Assembly (NCBI RefSeq): GCF_025837095.1
Contig: NZ_CP107551.1
Span: 558,001-622,000, forward strand
DNA: 64,000 bases
Source of the DNA: Rhodococcus sp. Z13
Lineage (GTDB): Bacteria; Actinomycetota; Actinomycetes; Mycobacteriales; Mycobacteriaceae
Direction: 5' to 3'
The notes under the pieces were generated by a model that had not been told where the DNA came from, did not search any database, and saw only the letters and a program-made list of their open reading frames with translations. Positions 1 to 64,000 of the stretch are shown in pieces. The position numbers were made by a program, and so were the translations under genes. Each line of letters begins with the position of its first letter. Position 1 is the stretch's first letter.

Positions 1-138
1 GTCGCACAGCCGCGAGATCTTCACCGCCCCGCGGCCTTCGGAGACGAGCAGGCGCAGGCCCGCCTCGGTCCAGTCGTCGAGGGACAGCCGTGGTCGCCGC
101 CCGGACCGGCGGCCGCTCTTCGCCGGTTGTTCAGCCAC
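1..138 (-). CDS. TetR-family regulator, N-terminal fragment (cut by window edge)
   Basis: Only the first 46 codons are present. The reading frame starts at a GTG preceded by a GAGAGGTGACC ribosome site. A basic leader rich in Arg/Lys/Gly (residues 2-18) is followed by LSLDDWTEAGLRLL and GRGAVKISRLC, which match helix 1 and the start of the helix-turn-helix of TetR-type repressors. The ligand domain lies outside the window. It starts 38 bases after the lipase-like gene on the same strand, so the two are probably co-transcribed. Its likely target is the palindrome at 1044-1058 in the divergent promoter, as TetR genes often control the neighbouring divergent operon. The family call is good; the target is inferred. 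Confidence 0.75.
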   Translation of the reverse strand, partial: MAEQPAKSGRRSGRRPRLSLDDWTEAGLRLLVSEGRGAVKISRLCD

Positions 139-176
139 GGATGGTCACCTCTCCTCGATCGTGTCGGAAAACGAGA

Positions 177-1013
177 CTACAGGTCGCCCGCGGGCAGCGC
201 CGCGACGACGGCAGCCCGTGCTGCGGGGTCGTGGGGCAGACGCCAATGGTCCACGCAGCCGGTCGAATCCGAGCCCGTCGGTACGCCCGCCAGTGTGACG
301 ACGGTGGAGCCCGGCAGGGCGCCGCGCTCGGGCGGGACCACGAGGAGGTCGCAGGTCGACACGATGTCGGTGTAGCGGACGCCGGGGGTCGGCACGCCGC
401 GGGCGTGCAGGTCGCGAAGCAGGTTCGACCCGGCGACGATCTCGCGGCAGCCGGCGCAGACCGGGTCGACGATCGGCTTCTCGAGTCCGAGGACGAGGTC
501 GTAGGTGCCCACATCGCGGCTGATCTGCTCGGCGGCGGCGAGCCCACCGATTTCGGTGCCGTGCCACAGCGCGCCGAGAGTGGTGAGGGAGCGAACCGGC
601 CCGGGGCCGTGCTCCTGCAGGTAACGCTGCACCACCAGCGATCCCGCGCCGTGTGCGACCACGTCGACCGTGCAGGTGGGGTCGTCGCCGCACAACGCGT
701 CCAGAGCCTCGGCGAGATCCCGAGCGCCGGCGTCGGTGCCGCGGAGTCCGGCGAGGGGGAGGGGGAGATCGCCGGCGGCGGGTTCGCCCCAGCTGACGGT
801 GGTGGCGCAACGGCCGGCCGCGGCGAGATCGGCGGTGAAGGCGGTCCACGTCTCGGTGGTGCTCGCGAGGTCGTGCACGAGGACGGTGTCCGGGCGTGCT
901 CCCGCGCACGGATCGGGAAGCGGTGCGGCGGTGGCCGGACCCGACGGAACGGTCCAGGCGGCGACGGCCAGCAGGGCCACCGACAGGGGGTGTGACCAGG
1001 ACTTACCGAGCAT
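177..1013 (-). CDS. secreted lipase-like alpha/beta hydrolase with altered nucleophile elbow
   Basis: The product is 278 residues, starting at an ATG six bases after AAGGAG. Residues 1-30 form a Sec-type signal peptide (hydrophobic core SVALLAVAAW, cleavage near ATAA). The mature part resembles actinobacterial class 2 (EstA/EstB-like) triacylglycerol lipases: an oxyanion strand TVLVHD (residues 43-48), a TWTAF segment, and the elbow VDVVAHGAG (116-124). The family normally has G-H-S-x-G here; this protein reads A-H-G-A-G, so the expected Ser is Gly122. Paired cysteines suggest disulfides. It may be a non-catalytic binder or use another residue. It is divergent from the multicopper-oxidase cluster and upstream of the TetR fragment. 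The fold is fairly sure; the activity is doubtful. Confidence 0.7.
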   Translation of the reverse strand: MLGKSWSHPLSVALLAVAAWTVPSGPATAAPLPDPCAGARPDTVLVHDLASTTETWTAFTADLAAAGRCATTVSWGEPAAGDLPLPLAGLRGTDAGARDLAEALDALCGDDPTCTVDVVAHGAGSLVVQRYLQEHGPGPVRSLTTLGALWHGTEIGGLAAAEQISRDVGTYDLVLGLEKPIVDPVCAGCREIVAGSNLLRDLHARGVPTPGVRYTDIVSTCDLLVVPPERGALPGSTVVTLAGVPTGSDSTGCVDHWRLPHDPAARAAVVAALPAGDL

Positions 1014-1035
1014 CGAGGCTCCTTCGCGAGGGCTA

Positions 1036-1063
1036 TTGACCAAACCATACCGTATGGTACTGT
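1036..1063 (+). promoter_or_regulatory. promoter of the multicopper-oxidase cluster with embedded palindromic operator
   Basis: A -35 candidate TTGACC (1036-1041) and a -10 candidate TACTGT (1058-1063) are 16 bases apart. The spacer contains ACCATAC-C-GTATGGT (1044-1058), a perfect 7-base inverted repeat around one central base. A dyad in this position would block RNA polymerase when bound, as is usual for TetR-type repressors. The elements are seen directly; the assignment to the TetR gene at the window start is inference. Confidence 0.6.
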
Positions 1064-1128
1064 GGCGCCCATCACGAGCACCGGTCCTCCCGGTTCCGGG
1101 CCGGCGCGGACGACAGGAAAGACGCTCC

Positions 1129-2946
1129 ATGCAGAGACTCAGCCGCAGAACCCTTCTCGCCGGACTCGCCGTCGGAACCGGCGCCGTCCTGCTCGGAGGG
1201 CGCGCACTCGCGGACGGCCCGGACATCACCCGGCCGCTGCTGTTCCACTCCCCGCGGCTCGAACCCTTCGTCGACGAACTGCCGATCATCCCGCGACCGG
1301 ACAGCACCTCCTACCGGATCGACGCCGTCAGTGCCCGGCACAGCTTCCACCGCGACCTGCCGGCCGGACCGACCCTCGCCTACGGCGACAGCACCTACGG
1401 CGGCCCGACGCTCGTCGCACACAAGGGGCAGGAGACCTCGGTCGAGTACCGCAACGCCATCGACACGCACCCCTTCGCCGCCGACTTCGACACCACGCTG
1501 CACGGGCTGAGCGAACGCGACCGCACCGACGTCCCCACCTCGATGCACCTGCACGGCGGGGTGACCCCACCCGAGTTCGACGGCAACCCCGAACAGATCT
1601 CGCGTCCCGGCCAGGGATACACCTACCGGTTCCCGAACCGCCAGGACGCGACGACCATGTGGTACCACGACCACGCGATGGCGGTCACCCGCCTCAACGC
1701 CTACGCGGGCCTGGCCGGGATGTACCTGCTGCGCGACGAGTACGACACCGGCGACCGGCGGAATCCGCTGGGGTTGCCCAGCGGCGAGTTCGAACTCGAG
1801 CTGGTACTGCAGGAGAAGATCGTCAACAGCGACGGTTCGCAGAGCATCCGCTCGACTCCGATCGTGCCGCAGGGCCGGTGGGAGGGCGGCGCCGTCGGCG
1901 ACGTCGGTGTCGTCAACGGCAAGATCTGGCCCGAGGCGCGCGTCGCCCGCGGCCTGTACCGGGTGCGGCTGCTCAACGCGGCGTCCTTCAGCGTTTGGGA
2001 TCTGCACTTCTCCAACGGGATGCCGTTCTGGGTGATCGGCATGGAGGGCGGCCTGCTCGACGCGCCCGTCCACACCACCCGCGTACGCCTGTCGCCCGGC
2101 GAACGCGTCGACCTGCTCGTCGATTTCGGCGTGCTCGAACCCGGCGACACCGTGGAACTGCGCAACAGTGAGCCCGCCGCCCCGCAGGCCGCGCAGATCG
2201 GTGCCGTGCTCATGCCGCTGTTCATGCGTTTCCGCGCCGAATACGCCCGCGGGTTCACCGGCCCGGTCCCGGACCGGCTGCGCGGCGGCCCGGGGCTTCC
2301 GCCCGTGGTGGGGCCGATCCCGACGCCGCAGAACGTGCGGAACGTGTCGCTGAGCCAGCCCTCGGAGGTGCGGATCCCGCCGTCGATCATGTCGCTGAAC
2401 AACCTGATGTACCACAGCACCGACATCGAGATGCCCCGCCAGGGCACCGTCGAACAGTGGAACATCGTCAACGCCACCCCGGACCCGCACCCGATCCACC
2501 TGCACCTGGTGCACTTCCGTGTCCTCGGCCGGCAGGCGATCAACACCCTCGCCATGTGCGCCCGACAGCCGCAGCCGCCCATCGGGCTCAAGTGGACCCC
2601 GGACGCCGACCCCTTCGTCGTCGAGCCGCTGCGCGGACCCGAACCCTGGGAGACGGGTTACAAGGACACCGTCATCTGCAACCCGAACTCGGTGACCCGC
2701 GTGATCGCCTACTTCCCGACCGCGGACGAGCTCGGCTTCGACCCCGACACGACGTTCTCGCGCGAGGTCCACACCTTCGACCCGCACCGGGCGGGTCACC
2801 ACGCCGTCGGCCACGGCGACCACGGCCCAGACGGCCACGGCACCGAGCACGGAAGCCACGGCGACCTGCAGGGCTACGTCTGGCACTGCCACATCCTCGA
2901 CCACGAAGACCACGACATGATGCTCAAATACCGGACGGTGACATGA
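1129..2946 (+). CDS. Tat-exported multicopper oxidase (laccase/CotA-like)
   Basis: The product is 605 residues with a twin-arginine signal (SRRTLLAGLAVGTGA, residues 5-19). The copper ligands of the multicopper oxidase family are all visible: HLHGG (140-144), WYHDH (178-182), HPIHLH (454-459) and the C-terminal HCHILDH (586-592), giving one type 1 and one trinuclear copper centre. It should couple one-electron oxidation of phenolic or similar substrates to reduction of O2 to water, outside the membrane. A His/Gly/Asp-rich insertion (about 553-579) just before the last motif may hold or deliver copper. It starts at ATG after AGGAAAG, and its stop overlaps the next start (ATGA). The family call is firm; the substrate is unknown. 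Confidence 0.93.
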   Translation: MQRLSRRTLLAGLAVGTGAVLLGGRALADGPDITRPLLFHSPRLEPFVDELPIIPRPDSTSYRIDAVSARHSFHRDLPAGPTLAYGDSTYGGPTLVAHKGQETSVEYRNAIDTHPFAADFDTTLHGLSERDRTDVPTSMHLHGGVTPPEFDGNPEQISRPGQGYTYRFPNRQDATTMWYHDHAMAVTRLNAYAGLAGMYLLRDEYDTGDRRNPLGLPSGEFELELVLQEKIVNSDGSQSIRSTPIVPQGRWEGGAVGDVGVVNGKIWPEARVARGLYRVRLLNAASFSVWDLHFSNGMPFWVIGMEGGLLDAPVHTTRVRLSPGERVDLLVDFGVLEPGDTVELRNSEPAAPQAAQIGAVLMPLFMRFRAEYARGFTGPVPDRLRGGPGLPPVVGPIPTPQNVRNVSLSQPSEVRIPPSIMSLNNLMYHSTDIEMPRQGTVEQWNIVNATPDPHPIHLHLVHFRVLGRQAINTLAMCARQPQPPIGLKWTPDADPFVVEPLRGPEPWETGYKDTVICNPNSVTRVIAYFPTADELGFDPDTTFSREVHTFDPHRAGHHAVGHGDHGPDGHGTEHGSHGDLQGYVWHCHILDHEDHDMMLKYRTVT

Positions 2947-4130
2947 CTTCCACGAGCGATTCCCCGATTCTCGACCACTTCCAGCGCATCCCCTACGAGC
3001 CGGCCGATGACGGCCGCGTCGAGATGCACTCCGGTCTCAGCCGCCACTACCCGACGCTGCACGGCAACCTCGTCGCCCCGGCCGGCTACTCCAAGGAGGT
3101 GGGCGTGGTCATGTGCCATCCCGCCTCGAACTTCCTGACGCACTTCCTGCTCCGCGCGTTCGCGCAGGCGGGGATCCCGGCGATGGGACTCAACACCCGC
3201 TACTCGTCCAACGAACCGGCGCTGATCATGGAGCGCGCCGCGCTCGACCTCGGGACCGGGGTGCGGTGGATGGCCGACGAACTCGGTTTCGAGAAGGTCG
3301 TACTCCTCGGCTTCAGCGGCGGCGGTTCACTGGCCTCCTTCTACCAGTCGCAGGCCCAGAACCCCACGGTCACCGCCACTCCCGCGGGGGATCCCGCGCC
3401 GTTCGCCCGGGCGGACCTGCGACCGGCCGACGCGCTCATGCTCGTCGGTGCCCACCCGGGCCGCGCCCGCGTGCTGCGGCACTGGATCGACGGTGCCGTC
3501 GTCGACGAATCCGACCCCTACGCCACCGATCCCGAGCTGGACCTCTACGCGCCCGGCCGCACCGCCCCGCTCGACCCGGAGTGGGTGCAGCGTTACCGCG
3601 ACGCCCAGCTCGCCCGGATGCGTCGCATCGACGCGTGGGCCCTCGAACAGCTCGCCGAACTCGAACGCACCGGCTCGTCGGACCGCGGATTCGTCGTGCA
3701 CCGCACCGTCGCCGATCCTCGCTTCGTCGACCTGAGCATCGACCCGAGCGACCGCGAACTCGGCTCCATGTACGGAGATCCCAAGGCCGCCAACACCGCA
3801 GCCGGTGGCCTGGCGCGCTTCGTCACCGTGCGCAGCTGGCTGAGCACCTGGAGTGTCGACCACACCCACGCCGACGCCCTCACCGACCTGCGCAACGTCA
3901 CCACCCCCACGATCGTGATGAGCCTGCTGGGCGACCAGGCGGCCTTCGCCGAGGACTCCCGCCTGATGTACGACGCGCTCGCGGGCACCGACAAGGAACT
4001 CGTCGAGATGCACGGGCTCAACCATTATCTCGTGGACCAGCCGGATGGTCTCGCCGACGTCGTCGGCCGTCTGACCGCGTGGATCCGCCGCACCGTGTTC
4101 GACGAACGGACCGAGGAGGCACTGGCATGA
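2943..4130 (+). CDS. alpha/beta-fold hydrolase
   Basis: The product is 395 residues. The nucleophile elbow is LLGFSGGGS with Ser125, after an oxyanion-hole strand near VVMCHPASN (56-63). A GD acid candidate lies in SLLGDQAAF and a His in MHGLNHYLVDQ near the C terminus, so the triad looks complete. No signal peptide is seen, so it acts in the cytoplasm. The start overlaps the stop of the oxidase gene by four bases and its own end overlaps the next gene in the same way, so the three are translationally coupled. It could be an esterase or a C-C hydrolase acting in the same pathway; the sequence does not decide which. Confidence 0.85.
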   Translation: MTSTSDSPILDHFQRIPYEPADDGRVEMHSGLSRHYPTLHGNLVAPAGYSKEVGVVMCHPASNFLTHFLLRAFAQAGIPAMGLNTRYSSNEPALIMERAALDLGTGVRWMADELGFEKVVLLGFSGGGSLASFYQSQAQNPTVTATPAGDPAPFARADLRPADALMLVGAHPGRARVLRHWIDGAVVDESDPYATDPELDLYAPGRTAPLDPEWVQRYRDAQLARMRRIDAWALEQLAELERTGSSDRGFVVHRTVADPRFVDLSIDPSDRELGSMYGDPKAANTAAGGLARFVTVRSWLSTWSVDHTHADALTDLRNVTTPTIVMSLLGDQAAFAEDSRLMYDALAGTDKELVEMHGLNHYLVDQPDGLADVVGRLTAWIRRTVFDERTEEALA

Positions 4131-5410
4131 CCGACATCGACACGCTCGAACAGTCGACGGACGCTCCGATCGATCGCTGCCCCACGGCATTCCCGTACTG
4201 GCAGGCCATCGAGAAGCCCGGCATCAAGCGGGCCCGGCGGATCGTCCGCAGGCTCACCGGATTCGACTTCCTGCCCACCGACGAGCAGGCCCGCGCCCTG
4301 TGCAACGACCTGTTCAGCGGCGACCCCACCGCGGAACGCTTCGTCGACGAGGTCTACCACGGCGAACTCGGCCCGAAGAAGACCCGCGAACTGCTCGACA
4401 AGGCACTGACCGACGGCATCGACTCCCTCGACGAGGTGCCCGACGCCATGAAGGCGCTGTTCGAGGAGTTCGAGACCGTCCCCGACTGGGTGCAGCCCGA
4501 ACTCGTGGAGGAGGGCGCCGCCATCTGGCGCCGGTGGGGCACCATGCTGTTCAGCTTCGCCGGTGCGGAGACCCTCGAGATCTACACCGAGGCCGCGGTC
4601 GCGACCCCGCTGTCCCTCGCGGGCGGTTACGCCGGCGACAACGCCCTGCGCCGCTTCCTCGAGACCTGCCGGTTCTGGATCGACGTGTCCGAGCCCGGCG
4701 CGTTGCTCACCCCCGGCAGCAAGGGCCGAGCGACGGCGCTGAAGGTGCGGGTCATGCACGTCTCGGTCCGCTCCCGCGTCGCGAAGCACCCCGAATGGGA
4801 CATCGCCAAGTGGGGCCTGCCGATCAGCCAGACCTACATGCTGCTGACCCTCATCGCCGGCAGCGTCACCCCGGGTCTGGCCCTGTGGGTGCTCGGCTAC
4901 CACACCACCCCGCGGGAGATCCGGGCGCTCATCCACTTCCAGAAGTACATGGGCTACCTGCTCGGCGTGCGGATGCAGTGGTACCCGGAGACCCTCGGCG
5001 ACAGCGTCCGCACCCTGATGACCACCGTCGTCTCGCGCTCCTACGACTCCGGGGAGCACGGCAAGGAACTCATCGAGTCCTACCCGCAGGCCTTCGCCCC
5101 GCGCGACGGCCACCGCGGCCTGAAGCGGCTGCGCGAGTACTACAACTTCCGCATCAACTCCGTGTACTCGGCGATGTTCATGGCACCCGGAACACGGCGG
5201 AAGTACTCGCTGCCCAAGGTGATCCCGTGGATGATCATCCCGATCGCCCGGTTCCCGCTCATCACCGCGATGGAGCTGGCCCGCCGCTTCGTCCCCGGCG
5301 TCGCCGGAGTGCACGAGAAGATCATGGTGTGGCATCGGGAGAACTGGTACCGCGCCCAGATGGAAGGCCGCGAAGCACAATTCGACGCCAGCGGTGCACT
5401 GCGCCGATAG
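4127..5410 (+). CDS. DUF2236 oxygenase (MpaB/latex-clearing-protein family)
   Basis: The product is 427 residues. The central part (about residues 130-240) has the layout of the DUF2236/MpaB family: WRRWGTMLFSFAGAETLE, then TALKVRVMHVSVRSRV with the conserved basic and His residues that in latex clearing protein surround a b-type haem. Characterised relatives cut C=C bonds of isoprenoid chains, namely rubber for Lcp and the farnesyl tail of a mycophenolic-acid precursor for MpaB, giving carbonyl products. No Tat signal is present, unlike secreted Lcp. It is coupled by ATGA to the hydrolase before it. The aldehyde dehydrogenase downstream would suit an aldehyde product. The family call is fairly firm; the substrate is inference. 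Confidence 0.75.
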   Translation: MTDIDTLEQSTDAPIDRCPTAFPYWQAIEKPGIKRARRIVRRLTGFDFLPTDEQARALCNDLFSGDPTAERFVDEVYHGELGPKKTRELLDKALTDGIDSLDEVPDAMKALFEEFETVPDWVQPELVEEGAAIWRRWGTMLFSFAGAETLEIYTEAAVATPLSLAGGYAGDNALRRFLETCRFWIDVSEPGALLTPGSKGRATALKVRVMHVSVRSRVAKHPEWDIAKWGLPISQTYMLLTLIAGSVTPGLALWVLGYHTTPREIRALIHFQKYMGYLLGVRMQWYPETLGDSVRTLMTTVVSRSYDSGEHGKELIESYPQAFAPRDGHRGLKRLREYYNFRINSVYSAMFMAPGTRRKYSLPKVIPWMIIPIARFPLITAMELARRFVPGVAGVHEKIMVWHRENWYRAQMEGREAQFDASGALRR

Positions 5411-5497
5411 ACGCCGTCAGCGCTGCGCCGACAGGCGCACACCTTGCGCTGCGCCGATAGGCGCACACCTTGCGCTGTGCCGATAGACACCGATTCA
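5396..5497. repeat. 26-base tandem repeat, about four degenerate copies
   Basis: Units near 5396-5419, 5420-5445, 5446-5471 and 5472-5497 share GCGCTGCGCCGATAGGCGCA followed by CACCTT, with a few changes. The two middle copies are almost identical. The first copy contains the stop codon of the DUF2236 gene and the last ends just before the ribosome site of the next gene. The array fills the only sizeable gap inside the cluster. It may be slippage DNA, or a processing or folding element that alters expression of the downstream genes. Confidence 0.8.
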
Positions 5498-5519
5498 CCT
5501 CATCGAGACCGGAGAAGAC

Positions 5520-6572
5520 ATGACCTTGCAGATCGTGGAGGCCTGGAACGGCCCCGGCCGGCGGGACGGCGAGATCACCGTCGTCGCCCCCAGCGACAAC
5601 GGCGCCCATCCCTCCACCGACAAACACGCCTTCGAACACTGGTACTTCGACGCCCACCTCGACGACGGACGCATCGTCGTCGCGATGCTCCAGACGCGGG
5701 AGCTGGTGCACCGCAAGCCCGGTGTGGAGATTCACGTCTACAGTGCCGACGGGCAGCGCCGCGAGGCGAGCCGCACCTACACCGACGCCGACCTGTCGGT
5801 GTCCACCGAACGCTGCGACGTCCGCGTCGGGGAGAGCTTCGCGAAGCTGACGGGGGAGAAGGACGGCCTGCCCGTCTACCACGTGTCGGTGTCCGAAGGC
5901 GATCTCGCCTTCGACCTGACCTTCGAGGCCGAGGTGCCGCCGTGGATGCCCGGCCGCGGCCGCACCAGCTACAACGAGCGCGAGTTCTTCGCGTGGGTCG
6001 TCGGCGCACCGCGCGCGAAGGTCTCGGGTACGGTCACGGTGGACGGGAAGACCACCGAGGTCACCGGCCGCGGCTACCACGACCACAACTGGGGCGTCGG
6101 CGACATGAAGCGTGTCATCGACAAGTGGTACTGGGGCCGCCTCTACACCGAGGACTTCACCCTCGTCTACGCGATGGTGCACACCCAGAAGAAGTACGGT
6201 TCGCACTGGTCGCAGCCGGTGATGGTCGCGCACGGTCGCGACGTGATCCTCAGCAACGGCGAGGTGGAACTGACCGAGGGACCGACGGTGTACAACCCGG
6301 TCGCCGACCGCACCTATCCGTCCTGGGTGCGTATCCGGGTGCCGGGTTCGCTCGACGTGACCCTGACGGTCCGCGAGATCGTGCACGCCCACAACCTCCT
6401 CGAGGACGTGCCGCTGGCGTCGAGCAGGCTGCTCAAGCCGATCGTCAACAAGCTGATCGGCCATCCGGGCTACTTCCGGTTCCGCTCCGACTTCACCATG
6501 ACGGTCACGGTCGACGGACTGGACCACGAGCGTTCGGGGTCGACCCTGCACGAGATGGTCGCCCTGACATGA
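5520..6572 (+). CDS. CrtC/AttH-type lipocalin-fold protein (hydroxyneurosporene-synthase-like)
   Basis: The product is 350 residues. The N-terminal half has [19 protein letters not shown], typical of the AttH/CrtC superfamily. The second half has [10 protein letters not shown] followed by [16 protein letters not shown], the conserved His/Asn/Trp block of this two-domain lipocalin-like fold. Relatives include bacterial carotenoid 1,2-hydratase (CrtC) and, more distantly, plant tocopherol cyclase, so acid-base chemistry on an isoprenoid double bond is plausible. No export signal or membrane segment is seen. The start is an ATG after a GGAGAAGA site, and the end overlaps hmgA by ATGA. The fold is fairly sure; the reaction is not known. 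Confidence 0.7.
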
Positions 6573-7897
6573 GCACGCCCGTGGAGGTCCGTCCGGCTCT
6601 CGACTACCTGCACGGTTTCGGCAACGAGCACCACAGCGAGGCCGTGCGGGGAGCACTGCCGTGGGGTCAGAACTCACCGCAACGCGTGGCCCACGGGCTG
6701 TACGCGGAACAGCAGTCCGCGACGGCGTTCACCGAGCCCCGCGAGATCAACCGTCGCACCTGGACGTACCGCATCGTGCCGTCCGCGGCGCACGGCCCGT
6801 TCGAACGGATCGACGACGGTGGCTGGGTGTCGGCACCCGACACCACGGGGGTGCTCACCCCCAACCGGCTGCGGTGGGATCCGCAGCCCGTGCCGGCGCC
6901 GGGCACCGACTTCCTCGACGGGATGACGACCTACGCCACCAACGGGGACGTGACCGCCCGCACCGGCATCGCGATCCACTTGTACGCGGCGTCGCAGTCG
7001 ATGACCGACCGGTACTTCGTCGACGCCGACGGCGAACTGCTGTTCGTGCCGCAGGACGGTGCGCTGCTGCTGTGCACCGAGCTCGGTCGGCTGGTCGTCG
7101 AACCGGGGGAGATCGCCGTGATCGGGCGGGGTCTGCGGTTCCGCGTCGACCTGCTCGACGCCACCGCCACCGGCTACCTGCTCGAGAACTACGGCGCCGC
7201 TCTGACCCTGCCCGAACTCGGGCCGATCGGCGCGAACGGCCTCGCGCACGCTCGCGACTTCCTCTATCCCACGGCATGGTTCGAGGACCGCACCGGACCG
7301 GTGCAGCTGGTGCAGAAGTTCGGTGGGCACCTGTGGGCCACCGAACTCGACCACTCACCGCTCGACGTCGTCGCCTGGCACGGCACGCACTGCGCCTACA
7401 AGTACGACCTCGCCCGGTTCAACGCGATGACCACGGCGGGCTGGGACCACCCCGACCCGTCGATCTTCACCGTGCTCACCTCACCCGGCCCGGTGCCGGG
7501 ACAGGCCAACGTCGACTTCTGCGCCTTCCCGGACCGCTGGGTGGTGGGTGAGCACACCTTCCGCCCACCGCACTTCCACCGCAACGTCATGACCGAGTTC
7601 ATGGGACTCGTTCGTGGACGGCATGATTCGAAGGCGGAAGGATTCGTCCCCGGCGGTGCGTCCCTGCACAACCAGTGGGGCGCCCACGGGCCCGACGTCG
7701 AGACCTTCGATCTCGCGACCACGGCGGACCTGAAGCCGGTCAAACTCGAGAACACCCTGTCGTTCATGTTCGAGACGCGACTGGCGCTCACCGTCACCGA
7801 TGCGGCCCACCGCGCCGCGCACCGCCAGCCGAACTACGATTCGTCGTGGTCCGGTCTCACCCGCCGCTTCACCCCACCTTCTCCTCAGGAGTCGTGA
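6569..7897 (+). CDS. hmgA: homogentisate 1,2-dioxygenase
   Basis: The product is 442 residues, the normal length. It opens the aromatic ring of homogentisate with O2 to give maleylacetoacetate. Start signatures [13 protein letters not shown] and [15 protein letters not shown] match the family. The iron ligands are present: His337 and Glu343 in [10 protein letters not shown] and His373 in AHGPD, equivalent to His335, Glu341 and His371 of the human enzyme. The usual partners (maleylacetoacetate isomerase, fumarylacetoacetase, hydroxyphenylpyruvate dioxygenase) are absent. Instead it is coupled by ATGA to the CrtC-like gene and by TGATG to an aldehyde dehydrogenase. It may serve ordinary Tyr/Phe breakdown or a special aromatic substrate of this cluster. 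Confidence 0.93.
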
Positions 7898-9372
7898 TGA
7901 CCGAACTGTCCACTCCCGCACCCGTCGTCGTACCCGACCCGCAGCTGCGCATCGGCGGCCGGGCCGTGCCCGCCCGCTCGGGTGCCCACTTCTCGTCGAT
8001 CAACCCGGCGACGGAGGAGGTCGTCGCCGAGGTCGCCGCCGGTGGCGCCGCCGACATCGACGCCGCCGTCCTCGCCGCCCGCGACACCTTCGAATCCGGT
8101 GCCTGGTCGCGCATGCCCGGTGCCGAGCGCGGCCGGATCCTCTCCCGCGCCGCCGATCTCATCGAGCAGCACGCCCCCGAGCTGTCGGCCCTCGAGACCG
8201 CCGAGATGGGCAAGCTCTACGCCGACACCGTCGCCGGCGACATCCCCGCCGCCGCGGCGTCGTTCCGGCACTACGCCGGCTGGGCCGACAAGATCGCCGG
8301 TGAGGCGATGATCCTGCCCGACGTGGGGCCGCAGCACCGCTTCGGCTTCACCCTGCGTCAGCCCCTCGGCGTCGTCGGCGCCATCACCCCGTGGAACAAC
8401 CCGACGGTCGTCGCGGCGTGGAAGATCGCTCCGGCCCTGGCCGCGGGCTGCTCGGTGGTCGTCAAGCCCGCCGAGGACGCCTCGCTGTCGACGCTGAAGC
8501 TCGCCGACCTGCTCGCCGAGGCCGGTGTCCCGGACGGGGCGTTCAACGTCGTGCCCGGCCTCGGCCCGGAGGCCGGTGCCGCGCTCGCCGCCCACGAGGG
8601 CATCGACAAGATCACCTTCACGGGCAGCCCGGCGGTGGGCAAGACCATCACCTCGCTCGCCGGCGAGAAGTTCCGCAAGGTCACCCTCGAACTCGGCGGC
8701 AAGGCACCGCAGCTGGTGTTCCCCGACGCCGACCTCGAGGCGTCGCTGCCCTGGATCGCGATGGGCAACTTCTACCACCAGGGGCAGGTCTGTGCGGCCG
8801 GCACCCGCGTGATCGTGCACGAGTCGATCGCCGACCAGGTCGTCGAGGGCCTCGTCGAGTTCGCCCGCGGCGCCGTCATCGGCGATCCCTTCGACCCGGA
8901 CACCACGCAGGGCACCATCGTCAACCGCAAGCAGCTCGACCGCATCCTCGGCTACATCGAGAAGGGCAAGAGCGAGGGCGCCGAACTGCTCACCGGCGGT
9001 TCGCGCGTCGGGGACCGCGGCTACTTCGTCGAGCCGACCGTCTTCCGCGGCCACAACGACCTGACCATCGCCCGCGAGGAGATCTTCGGTCCCGTCGCCA
9101 CGGTCATCACCTTCAAGACCACCGAGGAGGCGGTGCAGCTGGCGAACGCCACCAAGTACGGCCTCAACGCCTTCATCTTCAGCCAGAACCTGTCGACAGT
9201 GCACAGCGTCATCCCGCAGCTGCGGGTGGGCACCGTGTGGGTCAACGGCTGGGGTGTGCCCGATCCGGCGCTACCCTGGGGCGGACGTGACGCGAGCGGT
9301 ATCGGGCGCGAGCTCGGCCGCAGCGGTCTCGAAGCGTTCACCGAGGAGAAGACGGTTCACCTCGGTTACTGA
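7897..9372 (+). CDS. NAD(P)-dependent aldehyde dehydrogenase
   Basis: The product is 491 residues and covers the whole ALDH fold. The Rossmann region carries ITPWNNPTVVAAWKIAPAL. The catalytic base is Glu265 in LELGGKAP and the nucleophile is Cys299 in GQVCAAG; EEIFGPVATV and the C-terminal region are intact. It oxidises an aldehyde to the acid. The ATG is chosen because AGGAG lies five bases upstream and it overlaps the hmgA stop by one base (TGATG). The position in the cluster suggests it uses an aldehyde made by an upstream oxygenase; the substrate cannot be read from sequence. Confidence 0.92.
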   Translation: MTELSTPAPVVVPDPQLRIGGRAVPARSGAHFSSINPATEEVVAEVAAGGAADIDAAVLAARDTFESGAWSRMPGAERGRILSRAADLIEQHAPELSALETAEMGKLYADTVAGDIPAAAASFRHYAGWADKIAGEAMILPDVGPQHRFGFTLRQPLGVVGAITPWNNPTVVAAWKIAPALAAGCSVVVKPAEDASLSTLKLADLLAEAGVPDGAFNVVPGLGPEAGAALAAHEGIDKITFTGSPAVGKTITSLAGEKFRKVTLELGGKAPQLVFPDADLEASLPWIAMGNFYHQGQVCAAGTRVIVHESIADQVVEGLVEFARGAVIGDPFDPDTTQGTIVNRKQLDRILGYIEKGKSEGAELLTGGSRVGDRGYFVEPTVFRGHNDLTIAREEIFGPVATVITFKTTEEAVQLANATKYGLNAFIFSQNLSTVHSVIPQLRVGTVWVNGWGVPDPALPWGGRDASGIGRELGRSGLEAFTEEKTVHLGY

Positions 9373-9393
9373 TCGAAGGAACGGGACAACGCA

Positions 9394-10614
9394 GTGACAC
9401 AGAGCGAGTTGCAGGCGGCCGGAGCGCTCGCGGACATCCGGGTGCTCGAGCTGGGCACCCTGATCGCCGGGCCGTACGCAGCACGACTGCTCGGCGACAT
9501 GGGCGCCGACGTCATCAAGATCGAGGACCCGAAGCGTCCCGACCCGCTGCGCACCTGGGGACAGGGCGAGCGGGACGGGCACCGCTTCTTCTGGACGGTG
9601 CACGCCCGCAACAAGCGGTGCATCACCCTCGACCTGCGTGCCCCCGAGGGGCAGGAGCTGTTCCGGCGGCTCGTCGCGGAATCGGACGTCATCGTCGAGA
9701 ACTTCCGGCCCGGCACCCTGGAGAAGTGGGGCCTCGGCTACGACGTGCTCTCCGAGATCAACCCGGGCATCGTCCTGGCCCGTGTCTCCGGCTACGGGCA
9801 GACCGGGCCGAAGGCGAGCCAGGCGGGGTACGCGTCGGTCGCCGAGGCCGAGAGCGGCCTGCGGCATCTCAACGGGTATCCGGGGCAGGCGCCGCCGCGG
9901 CTCGCTCTGTCACTCGGCGATTCCCTCGCCGGCATGTTCGCCGTGCAGGGCATCCTCGCGGCGCTGCTCGGCCGGGAACGGTCGGGCCGCGGGCAGGTCG
10001 TCGACGTCGCCCTGACCGAGGCGTGCCTGGCGATCCAGGAGTCGGTCATCCCCGACTACGACGTCGCCGGTGTGGTGCGCGGCCCGTCCGGCACACGGCT
10101 CGAGGGCATCGCACCGTCGAATCTGTACCGCACCGCCGACGACATGTGGATCGTCATCGCCGCCAACCAGGACACCGTCTTCCGGCGCCTGTGCAAGGCG
10201 ATGGACCGTCCCGAGCTCGCCGACGACCCGCGCTTCGCCGACCATCTCGCGCGCGGCGTGAACCAGGACGAGCTCGACGGTCTCATCGGCGAGTGGGCGG
10301 CGACCTGGCGGCTCGACGACCTGCTCGAGCACCTGTCGTCATCCGGTGTGGTCGCCGGTCCGGTGAACACGGTCGCCGAGGTCGTCGCCGACGAGCAGTT
10401 CCGGGCGCGCGACATGATCGTCCCGCACCACGACGAGCGCACCGACACCGACGTGCTCGGGCCCGGTGTGGTGCCGGTGCTCACCGGCACGCCGGGTTCG
10501 GTGCGGCGCGCGGGCCCGCCGGTTGCGGGGTACGACAATGAGGCGGTCTACGGCGAGATCCTCGGATTGTCCGAGACCGAGCGGAAGGATCTGCGCGAGC
10601 GCGGGATCATCTGA
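9394..10614 (+). CDS. class III CoA-transferase (CaiB/BaiF family)
   Basis: The product is 406 residues, starting at GTG. It has the family's N-terminal RVLELGTLIAGPYAARLLGDMGADVIKIE. The catalytic aspartate is in SLGDSLAGM (Asp176), the position used by formyl-CoA transferase for the acyl anhydride. It moves CoA between carboxylic acids. With the aldehyde dehydrogenase 21 bases upstream it forms a logical pair: aldehyde to acid to acyl-CoA. A strong hairpin follows 20 bases later and probably ends the transcript that starts near 1063. Confidence 0.9.
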   Translation: MTQSELQAAGALADIRVLELGTLIAGPYAARLLGDMGADVIKIEDPKRPDPLRTWGQGERDGHRFFWTVHARNKRCITLDLRAPEGQELFRRLVAESDVIVENFRPGTLEKWGLGYDVLSEINPGIVLARVSGYGQTGPKASQAGYASVAEAESGLRHLNGYPGQAPPRLALSLGDSLAGMFAVQGILAALLGRERSGRGQVVDVALTEACLAIQESVIPDYDVAGVVRGPSGTRLEGIAPSNLYRTADDMWIVIAANQDTVFRRLCKAMDRPELADDPRFADHLARGVNQDELDGLIGEWAATWRLDDLLEHLSSSGVVAGPVNTVAEVVADEQFRARDMIVPHHDERTDTDVLGPGVVPVLTGTPGSVRRAGPPVAGYDNEAVYGEILGLSETERKDLRERGII

Positions 10615-10635
10615 CGATCCGGCGTTCCGCGTCGA

Positions 10636-10671
10636 ACGGCTCCCGACCCCTGACCCCGGGTCGGGAGCCGT
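10636..10671 (+). terminator. terminator hairpin after the CoA-transferase gene
   Basis: A perfect 14-base inverted repeat (ACGGCTCCCGACCC at 10636-10649 and its complement at 10658-10671) encloses an eight-base loop, with a short T-containing tail. It ends the multicopper-oxidase cluster and isolates it from the KstR-type promoter just downstream. Confidence 0.75.
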
Positions 10672-10720
10672 CGTCGTTTCCGGGTCGGGGCATAGCCATT
10701 CCTGCCGCTCGGCACTAATG

Positions 10721-10738
10721 TAGAACGTGTTCTAAGTC
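10721..10738 (+). promoter_or_regulatory. KstR-type operator and -10 of the nitronate-monooxygenase-like gene
   Basis: TAGAACGTGTTCTA (10721-10734) matches all eight fixed positions of the published KstR consensus TNNAACNNGTTNNA. A -10 candidate TAAGTC starts at 10733, so the last TA of the operator forms the first two bases of the -10. The same offset of 12 bases from operator start to -10 is seen at 25021 and 25310. This places the following gene in the sterol-controlled group. Confidence 0.75.
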
Positions 10739-10763
10739 TTCTACTTCCTCCGAGGAGTGCCGA

Positions 10764-11894
10764 ATGCACACGCCCATCTGCGACGAACTCGGCATCGAGT
10801 TCCCGATCTTCGCGTTCACCCACTGCCGCGACGTCGTCGTCGCCGTCGCCAAGGCCGGCGGCTTCGGTGTCCTCGGGGCTGTCGGATTCACACCCGAGGA
10901 GCTCGAAATCGAGCTGAACTGGATCGACGAGCACATCGGCGACCGTCCCTACGGCGTCGACATCGTCATCCCGAACAAGTACGAGGGCATGGACCAGAAC
11001 CTCTCCGCCGAGGAGCTGACCAAGCTGCTGCAGTCGATGGTGCCCGAGGAGACCCTCGAATTCGGCCGCAAGCTTCTCCGCGACCACGGCGTCCCGGTGA
11101 ACGAGGGTGACGATAACGCGTTGCAGCTTCTCGGCTGGACCGAGGCCACCGCCACCCCGCAGGTGGAGGTCGCGCTGCAGCACCCGAAGGTCGCGCTGAT
11201 CGCCAACGCGCTCGGCACCCCGCCCGCCGACATGATCGAGCACATCCACAACGCCGGCCGCAAGGTCGCGGCGCTGTGCGGTTCGCCGAAGCAGGCCCGC
11301 AAGCACGCCGACGCCGGAGTCGACATCATCATCGCCCAGGGCGGCGAGGGCGGCGGTCACTGCGGTGAGGTCGGTTCGATCGTGCTGTGGCCGCAGGTCG
11401 TCAAGGAGGTCGCCCCCGTCCCGGTGCTCGCCGCCGGCGGTATCGGCAGCGGCCAGCAGATCGCCGCGGCCCTCGCGCTCGGTGCTCAGGGCGCGTGGAC
11501 CGGTTCGCAGTGGCTCATGGTCGAGGAGGCCGAGAACACCCCCGTCCAGCAGGAGGCCTACATCAAGGCCAGCAGCCGCGACACCGTGCGCAGCCGGTCG
11601 TTCACCGGCAAGCCCTGTCGCATGCTGCGCAACGACTGGACCGAGGCGTGGGAGCAGGAGGGCAACCCCAAGCCGCTCGGAATGCCGTTGCAGTACATGG
11701 TCTCCGGCATGGCCGTCGCCGCCACCCACAAGTACCCCGACGAGTCCGTCGACGTCGCCTTCAACCCGGTCGGCCAGGTCGTCGGCCAGTTCACCAAGGT
11801 CGAGAAGACCTCGGCCGTCATCGAACGGTGGGTGCAGGAGTACCTCGAGGCGACCGGCACCCTCGAGAAGCTGAACGAGGCCGCCAGCGTCTGA
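10764..11894 (+). CDS. nitronate monooxygenase / FMN-dependent 2-nitropropane-dioxygenase-like protein
   Basis: The product is 376 residues, starting at ATG after GAGGAG. It has the (beta/alpha)8 FMN fold of this family: an N-terminal PIFAF strand, GGFGVLGAVG, then the phosphate-binding IIIAQGGEGGGHCGEVGS and VPVLAAGGIGSGQQIAAALALGAQGAWTGS split here by residues. Characterised members oxidise nitronates, but many mycobacterial relatives have unknown roles. The perfect KstR-type box upstream suggests a role in sterol or lipid breakdown rather than nitronate detoxification. It is a single-gene unit followed by hairpins. Confidence 0.85.
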   Translation: MHTPICDELGIEFPIFAFTHCRDVVVAVAKAGGFGVLGAVGFTPEELEIELNWIDEHIGDRPYGVDIVIPNKYEGMDQNLSAEELTKLLQSMVPEETLEFGRKLLRDHGVPVNEGDDNALQLLGWTEATATPQVEVALQHPKVALIANALGTPPADMIEHIHNAGRKVAALCGSPKQARKHADAGVDIIIAQGGEGGGHCGEVGSIVLWPQVVKEVAPVPVLAAGGIGSGQQIAAALALGAQGAWTGSQWLMVEEAENTPVQQEAYIKASSRDTVRSRSFTGKPCRMLRNDWTEAWEQEGNPKPLGMPLQYMVSGMAVAATHKYPDESVDVAFNPVGQVVGQFTKVEKTSAVIERWVQEYLEATGTLEKLNEAASV

Positions 11895-11898
11895 TCCG

Positions 11899-11970
11899 CA
11901 CCGCGGGCGTACCGGCTAGGTCCGCGGTGTCCCGAGGTCCGGTCCCGGAGCGATCCGGACCGGACCTCGG
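11899..11970. terminator. two convergent-end hairpins
   Basis: Between the end of the monooxygenase-like gene (+) and the end of the DUF3253 gene (-), CACCGCGG at 11899-11906 pairs with 11922-11929. Next to it a perfect 14-base stem, CCGAGGTCCGGTCC at 11932-11945 with 11957-11970, lies inside the 3' coding end of DUF3253. Together they probably stop transcription from both sides. Confidence 0.6.
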
Positions 11971-12431
11971 GCCGTCTCCACGTCCACCGGCTTCCCCTTC
12001 TGCGTGATCACCACGTGGCCGCTGCGTTCGAGTTCGGCGGCCACCGACCGGGCCGTCGCCGTCAGACCGCGCCACGACTTCCCGCCCACGGCCCGCGCCG
12101 CGTCGCTCGGGCAGATCGTCGACGGCTCCCGCTCCCGCAGCAGCGCGCAGATCGCGGCCGCCAGACGCTCCCGGACGGCCTCCGCGTCGCGCGGCTCCCA
12201 CCAGGGACGACCCCGCTCGCCGAGCGCGACCTTCGCGTCCTGCACCCGGTGCCGCGCGGACGCCCCTTCGCTCTTCACGAGCCGGCGGGCCCGCATCAGC
12301 TCGTTCACCAGTTGCGTACGCAGGGGCTCGGGGATCGACGGGTCGGTGGCCCGCCACCGGCGCCCGTTCACCACTACGTACCTGCCGTCCGGGGTGGGCT
12401 GCGCCGTCCCGGACGATCCGTCGACGTCCAT
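11916..12431 (-). CDS. DUF3253 domain protein
   Basis: The product is 171 residues. The N-terminal half has GRYVVVNGRRWRATDPSIP and a basic helix rich in Arg/Lys (about 35-60). The C-terminal half (ICPSDAARAVGGKSW, then ARSVAAELERSGHVVITQKG) matches DUF3253, which looks like a small winged-helix-type unit with unknown role. It begins 18 bases after mceF on the same strand, so it may be carried on the tail of the mce transcript, at the place where mas genes would normally be. No function is claimed. Confidence 0.75.
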   Translation of the reverse strand: MDVDGSSGTAQPTPDGRYVVVNGRRWRATDPSIPEPLRTQLVNELMRARRLVKSEGASARHRVQDAKVALGERGRPWWEPRDAEAVRERLAAAICALLREREPSTICPSDAARAVGGKSWRGLTATARSVAAELERSGHVVITQKGKPVDVETARGPVRIAPGPDLGTPRT

Positions 12432-12448
12432 CGGTTTCCGCCCGTCGC

Positions 12449-13660
12449 TCAGTTCGGCGGCGACAGAAGCTCTTCCAGATTCGTCGCCGAGTACCCGCCT
12501 TCGCGGCACAACTGTACCGTCGGGGCGCGCCGGCCCGGGTACTCGATGCACGGCATGTTCCGAGCGCCGCGCACCGCGATGGGGGAGTCGGCGGGGAGCT
12601 TGCAGTACAGATCCGCCGGTGTCTCCGGCACGTCCGTCTCGGTCGGCGATCGCCACTGCTCGGGAGGCAGGAAGCCGGTGGTACACGGCGGTGGATCGTT
12701 GAAGGTGGTCGCGAAGAAAGTGTTGGGCGCCGGGTTGTCGAGATTCGGCAGCGCCGCCGACTGCGTCGACGCCATGATCGACGGGAACAGCACCAGCATC
12801 TGCTCGAGCGACGGCCGGTAGACCGCCGCCACCTGCTCGACGGTGACCAGATTCGCCAGCAGCAGCGGCAGGGTGGGCTCGGCCTCCTCGAACATGGCCT
12901 GCACCTGCGCCGCGGCCGGTGCGGTCACGCCGAGCAGCGTGCGGATGTCGGTGTCGGAGTCGCGCAGCTGCGCCGACGTCCCGGCCAGCGAGGACGCCCA
13001 CCGGGCGATCGCGCCCGCCGACTCGACCTGCGCGTCGAGCAGCGGACCGGCCTGGTCGATCAGCGCCGCGGTGCTGTCCGCGCTCGCCGCGGCCTCGGCG
13101 CTCACCGCCGTCGCCGCGTCGATCAGGGTCCGCAACGCCTCCCCGGATTCGGCGACGGCCGTGTGGCTCTCGTCGAGCAGCAAGGCGAGCCGGTCGGAGC
13201 CGACGGACTGCAGGGTGGCGTCGAGCTGATCGAGGGCGACCCCCACCGGTTCCGGCACCGACACGCGGTCCTGCGGGATCACCGATCCCGCCGCGAGATA
13301 CGGGCCGTCCTCGGAATCGGGCAGGAACTCGACGTACTGTTCGCCGATCGCCGACATGCTGCGCACCTGGGCCTGCGAGGAGGCCGGCACGGGCACGTCC
13401 GAGTCGAGCGAGAGCACCGCCTCGGCGCCGGAGGTCGTCATGGTCAGCGACGTCACCCGGCCGATCTCGATGCCCCGATAGGTGACGTTGGCCTCCGGAT
13501 ACAGCCCTGCGGCGTCGGCGAGTTCGAGCCGCACCTCGTAGCGGCCCACCCCGAAGAGCGCGGGAACGTTGACGAAGAACAACGCCACGATCAGGATCGC
13601 GGACACCCCGACGGTGAAGAACACGATCAACCGGCGTCGCAGGACTGCGGTCGGACTCAT
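12449..13660 (-). CDS. mceF: MCE-family protein, MceF type (first cluster)
   Basis: The product is 403 residues, the last subunit of the first mce cluster. It has one N-terminal membrane anchor (about 10-32, LIVFFTVGVSAILIVALFF), then the MCE/MlaD beta-barrel domain (about 38-115, with GLYPEANVTYRGIEIGRV). A helical region and a Cys-containing tail with NDPPPCTTGFLPPEQWRSP and PCIEYPGRRAP follow, characteristic of MceF. Six different Mce subunits are thought to build a tube that carries lipid across the periplasm to the YrbE permease. The start overlaps mceE by four bases. The tail is about 65 residues shorter than Mce4F in this window. Confidence 0.9.
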   Translation of the reverse strand: MSPTAVLRRRLIVFFTVGVSAILIVALFFVNVPALFGVGRYEVRLELADAAGLYPEANVTYRGIEIGRVTSLTMTTSGAEAVLSLDSDVPVPASSQAQVRSMSAIGEQYVEFLPDSEDGPYLAAGSVIPQDRVSVPEPVGVALDQLDATLQSVGSDRLALLLDESHTAVAESGEALRTLIDAATAVSAEAAASADSTAALIDQAGPLLDAQVESAGAIARWASSLAGTSAQLRDSDTDIRTLLGVTAPAAAQVQAMFEEAEPTLPLLLANLVTVEQVAAVYRPSLEQMLVLFPSIMASTQSAALPNLDNPAPNTFFATTFNDPPPCTTGFLPPEQWRSPTETDVPETPADLYCKLPADSPIAVRGARNMPCIEYPGRRAPTVQLCREGGYSATNLEELLSPPN

Positions 13661-14751
13661 CGGGTGGCCTCCTCGACGGGCGGGACGAGCAGGGAGACGA
13701 GATCCGGGATCGGCCTCCCGCCGCCGGTGAGGGCGTTCTCGAAGGGGGTGCCGAGCAGCAGCGCGTTCTCGAGCGTCGGCAACGTCAGATCGAGGATGAC
13801 GGTGCCGTTCGCATAGTCCCCGCGCACCGCGTTGCGGTAGGTGTCGATGGGGAACGGGAAGGTCAGCAGGTAGCGCAGCGACTCGGTGAGCGAGTCGCCC
13901 GCCGCGGACAGCGACGCCAGCACCGGTTCGAGATCGCGCAGGTTCGCGACCGTGTCCTCGCTGCTCGCCTCGACCACCTCCGTCGCCACCCGGCCGAACT
14001 CGCCGAGCGCGTCCGCGGCACGCGTGAGGTCTTCGCGCTGCGTGGCCAGCACGTCGAGTGCCGGGGCGAGCTGATCGGTCGCCGCCGCGAGTTGCCTGTT
14101 GTGCTCGGCGACCTCCACGGCGAGCGCGTCGAGCGACTCCATCGCGCCGACGATCTGCTCGGTCTGCGTGTCCAGACCGGCGAGCACCGTGTCGAGGCGG
14201 GTGAGCAGGGTGCGCACCGAGTCCTGACGTCCGTCGAGGGCCCGGTTGAGTTCGCGGGTGATCTCCTGCGCCTGCGCGAGACCGCCGCCGCTGAGCACGA
14301 GCGACAGCGACGACAGGGTCTGCTCGGTGGTGGGGAACGCGCCCGCCCGCTCGAGCGGGATCACGTCGCCGTCGCCGAGCCTCCCGCGCGCGGGTTCGTC
14401 GAGCGGCGGCGACAGTTCGACGTGGGCGGAACCGAGCAGGCTGGTCTGCCCGATCTTCGCGACGGTGTTCTCCGGCAGCACGGTGTCGCCGTCGACCATC
14501 ACCGTCACCACGGCGTGCCCATCGCCGAGTCGCAGGTCGGCCACTCGCCCGACGGTGACGTCGCCGACCCGCACCCGCGAGTTGCGTTCGATGGTGGTCA
14601 CATCGGGCATCTCGATGGTCACGGCGAAGGCGTCGTCGCCGCGGCCGTGGGTGCCCGGCAGTTCGAGACTGTTCAGGCCGCGCCACTCGCAGCCCGCGGT
14701 GAGGGCGAGGCAGGCGAGCAGCGCCAGCAGGCGGATCGGTCGGCGGGTCAC
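13657..14751 (-). CDS. mceE: MCE-family lipoprotein, MceE type (first cluster)
   Basis: The product is 364 residues, starting at a GTG that overlaps the mceD stop (GTGA). The signal peptide ends in the lipobox LTAGC, so Cys21 should be lipidated, as in all MceE/LprK-type subunits. CEWRGLNSLELPG follows, a signature of this subunit, then the MCE domain (VRVGDVTVGRVADL, IGQTSLLGSAHVEL). The rest is predicted long helix ending with the conserved YRNAVRGDYANGTVILDL. The close match to Mce4E (33066-34283) shows the two clusters are paralogous. Confidence 0.92.
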   Translation of the reverse strand: MTRRPIRLLALLACLALTAGCEWRGLNSLELPGTHGRGDDAFAVTIEMPDVTTIERNSRVRVGDVTVGRVADLRLGDGHAVVTVMVDGDTVLPENTVAKIGQTSLLGSAHVELSPPLDEPARGRLGDGDVIPLERAGAFPTTEQTLSSLSLVLSGGGLAQAQEITRELNRALDGRQDSVRTLLTRLDTVLAGLDTQTEQIVGAMESLDALAVEVAEHNRQLAAATDQLAPALDVLATQREDLTRAADALGEFGRVATEVVEASSEDTVANLRDLEPVLASLSAAGDSLTESLRYLLTFPFPIDTYRNAVRGDYANGTVILDLTLPTLENALLLGTPFENALTGGGRPIPDLVSLLVPPVEEATR

Positions 14752-15980
14752 GGCGCCCCCGGGGACAGCAGTTCGGTCAGGGAGGTCGGCGACGGCGCGC
14801 CCGGCGCCGGCATCAGATCGGGCTCGGTGTAGACGAGCTGATCGGGCAGCGCCCCGACACCGCGGGTGGGATTGACGCGCACCGGCGGGTAGTCCATCGC
14901 CAGCAACGGCAGGATCGGTCCCAGATACTGCACGCACAGCTCCGAACCGGTGTGCGCGTCCACCTGTTCCGCCGCGGCCAGCGCCGAGCAGATGAACTGG
15001 GCCGGGTTGGCGAAGTTGGCCAGCGACACCGCCGAGACGACCGTGTTGTGCGCGGGCTGGTAGATGCCCTGCAGGTTCGCCAGTGCCGTCGGCGCCACGT
15101 GCAGGATCTGCGCGATGCCGTCGCGTTGCGCGGCCAGCGTCTCGGTGACGGCGGTGGTCCGGTCCAGGGTGGTGTCGAGACGTTCCCGGTTGGCGCTCAC
15201 GAAGCGTTCGACGTCGACGAGCACCGAGTCGAGACCGGCGAAGGCGGCGGCCATGTCGTCGCGGTTGGCGTCGAGGATCTCGGTGACGGAGGCGAGCCGG
15301 TCGTGGAGGGTGACGATCTGGTCGCCGCTCAGCGACAGCGCCTCGACGAACACCTGCAGGTTGTTCACGGTGCCGAAGAGGTCCTGGCGGCCGTCGGAGA
15401 GCGTGCGCATCGCCGCCGAGAGCTGCTGCAGCGTCTCGCGCAGCGTCTGCCCGTGCCCCTCGGCGTTGGTGGCGGCGACGTCGAGGACCTCGCCGAGCGC
15501 GCCCTGCGGGTCGGTGTCGCTGGGGCCGAGTTCCTCGGTCAGCCGCGAGAGCTGCTCGGTGATCTCGTTCCACTCCACCGGCACCGCGGTGCGTTCCACC
15601 GGGATCGTCGCTCCCACGGGCAGTTCCGCTCCGCCGGTGTACGGGGGAGTGAGCTGCACGAAACGCGCCGACACCAGGGTGGGGGCGATGATCGCGGCCT
15701 GCGCCTCGGCGGGGATGCGCCGGCCCGACTCGATCTCGAACCGCACGAGGACACGGTCGCCGCGTGGTTCGATTCGCGTCACGCGGCCCACCTCGACACC
15801 CATGATCCGTACGTCGTCGCCGACGTACAGGCCACGGCTGGTGGTGAATTCGGCGGCGTACTCGTCGGTGGAGCGCCACGGCGCGACGGTGAACGACACC
15901 GCCGCCACCACGGCCAGCACGAGAAGCGGTACACCCCAGGAGATCAGGGGACGGGAGACCAGATGGCGCATGCGGCTCAT
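14748..15980 (-). CDS. mceD: MCE-family protein, MceD type (first cluster)
   Basis: The product is 410 residues. A single anchor (about 13-32) is followed by the MCE domain (GLYVGDDVRIMGVEVGRV, then LVSARFVQLTP). A long helical stretch contains repeated LSDGRQDLFGTVNNL-type coiled segments, and the tail is rich in Pro and Ser. The LVSARFVQL block is diagnostic for MceD. It overlaps mceC and mceE by four bases on each side, so all six subunits are translationally coupled. Confidence 0.9.
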   Translation of the reverse strand: MSRMRHLVSRPLISWGVPLLVLAVVAAVSFTVAPWRSTDEYAAEFTTSRGLYVGDDVRIMGVEVGRVTRIEPRGDRVLVRFEIESGRRIPAEAQAAIIAPTLVSARFVQLTPPYTGGAELPVGATIPVERTAVPVEWNEITEQLSRLTEELGPSDTDPQGALGEVLDVAATNAEGHGQTLRETLQQLSAAMRTLSDGRQDLFGTVNNLQVFVEALSLSGDQIVTLHDRLASVTEILDANRDDMAAAFAGLDSVLVDVERFVSANRERLDTTLDRTTAVTETLAAQRDGIAQILHVAPTALANLQGIYQPAHNTVVSAVSLANFANPAQFICSALAAAEQVDAHTGSELCVQYLGPILPLLAMDYPPVRVNPTRGVGALPDQLVYTEPDLMPAPGAPSPTSLTELLSPGAP

Positions 15981-17005
15981 CGGCCACCTCCCGCGACCGG
16001 ATCGGGGATGATCCCGGCGTTCTCGAGCGCGGCGGTCAACGCCGGTTCGATGACCTGCATGGGCAGCAGATTCTGGATGTAGGAGTTGAAGAACGGTCCC
16101 GAGGCGACGGCCTCACCGAGCTCGGTGGCGTACGGCCCGAGCCGTTCGATGGCGAGACCGATGTCGTCGCGATTGCGTTCGAGGATCTCGAGGACGGCGT
16201 TCAGCTTGCCCAGGGTGGGTTCGAGCTGGGCCTCGTTGTCGGCGATCAGATTCGAGATCTGCACCGACAGCGCGTCGACGTTCGCGAACAGGGTGTCGAG
16301 CGCGCCCCGGCGGCGGACGAGTTCGGCGAGGATGCGGTCGGCGTCCACGATGAGGGCGTCGACGGCCTCGCTGCGCTGCGCGAGCACGGCGGTGACCTCC
16401 TCGGCGTGTTCGAGCAGCGACCGCAGCGACTCGTCCCGCGACGCGACGGTCTCGGACAGGCGCATCACTCCCTCGAGGGCGACGCCGACGTCGTCGGGGG
16501 TCTCGCGCAGCGTGTCCGACAGCACCTGCATGGACTCCCGCAGCTGCGCGGTGTCGATCGCCTCCGCGGTCTCGGTGAGATCGCCGAGGGCGTCGGTCAG
16601 CTGGTAGGGGGCGACGGTGCGGTCGACGTCGATCGTGGCGCCCTTCTCGAGCCGGCCGGGGCCGGCGGGCCGCACCCGCAGGTTGCGCGCGCCGAGGGCG
16701 GTGGCGGTGGAGATCTCGACGGTGGTGTCGGTGCCGAGCGTGACCGCCTTGTCGACGGTGAAGGTGACGGCCACCGCGTCGTGGTCGATCTCGATGCCGG
16801 TGACCCGCCCGGCCTCCTTGCCCGCGACCTGCACGGCGTCGCCGGTGTTCAGGCCCCCGGCATCGACGAAGCGGGCGCGGTAGGTGATGCCGTCGTCGAG
16901 GAAGGGCAGCGACCGGATGTTCAGGGCGCACAGCACGAGCACGACGAGCACGACCGTGCCGACCATCCCGACACGTACGGGGTTCATCTCGCGGAACTGG
17001 ATCAT
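15977..17005 (-). CDS. mceC: MCE-family protein, MceC type (first cluster)
   Basis: The product is 342 residues. It starts MIQFREMNPVRVG, with an anchor at about 13-31, then the MCE domain (GLNTGDAVQVAGKEAGRV, TALGARNLRVRPAG). The helical domain ends in GEAVASGPFFNSYIQNLLP, conserved in MceC; Mce4C here has the matching GESVASGPFFNAYVSNILP. The ATG at 17005 is favoured because it overlaps the mceB stop. It is part of the lipid-transfer tube. Confidence 0.9.
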   Translation of the reverse strand: MIQFREMNPVRVGMVGTVVLVVLVLCALNIRSLPFLDDGITYRARFVDAGGLNTGDAVQVAGKEAGRVTGIEIDHDAVAVTFTVDKAVTLGTDTTVEISTATALGARNLRVRPAGPGRLEKGATIDVDRTVAPYQLTDALGDLTETAEAIDTAQLRESMQVLSDTLRETPDDVGVALEGVMRLSETVASRDESLRSLLEHAEEVTAVLAQRSEAVDALIVDADRILAELVRRRGALDTLFANVDALSVQISNLIADNEAQLEPTLGKLNAVLEILERNRDDIGLAIERLGPYATELGEAVASGPFFNSYIQNLLPMQVIEPALTAALENAGIIPDPVAGGGR

Positions 17006-18018
17006 GCCGGTGCGCACCTGCCCGTCGTCTGGCCGAACAGCGGTGAGGTGACGGTGTTCCCGGACGGATCGCTGATCTTGATGAGCATGCCGCACAGGTA
17101 GTAGTTGAAGAACCCGCCGTACGCCCCGAGCCGGGTGAGCGCCGCGTAGGCCTCGGGCAGCTCCGTCGACAGCTGCTCGACGGTGTCGCGGCGCGCGTCG
17201 AGTTGCGTTGCGACGTTCCCGGTCTCGCGGATGGTGCCGGCCAGCGGGGTGCGGGCCTGCGCGAGCAGGTCGGCAACCGACGCGCTGGCAGCATCGATGT
17301 GGGCGACGGCGTCGCCGACGAGCGTGTCGTCCTGGGCGAGCCGCGCCGTCAGCTCCTGCGCCCGCACGAGCGCGGTGTCGAAGGTGTCGCGGTGCGCCGC
17401 GAGATTGGTGAGCACCGAGTCGAGGTTGCTCACCACCTGCCCGACCAGCACGTCCCGGTCCGCGATGTCCGAGGTGAGCGAGGCGGTGTGGGCGAGAACG
17501 GATTCGACGGTGCCGCCCTGACCCTGCAGCACCGTGATCAGGTCGGCCGACAACCGGTTGACCTGATCCGGGTCCAGGGCCCGGAACAGCGGGGTGAAGC
17601 TGCCGATGAGCACGTCGAGGTCGAGGGCGGGACGGGTGCGGTCGGTGCCGATCGTCTCCCCGGGCACCATCGGCGTGGGATCGCCGGGGCCCTCGGACAG
17701 TTCGAGATAGCGGTCGCCGACGAGGTTGAGATAGCGCACGGTCGCGACGGTCGCGCGGGTCGGGGTGTACGAGGAGTCGACCTCGAAGGTGACGTCGATG
17801 CGGTTGTCCTCGGCGAAGTCGACGGCGGAGACCCGCCCGACCTCGACGCCGGAGACCCGGACGAACTGTCCTTCCTCGAGACCGGACACTTCCTCGAAGA
17901 CGGCCTGGTAGCGGGTGTGTTCGCCGAAGCGGACCTGGCCGAACACGACGAACAGGCCGGCGAGGATCACGACCATCACGAGGGCGTAGATCCCGGCCGC
18001 GAGCGCGGTGCGGGTCAT
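17002..18018 (-). CDS. mceB: MCE-family protein, MceB type (first cluster)
   Basis: The product is 338 residues. An anchor at about 8-27 precedes the MCE domain (GLEEGQFVRVSGVEVGRVSAV, YLNLVGDRYLELSEG). The helical region has regular Asp/Leu heptads and ends with YGGFFNYYLCGMLIKISDPSG and a terminal Cys-containing segment, as in MceB proteins. It overlaps mceA and mceC by ATGA. Compared with Mce4B (339 residues) the length and order of elements are the same. Confidence 0.9.
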   Translation of the reverse strand: MTRTALAAGIYALVMVVILAGLFVVFGQVRFGEHTRYQAVFEEVSGLEEGQFVRVSGVEVGRVSAVDFAEDNRIDVTFEVDSSYTPTRATVATVRYLNLVGDRYLELSEGPGDPTPMVPGETIGTDRTRPALDLDVLIGSFTPLFRALDPDQVNRLSADLITVLQGQGGTVESVLAHTASLTSDIADRDVLVGQVVSNLDSVLTNLAAHRDTFDTALVRAQELTARLAQDDTLVGDAVAHIDAASASVADLLAQARTPLAGTIRETGNVATQLDARRDTVEQLSTELPEAYAALTRLGAYGGFFNYYLCGMLIKISDPSGNTVTSPLFGQTTGRCAPA

Positions 18019-19172
18019 CCGGCACCTCCGGTGAGCAGTTCGAACAGGGAACCGGGCACGAAGACGGGGGAGGTGTGGCCCGCCTCGAAGGGATTGGCGC
18101 CGGTGTTCGCGACGACGTAGGGCGCCGGGGTCTCGTCGAGGGTGACGATCGGCAGCGGACCGCAGCGGGGACCGCCGGTGGCCTCGACGACCGGCAGGTG
18201 CCGCGGGTACTCGTACGGGTCGACGCCGAGCAGGAAGGTCGACTTGAGCATCATCGACGAACCGTTGCCGCCGGCAGCGGGTTCGGTGAGCTGCCGTGCC
18301 CGGTCGGCGCCCTGCAGGAAGCAGGTCAGCACCGGCGAGTACTCCTCGAGCAGGGAAGCGGTGGGCCGCAGCAGGTCGAGCACATCGACGATCGGCTGCG
18401 CATTGGGTTCGACGACGCGCCGCCCGGTCTCGCCCATCCCGATGGCGGCGAGCAGGACCCGGTCGAGGTCGTCGGCGTGGTCGACGATCGTCGCGCCCGT
18501 GACCGTGAGGTTCCCGAGCGAGGCCATGATGTCGTCGGTCGCGGCGGCGTAGACGTCCGCGGTGGCCGCGGCGGAGCCGAGGTCCTCGCGCAGCACGTCG
18601 GTGCGCGGTTCCAACTGTGCGAGCACGGTGTCGGTGTCGCCGAGGGCCTGCCCGAGCGACTCGCCCTGCCCGCGCAGCGCCGACGCCAGCGACCCGAGGG
18701 TGCGGTTGAGTTCGGCCGGGTCGACGGCCTGCAGCACGCTCGACAGCGACTCGAAGACCGTGTTCGTCTCCACCGTCACGCTCGACGCGCGCAGGACCGT
18801 GCCCTCGGCCAGCCCGATCGGGTCCGGTGCGGGCGGGTCGATGAGGGTGACGTACTTGGCGCCGAAGACGGTGGTCGCGCGGATGTCCGCGCCCACGTTC
18901 GCGGGCAGCCGGGCCGCGTCGTCGGGGTTCAGCCGCAGTTCGATCACCGCGCCCTCGGGGGTGTGGTGCACCGCCGACACGCTGCCCACGTGCACCCCGT
19001 GCGCCTTGACCATCGCGCCGGGTTCGAGCACCAGGCCGGAGCGGCCGCTCTCGACCGTCACCGTCACGCCGGAGGTGAAGGTCCCGCGGAACCCGTGGTA
19101 GACGAGGACCAGCACGGCGACGGAGACGACGAGGAAACCCGCCGCCGCCGCTCGGGGCAACCACTTCGGCAT
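18015..19172 (-). CDS. mceA: MCE-family protein, MceA type (first cluster)
   Basis: The product is 385 residues. An N-terminal anchor (AAAAGFLVVSVAVLVLVYHG, about 8-27) is followed by the MCE domain (VVVKAHGVHVG-type block; TTVFGAKYVTLIDPP). The C-terminal region has HLPVVEATGGPRCGPLP, typical of MceA. The ATG at 19172 is chosen because GGGGTGA lies five bases upstream. A GTG at 19181, overlapping the yrbE stop as GTGA, is the alternative and would add three residues. Confidence 0.88.
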   Translation of the reverse strand: MPKWLPRAAAAGFLVVSVAVLVLVYHGFRGTFTSGVTVTVESGRSGLVLEPGAMVKAHGVHVGSVSAVHHTPEGAVIELRLNPDDAARLPANVGADIRATTVFGAKYVTLIDPPAPDPIGLAEGTVLRASSVTVETNTVFESLSSVLQAVDPAELNRTLGSLASALRGQGESLGQALGDTDTVLAQLEPRTDVLREDLGSAAATADVYAAATDDIMASLGNLTVTGATIVDHADDLDRVLLAAIGMGETGRRVVEPNAQPIVDVLDLLRPTASLLEEYSPVLTCFLQGADRARQLTEPAAGGNGSSMMLKSTFLLGVDPYEYPRHLPVVEATGGPRCGPLPIVTLDETPAPYVVANTGANPFEAGHTSPVFVPGSLFELLTGGAG

Positions 19173-19177
19173 CGCGT

Positions 19178-20038
19178 TCACCCCGCCAGGTGCAGCTGGC
19201 GGCTGCTTCCGTAGAGGACCAGGGAGATCAGCAGTGTCACCGTCACCACGGCGATGAGCGACATGCGCACCGCGCGTCCGGTCGCCACGCCCACCCCGGA
19301 CGGGCCGCCGGTGGCGGTGTAGCCGTAGTAGCTGTGCACGGTCATCACGACCACGGCCATGGTGATGGCCTGGACGAACGACCACAGCACGTCGGTGGGG
19401 CGCAGGAAGGTCGCGAAGTAGTGGTCGTACACGCCGGGGGACTGGCCGAGGATCGTGACCGTGGCGATGCGGCTGGCCAGGAACGACGCGAGCACCGACA
19501 GCGAGTACAGCGGGACGACGGCGACGAGCCCGGCCAGGATGCGGGTGCCCACGAGATAGGGCACCGACTTGATGGCCATGACCTCGAGGGCGTCGATCTC
19601 CTCGCTGATGCGCATCGCGCCGAGTTGCGCGGTGGTGCCGGCGCCGATGGTGGCGGCGAGCCCCACCCCGGCGGTCACCGGTGCGACGACGCGGACGTTG
19701 ACGTAGGCGGCGAGGAAGCCGGTGAGGGCCTCGACGCCGATGTTGCCGAGCGAGGTGAAGCCCTGCACGGCTACCGTCGCCCCGGCGAACAGGGTGAGGA
19801 AACCCATGATGGCGACACTGCCGCCGACCATCGCGAGAACACCGGTGCCGAGGCCGATCTCGGACACCACACGCAGCGTCTCGCGCGGATGGTGCCGCGC
19901 GGCGCGCCCGGTGGAGAGCAGGGCACCGATCAGGAAGATCACCTGACGACCGAGGGTGTCGACCGCGCGGGAGAGGCCGCGGCCGGCACGCCGCACCGCG
20001 TGCGCGGTGCGGCCGGTGGCGACACCGAGCACACTCAT
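19178..20038 (-). CDS. yrbEB: YrbE/MlaE-type permease B (first cluster)
   Basis: The product is 286 residues. The MlaE permease fold is clear: several membrane segments, GFTSLGNIGVEALTGFLAAYVNVRVVAPV, and the conserved loop AQLGAMRISEEIDALEVMAIKSVPYLV that contacts the ATPase. It would pair with YrbEA in the inner-membrane channel of the importer. No MceG-type ATPase is encoded nearby; in related genomes it is unlinked and shared. The start lies in a short tandem repeat that separates it from yrbEA. Confidence 0.92.
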   Translation of the reverse strand: MSVLGVATGRTAHAVRRAGRGLSRAVDTLGRQVIFLIGALLSTGRAARHHPRETLRVVSEIGLGTGVLAMVGGSVAIMGFLTLFAGATVAVQGFTSLGNIGVEALTGFLAAYVNVRVVAPVTAGVGLAATIGAGTTAQLGAMRISEEIDALEVMAIKSVPYLVGTRILAGLVAVVPLYSLSVLASFLASRIATVTILGQSPGVYDHYFATFLRPTDVLWSFVQAITMAVVVMTVHSYYGYTATGGPSGVGVATGRAVRMSLIAVVTVTLLISLVLYGSSRQLHLAG

Positions 20039-20112
20039 GCGTCCATCACCGCGAGTCCGCTCATGCGTCCATCACCGCCGGGTCCGCTCATCGGCCCATC
20101 ACCGCGATCCCG
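20034..20112. repeat. 26-27-base triplicated segment at the yrbEA/yrbEB junction
   Basis: Three head-to-tail copies of CTCATGCGTCCATCACCG plus about eight bases lie at 20034-20059, 20060-20086 and 20087-20112. Each copy carries an ATGA start/stop overlap on the minus strand. The array spans the 3' end of yrbEA and the first codons of yrbEB. It separates two genes that would otherwise overlap by four bases. Confidence 0.8.
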
Positions 20113-20852
20113 ATGGAGGTGAGCAGCATGTTGGCGAGGAACAGGGCGACGAAGGCGAACACCACGGTCTCGTTGACGGCCTCGCCGACGCTCTTCGGAC
20201 CGCCGCTGACGGACAGTCCGCGATGGCATGCGATGAGGCCGGCGAGCAGGCCGAAGACCGCGGCCTTGATCTCCGACAGCAGCAACTCGCCCGGCCCCAC
20301 GAGCAGGGTCACGCCGGCGGCGTAGGCGCCGGGGTCGACATTCTGCAGCGTCACCGAGAAGAAGAACCCGCCGATGAGCCCGATCGCGCACACCGCGCCG
20401 TTGAGGGTCACCGCCACCGCGGTGGACGCGAGCGCGCGGGGAAGGACCAGCCGGGCGGCCGGGTCGATGCCGAGGACCTCGAGCGCGGCGATCTCGTCGC
20501 GGATGGTGCGCGAGCCGAGATCGGCGGCGATGGCGGTGGCACCGGCGCCGGCGACGACCAGCACGGTCACCAGGGGGCCGATCTGGGTGATGGCGCCGAG
20601 CCCGGCCCCGGCGCCGCTGAGGTCGCCCGCACCGATCTCGAGGAGCAGCGAGTTGAGCGTGAACACCACGAGGACGGTGAACGGTACCGACATGAGGATG
20701 GTGGGTACGAGCGACACCCGGGCGATGAACCAGAACTGGGTGAGGAATTCACGCCACTGGAAGGGTGCACGGAACAGGGCTCCGAACGCGTCGAGCGACA
20801 ACGCGTAGAAACCGCCCAGAGCCTGCGCTGTCGCGCGGGGCACCGATCCCAT
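20088..20852 (-). CDS. yrbEA: YrbE/MlaE-type permease A (first cluster)
   Basis: The product is 254 residues, the normal size for an MlaE-family permease. It has FQWREFLTQFWFIARVSLVPTI near the N terminus (split here), LSGAGAGLGAITQIGPLVTVLVV, and the coupling loop RTIRDEIAALEVLGIDPAARLVLPR, all matching YrbE4A of the second cluster (26822-27589). It is the first gene of the minus-strand mce operon. The start is the ATG after AGGCAGGA, 63 bases from the -10 of the palindrome-bearing promoter. Confidence 0.92.
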   Translation of the reverse strand: MGSVPRATAQALGGFYALSLDAFGALFRAPFQWREFLTQFWFIARVSLVPTILMSVPFTVLVVFTLNSLLLEIGAGDLSGAGAGLGAITQIGPLVTVLVVAGAGATAIAADLGSRTIRDEIAALEVLGIDPAARLVLPRALASTAVAVTLNGAVCAIGLIGGFFFSVTLQNVDPGAYAAGVTLLVGPGELLLSEIKAAVFGLLAGLIACHRGLSVSGGPKSVGEAVNETVVFAFVALFLANMLLTSIGIAVMGR

Positions 20853-20914
20853 AGTCCTGCCTTCCCCCACGGTCGCATCGACGAAACCGCGCCCCGATGT
20901 CTCGGGGTCCGCCG

Positions 20915-20943
20915 AACATACCCCAGGGTATGTAGGTGGACAA
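20915..20943 (-). promoter_or_regulatory. promoter of the first mce cluster with 18-base palindrome
   Basis: On the minus strand TTGTCC (20943-20938), a 17-base spacer and TATGTT (20920-20915) form a sigma-70-type promoter. The dyad ACATACCC-CA-GGGTATGT (20916-20933, two perfect 8-base arms) occupies the spacer and overlaps the -10. It does not match the KstR consensus. Its placement suggests repression by a different regulator. All elements are directly visible; the regulator is unknown. Confidence 0.65.
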
Positions 20944-20971
20944 GGGGTCGATCCCAGGAACCGGGACGACG

Positions 20972-22615
20972 TTAACCGGTCGTCACACCGGGCGGGAGGG
21001 GCTCGAGAAGGTGTGTCTCCGCGGGCGACAGCAGGTGGAACTCCGTGTCGCCGCGGTCCCGGACCCAGACCGGATCGGTGCAGTGCCAGCGCTCGGCGGC
21101 CAGCGACCGGGTGACGACCTTGAAGGTCGCGGTGCGGGGGAACTCGGTGCACACCCGCACCAGTGTCGGCCTCTGCTTCGGGCCGAGATCGGGTTGCGCG
21201 TCGAGGAAGCGGGCGACCTCGACGGGATCGAACCCGGTACCGGCCGCGGGGATCACCGCCGCCATCACCCGATCCCCGACCTGCCTGTCGGGCACCCCGT
21301 ACACCACCACCTGCGCGAAGCCCTCGTAGCGGGACAGGATCCGCTCGATCGGTGCCGCCCCGAGGTTCTCGCCGTCCACCCGCAGCCAGCCCGAGCTGCG
21401 GCCGGCGAAGTAGACGAAGCCGTCCGCGTCCCGGTAGGCGAGGTCACCGCTGTGGTAGCGGCCGTCGCGCATCCGCTCCGCGTCCGCCTCCGGATTCCTG
21501 TAGTAGCCGTCGAACAGGCCCGGTCCACGCATGTTGACCAGCTCGCCGGTCGCCTCCGCGGGATTGAGGATGCGGCCGTCGGCGTCGAATTCGGCCGGGG
21601 GACAGACCCGTCCGGTCTCCGGATCGAGGATCTCGACGCCCTCCGGCAACCGGCCCAGTGCACCGGGCGGGGCGTCGGGGGCCGCGCCGATCGCGATGCC
21701 GCCCTCGGTGGAGCCGAAACCGTCGACGACGCGGGCACGGAAACGCCGCCCGAACTCGGCGACGTCGCGCGCCGACCCCTCGTTGCCGTACATGATCCGC
21801 AGGGGATTGTCGCCGTCGTCGGGTCGCTCAGGGGTCGCGACGATGTACGACAGGGGTTTGCCGACGTAGTGCGCGAAGGTCACCCCGAACCGGCGCACGT
21901 CGGGCAGGAAACCCGACGCCGAGAAACGGCGGCGCAGCACGATGTTGCCGCCCGCGGCCAGCCCGATCGACCAGCCGGCGATCATCGCGTTCGAGTGGAA
22001 CAACGGCATGGAGACGTAGACGGTGTCGTCGCGGCCGAGCCCGAAACGGGTCGCGAGCATCACCGCCGGATCGGTGAACTTGCGGTGGGTGCAACGCACC
22101 GCCTTCGGATCCCCGCTCGTGCCCGAGGTGAAGATCAGCATGAACAGGTCGGCGGGATCGGCGGCCGGGGCCGGCACCGGGGTGTCCGCGAACGGGGCGA
22201 GCAGCGCCTCCCAGCCGGGCGAGTCCACGTCGATCACCCGCACGTCGCCGAGATCGAGGCCGTCGAGCAGCGGGGCGTGCACGGCCTCGGTGAACACCAC
22301 CCGGCAGTCGGCGAGCGCGATGTCGCGGGCCAGCGCGTCGCCGCGGCGGGTCGTGTTCAGCCCCACCACGACCGTGCCGGACAGCGCGGCCGCCCCGAGC
22401 AGCAGGGAGAACTCCGGCACGTTGTCCATGAGGATGCCGACGTGCCGGGGCTCCCGCCCGTCGAGCAGGTGCCGCAGCAGCGCCGCCCGCCGGCGGGAGA
22501 GCCGTACGTGCTCGCGCCACGACAGTTCGACGTCCTCGAACCGCAGCCCGCGGTCGTCGACCTCGGCGAGGCCCAGGAACAGCTCGGTGACGGTCGCGGT
22601 GCCCACGTCGTTCAT
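20972..22615 (-). CDS. fadD17: steroid side-chain acyl-CoA synthetase FadD17
   Basis: The product is 547 residues of the ANL adenylating family. The AMP loop FTSGTSGDPKAV (162-173), the GSTEGG block, YHSGDLAYRDADG and the hinge region are all present. By synteny it equals M. tuberculosis FadD17 (Rv3506), described as a CoA ligase for steroids with a shortened C24 side chain. It would activate the side-chain carboxylate with ATP and CoA in the cytosol. The start at 22615 overlaps the fadE27 stop by ATGA, so it is the third gene of fadE26-fadE27-fadD17. It is some 45 residues longer than the mycobacterial protein. Confidence 0.88.
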   Translation of the reverse strand: MNDVGTATVTELFLGLAEVDDRGLRFEDVELSWREHVRLSRRRAALLRHLLDGREPRHVGILMDNVPEFSLLLGAAALSGTVVVGLNTTRRGDALARDIALADCRVVFTEAVHAPLLDGLDLGDVRVIDVDSPGWEALLAPFADTPVPAPAADPADLFMLIFTSGTSGDPKAVRCTHRKFTDPAVMLATRFGLGRDDTVYVSMPLFHSNAMIAGWSIGLAAGGNIVLRRRFSASGFLPDVRRFGVTFAHYVGKPLSYIVATPERPDDGDNPLRIMYGNEGSARDVAEFGRRFRARVVDGFGSTEGGIAIGAAPDAPPGALGRLPEGVEILDPETGRVCPPAEFDADGRILNPAEATGELVNMRGPGLFDGYYRNPEADAERMRDGRYHSGDLAYRDADGFVYFAGRSSGWLRVDGENLGAAPIERILSRYEGFAQVVVYGVPDRQVGDRVMAAVIPAAGTGFDPVEVARFLDAQPDLGPKQRPTLVRVCTEFPRTATFKVVTRSLAAERWHCTDPVWVRDRGDTEFHLLSPAETHLLEPLPPGVTTG

Positions 22616-23727
22616 ACGGGGGTGTCGGCGAGTTCGCGGCCGAGCGCCCGCAACTGTTCGGTGGCCGATCCGAGCAGGAACTCGTGCTGCTTGGCCGCGA
22701 GGAAGTAGCGGTGCACGGGATGGTCCTCGTCGAGGCCGACACCGCCGTGCACGTGCACCGTGGTGTGGGCGACGCGGTGCCCGGCGTCGGCCGCCCAGAA
22801 CGCGGCGGTCCGCAGGGCCTCGGTGTGGGGCAGCCCCGCCGAGATGCGGAAGGCGGCCTGCCACAACGTCAGCCGCACCGCCTTGACGTCGATGTAGGCG
22901 TCCGCGAGACGCTGCGCCACCGCCTGGAAGCTGCCGATCGGCCGGTCGAACTGCACGCGTTCGCGGGCGTACGTCGAGGTCAGCTCGAGGGCCTGCTCGA
23001 GCACGCCGGTCTGGTAGGCGACCGACCCGAGCAGTGTGCGGTCGCGCAGCCACGACGCCACGGCCGCACCGTCGGTACCGAGTACACGGTCGGCGGGCAC
23101 GGCGACCTGCTCGAGCCCGAGGACGCCGCGGCTGCCGAAATCGGTGGTGTGCAACCGTGTGACGCGCACACCCGGATCGTCGGCGCGGACCAGGAACACC
23201 GCGACCCCCGCGCCGGTGGTGGCCGGGACGAGGAAACCGTCGGCGACGGGCGCGGCGTCCACCATGATCTTCACGCCGTCGAGCACGTAGCCGTCGCCCG
23301 AGGCCTGCGCGCGGGTGGCCGGGGCGGTGGGATCCGGGTTCAGTTCCTCCTCCAGCGCCGCGGACAGGATCGTCTCGCCGGTCGCGGCGGGGCGGGCCCA
23401 GGCGGTGCGCTGGCCGTCGGTGCCGAACTCCGCGATCGCCGACGCGCACGCGGCGATGGAGGTGAGATAGGGGACGGCCGCGACCCCGCGGCCCAGTTCG
23501 CGCAGGATGCTCGCCTGCTCGAGCGGGCCGTAGCCGTCGCCACCCACCGCCTCGGGCAGTGCGGCGGCGAGAACGCCCGAGGAGGCCAGCGACTCCCACA
23601 GGGTGCGGTCGGTGCGGTCCTCGGCGGCGTCGAGCTCGCGCAGGTGCTCGTTGGTGACGATGTCCGTGACGATGTCGCGGGTCAGGCCCGCGAGATCCTG
23701 CTGGGCCTCGGTGAGAGTGAAGTCCAC
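22612..23727 (-). CDS. fadE27: acyl-CoA dehydrogenase FadE27 (ChsE5-type subunit)
   Basis: The product is 371 residues, starting at a GTG nine bases after AAGGA. The acyl-CoA dehydrogenase fold is shortened: helical N domain, beta domain (YVLDGVKIMVDAAPVADGFLVP) and C domain with RVQFDRPIGSFQAVAQRLADAYI and HVHGGVGLDEDHPVHRYFL. In mycobacteria FadE27 pairs with FadE26 as an alpha2beta2 enzyme (ChsE4-ChsE5) that introduces the double bond into the sterol side-chain CoA ester with FAD shared at the interface. Gene order supports the same pairing here. Confidence 0.9.
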   Translation of the reverse strand: MDFTLTEAQQDLAGLTRDIVTDIVTNEHLRELDAAEDRTDRTLWESLASSGVLAAALPEAVGGDGYGPLEQASILRELGRGVAAVPYLTSIAACASAIAEFGTDGQRTAWARPAATGETILSAALEEELNPDPTAPATRAQASGDGYVLDGVKIMVDAAPVADGFLVPATTGAGVAVFLVRADDPGVRVTRLHTTDFGSRGVLGLEQVAVPADRVLGTDGAAVASWLRDRTLLGSVAYQTGVLEQALELTSTYARERVQFDRPIGSFQAVAQRLADAYIDVKAVRLTLWQAAFRISAGLPHTEALRTAAFWAADAGHRVAHTTVHVHGGVGLDEDHPVHRYFLAAKQHEFLLGSATEQLRALGRELADTPV

Positions 23728-23759
23728 GATCGACAGTCCTTGTCCGCTCTGTGGGGTTG

Positions 23760-24944
23760 TCAGCGCTTGGACGGGGGCAGGCCGAGGGCGGTCATGGCGA
23801 TGATGTCGCGCTGGACCTCGTTGGTGCCGCCGCCGAAGGTGAGGATGAGGGAGCTGCGGTGCATGCGTTCGATGCGGCCGCGCAGCAGCGCACCGGCCGA
23901 GTTCTGCCGGACCGTCGCGGCAGGGCCGAGGATCTCCATGAGCAGCCGGTAGGCCTCGGTGGCGAACTCGGTGCCGAACACCTTGTTGGCGGAGGCGGCC
24001 TCGGGGCCGAGGGGAGTGGTGCCCGCGCTCGAGGCGATGTCCCAGTTCATCAACTGGAGGTATTCGGCCTTCGCGTGCACCCGCGCGAGGTTGATCTGCA
24101 CCCACTCCTGGTCGATCACCCGGCGGCCGTCGGGCAGGCGGGTCTGCTGGGCCCAGCGGCGGACCTCGGCGAGTGCGCTGAGGACGGGACCGGCGGAGGT
24201 GAGCGCGACCCGCTCGTGGTTGAGCTGGTTGGTGATCAGCGCCCAGCCGCCGTTGACCTCACCGACGAGCGCGGAGGCCGGTACCCGGACGTTCTCGTAG
24301 TAGGTGGCGCTCGTGTCCGGCCCGGCCATGGTGTGCACCGGGGTCCAGGAGAAGCCCGGAGCATCGGTGGGGACGATGAAGACGCTGATCCCCTTGTGCT
24401 TCTTGGCATCCGGATCGGTGCGGGCGGCGAGCCAGACGTAGTCGGCGTAGGCGATCAGGCTCGTCCACATCTTCTGCCCGTTGATCACCCACTCGTCGCC
24501 GTCGCGCACCGCGGTGGTGCGTAGCGAGGCGAGATCCGTTCCGGCCCCGGGCTCGGAGTAGCCGATGGAGAAGTGCAGTTCGCCCGCGGAGATGCGCGGC
24601 AGGAAGAACTCCTTCTGCTCCTTCGTGCCGTAGTGCATGATCGTCGGCGCGACCGAGTCGATGGTGAGGAAGGGGACCGGCGCCCCGGCGATGGCAGCTT
24701 CGTCCGTGAAGATCAATTGGTCCATCGCGGAACGGTTCTGGCCGCCGTACTCCTCGGGCCAGCCGAGGGTGAGCCAGCCGTCCTTGCCCATCTGCTGGAC
24801 GATGTCGCGGTATACCGTGCCCGAACCGTACTCGCCGGTGGTGGTGGCGAGCGCCTCACGACGTTCGGGAGTCATGAGTTCCGCGAAGTACGTACGCAAT
24901 TCCTCTCGGAGGGCCTGCTGTTCGGGGGTGTAGGAGATGTCCAC
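23760..24944 (-). CDS. fadE26: acyl-CoA dehydrogenase FadE26 (ChsE4-type subunit)
   Basis: The product is 394 residues, starting at a GTG six bases after GGAG; M. tuberculosis FadE26 is about 400. N-terminal TPEQQALREELRTYF, the FAD/substrate block GYSEPGAGTDLASLRTTA, VINGQKMWTS, and the C-terminal LTFGGGTNEVQRDIIA are classic for the family. It forms the ChsE4-ChsE5 heterotetramer with FadE27, acting on C27 sterol CoA esters. It is first in its operon, divergent from fdxD across a perfect KstR-type box. An upstream ATG at 25010 would place the start inside the regulatory region and is rejected. Confidence 0.92.
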   Translation of the reverse strand: MDISYTPEQQALREELRTYFAELMTPERREALATTTGEYGSGTVYRDIVQQMGKDGWLTLGWPEEYGGQNRSAMDQLIFTDEAAIAGAPVPFLTIDSVAPTIMHYGTKEQKEFFLPRISAGELHFSIGYSEPGAGTDLASLRTTAVRDGDEWVINGQKMWTSLIAYADYVWLAARTDPDAKKHKGISVFIVPTDAPGFSWTPVHTMAGPDTSATYYENVRVPASALVGEVNGGWALITNQLNHERVALTSAGPVLSALAEVRRWAQQTRLPDGRRVIDQEWVQINLARVHAKAEYLQLMNWDIASSAGTTPLGPEAASANKVFGTEFATEAYRLLMEILGPAATVRQNSAGALLRGRIERMHRSSLILTFGGGTNEVQRDIIAMTALGLPPSKR

Positions 24945-25009
24945 GAACGCTCCAATTTCGGTCACCGCGGTGTCGCCGCGGATCGTCACTGCGGGAATAC
25001 CGCGAATCA

Positions 25010-25038
25010 TTGCACAGAATTGGAACGCGTTCTAGTCT
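25010..25038 (+). promoter_or_regulatory. KstR-type operator in the fdxD promoter (shared with divergent fadE26)
   Basis: TTGCAC (25010-25015), a 17-base spacer and TAGTCT (25033-25038) form the promoter toward fdxD. TGGAACGCGTTCTA (25021-25034) matches all eight fixed KstR positions and its last TA begins the -10. The box is the only one in the 137-base fadE26/fdxD gap, so it may control both directions, as in mycobacteria. Confidence 0.8.
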
Positions 25039-25081
25039 GAACCTCGATCGGTCGGTGCGAAAGTGAAGCGAGGTCCGAGAA

Positions 25082-25267
25082 ATGGATGTCAAGGTCGACT
25101 TCGATCGCTGCGAGGCGAACGGTGTGTGCGTCGGGTTGGCGCCCGAGGTGTTCGATCTCAACGACGACGACGAACTGATCGTCACGCATCCGGTTCCGCC
25201 GGGAAGCGAGGATGCCGTGCGGGAGGCGATCGCCCAGTGCCCGCGCGCCGCGCTCGTCGAGGCGTGA
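25082..25267 (+). CDS. fdxD: [3Fe-4S] ferredoxin FdxD
   Basis: The product is 61 residues. It starts MDVKVDFDRCEANGVCVG and ends AIAQCPRAALVEA, giving the C-x5-C ... CP pattern of small 3Fe-4S ferredoxins that feed electrons to cytochrome P450 or other oxygenases. It matches the place of M. tuberculosis fdxD (Rv3503c), between fadE26 and hsd4A. No P450 gene is in the window, so its partner is encoded elsewhere. A KstR-type promoter precedes it. Confidence 0.93.
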   Translation: MDVKVDFDRCEANGVCVGLAPEVFDLNDDDELIVTHPVPPGSEDAVREAIAQCPRAALVEA

Positions 25268-25298
25268 CCCCTGCCGACTCGGTGCGTGCAGCCGAGCC

Positions 25299-25327
25299 TT
25301 GTCAGGAAAAGTAACAAGTTCTACATT
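25299..25327 (+). promoter_or_regulatory. KstR-like operator in a promoter upstream of hsd4A
   Basis: TTGTCA (25299-25304), 17 bases, then TACATT (25322-25327). AGTAACAAGTTCTA (25310-25323) fits seven of eight fixed KstR positions, missing only the first T. The offset of operator to -35 (11 bases) and to -10 (12 bases) is the same as at 25010-25038. It gives hsd4A its own regulated promoter. Confidence 0.65.
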
Positions 25328-25405
25328 CTCGATACCGCCCCGCCGCACGCGGGGTGTCGACCGGCCTGGGGCCGGGAATCGGGCCGAATCTCGAGGAGTG
25401 CGTGG

Positions 25406-26314
25406 ATGAGTTCTGTCGCCGGCGACGGTGTGTCTCTCGAAGGGAAGGTCGCCGTTGTCACGGGCGCCGGTGCGGGTCTCGGCCGGGCGGAGGCGCTCGC
25501 GCTGGCGCGGGCCGGCGCCTCGGTGGTGGTCAACGATCTGGCCGGCAGCGACGCCGTGGAGGACACCCTCGCGCGTATCCGCGATCTGGGTGTGGAGGCG
25601 GAGTTCGTGCCGGGCAGTGTCGCCGAGCGCGACACCGCCGACGCGATGGTCGCCGCCGCCCGCGGCAAGCTCGGGGGCCTCGACATCGTCGTGAACAACG
25701 CCGGCATCACCCGGGACCGGATGCTGCCCAACATGTCCGACGACGAATGGGACGCCGTGCTCGCGGTGCACCTGCGCGGGCACTTCCTGCTGTGCCGCAA
25801 CGCCGCGGCCCACTGGCGCGAGCTGTCCAAGGAGACCGGCGGTCCCGTCTACGGGCGGATCGTCAACACCTCCTCGGAGGCCGGGCTGCTCGGCCCGCCC
25901 GGGCAGGCGAACTACGGGGCCGCAAAGGCGGGCATCACCGCTCTCACGCTCTCGGCGGCGCGCGGACTCGAACGCTACGGCGTCCGGGCCAACGTCATCT
26001 GCCCCCGCGCCCGCACGTCGATGACCGAGGCGGTCTTCGGTGAGGCACCGTCCGACGGGATCGATCCGCTCTCGCCGGACCATGTCGCGAATCTGGTCGC
26101 CTACCTCGCGTCGCCGGCCGCCGACCGGATCAACGGACAGGTGTTCATCGTCTACGGCCCCATGGTGGCTCTCATGGCCGCGCCGGTCGTCGAGCAGCGC
26201 TTCGACGCCCCGTCGCAGTGGACGCCGGAGACACTGGCCACCGAGCTGGGCGGCTACTTCGCCGACCGCGATCCCGCGCGGACGTTCTCGGCGTCGTCGG
26301 CGCTCGATCTCTGA
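25406..26314 (+). CDS. hsd4A: short-chain dehydrogenase Hsd4A (steroid 17-beta-hydroxysteroid / side-chain 3-hydroxyacyl dehydrogenase)
   Basis: The product is 302 residues, starting at ATG seven bases after GAGGAG. Classical SDR features are present: TGAGAGLG (19-26) for NAD binding, NNAG (97-100), catalytic Ser in NTSSEAG (154-160), and Tyr170-x3-Lys174. It has a C-terminal extension (about 250-302) usual for this subgroup. In M. tuberculosis the equivalent gene (Rv3502c) precedes yrbE4A and is annotated as a 17-beta-hydroxysteroid dehydrogenase; rhodococcal Hsd4A is linked to beta-oxidation of sterol side chains. Unlike in M. tuberculosis, a hairpin and 507 bases separate it from yrbE4A. 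Confidence 0.88.
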   Translation: MSSVAGDGVSLEGKVAVVTGAGAGLGRAEALALARAGASVVVNDLAGSDAVEDTLARIRDLGVEAEFVPGSVAERDTADAMVAAARGKLGGLDIVVNNAGITRDRMLPNMSDDEWDAVLAVHLRGHFLLCRNAAAHWRELSKETGGPVYGRIVNTSSEAGLLGPPGQANYGAAKAGITALTLSAARGLERYGVRANVICPRARTSMTEAVFGEAPSDGIDPLSPDHVANLVAYLASPAADRINGQVFIVYGPMVALMAAPVVEQRFDAPSQWTPETLATELGGYFADRDPARTFSASSALDL

Positions 26315-26320
26315 TCGTTC

Positions 26321-26358
26321 CCGTGCCCGCCGCTCCGGCACCGGAGCGGCGGGCACGG
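26321..26358 (+). terminator. terminator hairpin after hsd4A
   Basis: Two perfect 18-base arms (26321-26338 and 26341-26358) are separated by only two bases; the arm starts CCGTGCCCGCC. No long T-run follows. It begins seven bases after the hsd4A stop and probably stops read-through into the mce4 operon. Confidence 0.7.
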
Positions 26359-26726
26359 CGTCTGTGGGGGCTCCGGGCCCGTGCGAGACTCCGGGTGCGA
26401 GTTCCCGGTCCGTGGGAGGCCCCGGCGTCCGGTTCCGGATGACGGTACCGTGTACTCCGGTAGCGTCACGCCCACCCCGCGGGGTTTCCTCCGGCTCGGC
26501 CGGCCCCTCCAGTGGATTCTGATACCTGTTCTAATTTTTCTTTCCCGGCAGCCGTCCGAATTCGTGTCTTCCCGCCGAATACGTCACATGTGCGCGGTGT
26601 GGGCCGGGCCGGCCCGATCGAAGAAAACGCCAGCGTAAACCCACTTACGGACTGTGGCGGATGTATAAATACATCCCCTGGTCGTCACCCGAACGAAAGT
26701 CGAGCGCGATGTCGATCGATGAACTT
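26359..26726. other. gene-free regulatory interval before mce4
   Basis: No credible gene was found in this stretch on either strand. Its base composition falls below the window average toward the right end, which is unusual here. It holds a KstR-like dyad TGATACCTGTTCTA (26520-26533, seven of eight fixed positions) and an 18-base dyad GGATGTAT-AA-ATACATCC (26659-26676) about 50 bases before the mce4 promoter. Confidence 0.6.
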
Positions 26727-26755
26727 TTGACAGGTGAACACGTTCTAGTTAATAT
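26727..26755 (+). promoter_or_regulatory. mce4 operon promoter with KstR-like operator in the spacer
   Basis: TTGACA (26727-26732), exactly 17 bases, and TAATAT (26750-26755) give one of the strongest consensus promoters in the window. GTGAACACGTTCTA (26734-26747) lies between them and fits seven of eight fixed KstR positions (first base G, not T). The first codon of yrbE4A is 66 bases after the -10. mce4 is a known KstR target in mycobacteria and rhodococci. Confidence 0.8.
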
Positions 26756-26821
26756 GACGCGGGTCACAGGATGCGGCATCGTTCGGCTGCACGCCGGCGA
26801 GACGAGGATCGAAGGGGGGAG

Positions 26822-27589
26822 ATGGTGGTAGACCTCCTCGAGGTCCCCCTGCGGGCAGTGGGCGGACTCTTCGCCATGACCGGCGACACCGCCCGCGCGG
26901 CATTCTCCCGTCCCTTCCAGCGACGCGAGTTCGTCGACCAGGCGTGGTTCGTCGCCCGGGTCTCCCTCGTTCCCACACTCCTGGTGGCCGTGCCGTTCAC
27001 GGTTCTCGTGAGCTTCACCCTCAACATCCTGCTCCGCGAGATCGGCGCCGCCGACCTCAGCGGCGCGGGTGCCGCACTCGGCGCCGTGACGCAGGTGGGG
27101 CCTATGGTCACCGTGCTCATCGTCGCCGGCGCCGGCGCCACCGCCATCTGCGCCGACCTCGCCGCCCGCACCATCCGCGAGGAGATCGACGCGATGCGCG
27201 TGCTCGGCATCGACCCGATCCAGCGGCTCGTCGTCCCGAGGGTCCTCGCCTCCACCGTGGTGGCCCTGCTGCTCAACGGGCTGGTGTGCACCATCGGCAT
27301 CCTCGGCGGGTTCGTCTTCTCGGTCTTCCTGCAGGACGTGAACCCCGGCGCGTTCGTCAACGGCATCACGCTGCTCACCGGATTCGGAGAACTGATGATC
27401 TCCCAGGTCAAGGCGGGACTGTTCGGCATGATCGCCGGACTCGTCGCCGCCTATCTCGGTCTCAACGTCAAGGGCGGCGCCAAGAGCGTCGGTGACGCCG
27501 TCAACCAGACCGTCGTGTTCGCCTTCATGGCGCTGTTCGTGGTCAACCTCCTCGTCACCGCGGTCGGCATCAAGCTGACCGCCGGATGA
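26822..27589 (+). CDS. yrbE4A: MCE permease YrbE4A (SupA)
   Basis: The product is 255 residues. The ATG at 26822 directly follows an AAGGGGGGAG site. FQRREFVDQAWFVARVSLV, LSGAGAALGAVTQVGPMVTVLIV, and the ATPase-coupling loop IREEIDAMRVLGIDPIQRLVVPR identify the MlaE family. With YrbE4B it forms the inner-membrane channel for steroid import. Position after hsd4A and before yrbE4B/mce4A matches the M. tuberculosis mce4 locus. In Rhodococcus this pair is also called SupA/SupB. Confidence 0.93.
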   Translation: MVVDLLEVPLRAVGGLFAMTGDTARAAFSRPFQRREFVDQAWFVARVSLVPTLLVAVPFTVLVSFTLNILLREIGAADLSGAGAALGAVTQVGPMVTVLIVAGAGATAICADLAARTIREEIDAMRVLGIDPIQRLVVPRVLASTVVALLLNGLVCTIGILGGFVFSVFLQDVNPGAFVNGITLLTGFGELMISQVKAGLFGMIAGLVAAYLGLNVKGGAKSVGDAVNQTVVFAFMALFVVNLLVTAVGIKLTAG

Positions 27590-27605
27590 GGGGAGCGGAG
27601 AACTC

Positions 27606-28454
27606 ATGGCAGTGATTTCCTGGCGCTTCCCCCGTGCGGCGCGGCGCCTGTCGAGCATGTCCTCCTCCGTGGACCGGGTCGGGGAACAGGCGCTGTTCTT
27701 CGGGCGGGCCCTGGCGACCATGCCCCGCGCCCTCGTGCACTACCCCAAGGAGACCGTGCGGCTGGTCGCCGAGATCAGCATGGGCACCGGCGCTCTCGCC
27801 GTCATCGGCGGCACCGTGGTCATCGTCGGCTTCCTGACCCTGTTCACCGGCGGCATCATCGCCGTGCAGGGCTTCAGCTCGCTCGGGAACATCGGGGTCG
27901 AGGCGCTCACCGGCTTCTTCGCCGCGTTCATCAACGTGCGTATCGCCGCACCGACCATCGCGGGAATCGGTCTGGCCGCCACCATCGGCGCCGGCTCCAC
28001 CGCCCAGCTCGGCGCCATGCGGGTCTCCGAGGAGATCGACGCGCTCGAGACGATGGCGATCCCGTCGATCCCCTATCTCGTCTCCACTCGCGTGCTCGCC
28101 GGGATGATCGCGATCGTGCCGCTGTACTCCCTCGCGGTGATCGCCTCGTTCGTGGCGAGCCGGTTCGCGACGGTGGTGCTCTACGGCCAGTCGGCCGGCG
28201 TGTACGACCACTACTTCTCGACGTTCCTCATACCCACCGACATCCTGTGGTCGTTCGTCCAGGCCATCGTGATGGCGATCGCCGTGATGCTCATCCACAC
28301 CTACTACGGATTCACCGCCGGCGGCGGACCGGTCGGCGTGGGTGTCGCGGTGGGCAACGCGGTGCGGGCCTCGCTCGTCGCGGTCGTCACCGTCACCCTG
28401 CTCATCTCTCTCGCCGTCTACGGCGCGACCGGCAACTTCAACCTGTCGGGATAG
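27606..28454 (+). CDS. yrbE4B: MCE permease YrbE4B (SupB)
   Basis: The product is 282 residues, starting 16 bases after yrbE4A. It has the second-subunit signature GFSSLGNIGVEALTGFFAAFINVRIAAPT (split here) and coupling loop AMRVSEEIDALETMAIPSIPYLV, followed by several membrane segments and SYYGF-like HTYYGFTAGGGP. It pairs with YrbE4A; the ATPase (MceG) is not in this window. It is strongly similar in layout to YrbEB of the first cluster. Confidence 0.93.
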   Translation: MAVISWRFPRAARRLSSMSSSVDRVGEQALFFGRALATMPRALVHYPKETVRLVAEISMGTGALAVIGGTVVIVGFLTLFTGGIIAVQGFSSLGNIGVEALTGFFAAFINVRIAAPTIAGIGLAATIGAGSTAQLGAMRVSEEIDALETMAIPSIPYLVSTRVLAGMIAIVPLYSLAVIASFVASRFATVVLYGQSAGVYDHYFSTFLIPTDILWSFVQAIVMAIAVMLIHTYYGFTAGGGPVGVGVAVGNAVRASLVAVVTVTLLISLAVYGATGNFNLSG

Positions 28455-28464
28455 GGCGCGTTGC

Positions 28465-29643
28465 ATGGACACTCCTTCGTGGCAGAAGAAACTCGCCGCC
28501 CTCGGACTCGTGGGCGGACTCGCCGCCGTCGTCGCGGTGGCCCTGACTATGTTCGCCGGGGGCTTCACCAGCACCGTCCCCGTCACCGTCACCTCCGCCC
28601 GCTCCGGCCTGGTGATGGACCCCGACGCCAAGGTGAAGATGCGCGGCGTCGAGGTCGGACGCGTCGCCGCCGTCGAACACACCCCCGACGGTGCGGTGCT
28701 GAAGCTGGCGATGCAGCCGGGACAGATGCACTTGATCCCGTCCGACGCACGGGTGTCGATCGAGTCGACGACCGTCTTCGGCGCCAAGTTCGTCAACATC
28801 GTCGTCCCCGAGGACCCCTCGCCCGTTCCGCTGCAGGAGGGCGCGGTGATCGCCGCCGACAACGTGACGGTCGAGTTCAACACCGTCTTCGAGCACCTGT
28901 CCGACGTCCTCGCCCAGATCCGCCCCGAGAAGCTCAACGCCACCCTCGGCGCCCTCTCGGAAGCGCTCAACGGCCGCGGCGACGCACTCGGCGCGACCCT
29001 CGCGGAGGCGGACGCCTATCTCGCCGAGATGAATCCGTCGCTGCCCCAGCTACGGGCCGATCTCGTCTCCGCCGCCCAGGTGACCGAGCTCTACGCGGAC
29101 ACCGCCCCGGATCTGATGACCACGGTCGGCAACGCCACCGACGTCGGCAACACCGTCGTCGACGAACAGCAGCAACTCGACCTGCTGCTCATGAACCTCA
29201 CCGGTCTCGCGAACACGGGACGAGACGTACTGGGAGAGAACGAGCCACAGTTGGTCACCGCACTCGACAGTCTCAGCCACACCACGGGCCTGCTCGGCGA
29301 GTACTCGCCGGAGCTGACCTGCTTCATCGTCGGCCTCAACGACGCCCGGATCGCCTTCGAACCGATGGCCGGCACCGGCAAGTACGCGGCCCTGACCCTG
29401 AGTACCAGCTTCATGGGCGGCGCGACCCGCTACAACGACGCCCAGGACCTGCCGGTGGTCGGTGCCAGCGGCGGCCCGAACTGCTGGGGCCTGCCGAACT
29501 TCGATCCGCGCCGCGACGGCCACGCACCGTTCGTCGTCACCAACACGGGCACCACCCCCTACCAGCCGGCGACGGAGGCCTGGATCCGGTACCCGACGAT
29601 CTTCCAGTACCTGTTCGGCGATCATCTCGCAGGTGGGCAGTGA
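28465..29643 (+). CDS. mce4A: steroid importer subunit Mce4A
   Basis: The product is 392 residues. One N-terminal anchor (LGLVGGLAAVVAVALTMFAGG, about 14-33) precedes the MCE domain (VKMRGVEVGRVAAVEH, TTVFGAKFVNIVVPE). The helical region ends in DLPVVGASGGPNCWGLPNF, the MceA signature with its cysteine. It is part of a hetero-hexameric tube that carries sterol to the permease. The ATG at 28465 is the only in-frame start next to the yrbE4B stop. Confidence 0.92.
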   Translation: MDTPSWQKKLAALGLVGGLAAVVAVALTMFAGGFTSTVPVTVTSARSGLVMDPDAKVKMRGVEVGRVAAVEHTPDGAVLKLAMQPGQMHLIPSDARVSIESTTVFGAKFVNIVVPEDPSPVPLQEGAVIAADNVTVEFNTVFEHLSDVLAQIRPEKLNATLGALSEALNGRGDALGATLAEADAYLAEMNPSLPQLRADLVSAAQVTELYADTAPDLMTTVGNATDVGNTVVDEQQQLDLLLMNLTGLANTGRDVLGENEPQLVTALDSLSHTTGLLGEYSPELTCFIVGLNDARIAFEPMAGTGKYAALTLSTSFMGGATRYNDAQDLPVVGASGGPNCWGLPNFDPRRDGHAPFVVTNTGTTPYQPATEAWIRYPTIFQYLFGDHLAGGQ

Positions 29644-29645
29644 CG

Positions 29646-30665
29646 ATGAGAGCCACCACGATCAAGTTCCTCGTCTTCGCCGTCACGATGGCGCTGATCT
29701 TCGCGGGTCTGGCCGTCGTGTTCAGCCAGACCCGGTTCACCGGCACCGAGGACTACCACGCGACCTTCACCGACGTGTCCGGCCTCGGGGTCGGCGACAA
29801 GGTCCGCATCGCGGGCGTGCAGGTCGGCTCCGTGAAGAAGGTGGGCATCGGCCCCGACAACACCGCGGAGGTCGAGTTCGACGTCGATTCGAAGTACATG
29901 CTGTTCACCAGCACCCGGGCAACGGTGCGCTACGAGAATCTCGTCGGCGACCGCTATCTCGAACTGCTCGAGGGCCCCGGCGGACTCGACATCCTGCCGC
30001 CCGGCGGCAGCATCCCGCTCGACCGGACCGAACCGGCTCTCGACCTCGACCTGCTCCTCGGCGGGTTCAAGCCGCTGCTCCAGGGCCTCGACGCCCAGCA
30101 GGTCAACGAACTGTCCGGGGCGCTGCTGCAGGTCTTCCAGGGGCAGGGCGACACCCTCGTCTCGCTGCTGGGGAACACCAACTCCTTCACCAACTCCCTC
30201 GCCGACCGGGATCAACTGATCGGGGACGTCATCGACAACCTCAACGCCGTCCTCGGCACCATCGACGACCACGACCGCCAGTTCGCCGACACCATCGACC
30301 GGTTGCACACCCTCGTCGACGGGTTGGCCGCCGACCGCGATCCGATCGGCGCCGCGATCCCGCAACTGGCCGCCGGCACCGCCGATCTCGCGTCGCTGCT
30401 GCAGAACAACCGCCCCGACCTGCAGACCGTGATCGCCGAAACCAACCGCACCATGACTCAACTCGACCTCGGCAAGGACGACATCAACCGCTCCCTCGAG
30501 CGGCTGCCGTCCGACTACAAGAAACTCATCCGGGTGGGCTCCTACGGGAACTTCTTCCAGTTCTTCCTGTGTGCCAACACCTTCAAGTTCTCCGGGCCGG
30601 ACGGCACCACCATCCGGTACACCACGGCGAACCACGACACGGGAAGGTGCGCGAAGATCGAATGA
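29646..30665 (+). CDS. mce4B: steroid importer subunit Mce4B
   Basis: The product is 339 residues. Anchor at about 6-27, MCE domain (GLGVGDKVRIAGVQVGSVKKV, YENLVGDRYLELLEG), a long helix, and the C-terminal YGNFFQFFLCANTFKFSGPDG. The ATG at 29646 with AGGTGGG upstream is chosen; a GTG at 29640, overlapping the mce4A stop as GTGA, is the alternative. The stop overlaps the mce4C start (ATGA). Confidence 0.9.
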   Translation: MRATTIKFLVFAVTMALIFAGLAVVFSQTRFTGTEDYHATFTDVSGLGVGDKVRIAGVQVGSVKKVGIGPDNTAEVEFDVDSKYMLFTSTRATVRYENLVGDRYLELLEGPGGLDILPPGGSIPLDRTEPALDLDLLLGGFKPLLQGLDAQQVNELSGALLQVFQGQGDTLVSLLGNTNSFTNSLADRDQLIGDVIDNLNAVLGTIDDHDRQFADTIDRLHTLVDGLAADRDPIGAAIPQLAAGTADLASLLQNNRPDLQTVIAETNRTMTQLDLGKDDINRSLERLPSDYKKLIRVGSYGNFFQFFLCANTFKFSGPDGTTIRYTTANHDTGRCAKIE

Positions 30666-31732
30666 GTGCACCCCGCGACCCCAACCACGTCCGCACCGGC
30701 ATCATCGGCCTGGCGGTCTCCGCCGCGATCGTCCTCGCCGGCCTGCAGTACGACCAGCTGCACTTCCTCTCGGGTGGCCTGACCTATTCGGCCCGCTTCG
30801 AGGACGCCGGAGGCCTCGTGCCCGGCGACGACGTCATGCTCGCCGGTGTCACCGTCGGGGACGTGACCGACGTCCGGCTCGACGAGCAGGCCGTTCTGGT
30901 GACGTTCCGCATCCAGGACGGCATCGGACTCGGCGACGGCACCGGCGCCGACATCAAGACCAACACGGTGCTCGGTCGCAAGTCGCTGGCGCTGCGACCC
31001 GGCGGCGACGGTGTGATGCGTCCCGGCACGGTGATCCCACTCGAGTACACCAACTCCCCGTACTCGCTCACCGACGCCCTCGGCGACCTCACCACCAGCG
31101 TGTCCGAACTCGACACCGACCGGATCAACGACTCGCTCGACGCGCTGTCCGAGTCGCTGCAGGACACCCCGCCGGAGATCCGCGGGGCCCTCGAGGGCAT
31201 GACCCGGCTGTCGCAGTCGATCAACGAACGCGACGAGTCGCTGCGGGAGCTGCTCGAGCGCGCCGAGTCGGTGACCGGCATCCTCTCCGAACGCAGCGAC
31301 CACATCAACGAACTCGTCGTCGACGCGAACGCCTTGTTCGGGGAACTGAGCCTGCGCCGCGACGCCATCACCGAGCTCATCGCGAACGTCTCGGCCGTCT
31401 CGCGTCAGCTCACCGGGCTGGTGCAGGACAACCAGGCGCAGATGGCCCCGACGCTCGAGAAGCTCAATCTCGTCACCGCGAATCTGCAGGCCAACAAGGA
31501 GAACATCGCCGGGGCGCTCGACGGTCTCGGTCCCTACATCAGCGCGCTCGGCGAATCCGTGGCGAGCGGCCCGTTCTTCAACGCCTACGTGTCGAACATC
31601 CTGCCCGCACCGTGGTGGAAGGCCGTGGTGGACAGCCAGGTTGCACCCGAACTGCTGGAACAGGACCTGCAGGACGTGATTCCGAAGGAGCCCCCCACCA
31701 TCAAACGGGACGGCGAAGGGGAGGGTGAATGA
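30662..31732 (+). CDS. mce4C: steroid importer subunit Mce4C
   Basis: The product is 356 residues. It has HVRTGIIGLAVSAAIVLAG as anchor (about 9-27), then the MCE domain (GLVPGDDVMLAGVTVGDVTDV, TVLGRKSLALRPGG), helical region, and the MceC block GESVASGPFFNAYVSNILPAP. A short charged tail (KRDGEGEGE) ends the protein. It overlaps both neighbours by four bases. Confidence 0.9.
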   Translation: MSAPRDPNHVRTGIIGLAVSAAIVLAGLQYDQLHFLSGGLTYSARFEDAGGLVPGDDVMLAGVTVGDVTDVRLDEQAVLVTFRIQDGIGLGDGTGADIKTNTVLGRKSLALRPGGDGVMRPGTVIPLEYTNSPYSLTDALGDLTTSVSELDTDRINDSLDALSESLQDTPPEIRGALEGMTRLSQSINERDESLRELLERAESVTGILSERSDHINELVVDANALFGELSLRRDAITELIANVSAVSRQLTGLVQDNQAQMAPTLEKLNLVTANLQANKENIAGALDGLGPYISALGESVASGPFFNAYVSNILPAPWWKAVVDSQVAPELLEQDLQDVIPKEPPTIKRDGEGEGE

Positions 31733-33069
31733 GCACCGACACCACGCCGGCCGAGACCACCACCGGCCGCCGGCGCCCCCGCTGGCTGATCCCCGCGGCG
31801 ATCGCGGTCGTCGCCGCGCTCGTGCTCGGCGGACTCGCCGCGTTCGTCCTTCCCGACCTCGGGAAGCGCACGGTGTACGCCGAATTCGTCTCCACCACGG
31901 GCCTCTACGAGGGCGACGACGTCCGCGTGCTCGGCGTGCCGGTGGGGAGCATCACCGACATCGAACCCCGCGAGGACCTCGTGCGGGTGACCATGAAGGT
32001 CGACGACTCCGTCGAGATCCCCGCCGACGCGAACGCCGTGATCATCGCCCAGAGCCTCGTCTCGGCGCGTTTCGTCCAGCTCACCCCCGTGTACTCGGGC
32101 GGACCCACCATCGAGGACGGTGCCACGATCCCGGTGCAGCGCACCGCATCCCCGGTGGAGTGGGACCAGATCAAGACCGAACTGATGCGCCTGTCCGAGG
32201 CCCTCGGTCCCGAGGAACTCGACCCGCAGGGCTCGCTCGGCCGGTTCATCGACACCGCCGCCGAGAACCTCGACGGCAACGGCGAATCCGTGCGTGCCGC
32301 ACTGCGGGAGCTGTCGGACACGATGCACACCCTCTCCGAGGGCCGCACCGACCTGTTCTCGACGATCCGCAACCTGCAGACCTTCGTGTCGGTGCTGTCG
32401 TCGAGCAACGAGCAGATCGTGCAGTTCGGCGGCCGGCTCGCCTCGGTGTCCGACGTGCTCGCGCAGAGCTCCGACCAGCTCGGGATCTCCCTCGAGGAAC
32501 TCGACATCGCCGTGGGCGACGTGCAGCGGTTCGTGCAGGACAATCGCGCCGCGCTCACCGAGTCGGTGGAGCGGCTCGCCGACGCCACCGAGGTGCTCGC
32601 TCGCAAGCGTCCGGAGATCGAGCGGGTGCTGCATTCCGGCCCCACCTCGCTCGCGAACTTCTACAACATCTACAAGCCCGCGCAGGGCTCGCTCACCGGC
32701 GCGCTCGCGATCAACAACCTCGCCAACCCGGTCGAGTGGATGTGCGGTTCCGTCGCGGCGGCCGCCAACGCCACCTCGGAACGCAGCGAGGAACTGTGCC
32801 GTCAGCAGCTCGGCCCGGTGCTCGCCTCGATGAGCCAGAACTACCTTCCGTACCTGGTCAATCCGCTGGGGAGCGTGCAGGCGTTCCCGGGCGACCTCGT
32901 CTACAGCGAACCGTGGCTCGAAGGCGCCGCCGAGGGACGGGGCACCGCCCCCGGACCGTCGCTGTCCGACCCGGCGCCGTCTCCGCTCGACGGCATCCTG
33001 GGCGGGCTGCCGTCGCTCCGGGTTCCCCAGGATCTCGGATCCCTGTTGCAGCCGGGAGGAGGACGATGA
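31729..33069 (+). CDS. mce4D: steroid importer subunit Mce4D
   Basis: The product is 446 residues. An Arg-rich cytoplasmic start, anchor (LIPAAIAVVAALVLGGLAAF, about 20-39), MCE domain (GLYEGDDVRVLGVPVGSITDI, LVSARFVQLTPVY), long helical section and a Pro/Gly-rich tail. LVSARFVQL marks the D subunit. It is 36 residues longer than MceD of the first cluster, mostly in the tail. Confidence 0.9.
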   Translation: MSTDTTPAETTTGRRRPRWLIPAAIAVVAALVLGGLAAFVLPDLGKRTVYAEFVSTTGLYEGDDVRVLGVPVGSITDIEPREDLVRVTMKVDDSVEIPADANAVIIAQSLVSARFVQLTPVYSGGPTIEDGATIPVQRTASPVEWDQIKTELMRLSEALGPEELDPQGSLGRFIDTAAENLDGNGESVRAALRELSDTMHTLSEGRTDLFSTIRNLQTFVSVLSSSNEQIVQFGGRLASVSDVLAQSSDQLGISLEELDIAVGDVQRFVQDNRAALTESVERLADATEVLARKRPEIERVLHSGPTSLANFYNIYKPAQGSLTGALAINNLANPVEWMCGSVAAAANATSERSEELCRQQLGPVLASMSQNYLPYLVNPLGSVQAFPGDLVYSEPWLEGAAEGRGTAPGPSLSDPAPSPLDGILGGLPSLRVPQDLGSLLQPGGGR

Positions 33070-34283
33070 CCGGCCGATCGAAGTCCCGACGTCTCGGCGT
33101 CGCGGTCACCGCGCTGGTGGTGGTGGCGAGCCTGTCCGCCTGTGAATGGAACGGGCTCAACTCGATTCCCATGCCGGGCACGGCGGGCCGCGGGGAGGGT
33201 GCCTACCAGGTGCGCATCCAGATGCCGAACGTGACGACGCTGACCCAGAACTCGCCCGTCCGCATCGACGACGTCACCGTCGGCTCGATCTCCGGGATCG
33301 AGGTGGAGGACTGGCACGCGCTCGTGACGATCTCGCTGGATCAGGACGTCGTCGTGCCCGAGAACGCCATCGCGCGCATCGGACAGACCAGCCTCCTCGG
33401 CTCCCAGCACCTCGAACTGCTGCCGCCCGTCGACGAACCGCCCCGCGGCCGGCTGAAGGACGGCGACCTCATCCCGCTCGAACGGGCCGGGACCTATCCC
33501 ACCACCGAGCAGACCCTGTCGTCGTTGTCGGTGGTGCTCAACGGTGGTGGCCTCGCCCAGATCAACGACATCACCACCGAACTCAACGCCGCGCTCGTCG
33601 GCCGCGAGGACTCGATCCGGAATCTGCTGCCGCGTCTGGACGAACTGGTCCGCACCCTCGACGACCAGCGCGACGACATCGTCACGGCCCTCGAAGGACT
33701 CGACCGGCTCGCCGTCACCGTCGACGACCAGAACGAGACCCTGGTCCGGGCCCTGGAGGAGCTGCCGGCCGCGCTGGAGGTGCTGGCCGATCAGCGCGCG
33801 AACTTCACGAACGCGATGAGTTCGCTCGGTGAACTGAGTGTGGTCGCGAGCCGGCTGGTCGAGAGCTCCAACGACGATCTGAAGGCGAACCTCGAGGGCC
33901 TGGCCCCGACCCTGAAGGCACTCGCCGACTCCGGCAACGCCCTCACCGAGGTGCTCGGGGTGCTGCTCACCTATCCCTTCCCGCAGGCGGGCATCAACAA
34001 CATCATCCGCGGCGACTACGCCAACCTGGCCATGACGATCGACCTCAGCCTCGACCGCCTCGACCTGAACTTCCTGTCCGGCACCCCGCTCGCCGGGCGG
34101 CTCGCCGGACCGGAGGGCATCCTCGGCCGCGACGCCGGACTCGCGGCGCAGGCCACCGACCCGTTCCGGGCGCCGCTCGAGCCGCCACCGCCGGCACCGG
34201 AGTTCCCCGAGGGGACACTGACGATTCCCGGCATCGGTGAGATCACGATTCCCGGTCTGCCCCTGGGGGTGCCCGCACCATGA
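33066..34283 (+). CDS. mce4E: steroid importer lipoprotein Mce4E
   Basis: The product is 405 residues, with lipobox LSAC and CEWNGLNSIPMPG after it, so the mature N-terminal Cys should be lipidated. MCE domain elements VRIDDVTVGSISGI and IGQTSLLGSQHLELLPP follow, then a helical region and NIIRGDYANLAMTIDLSL. The tail (about 360-405) is rich in Pro/Gly/Ile (TIPGIGEITIPGLPLGVP) and is absent from the paralogue of the first cluster. The start overlaps mce4D. Confidence 0.92.
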   Translation: MTGRSKSRRLGVAVTALVVVASLSACEWNGLNSIPMPGTAGRGEGAYQVRIQMPNVTTLTQNSPVRIDDVTVGSISGIEVEDWHALVTISLDQDVVVPENAIARIGQTSLLGSQHLELLPPVDEPPRGRLKDGDLIPLERAGTYPTTEQTLSSLSVVLNGGGLAQINDITTELNAALVGREDSIRNLLPRLDELVRTLDDQRDDIVTALEGLDRLAVTVDDQNETLVRALEELPAALEVLADQRANFTNAMSSLGELSVVASRLVESSNDDLKANLEGLAPTLKALADSGNALTEVLGVLLTYPFPQAGINNIIRGDYANLAMTIDLSLDRLDLNFLSGTPLAGRLAGPEGILGRDAGLAAQATDPFRAPLEPPPPAPEFPEGTLTIPGIGEITIPGLPLGVPAP

Positions 34284-35692
34284 TGCTCACGCGGTTCGTC
34301 CGCATCCAGCTCACGATCTTCGCGATCCTCACGGTCGTCGGCCTGGTCGTGATGTCGGTGATGTACGTGCGCCTGCCCTCCCTGTTCGGGATCGGGCGGT
34401 ACGAGGTGGTCGTCGAACTGCCGTCGACCGGTGGTCTCTACCCGCACGCGAACGTCACCTATCGCGGCAACACGGTCGGCACCGTCCAGAACGTCACGCT
34501 CTCGCCCACCGGGGTGGAGGCGAAGCTGTCCATCGACAGCGACGTGAAGATCCCCGCCGACGTCGACGCGTCGGTGCGCAGCGTCTCGGCGGTGGGGGAG
34601 CAGTACGTCGATCTGGTGCCCCGCCCCGGAAGCTCCGCCGGCAGTTATCTGGCGAACGGCGACGTCGTCCCCGAGGATCGCACGTCGGTGCCGCAGGAGG
34701 TCGGTGCGCTGCTCGACCAGGCCGACGTGCTGCTCGCCTCCATCGGCGACACCCGTCTGAGGACGGTCGTCGACGAGGCGTTCGACGCGTTCAACGGCAC
34801 CGGCCCGGAACTGCAGCAGCTGATCGACTCCACGCGGCTGTTCGTCCAGGAAGCCGCGGCCAACAGCGCCGAGACCCGGCAGTTGATCGACCAGGTGGGT
34901 CCGCTGCTCGACACCCAGGTGGTCACGAGCGACGCCATCCGGTCGTGGACCCGGGACATGGTGACCTTCACCGATCGGCTGCGCGAGAGCGACCCGCAGC
35001 TGCGCGATCTGCTCGCCAAGGGGCCCACCGCCGCCACCGAGGCCGAGACGCTGCTGCAGGACCTGAAGCCCACGCTGCCGCTGCTGCTCGCCAATCTGGT
35101 GAGCGTCGGTGAGGTGGGCGTCATCTACAACGCGGGCATCGAGCAGATCCTCGTGCTCTACCCGCCGATGACGACGGCCCTGATCACCGCCGCCGGCTCC
35201 GGTCCGCCCGAGGACGGCGCGATCGTCGACTTCCACCTGCAGCTGCACGATCCGCCGCCCTGCCTCTCGGGCTTCGTCCCGCCGGACCAGTGGCGCAGCC
35301 CCGCCGACACGTCGATGGTCGACACGCCCGGCGACGTGTTCTGCAAACTGCCGCAGGACTACCCGAACGCGGTGCGCGGTGCGCGCAACCTGCCCTGCAT
35401 GGAGTATCCGGGCCGCCGCGCTCCCACTCCGGACATGTGCCGCACCGGTTACGAGCCCACCTACTCCGACAACCCGTGGATCGGGCCGCCCACCCCGGTG
35501 GCCTCGGAGAACGTCGTGCCGACGCCCGCCTCGTACACCGAGGGTGGCGACACGGGTCCCACCGGCGTGACCGCGCGACGCATCGATCCGCGGACCGGCA
35601 CGTACATTGGTCCCGACGGCACCGTGTACACGCACGCCGACCTCGGAGGAGATCGGAGCTTGGAGAGTTTCATGAAGGCGCAGCAGGGCTGA
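34280..35692 (+). CDS. mce4F: steroid importer subunit Mce4F
   Basis: The product is 470 residues. Anchor at about 8-28, MCE domain (GLYPHANVTYRGNTVGTVQNV, VSAVGEQYVDLVPRP), helical region, then the F-subunit tail LHDPPPCLSGFVPPDQWRSP and PCMEYPGRRAPTPDMC with paired cysteines. About 65 extra residues (RRIDPRTGTYIGPDGTVYTH and after) follow the point where the first-cluster MceF stops. The end overlaps the next start by one base (TGATG). Confidence 0.92.
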   Translation: MMLTRFVRIQLTIFAILTVVGLVVMSVMYVRLPSLFGIGRYEVVVELPSTGGLYPHANVTYRGNTVGTVQNVTLSPTGVEAKLSIDSDVKIPADVDASVRSVSAVGEQYVDLVPRPGSSAGSYLANGDVVPEDRTSVPQEVGALLDQADVLLASIGDTRLRTVVDEAFDAFNGTGPELQQLIDSTRLFVQEAAANSAETRQLIDQVGPLLDTQVVTSDAIRSWTRDMVTFTDRLRESDPQLRDLLAKGPTAATEAETLLQDLKPTLPLLLANLVSVGEVGVIYNAGIEQILVLYPPMTTALITAAGSGPPEDGAIVDFHLQLHDPPPCLSGFVPPDQWRSPADTSMVDTPGDVFCKLPQDYPNAVRGARNLPCMEYPGRRAPTPDMCRTGYEPTYSDNPWIGPPTPVASENVVPTPASYTEGGDTGPTGVTARRIDPRTGTYIGPDGTVYTHADLGGDRSLESFMKAQQG

Positions 35693-36267
35693 TGACAGAC
35701 GACGAGACCGACAAGAACGACACGCGGGTGAACCTGGACAAGGGTGCATCCGCGCACCGGCGGCCGGCTGCGGTGTCCACGGCACCCGAGTGGGCCAAAC
35801 CGGTCGCGATCATCGCGTCCGTCCTGGTGGTCGCGCTCGTGGCGGCCGGTGCGTGGCTGATCGTCGACCGGCAGTCGGCGAACGACCGCGACGAGCGTCG
35901 CGACGCTTTCCTGCAGGCCGCCCGCCAGACCGTGCTCAACCTGACCACGATCGGCGCCGACACCGCCGACGCGGACGTCGCGCGACTGCTCGAGGGCGCC
36001 ACGGGCGACTTCAAGGCCGAGTTCGAGGGCCGCGAAGGACCTTTCGTCGAGGTCGTGCAGCAGGCCGGCGTCAACACCACCGGTGAGGTCCTCGAGGCCG
36101 GGATCCAGAACGAGGACGGTACGTGCGCGTCGTCGCTCGTCGCGTCCCGGGCAATGGTGAGCAATGCCGACCAGAGCGACCCCGAACCCCGCGACTTCCG
36201 TCTGCGGGTGACGATCTGCGACGAGGACGGCCGGTTGCTGGCATCGAAGGTGGAGTTCGTGCCGTGA
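35692..36267 (+). CDS. mas4A: Mce-associated membrane protein A (Mas4A-like)
   Basis: The product is 191 residues. A charged cytoplasmic head (1-34), one membrane segment (PVAIIASVLVVALVAAGAWLI, about 37-57), then an extracytoplasmic alpha+beta domain with GATGDFKAEFEGR, the usual conserved stretch of Mce-associated proteins. These look like NTF2/VirB8-fold proteins and help stabilise or assemble the importer. It lies directly after mce4F, as Rv3493c does in M. tuberculosis. The first mce cluster in this window has no such gene. Confidence 0.85.
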   Translation: MTDDETDKNDTRVNLDKGASAHRRPAAVSTAPEWAKPVAIIASVLVVALVAAGAWLIVDRQSANDRDERRDAFLQAARQTVLNLTTIGADTADADVARLLEGATGDFKAEFEGREGPFVEVVQQAGVNTTGEVLEAGIQNEDGTCASSLVASRAMVSNADQSDPEPRDFRLRVTICDEDGRLLASKVEFVP

Positions 36268-36830
36268 CCGACGACGAGAAGGACCCGAACGTGACGGTTG
36301 TGGAATCGGACCGCCAGGCACCGACGAGCGATCCGGGCGAACCGCGCCCGTCCCATCTGCCGCATCTGGCGATCGGCTTGTCCGTCGTCGCAGTGGTTTT
36401 CGCGGTGCTGGTCGCGTGGCTCGGCTACGGTGCCGCGCAGGACTCCGCCGCGGAGACCGCGCGCACCGAGGCCCGGGTGGCCGCGGAGGAACAGGCCGTC
36501 GCGATGCTCGCCTACACCCACGACCAGGTGGACGCCCAGGCCGACGCGGCCGCCGAGGGACTGACCGGCGACTTCCGTGACGAGTACACGAACCTGATGA
36601 AGAACATCATCGCGCCGGGGGCCAAGGAGAAGGCCATCAGCGTCCAGGTGAGTGTGCAGGCGTCGTCGATCGTCGAGGCCACCGCCGATCATGCGGTGAC
36701 GTTGCTGTTCCTCAACCAGATCACCACCAGCTCGGAGAACCCGGAGGCGGTGAGCAGCGGCAGCCGCGTGCGGGTGGAGCTCGAAAAGCACGACGGCCGT
36801 TGGCTCGTCAGCCGTCTGACCCCGATCTAG
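36264..36830 (+). CDS. mas4B: Mce-associated membrane protein B (Mas4B-like)
   Basis: The product is 188 residues, starting at a GTG that overlaps mas4A (GTGA). It has a charged head, one membrane segment (LAIGLSVVAVVFAVLVAWLGY, about 35-55) and the domain with GLTGDFRDEYTNLMKNIIAPGA, the Mas signature in its best form, ending with DGRWLVSRLTPI. It corresponds to Rv3492c by position. It is the last gene of the operon that begins with yrbE4A and it is convergent with otsA. Confidence 0.87.
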   Translation: MTDDEKDPNVTVVESDRQAPTSDPGEPRPSHLPHLAIGLSVVAVVFAVLVAWLGYGAAQDSAAETARTEARVAAEEQAVAMLAYTHDQVDAQADAAAEGLTGDFRDEYTNLMKNIIAPGAKEKAISVQVSVQASSIVEATADHAVTLLFLNQITTSSENPEAVSSGSRVRVELEKHDGRWLVSRLTPI

Positions 36831-36852
36831 GAAGCGGATGCAGCCCGGCGGG

Positions 36853-38364
36853 TCACGACTCGTCGGGCTCGTCGCCCTCACCGGGAGCGATGAGCGCGCG
36901 ACCCGCGGCGCCGGTGTTGGCGAGGGTGTCGAGGAACGACCGGGCCCAGCGGTCCACGTCGTGGGTGAGCACCTGACGGCGCAGGGCCCGCATCTTCCTC
37001 CGGCCCTCCTCGGGGGGCACCTCGATCGCGGCGTGCAACTTGTCCTTGACGTCCTCGAGGTCGTGCGGATTGCACAGGAACGCCTGGCGCAGTTCGGCTG
37101 CGGCGCCGGTGAATTCGCTGAGAACGAGTGCGCCGCCGAGATCGCTGCGGCACGCGATGTACTCCTTCGCGACGAGATTCATGCCGTCGCGCAGCGGCGT
37201 CACCACCATCACGTCGGCGGCGACGAAGAACGCGATGAGCTCGTCGCGGGGGACCGGGCGGTGGATGTAGTGCACCACCGGACGGCCGACCGTCGCGTAC
37301 TCGCCGTTGATGCGGCTGACCGTCCGCTCGATCTCGCCGCGCATGTGGATGTACGAGTCGACCCGCTCCCGGCTCGGTGTCGCGAGCTGCACCATCACGG
37401 TGTCCTTCGGATCGACCCGGCCCTCCTCGAGGAGCTCGTGCAGCGCGTCGAGCCGGACGTCGATGCCCTTGGTGTAGTCGAGGCGGTCGACACCGAGCAG
37501 GATCTTCTTCGGGTTGCCGAGTTCCTTGCGGATCGCCTTCGCGCGGTCGCGGATGGCCTTGCTCCGTGACTGCTGGTCGAGCCGGCCGGACTCGATGGAG
37601 ATGGGGAACGCGCCGACCCGCACCGACCGGAAGCCGACCTGGACCACGCCGAGCTTCGAGCGGACACCGATGTTGCCGCGCGAGGTCTGGGCCCCGGCGA
37701 GACGCCGCGCGAGGTACAGGAAGTTCTGGGCGCCACCCGGAAGGTGGAAACCGATGAGGTCGGCGCCGAGCAGACCCTCGACGATCTCGGTGCGCCAGGG
37801 CAGCTGCATGAACAGCTCGATGGGCGGGAAGGGGATGTGCAGGAAGAAGCCGATGGTCAGATCCGGGCGGAGCATCCGCAGCATCTTCGGGACGAGCTGC
37901 AGCTGGTAGTCCTGGATCCAGACGGTCGCGCCCTCCGCGGCCGCCTTCGCGGTCTCCTCGGCGAAGCGGCGGTTGATCGCGACGTAGGAGTTCCACCACT
38001 CGCGCCGGTACTCCGGGCGCACGATCACGTCGTGGTAGAGCGGCCACAACGTGGCGTTGGAGAAGCCCTCGTAGTAGTCGGCGATCTCCTCGGTGCTCAG
38101 CGGCACCGAATGCAGCGTCAGACCGTCCTCGACGATGACACCGGCATCGGCATCCGCCACCCCCGCCCAGCCGACCCAGGCGCCGTTGTTCGACCGCAGG
38201 ATCGGTTCGAGTGCGGTCACGAGACCACCGGGGCTGCGCTTCCAGCGGGTCGAGCCGTCGGGAAGCCGTTCGAGGTCGACGGGCAGGCGATTGGCGACCA
38301 CCACGAAGTCCGATCCGGCGTGCGTGCCGTTGTTCCTCGTCGTGTCCGCGTCGCCTGCTGTCAC
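36853..38364 (-). CDS. otsA: trehalose-6-phosphate synthase OtsA
   Basis: The product is 503 residues of glycosyltransferase family 20. It joins glucose from a nucleotide sugar to glucose-6-phosphate, giving trehalose-6-phosphate, the precursor of trehalose and of mycolate carriers. VVANRLPV near the start, [35 protein letters not shown] and [14 protein letters not shown] are the GT20 landmarks. The GTG start follows AGAGGATC at seven bases. It lies next to mas4B in the same relative order as Rv3490 in M. tuberculosis. Confidence 0.95.
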
Positions 38365-38410
38365 GTTCTGATCCTCTTTCGGTGGCCGGGTCGGCGGGGG
38401 TGGGGGTCGA

Positions 38411-38581
38411 TCAGTGCTTGTCGCCGGGGCCGATGCCGAGCATCGACAGCAGCATGCGGCACTCGTCCGCATTCTCCGCGTACGCAGCGACGACGCGCTG
38501 CGCCTGTCGTGCGGTCTCGTCGGCGACGGGTTCGAGATCTTCGTCGGCGATATCGTTCGCGGTTGTCGGATCCGCGGCCAT
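38411..38581 (-). CDS. 56-residue conserved small protein upstream of otsA
   Basis: It starts at ATG after GGGAGGACACC. The sequence is acidic at the start ([13 protein letters not shown]) and has a helix [28 protein letters not shown] with one Cys. There is no known domain. It sits 46 bases before otsA on the same strand and may be co-transcribed. The M. tuberculosis otsA gene also has a very small neighbour (Rv3489), so it is probably a true, conserved gene. No function can be given. Confidence 0.7.
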
Positions 38582-38794
38582 GGTGTCCTCCCGGGGTGGC
38601 TGCTCGGTGCGAGCACGCATCGTGCTTCGACTCTAGGAGAATCGGAGAGTCCGACGCCACCCGCCTGCCTGCTCACGCGCCGGATCGGGTCGGTGCCGGG
38701 ATCGTCGCGGTACCGTAGGACCCGTCGTTTCGCACGCGGTTCCGCACACTCCGGCCCGCGGCGCACATCCGCGCCTCTCGTCAGGAAGGTCTTC

Positions 38795-39595
38795 ATGCCC
38801 ATTGCCACCGTCAACGGCATCCCGCTGAACTACCAGGTCAAGGGGACAGGCGACCTCGTCGTTCTCGTCATGGGAACGGGCAGCCCCGGACGCGTGTGGG
38901 ATCTGCATCAGGTACCGGCGCTGGTGAAGGCCGGTTACCGCGTCGCCACCTTCGACAACCGCGGTATCGCGCCGTCGGGGGAGAGCGTCGACGGGATGAC
39001 CATCGACGACCTCGTCGCCGACACCGCCGGGCTGATCGAGTTGCTCGGTGGTCCCGCTCACGTGGTGGGCACGTCGATGGGGGCGCGGGTCGCGCAGGAG
39101 CTCGCGCTGGCGCGTCCGGAGCTCGTCCGCAAGGCGGTCTTCCTGGCCGGTCACGCCCGGATGGACCGTTTCCAGCAGGTGCTCACCGAGGGTGAGCGTC
39201 AGCTCTACGACAGCGGCGTCGAGCTGCCGGCGAAGTACCAGGCCGCCGTCACCGCCGTGATGAACCTCTCGCCGGCGTCGCTGGCCGACGAGAACTCCGC
39301 CCGCGACTGGCTCGACATCTTCGAGTTCAGCAGCGGCCGGACGTCGGCGGGCGTGCGTGCCCAGCTGGGCATGGATCGCGCCTTCGACCGGCGCGCGGCC
39401 TACCGCGCCATCAAGGTGCCCTGCCTGGCCGTCGGGTTCGCCGACGACCGCATGATCCCGGCCTATCTGTCGCGCGAGGTCGCCGATGCGATCCCGGGTG
39501 CGCGCTACGAGGAGATCCCGGACGCCGGGCACTACGGCTATCTCGAACGCCCCGAGGCGGTCAACAAGGTCCTCATCGACTTCCTCGCGTCCTAG
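38795..39595 (+). CDS. alpha/beta hydrolase
   Basis: The product is 266 residues, starting at ATG after AGGAAGG. The triad is visible: Ser in [11 protein letters not shown] (near residue 94), Asp in [10 protein letters not shown] and His in [11 protein letters not shown]. An oxyanion strand VVLVMGTG lies near the N terminus. It is cytoplasmic, with no signal. It is separated from the siderophore hydroxylase by a strong hairpin and is not clearly part of that unit. It could be an esterase or thioesterase. Confidence 0.85.
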
Positions 39596-39609
39596 GGGAA
39601 TCGAGTGGT

Positions 39610-39643
39610 GAGCGCGGTGGAGCGGGACGGCTCCACCGCGCTC
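39610..39643 (+). terminator. terminator hairpin after the alpha/beta hydrolase
   Basis: GAGCGCGGTGGAGC (39610-39623) pairs perfectly with 39630-39643 across a six-base loop. It begins 15 bases after the hydrolase stop and separates it from the iron-controlled unit that follows. Confidence 0.75.
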
Positions 39644-39751
39644 GTCGCGTTCGGGGGTGAGGCTGCGGGGGTGGGGTCGAGACGAAGGTCCCTGCGATCC
39701 GGGTCCTCCGCGCGCCCGCGGAATCGGTGAACGCTGGTACGCTCATTCAAC

Positions 39752-39770
39752 AAAGGTTAGCCTGAGCTAT
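39752..39770 (+). promoter_or_regulatory. iron box (IdeR/DtxR-type) before the siderophore hydroxylase
   Basis: AAAGGTTAGCCTGAGCTAT agrees with the IdeR consensus TTAGGTTAGGCTAACCTAA at 13 of 19 positions, including the central AGGTTAG-CT core. It is 61 bases before the ATG of the hydroxylase. Iron-loaded IdeR would repress, so the unit should be on under iron starvation, which fits siderophore production. Confidence 0.65.
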
Positions 39771-39830
39771 CTTCGAAGTCGTTCGATCCGATTACGGGCC
39801 GGCGGGCCCCCGAGTACGGAAGTTGAGTGG

Positions 39831-41222
39831 ATGACCGACCGTTCCAGCCTTGTCGCCGACGACGCGGGGAGGTCGGAGGGCACCTCGCAAGGAGACGTCT
39901 TCGACTTCGTCGGCATCGGCTTCGGCCCCTCGAACCTGGCCCTTGCGATCGCCGTCGAGGAGCACAACACCGGCAGCCCCGAGTCTCCGATCCGCGCTCG
40001 GTTCTTCGAACGTCAGCCGGCCTTCGCCTGGCACCCGGGCATGCTGCTCGAGGGCGCGACCATGCAGATCGCGTTCCCCAAGGACCTGGTCACCTTCCGC
40101 AACCCCACGAGCTCGTACAGCTTCTTCTCGTACCTGCACGACCGCGGCCGTCTCGTGGACTTCGTGAACCACCAGACGTTCTTCCCCACCCGGCACGAAT
40201 TCCAGGACTACCTGCAGTGGGCCGCCGCACGTGTCGACGCCGACGTCCGCTACGGCAGTGAGGTCGTGGCGGTCGAGCCGATCCGCAACTGCAAGGGTGT
40301 CGCCGACCTGTTCGCGGTCCGCACCGCCGACGGTGAGACCGCCTACGCCCGCAGCGTCGTGGTCGGCGTCGGGCTGCGCGCCCGCATCCCGCAGTGGGCC
40401 ACCGAGTCCACCCGGTGCTTCCACAACCACCACTTCCTCTTCCATCTCGAGGACATGCCCGAGCCGACCCGGCAGCGATTCGTGGTCGTCGGTGCAGGTC
40501 AGAGCGCCGCAGAGGTCGTGCAATATCTGCACACCCACTTCCCGCAGGCCGAGGTGCACAACGTCTTCAACCGCTTCGGATACAGCCCCGCCGACGACAG
40601 CCCCTACGCGAACCGCATCTTCGACCCGCAGGTCGTCGACGAGTTCCACGCGGCACCGCTGTCGGAGCGCGAGCGGCTGCTCGCCCTGCACCGCGGCACC
40701 AACTACTCCGTCGTCTCGCCCGAACTCATCGAGGCGCTGTACGCGACGGAGTACCGCGAGCGGGTCAGCGGCCGTCGCCGCCTCTTCATGCACCGCGCCT
40801 CCGAGGTGCTGTCGGCCACCGAGCACGACGGCGGCATCGACGTGGAGATCCGCGACAATCTCGAGGGCGGCACGTCGACGCTCGAATGCGACGCCGTCGT
40901 CCTCGCGACCGGTTTCGCACCGGCACCCCTGCAGCCGCTGCTCGGCGACCTCGCTCCGGAGCCCCCGATCCTGGCCGTGGCCCGCGACTACCGGCTGCCC
41001 CTGCCCGAGGACGTGACGGCGGACGTCTACCTCCAGGGCGGAACCGAGAAGACCCACGGTCTGACCGCCTCGCTGCTGTCCAACGCGGCTGTCCGGGCGG
41101 GTGAGATCCTCACCTCGATCACCGGCCGACGGGACGGGCGACTGCCCGGAACCGAAGGAGAAATCGGTGAGCTTGGTAGGATATCGGACCATCACACCTA
41201 CGCAACAAGTGAGGCGAGATGA
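39831..41222 (+). CDS. L-ornithine/L-lysine N-monooxygenase (siderophore hydroxylase)
   Basis: The product is 463 residues. FAD motif [17 protein letters not shown], then [30 protein letters not shown]-type block (split here) that marks PvdA/SidA/IucD-class enzymes, NADPH motif [13 protein letters not shown], and the C-terminal ATGFAP. It hydroxylates the side-chain amine of ornithine or lysine for hydroxamate siderophores. The ATG is not preceded by a strong ribosome site. The stop overlaps the mbtH start. Rhodococcal rhodochelin is known to use a stand-alone hydroxylase (Rmo) of this kind; whether this is the same gene cannot be told. Confidence 0.9.
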
Positions 41223-41455
41223 GCACGAATCCATTTGACGACGAAGACGGCCGCTTCTACGTCCTCATCAACGATGAGGAGCAGTACTCGCTGTGGCCGA
41301 CCTTCGCCGAGGTTCCGCAGGGGTGGCGAGTGGTATTCGGCGAGGAGTCCCGCGCGGCTTGCGTCAAGTACGTCGAGGAGAACTGGACCGACATGCGTCC
41401 GAAGAGCCTTCGCGACGCCATGGAAGCCGACGAGAAGGCCCGTCAGGGCAGCTGA
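41219..41455 (+). CDS. mbtH: MbtH-like NRPS accessory protein
   Basis: The product is 78 residues with the entire MbtH signature: [32 protein letters not shown] and [15 protein letters not shown]. These proteins bind and activate adenylation domains of non-ribosomal peptide synthetases. It is coupled by ATGA to the hydroxylase and shares the iron box. No synthetase gene is in the window, so its partner is elsewhere. Confidence 0.96.
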
Positions 41456-41491
41456 GACTTCCCCCGACAGGGGCAGCTGAGACTTTCACAG

Positions 41492-43180
41492 TCACAACCG
41501 CCGAGAGTCACGCCCGCGCAGGAAGCGCAGCGTGGCTCTCGTCGTTTGTGGCGACGACCCCGTCCGGGAATCGGAGACGGGGAGCGGCCCGGTCGCGAGG
41601 GGACCCGACGCGATCGGCCCGGTGGGGATCGGCCCGGTCTGCAGCGGACCGGTGGCGATCGGTCCCGTCGGTGATCCGGTCGGGATCGGACCCGTGTGCA
41701 GCGAACCGGTGGGGATCGGGCCGGTCGCGGGACCGGGAGCGGGCCTCCGGATGGGCCGCTTGTCGAGGCGGATGCGGGGGATCTGCCGCAGCTGCGGACG
41801 GCGCAGCGCACCCACCCGGAACAGGATGCGGGGATTGCGGGTACGGCGGGCCAGCCACTCACCGAGCGTGACCCCGGCCGCGAGCGCACACCCGATGCCG
41901 AACGCCGAGAACAACGCCGTCATCCCCGTCGACATCTGGTTCCGCAGCATCGCGTACAGACCGCGGTAGAGCGCCAGGCCCGGCAGCAGCGGCGTGATGC
42001 CGGCGACCGCCACGACCAGTGGGGGAGTGAGCGCGCGGCGGGCCATCAGGCCACCGGCGAAACCGATGACGGTCGCGGCCACCGCCGACGAGATGATCGG
42101 CCCCAGCGTGAGCCCGAGCGCGAGCTGGTAACCGAGGCTGCCGGTCGCGCCGGCCAGCCCGGCCACCGTCAGCGCCCGGCGCTCCGCGTAGCAGGCGAGG
42201 GCGTAGAACAGCGCGGCCGCGGCGCCGGAGAGGATCTTCGTCGGCAGCTGGGTGAGGTCGGGTAGGGCCTCGTAGCTGATCAGGGGCAGTTCCGCGCCGA
42301 ACACCGAGGCGATGCGCAGGGTGGTCGCGACACCCGCGATGATGCCGCCCGTCATCATCAGCACTTCGAAGAACCGCGCCGACGCGGTGATCGGGGCACC
42401 GGTGATCGCGTCCTGCACCGAACCCACCAGCGACAGCCCGGACAACAGCACCGTCACCCCGGCCGCGATGATCAGCCCCGGGGACACCTCGACCCCGAGT
42501 GATTCCCGGAATCCGTAGAGGGTGATCGCCGGGGCGGTCGCGACGATGCCGCCGACGAGGTGCTGGAAGAAGAACGGCAGGCCCGCGGCGTTGAGCTTGC
42601 GGTTGACCCGATCGATGACGAACGTCGACCCGAAGGCGACGAGGGCGACGAGCGCGTCGCCGCCGAGGAGGACGGCGATCGACGCGGCCATCGCCGACCA
42701 CGCGACCGTCGCCACCCAGCGGTTGTAGGGGTGGGCGGCCGTGGTGATGGCGAGCAGTTCCTCGTGGGCCTGGGCGGGGGAGATCGCGTCGCGCCGGATG
42801 CGCCGGGTCAGCCGGTCGACCGCGGCGAGCCGCGTGAAGTCCATCGAACGGTAGTGGACGATCCGCATCGTGCTCGACGGCGGCATCGTCGGCCCGCGAT
42901 AGGCCGACAGGACGATCGAGTTGTAGGTGACGTCGACGTCGCACTGCGCCAGACCGTAGGTCGCGGCGACGAACCGCACCTGCTCGGCGGTGTCGATCGC
43001 ACCGGTGCCGGAGGCGAGCAGCACCTCACCGACGCGCACCGCGACGTCCAGGGCTTCGGCGACCACCGCGTCGTCGGTCAGGTCGATCGGCTGCAGCGGC
43101 GCCGGGGCTTCGGTGACCGCGTCGATGGTCGCGCGGCGGGTGCCGAGAACCCGGTCGAGGAACTCGCTGTACCGGCTCAC
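41492..43180 (-). CDS. ThrE-type threonine/serine exporter with repetitive C-terminal tail
   Basis: The product is 562 residues from a GTG after GGAGG; an ATG at 43231 would add 17 residues but has no ribosome site. The N-terminal DUF1212 domain (about 40-290) and the DUF3815 domain together give about ten membrane segments, as in ThrE of Corynebacterium, which exports threonine and serine by proton exchange. YSSIV-like CDVDVTYNSIVLSAYRG and SLVGSVQDAITGAPITASARFFE are typical. The last about 70 residues are a basic stretch and TGPI/TGPL repeats, probably disordered and cytoplasmic. The final codons run into the hairpin that ends the mbtH unit. Confidence 0.85.
   Translation of the reverse strand: MSRYSEFLDRVLGTRRATIDAVTEAPAPLQPIDLTDDAVVAEALDVAVRVGEVLLASGTGAIDTAEQVRFVAATYGLAQCDVDVTYNSIVLSAYRGPTMPPSSTMRIVHYRSMDFTRLAAVDRLTRRIRRDAISPAQAHEELLAITTAAHPYNRWVATVAWSAMAASIAVLLGGDALVALVAFGSTFVIDRVNRKLNAAGLPFFFQHLVGGIVATAPAITLYGFRESLGVEVSPGLIIAAGVTVLLSGLSLVGSVQDAITGAPITASARFFEVLMMTGGIIAGVATTLRIASVFGAELPLISYEALPDLTQLPTKILSGAAAALFYALACYAERRALTVAGLAGATGSLGYQLALGLTLGPIISSAVAATVIGFAGGLMARRALTPPLVVAVAGITPLLPGLALYRGLYAMLRNQMSTGMTALFSAFGIGCALAAGVTLGEWLARRTRNPRILFRVGALRRPQLRQIPRIRLDKRPIRRPAPGPATGPIPTGSLHTGPIPTGSPTGPIATGPLQTGPIPTGPIASGPLATGPLPVSDSRTGSSPQTTRATLRFLRGRDSRRL
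41502..41541 (+). terminator. terminator hairpin after mbtH
   Basis: CGAGAGTCACGC (41502-41513) pairs with GCGTGGCTCTCG (41530-41541). The single imperfect pair is a U-G wobble in plus-strand RNA but an A-C mismatch on the minus strand, so the hairpin is built for the siderophore unit. It lies inside the last codons of the convergent exporter gene. Confidence 0.65.
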
Positions 43181-43279
43181 CGTCCGCTGCCTCCGAGACG
43201 GCTGGAGGAATCCGGGAGGGTGCGCATGCAATCCACCGTAACGAAGCGGGTGGGTGCGCGCCGGGAGTGTGACGCGCTA

Positions 43280-43285
43280 TATGAT
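43280..43285 (+). promoter_or_regulatory. -10 element of the tRNA-Thr gene
   Basis: TATGAT lies 41 bases before the mature tRNA 5' end. No good -35 is seen, which is common in this GC-rich group. Confidence 0.4.
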
Positions 43286-43325
43286 GGCGTCGCTCACGGG
43301 TCGTTCGGCGGCCGTGGAGCGCACT

Positions 43326-43400
43326 GCCTCCTTAGCTCAGTGGTAGAGCACTCGCCTTGTAAGCGAGCGGTCGTCAGTTCAATCCTGACAGGGGGCTCCA
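43326..43400 (+). tRNA. tRNA-Thr (anticodon TGT)
   Basis: The cloverleaf is complete. The acceptor GCCTCCT pairs with AGGGGGC (one G-U), the D arm carries AGCTCAGTGGTAGAGC, and the anticodon stem CTCGC/GCGAG encloses loop CTTGTAA, giving anticodon TGT (43358-43360). The T arm has GTTCAATCC. The discriminator is T and CCA is encoded. It reads ACA and related threonine codons. A textbook terminator follows at once. Confidence 0.95.
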
Positions 43401-43403
43401 CGG

Positions 43404-43440
43404 GGCCGGTTCCGCACGAGGAACCGGCCTTTCCTGTTTT
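43404..43440 (+). terminator. Rho-independent terminator after tRNA-Thr
   Basis: GGCCGGTTCC (43404-43413) and GGAACCGGCC (43420-43429) form a perfect 10-base stem with a six-base loop. TTTCCTGTTTT follows, the clearest T-tract of any hairpin in the window. Confidence 0.9.
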
Positions 43441-43544
43441 CTCCTTCCCTCTTCGCGCGGTCGGTGGACCCGCACACCCCGGACGGCGGGGTGTACGGGT
43501 CCGTATCATTCGCGGGAAGGGACGGGGTGAGCGGAAGGGTGGTC

Positions 43545-44009
43545 ATGGCACGCATCGCGAGGGCGGACAGGGTCGGGCGGGACGAACTCCTGGAGTTCCT
43601 TCGGCCACGGCACCGGGCGGTGCTGTCCACGCTGCGCGCCGACGGAACCCCGCAGGTGTCTCCCGTGACCTGCGGCGTCGACGAGGAGGGGCGCATCGTG
43701 GTGTCGACCTACCCGGAGCGCGCCAAGACCCGGAACATCCGACGCGATCCGCAGGTGACGCTGTGCGTGCTGTCCGATGACTTCGACGGTCCGTACGTGC
43801 AGGTCGACGGTCAGGCGGAGGTGCTGGACATGCCGGAGGCGCTCGACGGTCTCGTCGAGTACTACCGCTGCATCGCAGGCGAGCATCCCGACTGGGACGA
43901 GTACCGTGAGGCGATGGCGAAGCAGGGCAAGTCGCTGATCAGGATCCGCATCGATCGCTGGGGTCCCGTCGCGACCGGTGGTTTCCCGCCCGGGTGGTTG
44001 CCCGCCTGA
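43545..44009 (+). CDS. PPOX-class split-barrel F420/FMN-dependent oxidoreductase
   Basis: The product is 154 residues, starting at ATG after GGAAGGG. RAVLSTLRADGTPQVSPVTCGVDEEGRIVVST and the following AKTRNIRRDPQVTLCV are the cofactor-binding strands of the pyridoxamine-5'-phosphate-oxidase-like split barrel, here quoted in parts of the same region. The C-terminal RIRIDRWGP is typical of actinobacterial F420-linked members. It acts as a small cytosolic dimer; the substrate is unknown. It is convergent with the next gene. Confidence 0.85.
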   Translation: MARIARADRVGRDELLEFLRPRHRAVLSTLRADGTPQVSPVTCGVDEEGRIVVSTYPERAKTRNIRRDPQVTLCVLSDDFDGPYVQVDGQAEVLDMPEALDGLVEYYRCIAGEHPDWDEYREAMAKQGKSLIRIRIDRWGPVATGGFPPGWLPA

Positions 44010-44028
44010 CTTCCGGTATCTCCGGGGT

Positions 44029-44370
44029 CTACGACTTCTCGGGGGATTCGGCCTTCTCCGCCTTTTCGGATTTCTCCGATCCATTCGAATTCGACGTCTC
44101 GTCCGACTTATTCGCCTTGTCGGATCTTTCGTCCTTCGGGGATTCGAAGGCGTCCTCGTCGACGAAGATCAGACGCCCGTCGTCCAGGGCGACGGCCCAC
44201 CTGCGGACGGGAGCCCAGTCGCGGCCCAGGTCGTCGCCGACGGCCTTCTGCGCGGGCCCGAAATCGTCGACGATCGTCCCGGGGGCGGGCTCGTCACCGG
44301 CGACGCCCTTGCGCACGACGACTTTCGCCCCGACAGCAGGGGTGGATGGGGTGTTCGACGTTCCGGCCAT
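44029..44370 (-). CDS. hypothetical protein with charged low-complexity tail
   Basis: The product is 113 residues. The first about 75 residues form a compact beta-rich part (VGAKVVVRKGVAG, PAPGTIVDDFG, RRWAVALDDGRLIFVDEDAFE) that resembles a small SH3-like or KOW-like barrel. The last about 38 residues are almost only Ser, Glu, Lys, Asp and Asn (ending SEKSEKAEKAESPEKS) and must be disordered. The start at 44370 is one of two possible ATGs; 44379 would add three residues. No function is recognised. Confidence 0.65.
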   Translation of the reverse strand: MAGTSNTPSTPAVGAKVVVRKGVAGDEPAPGTIVDDFGPAQKAVGDDLGRDWAPVRRWAVALDDGRLIFVDEDAFESPKDERSDKANKSDETSNSNGSEKSEKAEKAESPEKS

Positions 44371-44508
44371 AGCTCGCATGATGCCATTGGAATGGGCGAC
44401 AAACGGGGAAATAGGACGTGCCGTCCACGAAAATCCCGGCGCCCCCGGGCGGGACTTCCGTCCGGGGCGGCGGGCCGATCGGCCCGTGCCGGCCGGGTGG
44501 GGAAACGA

Positions 44509-44538
44509 CTCCGCCCCCGCCGGAGGGCGGGGGCGGAG
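44509..44538 (-). terminator. terminator hairpin after the stress-protein gene
   Basis: CTCCGCCCCCGCC (44509-44521) and its perfect complement (44526-44538) flank a four-base loop. It lies 28 bases beyond the stop of the minus-strand gene at 44567-45040. Confidence 0.7.
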
Positions 44539-44566
44539 GACTCGTCGGAGGAAGTAGAATTCCTGC

Positions 44567-45040
44567 TCAGCGCAGGGAAAGCTTCTCCCGTGCCTGCTCG
44601 GCGAACTCGGCGTCGACCATGAGGTCGTAGCGGGCCGCCTCGATGCTCTTGCGGGAGACGAAATCGCGGCGTCCACCCATGCTCCAGTGCGACACGAAGC
44701 CGAGTGAGCCTCCCCACACCACGCCGAAGGCGACGGCGACGAGGATGATCTGCGCCATGTCGGCGGCGGGAAGGAACAGGGCCAGCAACAGGCCGAAGAG
44801 CAGGCCCGTCCAGACGCCCGCGGCGGCTCCGCGCAGGGCGGCGCGGCCGTTGGTCATGCGGCCCTCGATGTGTTCGACGGTGGTGACGCCCTGGCCCACG
44901 ACCCGCAGGTATTCGACGGGGAAGCCCTCGTCGGAGAGGTGGTCGACGGCCCGTTCGACGGCGTCGTAGGTGCGATAGCTCTCGAGAAGGGTTTCGGTTT
45001 CGGCGTAGTGCCCCGGTGCGGCTGCGTAGATATCGGTCAT
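44567..45040 (-). CDS. general stress protein 17M-like membrane protein (YflT/DUF1269 type)
   Basis: The product is 157 residues. ESYRTYDAVERAVDHLSDEGFPVEYLRVVGQG is the YflT-type N-terminal fold seen in general stress proteins. Two glycine-rich membrane segments follow (AALRGAAAGVWTGLLFGLLL and AQIILVAVAFGVVWGGSLGF), then a basic tail. Such proteins are induced by envelope or osmotic stress in Gram-positive bacteria; the biochemical role is unknown. It is divergent from a TetR gene, with a long dyad between them. Confidence 0.8.
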   Translation of the reverse strand: MTDIYAAAPGHYAETETLLESYRTYDAVERAVDHLSDEGFPVEYLRVVGQGVTTVEHIEGRMTNGRAALRGAAAGVWTGLLFGLLLALFLPAADMAQIILVAVAFGVVWGGSLGFVSHWSMGGRRDFVSRKSIEAARYDLMVDAEFAEQAREKLSLR

Positions 45041-45069
45041 GCGGTCGTTCTCCCTTCGTCGACGGTCAG

Positions 45070-45097
45070 AACGATACGCTCATCGTAGCGTATCGTT
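45070..45097. promoter_or_regulatory. 28-base dyad operator between stress protein and TetR
   Basis: AACGATACGCT (45070-45080) and AGCGTATCGTT (45087-45097) are perfect 11-base arms around CATCGT. It is 30 bases before the stress-protein ATG and 83 before the TetR ATG. A dyad of this length is typical for a TetR-family repressor that controls itself and the divergent gene. Confidence 0.75.
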
Positions 45098-45145
45098 TCG
45101 TAGTGTTTGATTCGGGGTCGCCGTTTCGGGGAGACTCGGGAATCC

Positions 45146-45163
45146 TGCGGGGTCGACCCCGCA
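45146..45163. promoter_or_regulatory. perfect 18-base palindrome in the TetR leader
   Basis: TGCGGGGTCGACCCCGCA reads the same on both strands and lies 17 bases before the TetR start, next to its GAGGAGGATGAGG ribosome site. It could be a second protein site or an RNA hairpin limiting translation. Confidence 0.45.
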
Positions 45164-45179
45164 CGAGGAGGATGAGGAC

Positions 45180-45797
45180 ATGGTGGGCGAGGCCGGGACG
45201 GAAACGGCAGCGGTCGCGTCGCGACGTGCCGTCAAGGAACGCGCCGCGACGGACGCGCGCATCGTGAAGGCGGCGCTCGAGATCCTCCGGCTGCACGGGC
45301 CTCACCGCGTCACCGTCGAGGCGGTCGCGGCGCTGTCCGGCGTGGCGAAGACGACGATCTACCGGCGGTACGCCAACCGCGAGGAGATCCTGCAGGCGGC
45401 GCTCGACTCGAAGCTCGCCTCGCCCTGCGTCCCCGAGGGACTGTGCGCCTACGACCGCGTGAAGTGGACCCTCGAACTGATCCGCCGCGGCCTGGCCGAC
45501 GACGTCGGCATGGGCAGCGTCGGCGCGATCCTCACCGACCAGGAACCCGACTTCACCGAGTCGATCCGCGAGATCATCAACGCCCGCAGCGAGGTCGTCG
45601 CCGACGTGCTGCGCGCCGCCGTCGACTCCGGGGCCGTCCGCAGGGACCTCGACGTCGACACCGCCGTGTCGATGCTCGTCGGCGCCTATCTCGGTGCCTA
45701 CCTGCGGCACGGCGAGGTGGGGGAGTCGTGGGCCGACGAGGTCGTCCACATCGTCTGTCCCGAACTCGAACCGGACACGAACGCGTCTCGCTCGTAG
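45180..45797 (+). CDS. TetR-family transcriptional regulator
   Basis: The product is 205 residues. The DNA-binding part is ATDARIVKAALEILRLHGPHRVTVEAVAALSGVAKTTIYRRYANREEIL (about 23-72; quoted only to locate it in segments), with the recognition helix VAKTTIYRRY. The C-terminal part resembles TetR_C_11/16-type ligand domains (SVGAILTDQEPDFTESIREI). It most likely binds the 28-base dyad upstream and represses itself and the divergent stress-protein gene. The effector is unknown. Confidence 0.88.
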   Translation: MVGEAGTETAAVASRRAVKERAATDARIVKAALEILRLHGPHRVTVEAVAALSGVAKTTIYRRYANREEILQAALDSKLASPCVPEGLCAYDRVKWTLELIRRGLADDVGMGSVGAILTDQEPDFTESIREIINARSEVVADVLRAAVDSGAVRRDLDVDTAVSMLVGAYLGAYLRHGEVGESWADEVVHIVCPELEPDTNASRS

Positions 45798-45831
45798 TTC
45801 GGTGCCGCGTCCCGGCCGTAGGCTCGGGAAC

Positions 45832-46701
45832 GTGACCGGAACGCGTCGATGCGTGGTGGCGGTCGTCGGCTCGCTCAACCTCGATCTGACGGCCTACGTC
45901 TCGCGCGCCCCGGAGAAGGGCGAGACCGTCCTCGGCCGGCACCTCGCCACCTATCCGGGCGGCAAGGGCGCCAACCAGGCCGTCGGCGCCGCGCGGCTCG
46001 TACCCACCGCGATCGTCGGTGCCGTCGGCCGCGACCACGCCGCCGACCTGCTGCGCGGGGTCCAGGAGAAGGCTGGGGTGGACACCACCCATCTACGCAC
46101 CACCCGCGCGCCGACCGGTCGGGCGATCGTCATCGTCACCGACGACGGCGAGAACCGCATCATCGTGATCCCCGAAGCGAATTCGCTGCTGCGCGCCCGG
46201 GACGTCACCGCCGCCCTCGACGAGCTCGACCCGGTCGTGGTGCTCACCCAACTCGAACTGCTCCCCGCGGTCACCTGGGCGGCGGCCGAATGGGCGCGGT
46301 CCCACCACCGGCGGTTCGTGCTGAACCCGAGCCCGGTCACCGACATCGACGACTACATCCTCGCCGGCGCCGATCCGCTCGTCCTCAACGAGCAGGAAGC
46401 CCTTCTCTACGCGGCGCTGCCGGCCGAGGCGACCTTCGAGGACGTGGTGCACCGCCTGCTCGAACGCGTCCGCTCGGTGGTGATCACGCGGGGTGGGGAG
46501 GACGTGGTGGTCGGCACCGAGGACGCGATCGAGCACCTGCGCGTCCCGCACGTCGACGTCGTCGACACGACCGGCGCGGGCGACCACTTCGCCGGCACCC
46601 TCGCCGCGCTGCTCGGTTCCGGCCGCGACCTGTTCACCGCCGCGCGGGAGGCCTCGGAGGCGGCGGCGAGGCTGGTCGCGATGCGCCGGACCGACCGCTG
46701 A
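45832..46701 (+). CDS. rbsK: ribokinase (PfkB family)
   Basis: The product is 289 residues. It phosphorylates ribose or a related sugar at O5 with ATP. VVGSLNLDLTAYVSRAP and GGKGANQAVGAARL are the first family signature; DTTGAGDHFAGTLAALL is the second, holding the catalytic Asp and anion hole. The GTG start lies seven bases after a -10-like TAGGCT (45819-45824) with no ribosome site, so the mRNA is probably leaderless. It ends one base before the convergent repeat-protein gene. Confidence 0.9.
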   Translation: MTGTRRCVVAVVGSLNLDLTAYVSRAPEKGETVLGRHLATYPGGKGANQAVGAARLVPTAIVGAVGRDHAADLLRGVQEKAGVDTTHLRTTRAPTGRAIVIVTDDGENRIIVIPEANSLLRARDVTAALDELDPVVVLTQLELLPAVTWAAAEWARSHHRRFVLNPSPVTDIDDYILAGADPLVLNEQEALLYAALPAEATFEDVVHRLLERVRSVVITRGGEDVVVGTEDAIEHLRVPHVDVVDTTGAGDHFAGTLAALLGSGRDLFTAAREASEAAARLVAMRRTDR

Positions 46702-47535
46702 TCAGCCCGGCGGCGGGAGCAGTTCGCCCTTGCCGCTGCGCAACCACCGTCCGGGCAGCCTGCCGGCGAGATCACCGAGCGGGCCGACCGCGCCGCGCAG
46801 CAGTTCGACGGTCTCGCGCAGCATGTCGATGCTCGCGTTCATCTGCGTGATGCCGGGTGTGAGGTGCGCGAGCGTCTCGGACAGCGACACGATCTGATCG
46901 AGCGGCCCGCCCTCGGCGAGCAGACGTTCGAGCGCACCCTGCTCGGCGAGCAGCACGTCGAGCACCCCACCCTGGGCGAGAGCGCGTTCGACGACACCAC
47001 CGGGCCGGATCGCCACGTCGACGATGCCACCGGGGGCGGTGAGCCGTTCGACGGCGCCGTCCTCGGAGAGCAGCCGCTCGAGGGGGCCGTCGTGCGCGGT
47101 GAGCCGGTCGAGCAGACCACCTTCCGAGACGAGCCGGTCGAGGGCGCCGTCGTCGGCGAGGATCCGGTCGAGGGGCCCGCCCGGTGCGGTGAGCCGGTCG
47201 ACCGGCCCGCCCGGCTCGAGCAGGCGGTCCAGCAGTCCTCCGGATTCGGTGAGCCGGTCGACCGGCCCGCCGGGGGCGAGCAGCCGGTCGAGCGGACCTC
47301 CCGGCCGCAGCGCGTGGCCCAGCGCGCGGTCCTCGGAGACGAGCTGCGAGATCTGCTGCAGCAGGCCCAGCGAGCTGCGGGTGTCGGGCAGGCCCACCGC
47401 TCCGAGCGCCGAATAGGTGGTCGGCGACACCGCGACCCGCACGGTCCCGACGACCGTCTCGGCGACGCTCAGGGCCGTCTCCGCGGCGGTCAGGCCCACG
47501 CGTACGGGGAACACGATTACGGACCCGAGATTCAT
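46702..47535 (-). CDS. decapeptide-repeat protein (14 tandem 10-residue repeats)
   Basis: The product is 277 residues. Residues 1-77 are amphipathic and Val/Ala-rich (VRVGLTAAETALSVAETVVG). Residues 78-217 are fourteen back-to-back 10-residue units with consensus PGGPLDRLLA, where Gly-Gly, a hydrophobic residue, Asp/Glu and Arg-Leu recur. A helical tail (218-277) with LRETVELLRGAVGPLGDLAG and a basic end follows. I do not recognise a named family. The regularity suggests a solenoid or coiled rod, possibly at a surface. It is convergent with rbsK, with no gap, and may be co-transcribed with gdx upstream. Confidence 0.75.
   Translation of the reverse strand: MNLGSVIVFPVRVGLTAAETALSVAETVVGTVRVAVSPTTYSALGAVGLPDTRSSLGLLQQISQLVSEDRALGHALRPGGPLDRLLAPGGPVDRLTESGGLLDRLLEPGGPVDRLTAPGGPLDRILADDGALDRLVSEGGLLDRLTAHDGPLERLLSEDGAVERLTAPGGIVDVAIRPGGVVERALAQGGVLDVLLAEQGALERLLAEGGPLDQIVSLSETLAHLTPGITQMNASIDMLRETVELLRGAVGPLGDLAGRLPGRWLRSGKGELLPPPG
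46885..47304. repeat. 30-base coding repeat array (14 units)
   Basis: This is the DNA behind the decapeptide repeats. Units are diverged in sequence but keep the phase of 30 bases without a single indel. The third to fifth units are the most alike, which points to older duplications followed by drift rather than recent slippage. Confidence 0.75.
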
Positions 47536-47599
47536 GGACTCGACTGTAACCGCCGCGGGCCGTGTTCCGCGGATGGGACGGTGGCGGGGAGAAGGCGTG

Positions 47600-47914
47600 T
47601 CAGTGCACGAGTTTGAGGCCGATGACGCACCCGACGATGCCCACGATGAACAGGATCTTCAGCAGCGACGCGGTCTCGGTGCCGGTCGCCATCGCGTAAC
47701 CCACGGTAAGAGCAGCGCCGATACCGACCCACACCGCGTAGGAGGTGCCCACCGGCAGGGTGCGCATCGCATAGGCCAGACCGGCCATGCTCAGGAGGAG
47801 GGCGGCGCCGAAGGTGAGCGACGGCCACAATCGGGTGAATCCTGCGGACCGGCCGAGTGCGGTCGCCCAGACCGCTTCGAGGACACCGGACAGGACGAGA
47901 ACGATCCAAGCCAT
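47600..47914 (-). CDS. gdx: small multidrug-resistance family exporter, Gdx/SugE type (guanidinium exporter)
   Basis: The product is 104 residues with four membrane helices. The start MAWIVLVLSGVLEAVWATAL has the essential Glu13 of the SMR family. GFTRLWPS after the first helix and TSYAVWVGIGA in the third are features of the Gdx (SugE) branch, whose known substrate is guanidinium exchanged for protons, rather than of EmrE-type drug pumps. GGAG lies nine bases upstream of the chosen ATG; an ATG at 47932 is less likely. It works as a dual-topology dimer. Confidence 0.85.
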   Translation of the reverse strand: MAWIVLVLSGVLEAVWATALGRSAGFTRLWPSLTFGAALLLSMAGLAYAMRTLPVGTSYAVWVGIGAALTVGYAMATGTETASLLKILFIVGIVGCVIGLKLVH

Positions 47915-47972
47915 GATGCACAACTCCTGCACCGTCTTGTCGCTCGCCGGGTACGGTGCGCTCGTCCGGGAG

Positions 47973-47986
47973 GTCGTTTCCGACCA
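47973..47986 (-). promoter_or_regulatory. GNRA-capped hairpin in the gdx leader
   Basis: On the minus strand GGTCG-GAAA-CGACC forms a five-base stem with a GAAA tetraloop about 60 bases before the gdx start. Guanidinium exporters are often controlled by guanidine riboswitches, but I could not match this leader to a known class. Confidence 0.3.
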
Positions 47987-48030
47987 CCTGCGAAAAGACT
48001 AGGAATTCCGGACGGCGGATGGCAAATCGT

Positions 48031-48237
48031 TCAGGAAATGCGCAACAGATGATCTTCCTGCGCAACGACGGTGCACGAGCAGCCACCGTCGATCTCGGTG
48101 CAGTCGAGCACCAGGGTGTGCCGGACGAGATCGAGGTCGGTGCAGTCCGGTTCGGTGCACTGGGCGGGAGTCACCGCGTGCAGCACCAGGGTGCCGTGGC
48201 AGTGGTCGATGTCCTGATTGCAGTGCGAGCACGTCAT
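48031..48237 (-). CDS. small Cys/His-rich protein
   Basis: The product is 68 residues, starting at ATG after AAGGG. It begins MTCSHCNQDIDHCHGTLVLHA and has CTEPDCTDLDLVRHTL and GGCSCTV later, giving seven cysteines and four histidines, which suggests one zinc site or more. There is no export signal. Similar short proteins occur in other actinobacteria without a known role. It is divergent from the PhaC-like hydrolase. Confidence 0.7.
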   Translation of the reverse strand: MTCSHCNQDIDHCHGTLVLHAVTPAQCTEPDCTDLDLVRHTLVLDCTEIDGGCSCTVVAQEDHLLRIS

Positions 48238-48375
48238 GGACCCTTGATAGCACCGGCACCCGACGGCCCGCCGTCACCGGCCCCTACCGCACCGTGGCCT
48301 GCTCGTGACCCGGACCCACCGTTATCGTGAGGGCGCACAACGGAACGTTCGGGTGAGCAGGGGAGGAATCGGCAC

Positions 48376-49488
48376 ATGGGGCTGACGGACGTGGTGACGA
48401 AGGCTGCACGGAACGCGTGGTCGTTGTTCGTCGCCGACGGGATCGCGCCCCCGCACCGCACTCCCTCGGTGGTCGTCGGGGACGGGCCGCACCGCACCCT
48501 GCGCCGCTTCGGCCCCGAGGACGCGGGTCCGCCCGTCCTGCTGGTGACCCCGCTCGCGGCGTCGCCGACCTGCTTCGACCTCATGCCCGAGCAGAGCCTC
48601 GTGCGGCACCTGCTCGACGCCGGACGCAGCGTCTTCCTCGTCGAATACGGCGAGATGACCTCCGAGGACCGCGATCTCGGGCTCGAGTTCTGGATCGACG
48701 AGGTGTTGCCCGAGTCGATCGAGCGCACCTCCGAACTGTGCGGCAACCGGGAGGTGGACGTCGTCGCGTGGAGCATCGGCGGCACCCTGGCCATGCTCAC
48801 CGCCGCCGCTCACCCCGACCTGCCGATCCGGTCGCTCACGGCCTTCGGCAGCCCGCTCGACTATTCCCGGATCCCCGTTATGGCGCCCGCGCGGCTCGTC
48901 GGCCGGTTCGTCGCCGAACCGACCCTCGGTCTGCTCGAGCACCTCTTCGGCGGCGTGCCCGCCCCCATCGTGCGCACCGCCTACCGCCTCACCGCGATCG
49001 AACGGGAGATCAACCGGCCGCTGTTCGTCGCCACCCACATCGCCGACACCGAGACCCTCGCCCGGATGGAACGCGTCGACCGCTTCCAGGACGAGATCTA
49101 CGGCTACGCGGGCCGGGTGTTCCGCCAGCTCGCGACGCGCGTGACCATCGACAACGAACTCGCCACCGGCCGGCTGCACCTCGACGACCGGGTCGTCGAC
49201 CTCGCCGATGTCACGGTGCCCGTGCTCGCCTTCGGCGGTACCGAGGACGTGCTCGCGCCGGTCGCGGCGGTCGAGCCGGTGACGCGGTTGCTCTCAGGCG
49301 CCCGGGTGCGGTTCGTCCGCGTGCCGGGCACGCACCTGGGCATGCTCACGGGCAGCACGGCCCGCGACACCTCGTGGGTGGAGCTGACGGACTTCCTCGC
49401 CGACCCCGACGCAGACGCGCCGGCCACCGCGGACGGGACCGGATCCGACCAGAGCGTCGAACCGGAGACCGCGACGACCGACGCGTAG
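48376..49488 (+). CDS. PhaC-like alpha/beta hydrolase with serine nucleophile
   Basis: The product is 370 residues. The layout follows the polyhydroxyalkanoate-synthase superfamily: PPVLLVTPLAASPTCFDLMPEQSLVRHLLDAGRSVFLVEYG-type N-terminal strand (region 52-92), then DVVAWSIGGTLAM, and late His in PGTHLGML. True PhaC enzymes have Cys in the lipase-like box G-x-C-x-G; here it is W-S-I-G-G with Ser. So it may be a hydrolase rather than a polymerase. The Asp in FGGTEDVLAP completes the triad. The last about 30 residues are acidic and disordered. Confidence 0.75.
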   Translation: MGLTDVVTKAARNAWSLFVADGIAPPHRTPSVVVGDGPHRTLRRFGPEDAGPPVLLVTPLAASPTCFDLMPEQSLVRHLLDAGRSVFLVEYGEMTSEDRDLGLEFWIDEVLPESIERTSELCGNREVDVVAWSIGGTLAMLTAAAHPDLPIRSLTAFGSPLDYSRIPVMAPARLVGRFVAEPTLGLLEHLFGGVPAPIVRTAYRLTAIEREINRPLFVATHIADTETLARMERVDRFQDEIYGYAGRVFRQLATRVTIDNELATGRLHLDDRVVDLADVTVPVLAFGGTEDVLAPVAAVEPVTRLLSGARVRFVRVPGTHLGMLTGSTARDTSWVELTDFLADPDADAPATADGTGSDQSVEPETATTDA

Positions 49489-49500
49489 AACCTGCGGGAA

Positions 49501-50994
49501 CTACCGGGAGACGGACACCTCGGGGTCGTCCTGGGCAGCCGGCGGCACGGGATCGAGTTCGGGTTCCGGCGCGCGCCGGACGAACAGCGACCCGACGACG
49601 GCGACGACGGCGATCACCGCCCCCCACACGAAGGCGCCGTGGACACCGTCCTCGAGCGCCACGGCCGGATCGGTGCCGCTCTCGGCGCCGGCGACCGTCG
49701 TGCGCGTCAGCACCGTGATGAACAGGGCGGTGCCCGCCGCGCCCGCGACCTGCTGCATCGTGCTCACGATGGCGCTGCCGTGCGAGTACAGACGCTGCGG
49801 CAGCGCACCGAGCGCCGAGGTCAGCAGCGGCGAGAACATCAACGCGAGGCCGATGTTGAGCACCACGTGCCAGGCGATGACCGTGCCCACGCCGGTCACG
49901 GCGTCGAAGGACGTCATGCCCCACATCGCGATGCAGGTGACGAGCGCACCCGGGGCGACCAGCGGACGCGGGCCGAATCGGTCGAACAACCGGCCCACGA
50001 CATAGCCGAGCAGGCCCATCACGAGGCCGCCGGGCAGCAGCATCAGGCCCGTCTTCAGCGTGGACTCGCCCAGCACGTTCTGCAGGTAGATCGGCAGCAG
50101 GATCAGGGTGCCGAACAGCGACATCATGCTCACCGACACCAGCGCGACGGCGAGGGAGAACGCCGGGACGGCGAAGGCCCGCAGGTCCAGCAGCGCGTCG
50201 TCGCGGAGCTTCAGCTGGCGCACCACGAACAACGCCAGGGCGACCACACCGACGGTCAGCGGCAGCCAGGGCGGCAGCAGCGGATCACCCTCGGCGGCCT
50301 CACCCAGGCTGCTCAGCCCGAACACCAGACCGGCGAACGCGAACGCCGACAGCACCACCGACAGCGCGTCCAGCGGCACCGGCACCGGCTCGGTGACGTT
50401 GCGGATCCAGCTCAGGCCGAGCATCGTCGCGACGACCGCGATCGGCACGACCAGCCAGAACATCCAGCGCCAGCTCAGCTGGTCGAGCACCACGCCGCCG
50501 ATGGTCGGGCCGACGGCGGGAGCGACCGCGATGACGATGGAGATCACACCCATCGTGCGGCCGCGACGCGCGGCCGGGACGACGTTGAGGACGGTGGTGA
50601 ACAACAGCGGCAGCATCACGGCGGTACCGACGGCCTGCACCACGCGGCCGAGGACCAGCGCCCAGAAGACGGGGGCGGTCGCCGCGATCAGGGTGCCCAC
50701 CAGGAAGCTGCCCATCGCGATCGCGAAGACGGTGCGCAGCGGCAACCGGGTGAGCAGATAGCCGGTCACCGGGATGACGACGGCCATGGTGAGCATGAAG
50801 GCCGTGGTGAGCCACTGCGCGGTCGCGGCCCCCACGGAGAAGGTCTGCATGAGACTGGGGATCGCGACGGACATGATCGTCTCGTTGAGGATGACCACGA
50901 AGGCCGCACCGACGAGGACGGCGATCAGACGTCCGGCTCGACTGTCGGCGGGGACGGAGAGCGGCTCGGCCGGCATCGGGGGAGTGGAAGGCAC
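49501..50994 (-). CDS. MFS drug exporter, DHA2 (EmrB/QacA) family
   Basis: The product is 497 residues with about 14 membrane helices. Motif A-like GRVVQAVGTAVMLPLL, motif C-like IAVAPAVGPTIGGVVLDQLSWRWMFW (in the fifth helix region) and LNETIMSVAIPSLMQ at the first helix define the proton-driven DHA2 branch. It probably exports hydrophobic cations or antibiotics. It ends 12 bases from the PhaC-like gene end (convergent). No regulator is adjacent. Confidence 0.9.
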   Translation of the reverse strand: MPSTPPMPAEPLSVPADSRAGRLIAVLVGAAFVVILNETIMSVAIPSLMQTFSVGAATAQWLTTAFMLTMAVVIPVTGYLLTRLPLRTVFAIAMGSFLVGTLIAATAPVFWALVLGRVVQAVGTAVMLPLLFTTVLNVVPAARRGRTMGVISIVIAVAPAVGPTIGGVVLDQLSWRWMFWLVVPIAVVATMLGLSWIRNVTEPVPVPLDALSVVLSAFAFAGLVFGLSSLGEAAEGDPLLPPWLPLTVGVVALALFVVRQLKLRDDALLDLRAFAVPAFSLAVALVSVSMMSLFGTLILLPIYLQNVLGESTLKTGLMLLPGGLVMGLLGYVVGRLFDRFGPRPLVAPGALVTCIAMWGMTSFDAVTGVGTVIAWHVVLNIGLALMFSPLLTSALGALPQRLYSHGSAIVSTMQQVAGAAGTALFITVLTRTTVAGAESGTDPAVALEDGVHGAFVWGAVIAVVAVVGSLFVRRAPEPELDPVPPAAQDDPEVSVSR

Positions 50995-51005
50995 GAGGAG
51001 GTCAA

Positions 51006-51041
51006 CGACCGGCCGCGGGAAGTTGTTCCCACGGCCGGTCG
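51006..51041 (-). terminator. terminator hairpin between HIT gene and MFS exporter
   Basis: A 16-base stem (CGACCGGCCG... at 51006-51021 with 51026-51041) has one imperfect pair. That pair is a G-U wobble in minus-strand RNA, making the stem continuous only in that direction. It ends the HIT gene transcript. Confidence 0.7.
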
Positions 51042-51055
51042 ACGCTCCGGATCGG

Positions 51056-51484
51056 TCAGTCCTCGGGGACGAACTCGCCGTGTCCCTGCTCGCGCAGGGC
51101 GGCCTTGATCTTCTGCTGGGCGCGGTCGAGCGACTCGGGTGAGGGGTCCTTCTCGGCGGTCGCGAAGTCGAAGTCGCCGAGGCTGTAGGCGGGGAAGACG
51201 TGCAGGTGCAGGTGCGGCACCTCGAGACCCGCGATCATCAGGCCCGCGCGCGGCGCGTCGTAGGCGGCGGTGACCGCGCGGCCGAGGACGCGGGCCACGT
51301 TGTTCACCTTCGCCCACAGATCGTCGTCGATGCTCTGCCAGTGGTCGACCTCCTGCCGCGGGACGACCAGCACGTGTCCCTCGGTGAAGGGGTTGATGGT
51401 CAGGAACGAGACGACGTCGTCGTCCTTCCACACGAAGCGGCCCGGCAGCTCGCCGGCGATGATCTTGCTGAAGACGGAAGCCAT
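51056..51484 (-). CDS. HIT-family nucleotide hydrolase/transferase
   Basis: The product is 142 residues. The family's triad HLHLHVF (in [13 protein letters not shown]) holds the nucleophilic His; [13 protein letters not shown] is the N-terminal signature. Such proteins cleave phosphoramidate or adenylated nucleotides. The ATG at 51484 has no ribosome site but a -10-like TATCCT (51496-51491) only six bases before it, which suggests a leaderless mRNA. The alternative start at 51526 would lie beyond that -10. Confidence 0.88.
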
Positions 51485-51506
51485 AGGGGGAGGATAGGCG
51501 AGCGGA

Positions 51507-51971
51507 TCAGAGTCGTTCACCGACATCCGCGGCGGCGACGGTGAGCACGAGCAGCGGCATCACCTTCTCGGGGGCGATGCGGTAGCGGTTGCGGCTCTCC
51601 TGCTCGACGACCTGCGCGGCCGACAGGGTCCTGAGGTGGTGGTAGAGCCGCCCTGACGAAGCCAGACCCGCGGCCTCCTGCAGTTCGGTGGCGGTCGCGG
51701 GGCCGCGCAGCAGGGTCCGCACGATCCCGAGGCGGGTGGGGTTGCCGAGCGCGTCGAGCACGGCGGCGACGGCGGTGGCGTCGAGTGCGAGGGCGGCCTG
51801 CGCGTCGTACTCGATGTTCCACCGCACGGTCCCGTCCAGCGCGACCGTCCCGCCGTAGCCGACACTCCCGGCGGCGTCCGGGGCCTGCTGCACACTCCCG
51901 GCGGCGGTGCCCTCGAGGATGCTCACCCGCCGCTCGAGATCCGCGAGACGGGCCTCGTACTCGTCGTTCAC
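51507..51971 (-). CDS. ArsR-like winged-helix regulator
   Basis: The product is 154 residues, starting at a GTG that overlaps the beta-lactamase-like stop (GTGA). A short coiled coil ([16 protein letters not shown]) precedes a winged helix: [51 protein letters not shown]. This matches ArsR/HTH_20-type regulators, without the metal-binding cysteines of ArsR. Coupling to the gene before it suggests it controls that unit. Confidence 0.82.
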
Positions 51972-53089
51972 AGCGCGCAGCGTATCCGTTCCCGGACGTC
52001 GGGATCGGTGGTCGCCGCGACCAGCAGCTGCTGGTGCGCGTAGGACGCGGTCGCCTCCGCGTACTCCTCCGGGGCCATGCCGGCGGTGAGGATCACGGCG
52101 GTCGCGACCGTGCCGTCGGCGCGGCGGAAGGCGAACGCGTCGGTGAGGATGCCGGGCAGACTGCCGCCCTTGAACCCGAGCCCTTCGAAGCCCGGGGGAG
52201 CGGCCTGCTGCCATTCGAGGTGGGCCCGGGCGAGGTCGGCGCCCGCCCCGAACGAGCCCTCCGCGACGGACCGGTGCAGCGCCGCGAGTTGCACGGCGGA
52301 GCCGGTGTTGCCGAAACGCTGGATGCGGTCCATGCGGGTGAACACGTCCCCGGCCACGGGGGTCTGCAGGATCTGCTCGCGATAGGCCGGGTCGGTGGCG
52401 TAGCGGCGGGCGGCCTCCCACACAGCGTCGCGGTCGTCGAGTGCCGGGTCGAACATCGCGATGGTGGTGCCGAGCATCGTCGGTGGCTCGAAACCGTCCC
52501 AGCCGCCGCGGGCCGCGGCCTGGCGCAGCGCCTCGTCGCCGAGGCGGTCGCGCAGGTAGTCGGGCACGGCGTTGTCGCTCTCCCGGATCATCGCCGAGAC
52601 CATGTCGTCGAGACGGACGGTGACGCCGGGGCGGGCCGGGGAGGCGGGGTCGCTCACGCCGAGCCGTTCGAGCGCGCGGGGGTGGGCGTCTCCGTCGGTG
52701 CCGGGCAGATACCACCGCTCCCAGTCGGCCAGGGGGACCGGCTCGGCGGGATCGAGGTCGCCGTCGGCCACCGCGCGGGCGTAGGCGGCGAGGTGCACGA
52801 CCTTTACCGCGGACGCGAGGGGGTGCTGTTCGTCGGCGCGGTGCCCGAGGGTGCCGCCGGTGCCGTCGTCGAGCGCGAGGGCGACGGTGTCGGGATGTTC
52901 GGCGAGGTAGCCGATCCAGCCCTCGGCGGTGGTGACGTCGGCGGCGGGGGAGGTCTCGCACTCGACGGTGACCGGCGTGGGGGCCGGCCGGTCGTCCGCT
53001 CCTCCCTCGGTGCGCCCGGTGAGGGTGCCTCCGGCCAGGACGACGACGAGGCTCGTGGTTGCGGCGACCGTGCGGGTCCTGTCGGTCAT
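51968..53089 (-). CDS. class A beta-lactamase-like serine hydrolase, exported
   Basis: The product is 373 residues. An N-terminal signal (RTVAATTSLVVVLAGG, about 6-21) directs export. The three beta-lactamase/PBP motifs are present: Ser93-x-x-Lys96 in ASAVKVVH, SDN at 171-173 in RESDNAVPDY, and KGG at 307-309. I do not see a clear omega-loop ExxxN with the usual Glu, so it may be a peptidase or a weak beta-lactamase. It is followed directly by an ArsR-like gene, as bla genes often are by their regulators. Confidence 0.8.
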   Translation of the reverse strand: MTDRTRTVAATTSLVVVLAGGTLTGRTEGGADDRPAPTPVTVECETSPAADVTTAEGWIGYLAEHPDTVALALDDGTGGTLGHRADEQHPLASAVKVVHLAAYARAVADGDLDPAEPVPLADWERWYLPGTDGDAHPRALERLGVSDPASPARPGVTVRLDDMVSAMIRESDNAVPDYLRDRLGDEALRQAAARGGWDGFEPPTMLGTTIAMFDPALDDRDAVWEAARRYATDPAYREQILQTPVAGDVFTRMDRIQRFGNTGSAVQLAALHRSVAEGSFGAGADLARAHLEWQQAAPPGFEGLGFKGGSLPGILTDAFAFRRADGTVATAVILTAGMAPEEYAEATASYAHQQLLVAATTDPDVRERIRCAL

Positions 53090-53222
53090 GGGACCGTCCG
53101 TTCCTGTCGCGGTTCGTTTCTTCGCAATTCCGGACTTACGAAAAAACGATAGTGGTGTGGCTGCCGCGTGTCGAGGTCCGGACAGCGTTGCACCGCAACC
53201 CGCCCGCCGTATCGTCACCGTC

Positions 53223-53888
53223 ATGGGAGGCGAGGAGAACGTGCGTGAGGCACCCCTGCGCACCCTCGTCGACGAACTCGTCACGCACGTCCTCGTAGGA
53301 CTGCCCGGCGACCGGCGGACCGTCGTCGGCCTGTGCGGACCACCCGGCGCCGGCAAGAGCCGGGCTGGCGCCATGCTCGTCTACGCCCTCCGCCGCGCCG
53401 GGGTCGAGACCGGCCAGGTGCCGATGGACGGCTACCACCTGTCCAACCGGCAGCTCGACACCTTCGGGGCCCGCTCCCGCAAGGGCGCCCCCGACACCTT
53501 CGACGTCGCCGGCTTCCGCGCCATGCTCGAACGGGTGCGCACCTGCCGCGACGAGACGATCTACGCCCCCGACTTCTCCCGCGACCTCGACGAGCCGATC
53601 GCCGCCGTCCACACCGTGCCGCCGGGTGCGAAGGTGGTCGTCACCGAGGGCAACTACCTGCTCTTCGAGACCGGGGGATGGGAACGCATCCGACCCCTGC
53701 TCGACCTGGTGATCTACCTCGACGTGCCGCGGCGCACCCTGGCCCGGAGGCTGGTGCGCCGGCATCGGCACCACGGCCGCGACGACGACCGCGCCCGCGA
53801 GTGGGTGCGCACCGTCGATCTGCCGAACGTCGAAGCCGTCGTCCACACCCGTGGCCGTGCCGATCTGGTGTGGAGACCGGTCCCGTAG
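53223..53888 (+). CDS. P-loop nucleoside/nucleotide kinase family protein (PanK/FrcK-like)
   Basis: The product is 221 residues. Walker [12 protein letters not shown] (about 37-47), then [27 protein letters not shown], the substrate-site block of the pantothenate-kinase/uridine-kinase-like group, [12 protein letters not shown] as Walker B region, and the Arg-rich lid [17 protein letters not shown]. Several sugar and nucleoside kinases share this pattern, so the substrate is open. It ends ten bases before purD and carries the purD -10 over its stop codon. Confidence 0.85.
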
Positions 53889-53898
53889 TCTGTCCTGC

Positions 53899-55152
53899 GT
53901 GCGCGTACTCGTTATCGGCTCCGGTGCCCGTGAACATGCTCTTGCTCTGGCTCTGTCCCGCGACCCCGGCGTGACCGCCGTGCTGGCCGCGCCCGGCAAC
54001 CCGGGTATCGCGTCCGTCGCCGAGGTGTTCCCGGTGGACGCGGCCTCCGCCGAGCAGGTCGTCGCGCTGGCCACCGAGCAGAAGGTCGACCTCGTCGTCA
54101 TCGGCCCCGAGGTGCCGCTCGTCCTCGGCGTCGCCGACGCCGTGCGTGCCGCCGGCATCCCGTGCTTCGGTCCGTCCGCCGCCGCGGCCCGCATCGAGGG
54201 TTCGAAGGCGTTCGCCAAGGACGTCATGGCCGCCGCCGGAGTGCGCACCGCTCACAGCGAGGTCGTCGACTCCACCGCCACGATCGACGAGGCGCTCGAC
54301 CGTTTCGGCCCGACCTGGGTCGTCAAGGACGACGGTCTCGCCGCCGGCAAGGGCGTCGTCGTCACCGCCGACCGTGCCGCCGCCCGCGACCATGCCGTCG
54401 AGATCCTCGAGAACGGCCACCCGGTGCTGCTGGAGTCCTTCCTCGACGGCCCCGAAGTCTCCCTCTTCTGCCTCGTCGACGGCGAGACCGTCGTGCCGCT
54501 GCTCCCGGCGCAGGACCACAAGCGCGTCGGCGAGGGCGACACCGGCCCCAACACCGGCGGCATGGGCGCGTACACGCCGTTGCCGTGGCTGCCCGAGGGC
54601 ACCGTCGAGCGCATCGTCTCCGAGGTCGTCGAGCCCGTCGCCGCCGAGATGGTCCGTCGCGGCTGTGGCTTCTCCGGCCTGCTCTACGCCGGCCTGGCGA
54701 TCGGGGCCGAGGGCCCCGCGGTCGTCGAGTTCAACTGCCGCTTCGGCGACCCCGAGACGCAGGCCGTGCTGGCCCTGCTCGAATCCCCGCTGGGTGGAGC
54801 GCTGAACGCGGTCGCCACCGGCACCCTCGCCGATCTGCCGCCGCTGCGCTGGCGCGACGGCGCCGCGATCACCGTGGTCCTCGCCGCCGAGCACTACCCG
54901 GCCACCCCGCGCAGCGGCGACGTCATCACCGGCGCCGAGGGCGACACCGTGCTGCACGCAGGCACCAAGCTCCGCGAGGACGGCGCGCTGGTCTCCTCCG
55001 GCGGCCGCGTCCTCAACGTGATCGGGGTCGGCGACGACCTGTCCGCGGCCCGGCAGGCGGCCTACGACAAGCTCGCGACGATCAAGCTGCCCGGCGGTCA
55101 CTTCCGCCGCGACATCGGTCTCGCCGCCGTCGAGGGTCGCATCTCCGTCTGA
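53899..55152 (+). CDS. purD: phosphoribosylamine-glycine ligase
   Basis: The product is 417 residues, an ATP-grasp enzyme that joins glycine to phosphoribosylamine in purine synthesis. [14 protein letters not shown] at the start, [26 protein letters not shown] (ATP loop) and [11 protein letters not shown] are the signatures. The GTG start is seven bases after TAGTCT (53886-53891), suggesting a leaderless message. purB lies 5.6 kb downstream on the same strand, a common actinobacterial arrangement. Confidence 0.96.
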
Positions 55153-55204
55153 CCCGAAGGCCCGGATTCACCCTCGGCGCTCACCTTGCACCCACCCGGT
55201 GCGT

Positions 55205-55223
55205 GTTGCACACTCGGTGCAAC
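55205..55223 (+). promoter_or_regulatory. inverted repeat upstream of the CocE-like gene
   Basis: GTTGCAC and GTGCAAC (7-base perfect arms, five-base spacer) lie 23 bases before the ATG. A further TTGCAC/GTGC pair is just upstream. This looks like an operator cluster for an unknown regulator. Confidence 0.45.
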
Positions 55224-55245
55224 TTCGATGCCGGGGGGTGACTGC

Positions 55246-57048
55246 ATGGGTTCTCGTGAACGGAAGACGGCATCGGACCCGACCCCGCTGAGACACCACA
55301 GCGTTGTCGTGTACGGCCTGCCGGACGACGTCGTCGTCGAACGCGACGTGCCCGTGCGCCTCGGGGACGGCACCGTCCTCCGCGCCGACGTGTACCGCCG
55401 CGCGGACAGCGACGAACCGTGCCCCGTTCTCGTGGCCGTGACCCCCTACGGCAAGGACACCGGGGTCGACGGATATCCCGTGGACTTCGACGCACTCGCC
55501 GAATCCGGCAACTACGTCGGCGCACTCGAACTCAGCGAGTGCACCTCCTTCGAGGCGCCCGACCCCGCCTACTGGGTGCCGCGCGGCTACGTCCTCGTCG
55601 TCGTCGACATGCGCGGTTATTTCTCCAGCGGGGGCCGCCCCCGGCTGATGCTCGGCCGGGCGGCCCTCGACTGCGCGGCCGTCGTCGAATGGGCAGGCGG
55701 TCAACCGTGGAGCAACGGGAAGGTCGGGCTCGCCGGCGCCGACTACCTCGCCACCCTGCAGTGGTACACCGCCGCACTGAACCCGCCGTACCTCGCCGCC
55801 ATCGCCCCCTGGGAGGGCGTGAGCGATCCCTGCCGCGACATCCTCACCCACGGCGGCCTCCCCGAGACCCGCTACAGCGAGTTCTGGCACGGCGCCCTGA
55901 GCCGGGGCGCCCGCTGCGCCGTCTCCTCCCTGACCCGCCTCACCCCCTGGATGCTGCGCCGGTTCCCCGCCGCCTTCCGGCACATCGCCCCCGCACCCCG
56001 CCTCGAGGACATCACCGTCCCCGCCCTCGTCGGGGCGTCCTGGTCGGATCAGGGGCCGCGCACCCGCGGCTCGGTCGAGGGCTTCCGGCGAATCGGCTCG
56101 CAGCACAAGTGGCTGTACACCCACGGCCGCAAGATGTGGCAGACCTTCTACAGCAGCGACGCCCTCGACGTGCAGCGCCGCTTCTTCGACCGTTTCCTCA
56201 AGGACGAGGACAACGGCTTCGACGCCACCCCGCGGGTCCGCATCGAGACCCGCCACGACCTGCGCACCTACTCCGAACGGTTCGAGGCGGAGTGGCCGCT
56301 GCCGGACACCCGCTACGTGCCGTTCTATCTCGACCACGAGGGTTCGGAGCTGACGCCCACCCTCCCGGAGGAGCGTCGCTCCCGCCGCACCTTCCCGGTC
56401 GCCGGCGACGAACTGCACTTCACCCACACCTTCGCCGAGGACACCGAGATCACCGGGCACGCCGCGCTGCGGCTGTGGGTGCAGGCCAAGGACGCCAACG
56501 ACATGGACCTGTTCGTCGGTCTCGCCAAGCGCGACGCGCACGGCCGCGACGTCTGGTTCGAGGGTCACAGCGGCTACGAGAAGGCCTACGCCGCGCACGG
56601 CTGGGTGCGGGTGTCGCGGCGCGCACTCGACCCGGAGGCCTCCACCGCCTACCGGCCGGTGCACGACCTGACGAAGTACTGGCCGCTGCTGCCCGAGCAG
56701 ATCGTGCCGGTCGACATCGAGATCATGCCGCACAGCACCTTCTTCGAGGCCGGTTCCACGCTGGTGCTCGTCGTCGCCGGGCACGACCTCGACGAGAACC
56801 CCGGGGTCGGTCACGACCGCACGATCAACCAGGGCTTCCACATCGTGCACACCGGCGGCTGCTTCGACTCGCACCTGTTGCTGCCCGTCGTCCCCGAGCG
56901 CACCCCGGCCCCCGAGGGCACCGGGGGCGCCGCCGCGGACACCACCGCCGACCGGTCCGCGCCGCCGGCTCCCGAACCCGTCGTGGAACGGGTCGACCTG
57001 CCGATCGCCTGGGGTGCACTCGTACGACCTCAGCGGGTCCGGCTGTAA
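55246..57048 (+). CDS. CocE/NonD-type (X-Pro dipeptidyl-peptidase S15) protein with Asp at the nucleophile site
   Basis: The product is 600 residues. The N-terminal alpha/beta domain has the S15/CocE core: VLRADVYRRAD, VAVTPYGKD, GYVLVVVDMRGYFSSGG and VVEWAGGQPWSNGKVGLAG. The usual G-x-S-Y-x-G elbow reads G-A-D-Y-L-A, with Asp166 (55741-55743) instead of Ser. The later acid (ASWSDQG) and His (YTHGRKMW) of the triad remain. The C-terminal jelly-roll domain (about 370-560) is normal. It could be inactive, or use Asp as nucleophile like dehalogenases and epoxide hydrolases. No signal peptide is seen. Confidence 0.8.
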   Translation: MGSRERKTASDPTPLRHHSVVVYGLPDDVVVERDVPVRLGDGTVLRADVYRRADSDEPCPVLVAVTPYGKDTGVDGYPVDFDALAESGNYVGALELSECTSFEAPDPAYWVPRGYVLVVVDMRGYFSSGGRPRLMLGRAALDCAAVVEWAGGQPWSNGKVGLAGADYLATLQWYTAALNPPYLAAIAPWEGVSDPCRDILTHGGLPETRYSEFWHGALSRGARCAVSSLTRLTPWMLRRFPAAFRHIAPAPRLEDITVPALVGASWSDQGPRTRGSVEGFRRIGSQHKWLYTHGRKMWQTFYSSDALDVQRRFFDRFLKDEDNGFDATPRVRIETRHDLRTYSERFEAEWPLPDTRYVPFYLDHEGSELTPTLPEERRSRRTFPVAGDELHFTHTFAEDTEITGHAALRLWVQAKDANDMDLFVGLAKRDAHGRDVWFEGHSGYEKAYAAHGWVRVSRRALDPEASTAYRPVHDLTKYWPLLPEQIVPVDIEIMPHSTFFEAGSTLVLVVAGHDLDENPGVGHDRTINQGFHIVHTGGCFDSHLLLPVVPERTPAPEGTGGAAADTTADRSAPPAPEPVVERVDLPIAWGALVRPQRVRL

Positions 57049-57078
57049 GAGACCGCCCGTCCGTACTACCGTCGAGCC

Positions 57079-58254
57079 GTGCGTCCCGAATCGAAGCGGT
57101 CGGATATCGAAACGTTCCACGTCATGGACGTGTGGAAGGCAGCCGCCGAGCGGCAGCGCACCCACGGCGACGTGCTGAGCCTCGCGGCGGGGCAACCCTC
57201 CACGCCCGCCCCGGCGCCCGTGCTGCGCGCCGCGGTGCGGGCCGTCGACGCCGAGCTCCTCGGTTACACGGAGACCTTCGGCATCCTGCCGTTGCGCGAG
57301 GAGATCGCCCGCTACCACCACGACCGCTACGGAATCGACGTCGATGCCGACGACGTCGTGGTCACCACCGGCTCGTCGGGTGCCTTCACCCTCGTGTTCC
57401 TCGCGGCCTTCGATCCGGGCGACAGTGTCGTCGTGGCCCGGCCCGGCTATCCCGCCTACCGCAACACGCTCGCCGCGCTCGGCTGCCGCGTCGTCGAACT
57501 CGACTGCGGCCCGGAGACCCGCTACCAGCCCACCGTCGCGATGCTCGAGGCGCTCGACAGCCCGCCCGCGGGGGTGGTGGTCGCCAGCCCCGCCAACCCG
57601 ACCGGCACCATGATCGAGCCCGCAGAACTGGCCGCCCTGGCCCGCTGGTGCGACGAGCACGGCAGCCTGTTGATCTCCGACGAGATCTACCACGGCATCG
57701 AGTTCGGAACCCCCGGATCGCCGGAGACGTCCACGGCCTGGGCCACCTCCCGCGAGTCCGTGGTGATCGGCTCGGTGTCGAAGTACTTCTCGATGACGGG
57801 CTGGCGGCTCGGCTGGATGCTCGCCCCCGCATCGCTGCGCCCGGCGCTGCAGCGGCTCGCGTCGAACATGACGGTGTGCCCCCCGTCGATCTCCCAGTTC
57901 GCGGCGATCGAGGCGTTCGGCACCGAGGCCCGCACCGAACTCGACGGGCACGTCGCCCGCTACGCCGTGAACCGGGAACTGCTGCTCGAGGGACTGCCGG
58001 ATCTGGGCATCACGAAGCTCGCACCCGCCGACGGCGCCTTCTACGTCTACGCCGACATCGAGCACCTGCTCGACGGGGAGAACTCGACGGCGTGGTGCGC
58101 GCGACTGCTGCACGACACCGGTCTGGCGCTGGCGCCCGGCGTCGACTTCGACACCGTGCACGGCGGGCACACCGTGCGACTGTCGTTCGCGGGCTCGACC
58201 GCCGACGTCACCGCTGCACTCGACCGGCTGGCGGGCTGGCTGCCCGTCGCCTGA
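57079..58254 (+). CDS. class I/II pyridoxal-phosphate aminotransferase
   Basis: The product is 391 residues. SLAAGQPSTPAP near the start, TTGSSGAFTLVFLAAF, ASPANPTGTM, ISDEIYHGIEF and the PLP lysine in GSVSKYFSMTGWRLGW identify an aspartate-aminotransferase-fold enzyme of the AspC/AlaT-like branch. The C-terminal Arg in HTVRLSFA should bind the substrate carboxylate. The GTG start follows TACTAC by nine bases with no ribosome site. The amino acid used is not clear from sequence. Confidence 0.9.
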   Translation: MRPESKRSDIETFHVMDVWKAAAERQRTHGDVLSLAAGQPSTPAPAPVLRAAVRAVDAELLGYTETFGILPLREEIARYHHDRYGIDVDADDVVVTTGSSGAFTLVFLAAFDPGDSVVVARPGYPAYRNTLAALGCRVVELDCGPETRYQPTVAMLEALDSPPAGVVVASPANPTGTMIEPAELAALARWCDEHGSLLISDEIYHGIEFGTPGSPETSTAWATSRESVVIGSVSKYFSMTGWRLGWMLAPASLRPALQRLASNMTVCPPSISQFAAIEAFGTEARTELDGHVARYAVNRELLLEGLPDLGITKLAPADGAFYVYADIEHLLDGENSTAWCARLLHDTGLALAPGVDFDTVHGGHTVRLSFAGSTADVTAALDRLAGWLPVA

Positions 58255-58258
58255 CCGG

Positions 58259-59887
58259 TCATCCGCGCGACGCGACGATCTGCGCGATGTTCCGTTCGGC
58301 CAGGGCGGTGATCGTGAGCGACGGGTTGACCGTGCCGGTGCTGCCCGGGATCAGCGCGCCGTCGACGACGTAGAGACCGGGATGCCCGTGCACGCGGCCG
58401 TAGCCGTCGGTGGCGTCGCCGAGCACCGCACCGCCGAGCGGGTGCGCGGTGAACGAGGCGTTGACGTCCGCGGCCACCGGTTCGGCACCCGGATAGGTGT
58501 TGCCCGCCTGGGCCATGCGGTTCTGCACCGCCCGCAACGCGTCGATGCTCGCCCGTTCCGCCCCGGCCGGCCAGTTCACGACCGCCCGGTCGGCGCCCGG
58601 GTCGTAGACCACGTCGGCGCGCGTCGGGTCGAGGGTCATGCCCAGCGAGGCGAGCATGCCGACGTCCTTCGCGGTGCCCGCGACGAACCAGTTCTCCAGG
58701 CTCAGCGGCATCCCCGACTCGTCGACGATCCGGGACGCCGACGGGGCGCCCTGGTCGCCGGTGAAGTTCTCGGTGAACGCGAGGGAGCGCACGAGCACGG
58801 CGTCGCCGTTGGTGCCCCAGCCGCGGCCGACCCGCTCGTCGAGATGCGCCAGCGAACCGGTGTGCCGGGCCTTGACCAGTAGTTCGGTGGTGCCGATCGA
58901 ACCCGCGCCGAGCACGAGACGATCACAGGTGAGCGTCGTCGAACGCAGGACGTTGCCGAGCGGGTCGACGGCGTCGACGTCCACCCAGAACCGGCCGTTC
59001 GGCTCCTGACCGATGGCGCGGACGCGGTGCGCGTGGCACACCAGCGCGCGGCCGGTCGCCTCGGCGGCGGGGATGTAGTTCTGCGTGAGGTCGAACTTCG
59101 CGCCGTTGGAGTTGCCGAGATTGCTCTCGCCCGCCACGGCCGAGCGCCGCACCGAGCCGGCGAGTTCGGCGCGCACGATGTCCCAGTTCCACACGCCGTC
59201 GATGCGGTGCGGTTCGTATCCGGCGGCGCGGGCGTCGGCGTCCCAGCGCCGCGAGTGCGCGAACTCGCCGGCCCGGTAGATGTCGTCGGGCATCGGATCC
59301 AGGCGCAGCATGGACCGGACCTTCGGGTACCAGACGTCGGTCATCTCCCGGTAGGAGAGCCGGTCGCCGAACACGTGCTCGAAGAACCGCTGCTCGGGGG
59401 CGATCATCACGCCGGTGAACACGATCGACCCGCCGCCGACCGCGGCGCCGCGCCAGACCGACATGTGCGGGTAGTCCACCACGTCGAGCACCCCGGCGAA
59501 GTCGTCGCACCACACCGGGATACCCGTCGGGCCGGTGAACTGGGTGCGGTGGTAGTAGCCGCGGCCGTCGGCGAGCAGGTCGGTCGTGAAGATCTCGCGG
59601 TGCGGGTCGCGGGGCCATCGCAGCCCGCGTTCGAGCACGGTGACCCGGCTGCCGGCCTCGGCGAGCCGCAACGCGGCGACGCTCGCACCGAAGCCGGAGC
59701 CCACCACGATGACCTCCGAGTGCGACGGCGGGGTCGGCGGCGGAGCGAACAGTTCGGGGACGAGCCGGCGGTACTCGTCGATGCCGATGGGCAGGGCCGA
59801 GGCGCGGGGACGGTCGAGGCCGGGAATCCCGATCGCGGCGACTGCGGTGCCGAGGGCGGCGGCCTGGAGGAAGCGGCGACGTCTCAT
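58259..59887 (-). CDS. cholesterol oxidase (GMC-type, Tat-exported)
   Basis: The product is 542 residues. It starts with a twin-arginine signal (MRRRRFLQAAALGTAVAAIG). VIVVGSGFGASVAALRLAEAG binds FAD. The C-terminal block has His482 in AHPLGG and Asn521 in GTVNPSLTITALAERN, equivalent to the active-site His447 and Asn485 of Streptomyces cholesterol oxidase; the intervening LGDATDGYGRVHGHPGLYV also fits. It oxidises the 3-beta-hydroxyl of cholesterol and isomerises the double bond, giving 4-cholesten-3-one outside the cell. It ends four bases from the aminotransferase gene and is divergent from a TetR gene. Confidence 0.9.
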   Translation of the reverse strand: MRRRRFLQAAALGTAVAAIGIPGLDRPRASALPIGIDEYRRLVPELFAPPPTPPSHSEVIVVGSGFGASVAALRLAEAGSRVTVLERGLRWPRDPHREIFTTDLLADGRGYYHRTQFTGPTGIPVWCDDFAGVLDVVDYPHMSVWRGAAVGGGSIVFTGVMIAPEQRFFEHVFGDRLSYREMTDVWYPKVRSMLRLDPMPDDIYRAGEFAHSRRWDADARAAGYEPHRIDGVWNWDIVRAELAGSVRRSAVAGESNLGNSNGAKFDLTQNYIPAAEATGRALVCHAHRVRAIGQEPNGRFWVDVDAVDPLGNVLRSTTLTCDRLVLGAGSIGTTELLVKARHTGSLAHLDERVGRGWGTNGDAVLVRSLAFTENFTGDQGAPSASRIVDESGMPLSLENWFVAGTAKDVGMLASLGMTLDPTRADVVYDPGADRAVVNWPAGAERASIDALRAVQNRMAQAGNTYPGAEPVAADVNASFTAHPLGGAVLGDATDGYGRVHGHPGLYVVDGALIPGSTGTVNPSLTITALAERNIAQIVASRG

Positions 59888-59995
59888 CCGGTACGGCTCC
59901 GATCGTTCGACATGCGCGGGCGGCGGCAATAGTACCGGCTGGTATGGAATCCCGTTCGCCCCTGGTGACGCGGCCGATGCTGTCACCATGAGACT
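59888..59995. promoter_or_regulatory. divergent promoter region of cholesterol oxidase and TetR
   Basis: The 108-base gap holds TACC-GGCT-GGTA (59934-59945 region), a short dyad that could be the operator of the adjacent TetR protein. No KstR-type box was found here, in contrast with the genes at 25-27 kb. Confidence 0.4.
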
Positions 59996-60625
59996 GTGTC
60001 GACTGCTGCAACACCGAAAGGCGAACGGCGCCGGCAGGCGCTGGTCGAGGCCGCAGCCGACCTGATTCTCGAGGGCGGCATCGAAGCCGTGCGCCACCGT
60101 GCCGTCGCGACCCGCGCGGGGCTGCCCCTGGCCTCGACGACCTACTACTTCGATTCCCTCGACGACCTCGTCGCCTGCGCCGTCCACTTCAACGGCGAAC
60201 GCGAACTCGAGGCGATGCGCGCCCGGGTCCGCGACATCGAGGAGCTGCCCCGCAGCCTCGAGGGCACCGCCGATCTCATCGTCGACCTGCTCATCGGTCC
60301 CGGCGAGGGCGACGACCGGCTCGAACGCGAACGGCTGATCTCCCGGTACGAGCGGTGCGTGGCCACCGCGCGCTATCCCGAGCTGCGGGCAGTGCAGGCA
60401 CGGATGCGCGAGCAGGTCGACGAGCTGCTCACCGACCTGCTCGAACGCTGCGGTCGCGCGGTGCACACCCGGGACGTACGGCGGCTCGTGGCGGTGGTGG
60501 ACGGCGCGGTCCTCGGTGGGCTGGGGGAGTCCGACCCCGATCCGCGCGCGCTCGCCCGCGGGATCCTGCTCGACGTCGTCGAATCGGTGGCACCCCCGGC
60601 GGAGGGCGCGACCGCCGAGCGGTGA
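59996..60625 (+). CDS. TetR-family transcriptional regulator
   Basis: The product is 209 residues, starting at GTG. The DNA-binding part has KGERRRQALVEAAADLILEGG and HRAVATRAGLPLASTTYYFDSLDDL, where the recognition helix is LASTTYYF. The C-terminal part fits TetR_C-type ligand domains. It is divergent from the cholesterol oxidase gene and is the best candidate for its regulator. The ligand may be a sterol or its oxidation product; that is inference. Confidence 0.87.
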   Translation: MSTAATPKGERRRQALVEAAADLILEGGIEAVRHRAVATRAGLPLASTTYYFDSLDDLVACAVHFNGERELEAMRARVRDIEELPRSLEGTADLIVDLLIGPGEGDDRLERERLISRYERCVATARYPELRAVQARMREQVDELLTDLLERCGRAVHTRDVRRLVAVVDGAVLGGLGESDPDPRALARGILLDVVESVAPPAEGATAER

Positions 60626-60728
60626 CCCCGGCAGCGTGACCACCGGCGGGGACGAACACCGCGGGTGAAGCGGGAGGGCGAGAGGTCGGACGGCGCCGGG
60701 ACGGGACCGGACCGTAAACTGGCCTCTT

Positions 60729-62150
60729 GTGAGCCACATCCCGAACGTCCTCGCCACCCGCTACGCCAGTCCCGAACTGAGGGATCTGTGGTCGCCGGAG
60801 CACAAGATCGTGCTCGAGCGGCAGCTGTGGCTCGCGGTGCTGCGGGCGCAGGCGGAACTGGGCATCGAGGTCCCGGCCGAGGCGATCGCCGACTACGAGC
60901 GTGTCATCGACCAGGTCGACCTCGACTCGATCGCCGCGCGGGAGCGCGTCACCCGCCACGACGTGAAGGCCCGCATCGAGGAGTTCAACGCCCTCGCAGG
61001 TCACGAGCACATCCACAAGGGCATGACCAGCCGTGACCTGACGGAGAACGTCGAGCAGCTGCAGATCCTGCGCTCGCTCGAGCACGTCCACGCGCACGGT
61101 GTCGCCGTCGCCGCCCGCCTCGCCGAGCGGGCGAGCCAGTACTCGTCGATCGTCATGGCGGGCCGCTCGCACAACGTCGCGGCCCAGGCCACCACGCTCG
61201 GCAAGCGGTTCGCGTCCGCCGCCGACGAGCTGCTCATCGCCCTGAAGCGGGTGCGTGAGCTGATCGACCGCTACCCGCTGCGCGGCATCAAGGGCCCGAT
61301 GGGAACCGCCCAGGACATGCTCGACCTGCTCGGCGGCGACTCCGCCAAGCTCGCGCAGCTCGAGGAGAAGGTCGCCGGGCATCTCGGCTTCGCCAACGTG
61401 CTCACCAGCGTCGGCCAGGTCTACCCGCGTTCGCTCGACCACGACGTGCTCTCCGCCCTCGTGCAGGTCGGTGCCGGACCGTCGTCGTTCGCCCACACCA
61501 TCCGGCTCATGGCGGGCCACGAGCTCGTCACCGAGGGCTTCCAGCCCGGCCAGGTGGGCTCGTCGGCGATGCCGCACAAGATGAACACCCGCTCCTGCGA
61601 GCGCGTCAACGGCCTGCAGGTCGTGCTGCGCGGCTACGCCTCGATGGCCGCCGAGCTGGCCGGCGCGCAGTGGAACGAGGGCGACGTGTTCTGCTCGGTC
61701 GTACGCCGCGTCGCACTGCCCGACGCCTTCTTCGCCATCGACGGGCAGATGGAGACCTTCCTGACGGTCCTCGCCGAGTTCGGCGCCTACCCCGCGGTGA
61801 TCGAGAAGGAACTCGTGCGCTACCTGCCGTTCCTCGCGACCACCAAGGTGCTCATGGCCGCCGTCCGCGCCGGTGTCGGCCGCGAGACCGCGCACGAGGT
61901 CATCAAGGAGCACGCCGTGGCCGTGGCGCTCGCGATGCGCGAGGAGGGCCGCGAACCGGACCTGCTCGACCGTCTCGCCGCCGACGACCGGCTGCCGCTG
62001 GACCGGGCCGCGCTCGACGCCGCCCTCGCCGACCGGGCGGTCTTCGCCGGTGCGGCCGAGGCGCAGGTCGAGGCCGTGGTGGCAGCGGTGCAGGATCTGG
62101 TGGCGCAGTACCCGGACGCGGCGAAGTACACGCCCGCACCGATCCTGTAG
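60729..62150 (+). CDS. purB: adenylosuccinate lyase
   Basis: The product is 473 residues. It removes fumarate from SAICAR and from adenylosuccinate in purine synthesis. HDVKARIEEFNALAG, GMTSRDLTENVEQ, and the fumarase-superfamily signature GSSAMPHKMN are present. The GTG start lies eight bases after a -10-like TAAACT (60715-60720) and no ribosome site is seen, so it is likely leaderless. It belongs to the long (about 470-residue) actinobacterial form. Confidence 0.96.
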   Translation: MSHIPNVLATRYASPELRDLWSPEHKIVLERQLWLAVLRAQAELGIEVPAEAIADYERVIDQVDLDSIAARERVTRHDVKARIEEFNALAGHEHIHKGMTSRDLTENVEQLQILRSLEHVHAHGVAVAARLAERASQYSSIVMAGRSHNVAAQATTLGKRFASAADELLIALKRVRELIDRYPLRGIKGPMGTAQDMLDLLGGDSAKLAQLEEKVAGHLGFANVLTSVGQVYPRSLDHDVLSALVQVGAGPSSFAHTIRLMAGHELVTEGFQPGQVGSSAMPHKMNTRSCERVNGLQVVLRGYASMAAELAGAQWNEGDVFCSVVRRVALPDAFFAIDGQMETFLTVLAEFGAYPAVIEKELVRYLPFLATTKVLMAAVRAGVGRETAHEVIKEHAVAVALAMREEGREPDLLDRLAADDRLPLDRAALDAALADRAVFAGAAEAQVEAVVAAVQDLVAQYPDAAKYTPAPIL

Positions 62151-62185
62151 TCGACGAGGAAACCGCCTACCGGGGGGAGTGTTCG

Positions 62186-62851
62186 ATGGGGGTAGCGGTA
62201 TCAGCAGGGGAGAGAACAGTGTCGGTGAAGCCCGGAGGTTCGGGTCGGGTACGGGACGCTGCGCGCACGCGCACGGCCCTGTTGGATGCGGCCCAGGAGG
62301 TCTTCCTGCGTGACGGCTACGCCGCCGCGGCGACCGAGGAGATCGTCGCGGTGGCGGGGGTGACGCGCGGTGCGCTCTACCACCACTTCGCGAACAAGCG
62401 GGAGCTGTTCCGCGGGGTGGTCGAGCGCATCCAGAAGGATGCGGAGGAGACCCTCCTCCCGGAGGAGCCGGTCGGAGACCCCTGGGACGGGTTCAACCGT
62501 GCCGTGCTCGCCTCGCTCGACGCCGTCTACGATCCGGCCACCCGCCGGCTGTTGCTCATCGAGGCCCCGGCCGTGCTCGGCTGGGCGGAGGTCCGCGAGA
62601 CGCACCGGCACTCGTCGCTCAAGGCCATCGAGCGGATGCTCGCGTCGCTCGATCCCGACACGCACGAGCGGTCGTCCACCCGCACGTCGGTGCTCGCGCA
62701 CCTGCTCGTGGCGGCGGTGGAGGAAGCGATGCTGTACCTCGCGCACAGCGACGACCCGGTGCGGGACCGCCCGACCGTGCAGGCCGAGCTGCTGCGGCTG
62801 CTCGAGGCCGCCCGTCGTCCCGTGGTCGCCGCGGAGGCGCCGCTGTCGTGA
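62186..62851 (+). CDS. TetR-family transcriptional regulator
   Basis: The product is 221 residues from ATG after GGGGGGAG; a GTG at 62219 with GGGGAGAG upstream is also possible. The DNA-binding part is RTALLDAAQEVFLRDGYAAA and VAGVTRGALYHHFANKRELF, a very typical TetR helix-turn-helix. It overlaps the following HIT gene by GTGA. Its target and ligand are not known. Confidence 0.87.
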   Translation: MGVAVSAGERTVSVKPGGSGRVRDAARTRTALLDAAQEVFLRDGYAAAATEEIVAVAGVTRGALYHHFANKRELFRGVVERIQKDAEETLLPEEPVGDPWDGFNRAVLASLDAVYDPATRRLLLIEAPAVLGWAEVRETHRHSSLKAIERMLASLDPDTHERSSTRTSVLAHLLVAAVEEAMLYLAHSDDPVRDRPTVQAELLRLLEAARRPVVAAEAPLS

Positions 62852-63276
62852 GCAACTGCATCTTCTGCGCCATCGTCGCCGGGCGGGCCCCGGCCAGCGT
62901 GGTGCTCGACGAACCGGACGTGATCGCGTTCATGGACATCCGTCCGTTCACTCCGGGACACCTGCTGGTGATCCCGAAGCGGCACGCGTCCGGTCTCGCC
63001 GAGCTGCCACCCGAGGACGGCGCGAAGGTGTTCGCCGCGGGACAGCGCATCGCCGCCGCGTTGCGCGCGAGCGACCTGCCGATCGACGGCGTGAACATGT
63101 TCCTCGCCGACGGGGTCGCCGCCGGCCAGGAGGTCTTCCACGTCCACCTGCATCTCGTGCCCCGCCGGGCCGGGGACGGGTTCGGGATCGTCGCCCGCGC
63201 GCAGTCCCCGAACCGGACCGTGCTCGACGGCACGGCCTCCGCCCTGCGTGCCGCCGTGGAGGCGTATCGGTCGTGA
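62848..63276 (+). CDS. HIT-family protein (Hint-like)
   Basis: The product is 142 residues, starting at GTG. CIFCAIVAGRAPASVV at the start carries the CxxC pair of zinc-containing HIT proteins; RPFTPGHLLVIPKRH and the catalytic HVHLHLVPR follow. It is a purine-nucleotide phosphoramidase or related hydrolase. It is a different branch from the HIT gene at 51056, which lacks the CxxC. It is coupled to the TetR gene before it. Confidence 0.92.
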   Translation: MSNCIFCAIVAGRAPASVVLDEPDVIAFMDIRPFTPGHLLVIPKRHASGLAELPPEDGAKVFAAGQRIAAALRASDLPIDGVNMFLADGVAAGQEVFHVHLHLVPRRAGDGFGIVARAQSPNRTVLDGTASALRAAVEAYRS

Positions 63277-63280
63277 TGCG

Positions 63281-64000
63281 GTGACAGGTGCATACGTCCA
63301 GCCGATCGCACCGGTCGGCGCGTCCCTCGCGTGGTCGGCGCTGGTCGCGGTGCTGCCGCTGCTCACCATGCTGGTGCTGCTCGCGGTGTTCCGCTTCCGG
63401 TCGCACTCGGCCGCCGCGGTCGCGGTCGCGGTGGCGGTCGTCGTCGCCACCACCGTCTACGGCATGCCCGTCGGCTCCGCGCTGAGCGCCGGTGTCGAGG
63501 GTGCCGTCTTCGGTCTGTTCCCGATCATGTGGACGGTGGTCAACGCCGTCTTCGTGTATCGGCTGACCGTCGAGTCCGGGCACTTCGACGTGCTCACCCG
63601 CGCGTTCGGGCGGATATCCCCGGACCCGCGGATCCTCACGATCGTCATCGCGTTCCTGTTCGGTGCGCTGCTCGAGGCCGTCGCCGGTTTCGGCACCCCC
63701 ATCGTCGTGTCGACGGTGGTGCTGATCGGAGCCGGTCTGCCGCCGGTGCGCGCGGCCGCGGCGGCGCTGCTCGCGAACTCCGTCGTCACCCCGCTGGGCG
63801 TGATGGGCACCCCGATCCTGACGATGTCGCGGGTGTCGGAGATCCCCATCGACGAGATCGGCCCGGTGGTCGCCCGGCAGGTCTGCCTGCTCGCGGTGTT
63901 CGTGCCGCTGGTGCTCGTCGCGGTGATCGACGGCAGGCGCGGTGTGCGACAGACCTGGCCGATCGCCCTGGCCGTCGGTCTGGCCTTCGGCGGCGCCCAG
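63281..64000 (+). CDS. L-lactate permease-like (LctP/LldP) transporter, 5' part
   Basis: The first 240 residues are present and the gene runs off the window. It has a GTG start five bases after the HIT gene. Several membrane helices are visible. FLFGALLEAVAGFGTPIVVS is the hallmark of the LctP family, followed by NSVVTPLGVMGTPILTMS. Known members import L-lactate or glycolate with protons. About half the usual 530-570 residues is outside the window. Confidence 0.88.
   Translation, partial: MTGAYVQPIAPVGASLAWSALVAVLPLLTMLVLLAVFRFRSHSAAAVAVAVAVVVATTVYGMPVGSALSAGVEGAVFGLFPIMWTVVNAVFVYRLTVESGHFDVLTRAFGRISPDPRILTIVIAFLFGALLEAVAGFGTPIVVSTVVLIGAGLPPVRAAAAALLANSVVTPLGVMGTPILTMSRVSEIPIDEIGPVVARQVCLLAVFVPLVLVAVIDGRRGVRQTWPIALAVGLAFGGAQ

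Follow-up and report, generated by a model that had tools for sequence, protein, structure and literature searches.

The seven co-directional genes at 1129–10614 of the window (the whole 64,000-nucleotide stretch of Rhodococcus sp. Z13 analysed here) belong, with a probability that we put at roughly 0.55, to an inducible regulon for the catabolism of a lipid that combines a para-hydroquinone or chromanol head with an isoprenoid tail, the likeliest substrate being of the tocopherol/tocopherolquinone or plastoquinol kind. Tocopherols and plastoquinone are widely made by plants and algae, and a search of the open-licence literature found no bacterial gene set for the breakdown of either. An earlier note on this DNA had proposed breakdown of a prenylated homogentisate-type molecule; that outline stands, with a conserved gene set whose parts fit together, whereas the fates it gave to the aldehyde dehydrogenase, the tail half and the CoA-transferase are revised below.

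Organization and conservation of the cluster

All seven genes were confirmed as present and in one direction, as the earlier note had counted them (its title omitted the hydrolase), and its description of them as mostly overlapping holds for four of six junctions, which overlap by 1–4 bases; the exceptions are DUF2236/CrtC-like and ALDH/CoA-transferase. The unit is larger than these seven genes, taking in a TetR-family regulator, a lipase-like gene, a palindrome, an NMO-family gene and an Mce operon. Gene calls were based on homology and GC position, with no gene finder. The features are as follows.

1..138, minus strand: start of a TetR-family regulator gene (193 aa; remainder left of the window, L016:9557-10138; TetR_N above cut-off)
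177..1013, minus strand: gene for a lipase-like protein, divergent from the MCO gene (signal-peptide-like start, by eye)
1044..1058, no strand: operator-like palindrome ACCATACCGTATGGT, upstream of the first gene (MCO)
1129..2946, plus strand: multicopper oxidase (MCO), Tat-type export, CotA-laccase-like (Pfam; copper motifs)
2943..4130, plus strand: alpha/beta hydrolase (ABH), Ser125/Asp331/His361 conserved
4127..5410, plus strand: DUF2236 (MpaB/Lcp-type) predicted haem oxygenase (Pfam MPAB_Lcp_cat)
5520..6572, plus strand: CrtC-like protein, AttH/kievitone-hydratase fold (Pfam CrtC; fold match)
6569..7897, plus strand: HmgA-type predicted ring-cleaving dioxygenase with an altered pocket (Pfam HgmA_N/C; TIGR01015)
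7897..9372, plus strand: aldehyde dehydrogenase (ALDH) (Pfam Aldedh; best model StyD)
9394..10614, plus strand: family III CoA-transferase (Pfam CoA_transf_3)
10764..11894, plus strand: NMO/FabK-type flavoprotein (family match)
12449..21152 (limits approximate), minus strand: Mce operon A, a yrbE pair and mceA-F (MlaE/YrbE and mce matches)

The Pfam families Cu-oxidase_2/3, MPAB_Lcp_cat, CrtC, HgmA_N/C, Aldedh and CoA_transf_3 all score above their cut-offs in the cluster proteins. Among the loci seen, the NMO-family gene adjoins the cluster in Rhodococcus only. Mce uptake, the TetR regulator, the operator, the lipase-like gene and the altered HmgA pocket go beyond the earlier note.

Conservation outside this strain, on which that note had made its proposal depend, was confirmed: the gene set and its order recur over many genera, the order being interleaved and varying from genus to genus while the set stays together. 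Cluster-type hmgA occurs in 30 of 301 genomes of the family, some of these matches being partial or carrying one internal stop (for example, G010, G011 and G017), and a CrtC-like gene lies within 5 kb of it in 28 of the 30. Close ABH orthologues were found in 29 genomes, every one of which also carries cluster-type hmgA. A chance neighbourhood can be dismissed, since the set recurs across genera and hmgA and the CrtC-like gene are co-localized.

A wider view comes from named loci, the best 79 of at least 572 confirmed candidates, of which 70 (L075–L144) were counted and nine Chloroflexi loci (L145–L153), with a CrtC-like relative only (31–34% identity), were left out. Neighbour families were counted with tblastn; 31 of the 70 loci are from Nocardia, so the loci are not independent and Fisher values calculated on them serve for description. 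Within these 70, a TetR orthologue lies near the CrtC-like gene in 48, an MCO lies within 8 kb in just 29 and a lipase-like gene is near the cluster in eight. HmgA is absent from 47, so the pair formed by DUF2236 and the CrtC-like protein may serve other lipids.

A cluster-specific palindrome and a link to lipid uptake

The palindrome ACCATACCGTATGGT, for which 0.02 matches are expected in the window by chance, has one site per genome in all 12 cluster-bearing genomes of the genus and in none of the six cluster-free ones. It also precedes first genes in other genera, where one of 14 cluster genomes (G042) has no site at two mismatches. Allowing up to two mismatches anywhere in the locus, it is present in 22 of the 70 loci counted from the best 79 of at least 572, including 2/31 from Nocardia and 0/6 from Rhodococcoides. 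The TetR regulator encoded beside the palindrome would control the cluster, its binding to this site being putative; TetR-family control is known from sterol regulons. In other genera, two-mismatch sites also occur far from the cluster, and a reversed control pattern likewise has one or two sites in some genomes.

Mce operon A encodes a transporter of the Mce type, with MlaE above its cut-off and the MlaE/YrbE pair accompanied by mce genes; within two mismatches, it has no palindrome of its own in the window. Among the same 70 of the best 79 of at least 572 loci, mce genes flank 17 of 23 loci with HmgA versus 7 of 47 without it. Five of the six mce-free HmgA loci (L075, L076, L077, L079 and L120) are short of flanking sequence on one side or both, and the sixth (L091) has both flanks full. 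In some genera, the cluster operon continues into an Mce operon or has its operator in common with it: a same-strand run leads from MCO to yrbE/mce in L139, the palindrome stands ahead of MCO-yrbE-mce in L207 and L208, and in L210 it lies between the CoA-transferase gene and yrbE. L207 also holds a one-mismatch site without a clear target.

This arrangement resembles actinobacterial Mce4-linked sterol catabolism in grouping Mce lipid uptake with catabolic genes, Mce4 being cited as a steroid transporter in a passage of PMC6498646. It differs in its Mce operon and its enzymes, and no sterol-ring genes were seen among the cluster genes scanned.

Catalytic residues and family assignments

The MCO has four copper-binding motifs (at 139, 178, 454 and 585), and its nearest solved relatives are CotA laccases. 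For the lipase-like protein itself there was no family match; a relative in L098 reaches 20.9 bits on Lipase_2 (cut-off 20.3).

The CrtC-like protein has the fold of kievitone hydratase and 25-phosphosteroid lyase at ~15% identity to solved folds, and is above the cut-off of the Pfam CrtC domain but far below that of the CrtC equivalog NF045922 (26.1 bits versus 400). D188, W203 and W205 are present in all 91 CrtC-like sequences and match by spacing, RgCrtC itself being unaligned, the catalytic D268, W283 and W285 given for the RgCrtC hydratase in a passage of PMC12402844. What is common to CrtC, kievitone hydratase, 25-phosphosteroid lyase and the cluster protein is the fold and the spacing of one Asp and two Trp residues, and the chemistry of the family takes place at a tertiary isoprenoid carbon.

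The DUF2236 protein is of the same family as the rubber oxygenase Lcp, with a weak sequence match (E 4e-8); fungal MpaB also counts as a member of this family. Three residues described for the Lcp haem site in part of PMC5522427 are kept in the 85 DUF2236 proteins compared: Arg164 in 85, Thr168 in 83 (Ser in two) and His198 in 85. The Lcp base Glu148 is lost in all 85 (Ser in 83), and the distal ligand Lys167, conserved in only 59% of Lcps according to the same part of that paper, is Glu in all 85. No export signal was seen at the N-terminus, read by eye. Lcp cuts an isoprenoid double bond to leave CHO-CH2- and -CH2-COCH3 ends (PMC5522427, in part).

The cluster HmgA passes TIGR01015 (604.7 bits, cut-off 510.75), and the cluster HmgAs form a clade of their own. 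His331, Glu337 and His367 (P. putida numbers), which we take to be the iron ligands, are invariant, with one copy gapped at 367. Five columns (346, 329, 364, 348 and 413), chosen after viewing the alignment and then checked against ten outside controls, carry changes that are absent from those controls; at 346, presumably a residue near the substrate, His is found in 31/31 cluster HmgAs, and Tyr in P. putida, human and all ten controls. Around its iron site, the pocket of the cluster enzyme is altered.

For the ABH, Hydrolase_4 matched below its cut-off only, a profile search against solved chains gave no match at E 0.01, and a structural model (mean pLDDT 69.1) matched generic lipases, esterases, haloperoxidases and HsaD-like hydrolases; lacking a specific match, its role is assigned from co-occurrence. 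The best model for the ALDH is the phenylacetaldehyde dehydrogenase StyD (613.5 bits, cut-off 800). In five genomes, an HMG-CoA-lyase-type gene comes directly after that for the CoA-transferase, suggesting small dicarboxylates. A Baeyer–Villiger-type monooxygenase gene, present in 5/112 sequences compared, diverges from the palindrome in L037, L038 and L081; the L081 protein has FMO-like above its cut-off and contains FSGTTFHSATW, which fits FxGxxxHxxxW, in our understanding the Baeyer–Villiger fingerprint.

Proposed pathway

We infer the reactions, their order and the substrate as follows. The exported lipase-like protein and the laccase would act outside the cell, the latter oxidizing a chromanol to a quinone bearing a tertiary alcohol, and the Mce transporter would take the lipid in. 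The CrtC-like enzyme may then act through a carbocation on the tertiary isoprenoid carbon, whether by dehydration, by hydration or by opening of the chroman, giving Ar-CH2-CH=C(CH3)R, the double bond of which DUF2236 would cleave to Ar-CH2-CHO and a methyl ketone. The ALDH would convert Ar-CH2-CHO to Ar-CH2-COOH, an alkylated homogentisate, HmgA would cleave its ring, ABH would hydrolyse the ring-opening product, and the CoA-transferase, in some strains with the HMG-CoA-lyase-type enzyme, would hand the acids on. The putative regulator throughout is TetR, acting at the palindrome.

The earlier note had instead placed the ALDH on the tail half, for beta-oxidation; conversion of the arylacetaldehyde half to the acid for HmgA is likelier, and for the methyl-ketone half a better match is the Baeyer–Villiger-type monooxygenase that has the same operator in three genomes. 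Nor does the CoA-transferase, in view of the lyase-type gene that follows it in five genomes, seem to send the tail to beta-oxidation as had been supposed.

Alternative explanations

A smaller but appreciable chance attaches to another Mce-imported lipid, such as a naphthoquinone (for example, menaquinone) or a prenylated phenol from plants or fungi, whose head ring is also converted to an arylacetic para-diol by the same types of reaction. The sequences fix those types and not the head group, and kievitone hydratase, a fold match of the CrtC-like protein, acts on a prenylated isoflavonoid (PMC5805349, in part); by our reasoning, however, tocopherol would require both a laccase and a tertiary-alcohol enzyme, for which quinones with the double bond already in place present no obvious need.

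It is rather unlikely that DUF2236 and the CrtC-like protein, often with the MCO, modify or detoxify terpenoids or phenolics and were joined by an HmgA–ALDH–hydrolase set for a separate aromatic acid. The pair does occur without HmgA in most of the 70 loci counted from the best 79 of at least 572, and among relatives with the CrtC fold there are enzymes of detoxification and of biosynthesis, but cluster-type HmgA is almost never found without the pair (28/30 within 5 kb), the genes of the two parts are interleaved in orders that differ among genera while staying together, and a single palindrome serves both parts in the genus.

That hmgA is the ordinary homogentisate/tyrosine gene among unrelated neighbours is very improbable, in agreement with the earlier note, which had argued against plain tyrosine catabolism. 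A separate locus of this genome has a fumarylacetoacetase gene (at 4.19 Mb) with an hmgA-like gene, and HPPD 20 kb away, so the cluster hmgA cannot be read as just the tyrosine gene, and the note's proposal is not refuted on this second of the grounds it had named. Such an arrangement is described, in a part of PMC6498646, as the homogentisate pathway of R. ruber Chol-4, a strain able to grow on homogentisate. On TIGR01015, the HmgA-like protein of the separate locus (400 aa) scores 52.8 bits, below the cut-off that the cluster HmgA passes, but the neighbours of the latter are conserved over genera and its pocket is altered in 31/31 copies. Compared with the central pathway of R. ruber Chol-4 (hmgR-hmgA-hmgB; PMC6498646, in part), the cluster is alike in HmgA-family cleavage of an arylacetic para-diol and differs in its altered pocket, its linkage to lipid-uptake and tail-cleaving genes and its lack of fumarylacetoacetase, no gene for this enzyme or its isomerase partner being found among the cluster proteins scanned.

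Rubber degradation by an Lcp-type DUF2236 was rejected as most improbable, the common Pfam family and three active-site residues being outweighed by the lack of a visible export signal, the replacement of Lys167 and Glu148 and the linked ring-cleaving enzyme gene.

Implications

Within the preferred reading, in which the lipid joins an isoprenoid tail to a para-hydroquinone or chromanol head, we tentatively suggest that the cluster could be the first gene-level bacterial route for uptake and breakdown of vitamin E-type lipids (tocopherol/tocopherolquinone, perhaps plastoquinone), in which laccase and a CrtC-fold enzyme might undo the chroman or tertiary alcohol, DUF2236 might free the tail in the form of the methyl ketone phytone, and a re-specialized HmgA might open the methylated homogentisate ring. 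If true, this would give roles to a group of DUF2236 proteins, to one family of CrtC-like proteins and to a clade of Mce transporters, and would mean that an enzyme of the tyrosine pathway has been retuned to a lipid head group.

Gene layout and conservation of the cluster

In the 4.53-Mb, single-contig genome of Rhodococcus sp. Z13, the cluster consists of seven co-directional genes, four of whose six junctions overlap; the first of these encodes a multicopper oxidase (MCO) with a twin-arginine start. The cluster and its surroundings in the window are as follows:

begins at 138, runs out of the window, minus strand: TetR gene, left of the lipase-like gene
177-1013, minus strand: lipase-like gene, left of the cluster and divergent from the MCO gene
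1129-10614, plus strand: MCO, alpha/beta hydrolase (ABH), DUF2236 protein, CrtC-like protein, HmgA, aldehyde dehydrogenase (ALDH) and family III CoA-transferase
10764-11894: NMO/FabK-type flavoprotein (NMO) gene, directly after the CoA-transferase gene
about 12449-21152, minus strand: Mce operon (operon A), beyond the NMO gene and opposite to the cluster
23760-25010: acyl-CoA dehydrogenase gene, between the two Mce operons
26753-35692, plus strand: second Mce operon, related to operon A

A second NMO-family gene lies immediately left of the TetR gene, outside the window (L016:8366-9478, in the flanking host DNA), and related genomes have matches to the window NMO (43-45% identity) at the equivalent position. 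A 26-base tandem repeat (3.6 copies, 5395-5486) runs from the last codons of the DUF2236 gene into the gap ahead of the CrtC-like gene; the same gap in R. spelaei (locus L139) holds a different repeat (24 bases, 3 copies).

The earlier note had asked whether this gene set is conserved outside the strain, and it recurs over many genera, with its gene order kept over multiple genera. Among 301 genomes of the family, a CrtC-like protein was found in 55 (at the threshold used), a DUF2236 match in 104 and the cluster type of HmgA in 30. The CrtC-like gene is present in 29 of these 30 and, by listed positions, no more than 5 kb away in 28; in genome G072 the two genes are on separate contigs. Close ABH orthologues (>500 bits) occur in 29 genomes, every one an HmgA genome. 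Two HmgA matches, in locus L061 (genome G011) and at G017:C7:94169-95182, lack the first ~100 residues and are possibly decaying copies; genome G017, where the match is partial, lacks the CrtC-like and DUF2236 genes and any close ABH gene.

In 70 named loci we counted the genes no more than 8 kb from the CrtC-like gene: DUF2236 in 64, MCO in 29, ALDH in 25, HmgA in 23, ABH in 23, CoA-transferase in 12, the lipase-like gene in 8 and NMO in 3; HmgA is found together with ABH in 22 loci and together with ALDH in 22. From these co-occurrence counts, DUF2236 and CrtC-like form the core of the set, and ABH, HmgA and ALDH a coherent extension. HmgA-bearing forms are found in Rhodococcus, Dietzia, Rhodococcoides, Williamsia, Gordonia and some Nocardia, and shorter forms in other Nocardia, Tomitella, Antrihabitans, Skermania, Aeromicrobium, Nocardioides and Solirubrobacteraceae. 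In Skermania (L089 and L045), a second DUF2236 gene (28% identity) lies just 3' of the core pair. One locus (L118, CAMCUD010000009.1) comes from a metagenome bin titled Bifidobacterium breve; its cluster most resembles Solirubrobacteraceae and Svornostia loci, and the title looks wrong. Chloroflexi bins (L145-L153) contain 31-34% relatives of the CrtC-like protein, with the other cluster genes absent from the DNA examined.

A palindrome marks the cluster in the genus

Between the divergent lipase-like and MCO genes stands the palindrome ACCATACCGTATGGT (1044-1058); in the window as a whole, 0.02 matches at two or fewer mismatches would be expected by chance. Its 17-base form, at the same tolerance, occurs at a single place in each of the 12 cluster-bearing genomes of the genus (12/12) and in none of the six genus genomes without the cluster (0/6). 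Outside the genus, 13 of another 14 cluster genomes have a site, and some have extra ones; in other genera the motif stands ahead of the first cluster gene, or ahead of separate parts of a split cluster. At two or fewer mismatches, 22/70 named loci contain the palindrome anywhere, whereas 1/70 base-shuffled copies does; it is scarce in Nocardia (2/31) and Rhodococcoides (0/6) loci. A TetR orthologue is encoded in 48/70 named loci, and we infer that TetR binds the palindrome. A one-mismatch site without a clear target was also seen at L207:11970, with a mce operon on one side and an HMG-CoA-lyase-type gene ending on the other.

Association with Mce lipid uptake

Ten MlaE/YrbE permease genes, arranged as five pairs, imply about five Mce operons in the host genome, two of which lie in the window. 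Mce genes occur in the fetched flanks of 17/23 HmgA-bearing named loci, as against 7/47 of those without HmgA. In R. spelaei (L139), the seven cluster genes in the order of the window, an HMG-CoA-lyase-type gene, and then yrbE and mce genes all lie on one strand; in genome G133 (L207) and Williamsia herbipolensis (L208) the palindrome is followed by MCO and then by yrbE and mce genes, and in genome G075 (L210) a palindrome site separates CoA-transferase from yrbE. No palindrome of operon A's own was found in the window at two mismatches. In a tree of 26 MceF sequences, the cluster-linked Mycobacteriales copies and both window operons split from the host's three other operons (support 0.92). 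Nocardioidaceae copies group with those three other operons, so that, on the tree, the link between cluster and Mce genes may have arisen more than once.

Enzymes of the cluster

The 31 distinct cluster HmgA copies form a single clade (support 0.87), beside one group of outside HmgAs. The iron ligands are retained, as is His288, apart from a gap in one copy. Compared with the P. putida enzyme (whose numbering is used), the human enzyme and ten outside controls, position 346 is His in 31/31 cluster copies, whereas it is Tyr in P. putida, human and 10/10 controls. Cluster copies also have His at 329 (29/31), Trp at 364 (28/31; two Phe, one gap), Ser at 348 (29/31) and Arg at 413 (30/31; one gap), and none of the ten controls has the cluster residue at any of these five positions. 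These changed residues suggest that the cluster HmgA acts on an acid other than plain homogentisate.

The cluster hmgA is very unlikely to be simply the tyrosine gene. The earlier note had argued against plain tyrosine catabolism from the missing HmgA partner genes. In the same genome, a locus at 4.19 Mb encodes a second HmgA-like protein (400 aa, scoring only 52.8 bits against TIGR01015), a fumarylacetoacetase (TIGR01266, over cut-off) and, judged by eye, a MarR-like protein, and an HPPD gene lies at 4.21 Mb. The arrangement matches that reported for hmgR-hmgA-hmgB of R. ruber Chol-4, a strain described as growing on homogentisate and not on tyrosine (PMC6498646).

For the structure model of the CrtC-like protein (mean pLDDT 86.8), the matches are AttH, kievitone hydratase, fungal pericyclases and 25-phosphosteroid lyase, with 9-16% identity. 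Kievitone hydratase is described as hydrating the prenyl group of an isoflavonoid (PMC5805349); one of the lyase entries has bound desmost-1,4-diene-3-one, reported as the alkene that anaerobic cholesterol breakdown produces from a tertiary phosphoester (PMC8449060). All 91 sequences compared carry D188, W203 and W205, with the spacing of D268, W283 and W285 reported for carotenoid hydratase (PMC12402844). Cluster DUF2236 proteins share Arg164, Thr168 and His198 with the rubber oxygenase latex clearing protein (Lcp), but not Lys167 and Glu148.

MCO has every copper motif, with CotA laccases nearest. The best model for ALDH is phenylacetaldehyde dehydrogenase, under cut-off, although the solved structures most like it are those of diverse aldehyde dehydrogenases; the nearest CoA-transferase models, also under cut-off, are succinate/glutarate and mesaconate enzymes. 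An HMG-CoA-lyase-type gene (66-100% alike) adjoins CoA-transferase in five genomes (L037, L041, L081, L139 and L207), and three further loci have 38-41% relatives. In three genomes (L037, L038 and L081), a Baeyer-Villiger-type monooxygenase gene diverges from a palindrome shared with DUF2236 or ABH; Skermania (L089, L045) has a 36% relative just 3' of the core pair, and elsewhere in the host genome, beyond the window, there are relatives at 59% and 47% identity.

A proposed pathway for prenylated aromatics

The outline proposed in the earlier note, breakdown of a prenylated homogentisate-type molecule (tocopherol, plastoquinone or similar), stands with its details corrected. We infer every step from the genes. 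A prenylated hydroquinone, Ar-CH2-CH=C(CH3)R, would undergo an Lcp-like cut to Ar-CH2-CHO and a methyl ketone, and an arylacetaldehyde dehydrogenase would convert the former to Ar-CH2-COOH. With such a head group this acid is an alkylated homogentisate, to which an HmgA with altered pocket residues would be suited. If C3 and C4 carry methyls, opening the ring and hydrolysing the product would yield dimethylmaleate and a 3-oxoacid, possibly handled further by CoA-transferase and the HMG-CoA-lyase-type enzyme. For the methyl ketone half, the Baeyer-Villiger-type monooxygenase of the three genomes would be the matching enzyme. Tocopherol would need two prior steps, oxidation to a quinone bearing a tertiary alcohol and then elimination of the alcohol group; since MCO and the CrtC-like enzyme would suit these, tocopherol is our best single guess for the substrate. 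Counting against the pathway are the rarity of the Baeyer-Villiger-type and HMG-CoA-lyase-type genes, the poor retention of the palindrome in Nocardia, ABH, for which no specific assignment was found, and the NMO gene, which the pathway leaves unexplained. Searches of the open-licence literature, to which our claim of novelty is limited, found no set of genes for breaking down prenylquinones or tocopherol.

The cluster is a real, conserved and apparently co-regulated catabolic regulon. Since HmgA is absent from 47/70 named loci, its core pair may serve several lipids.
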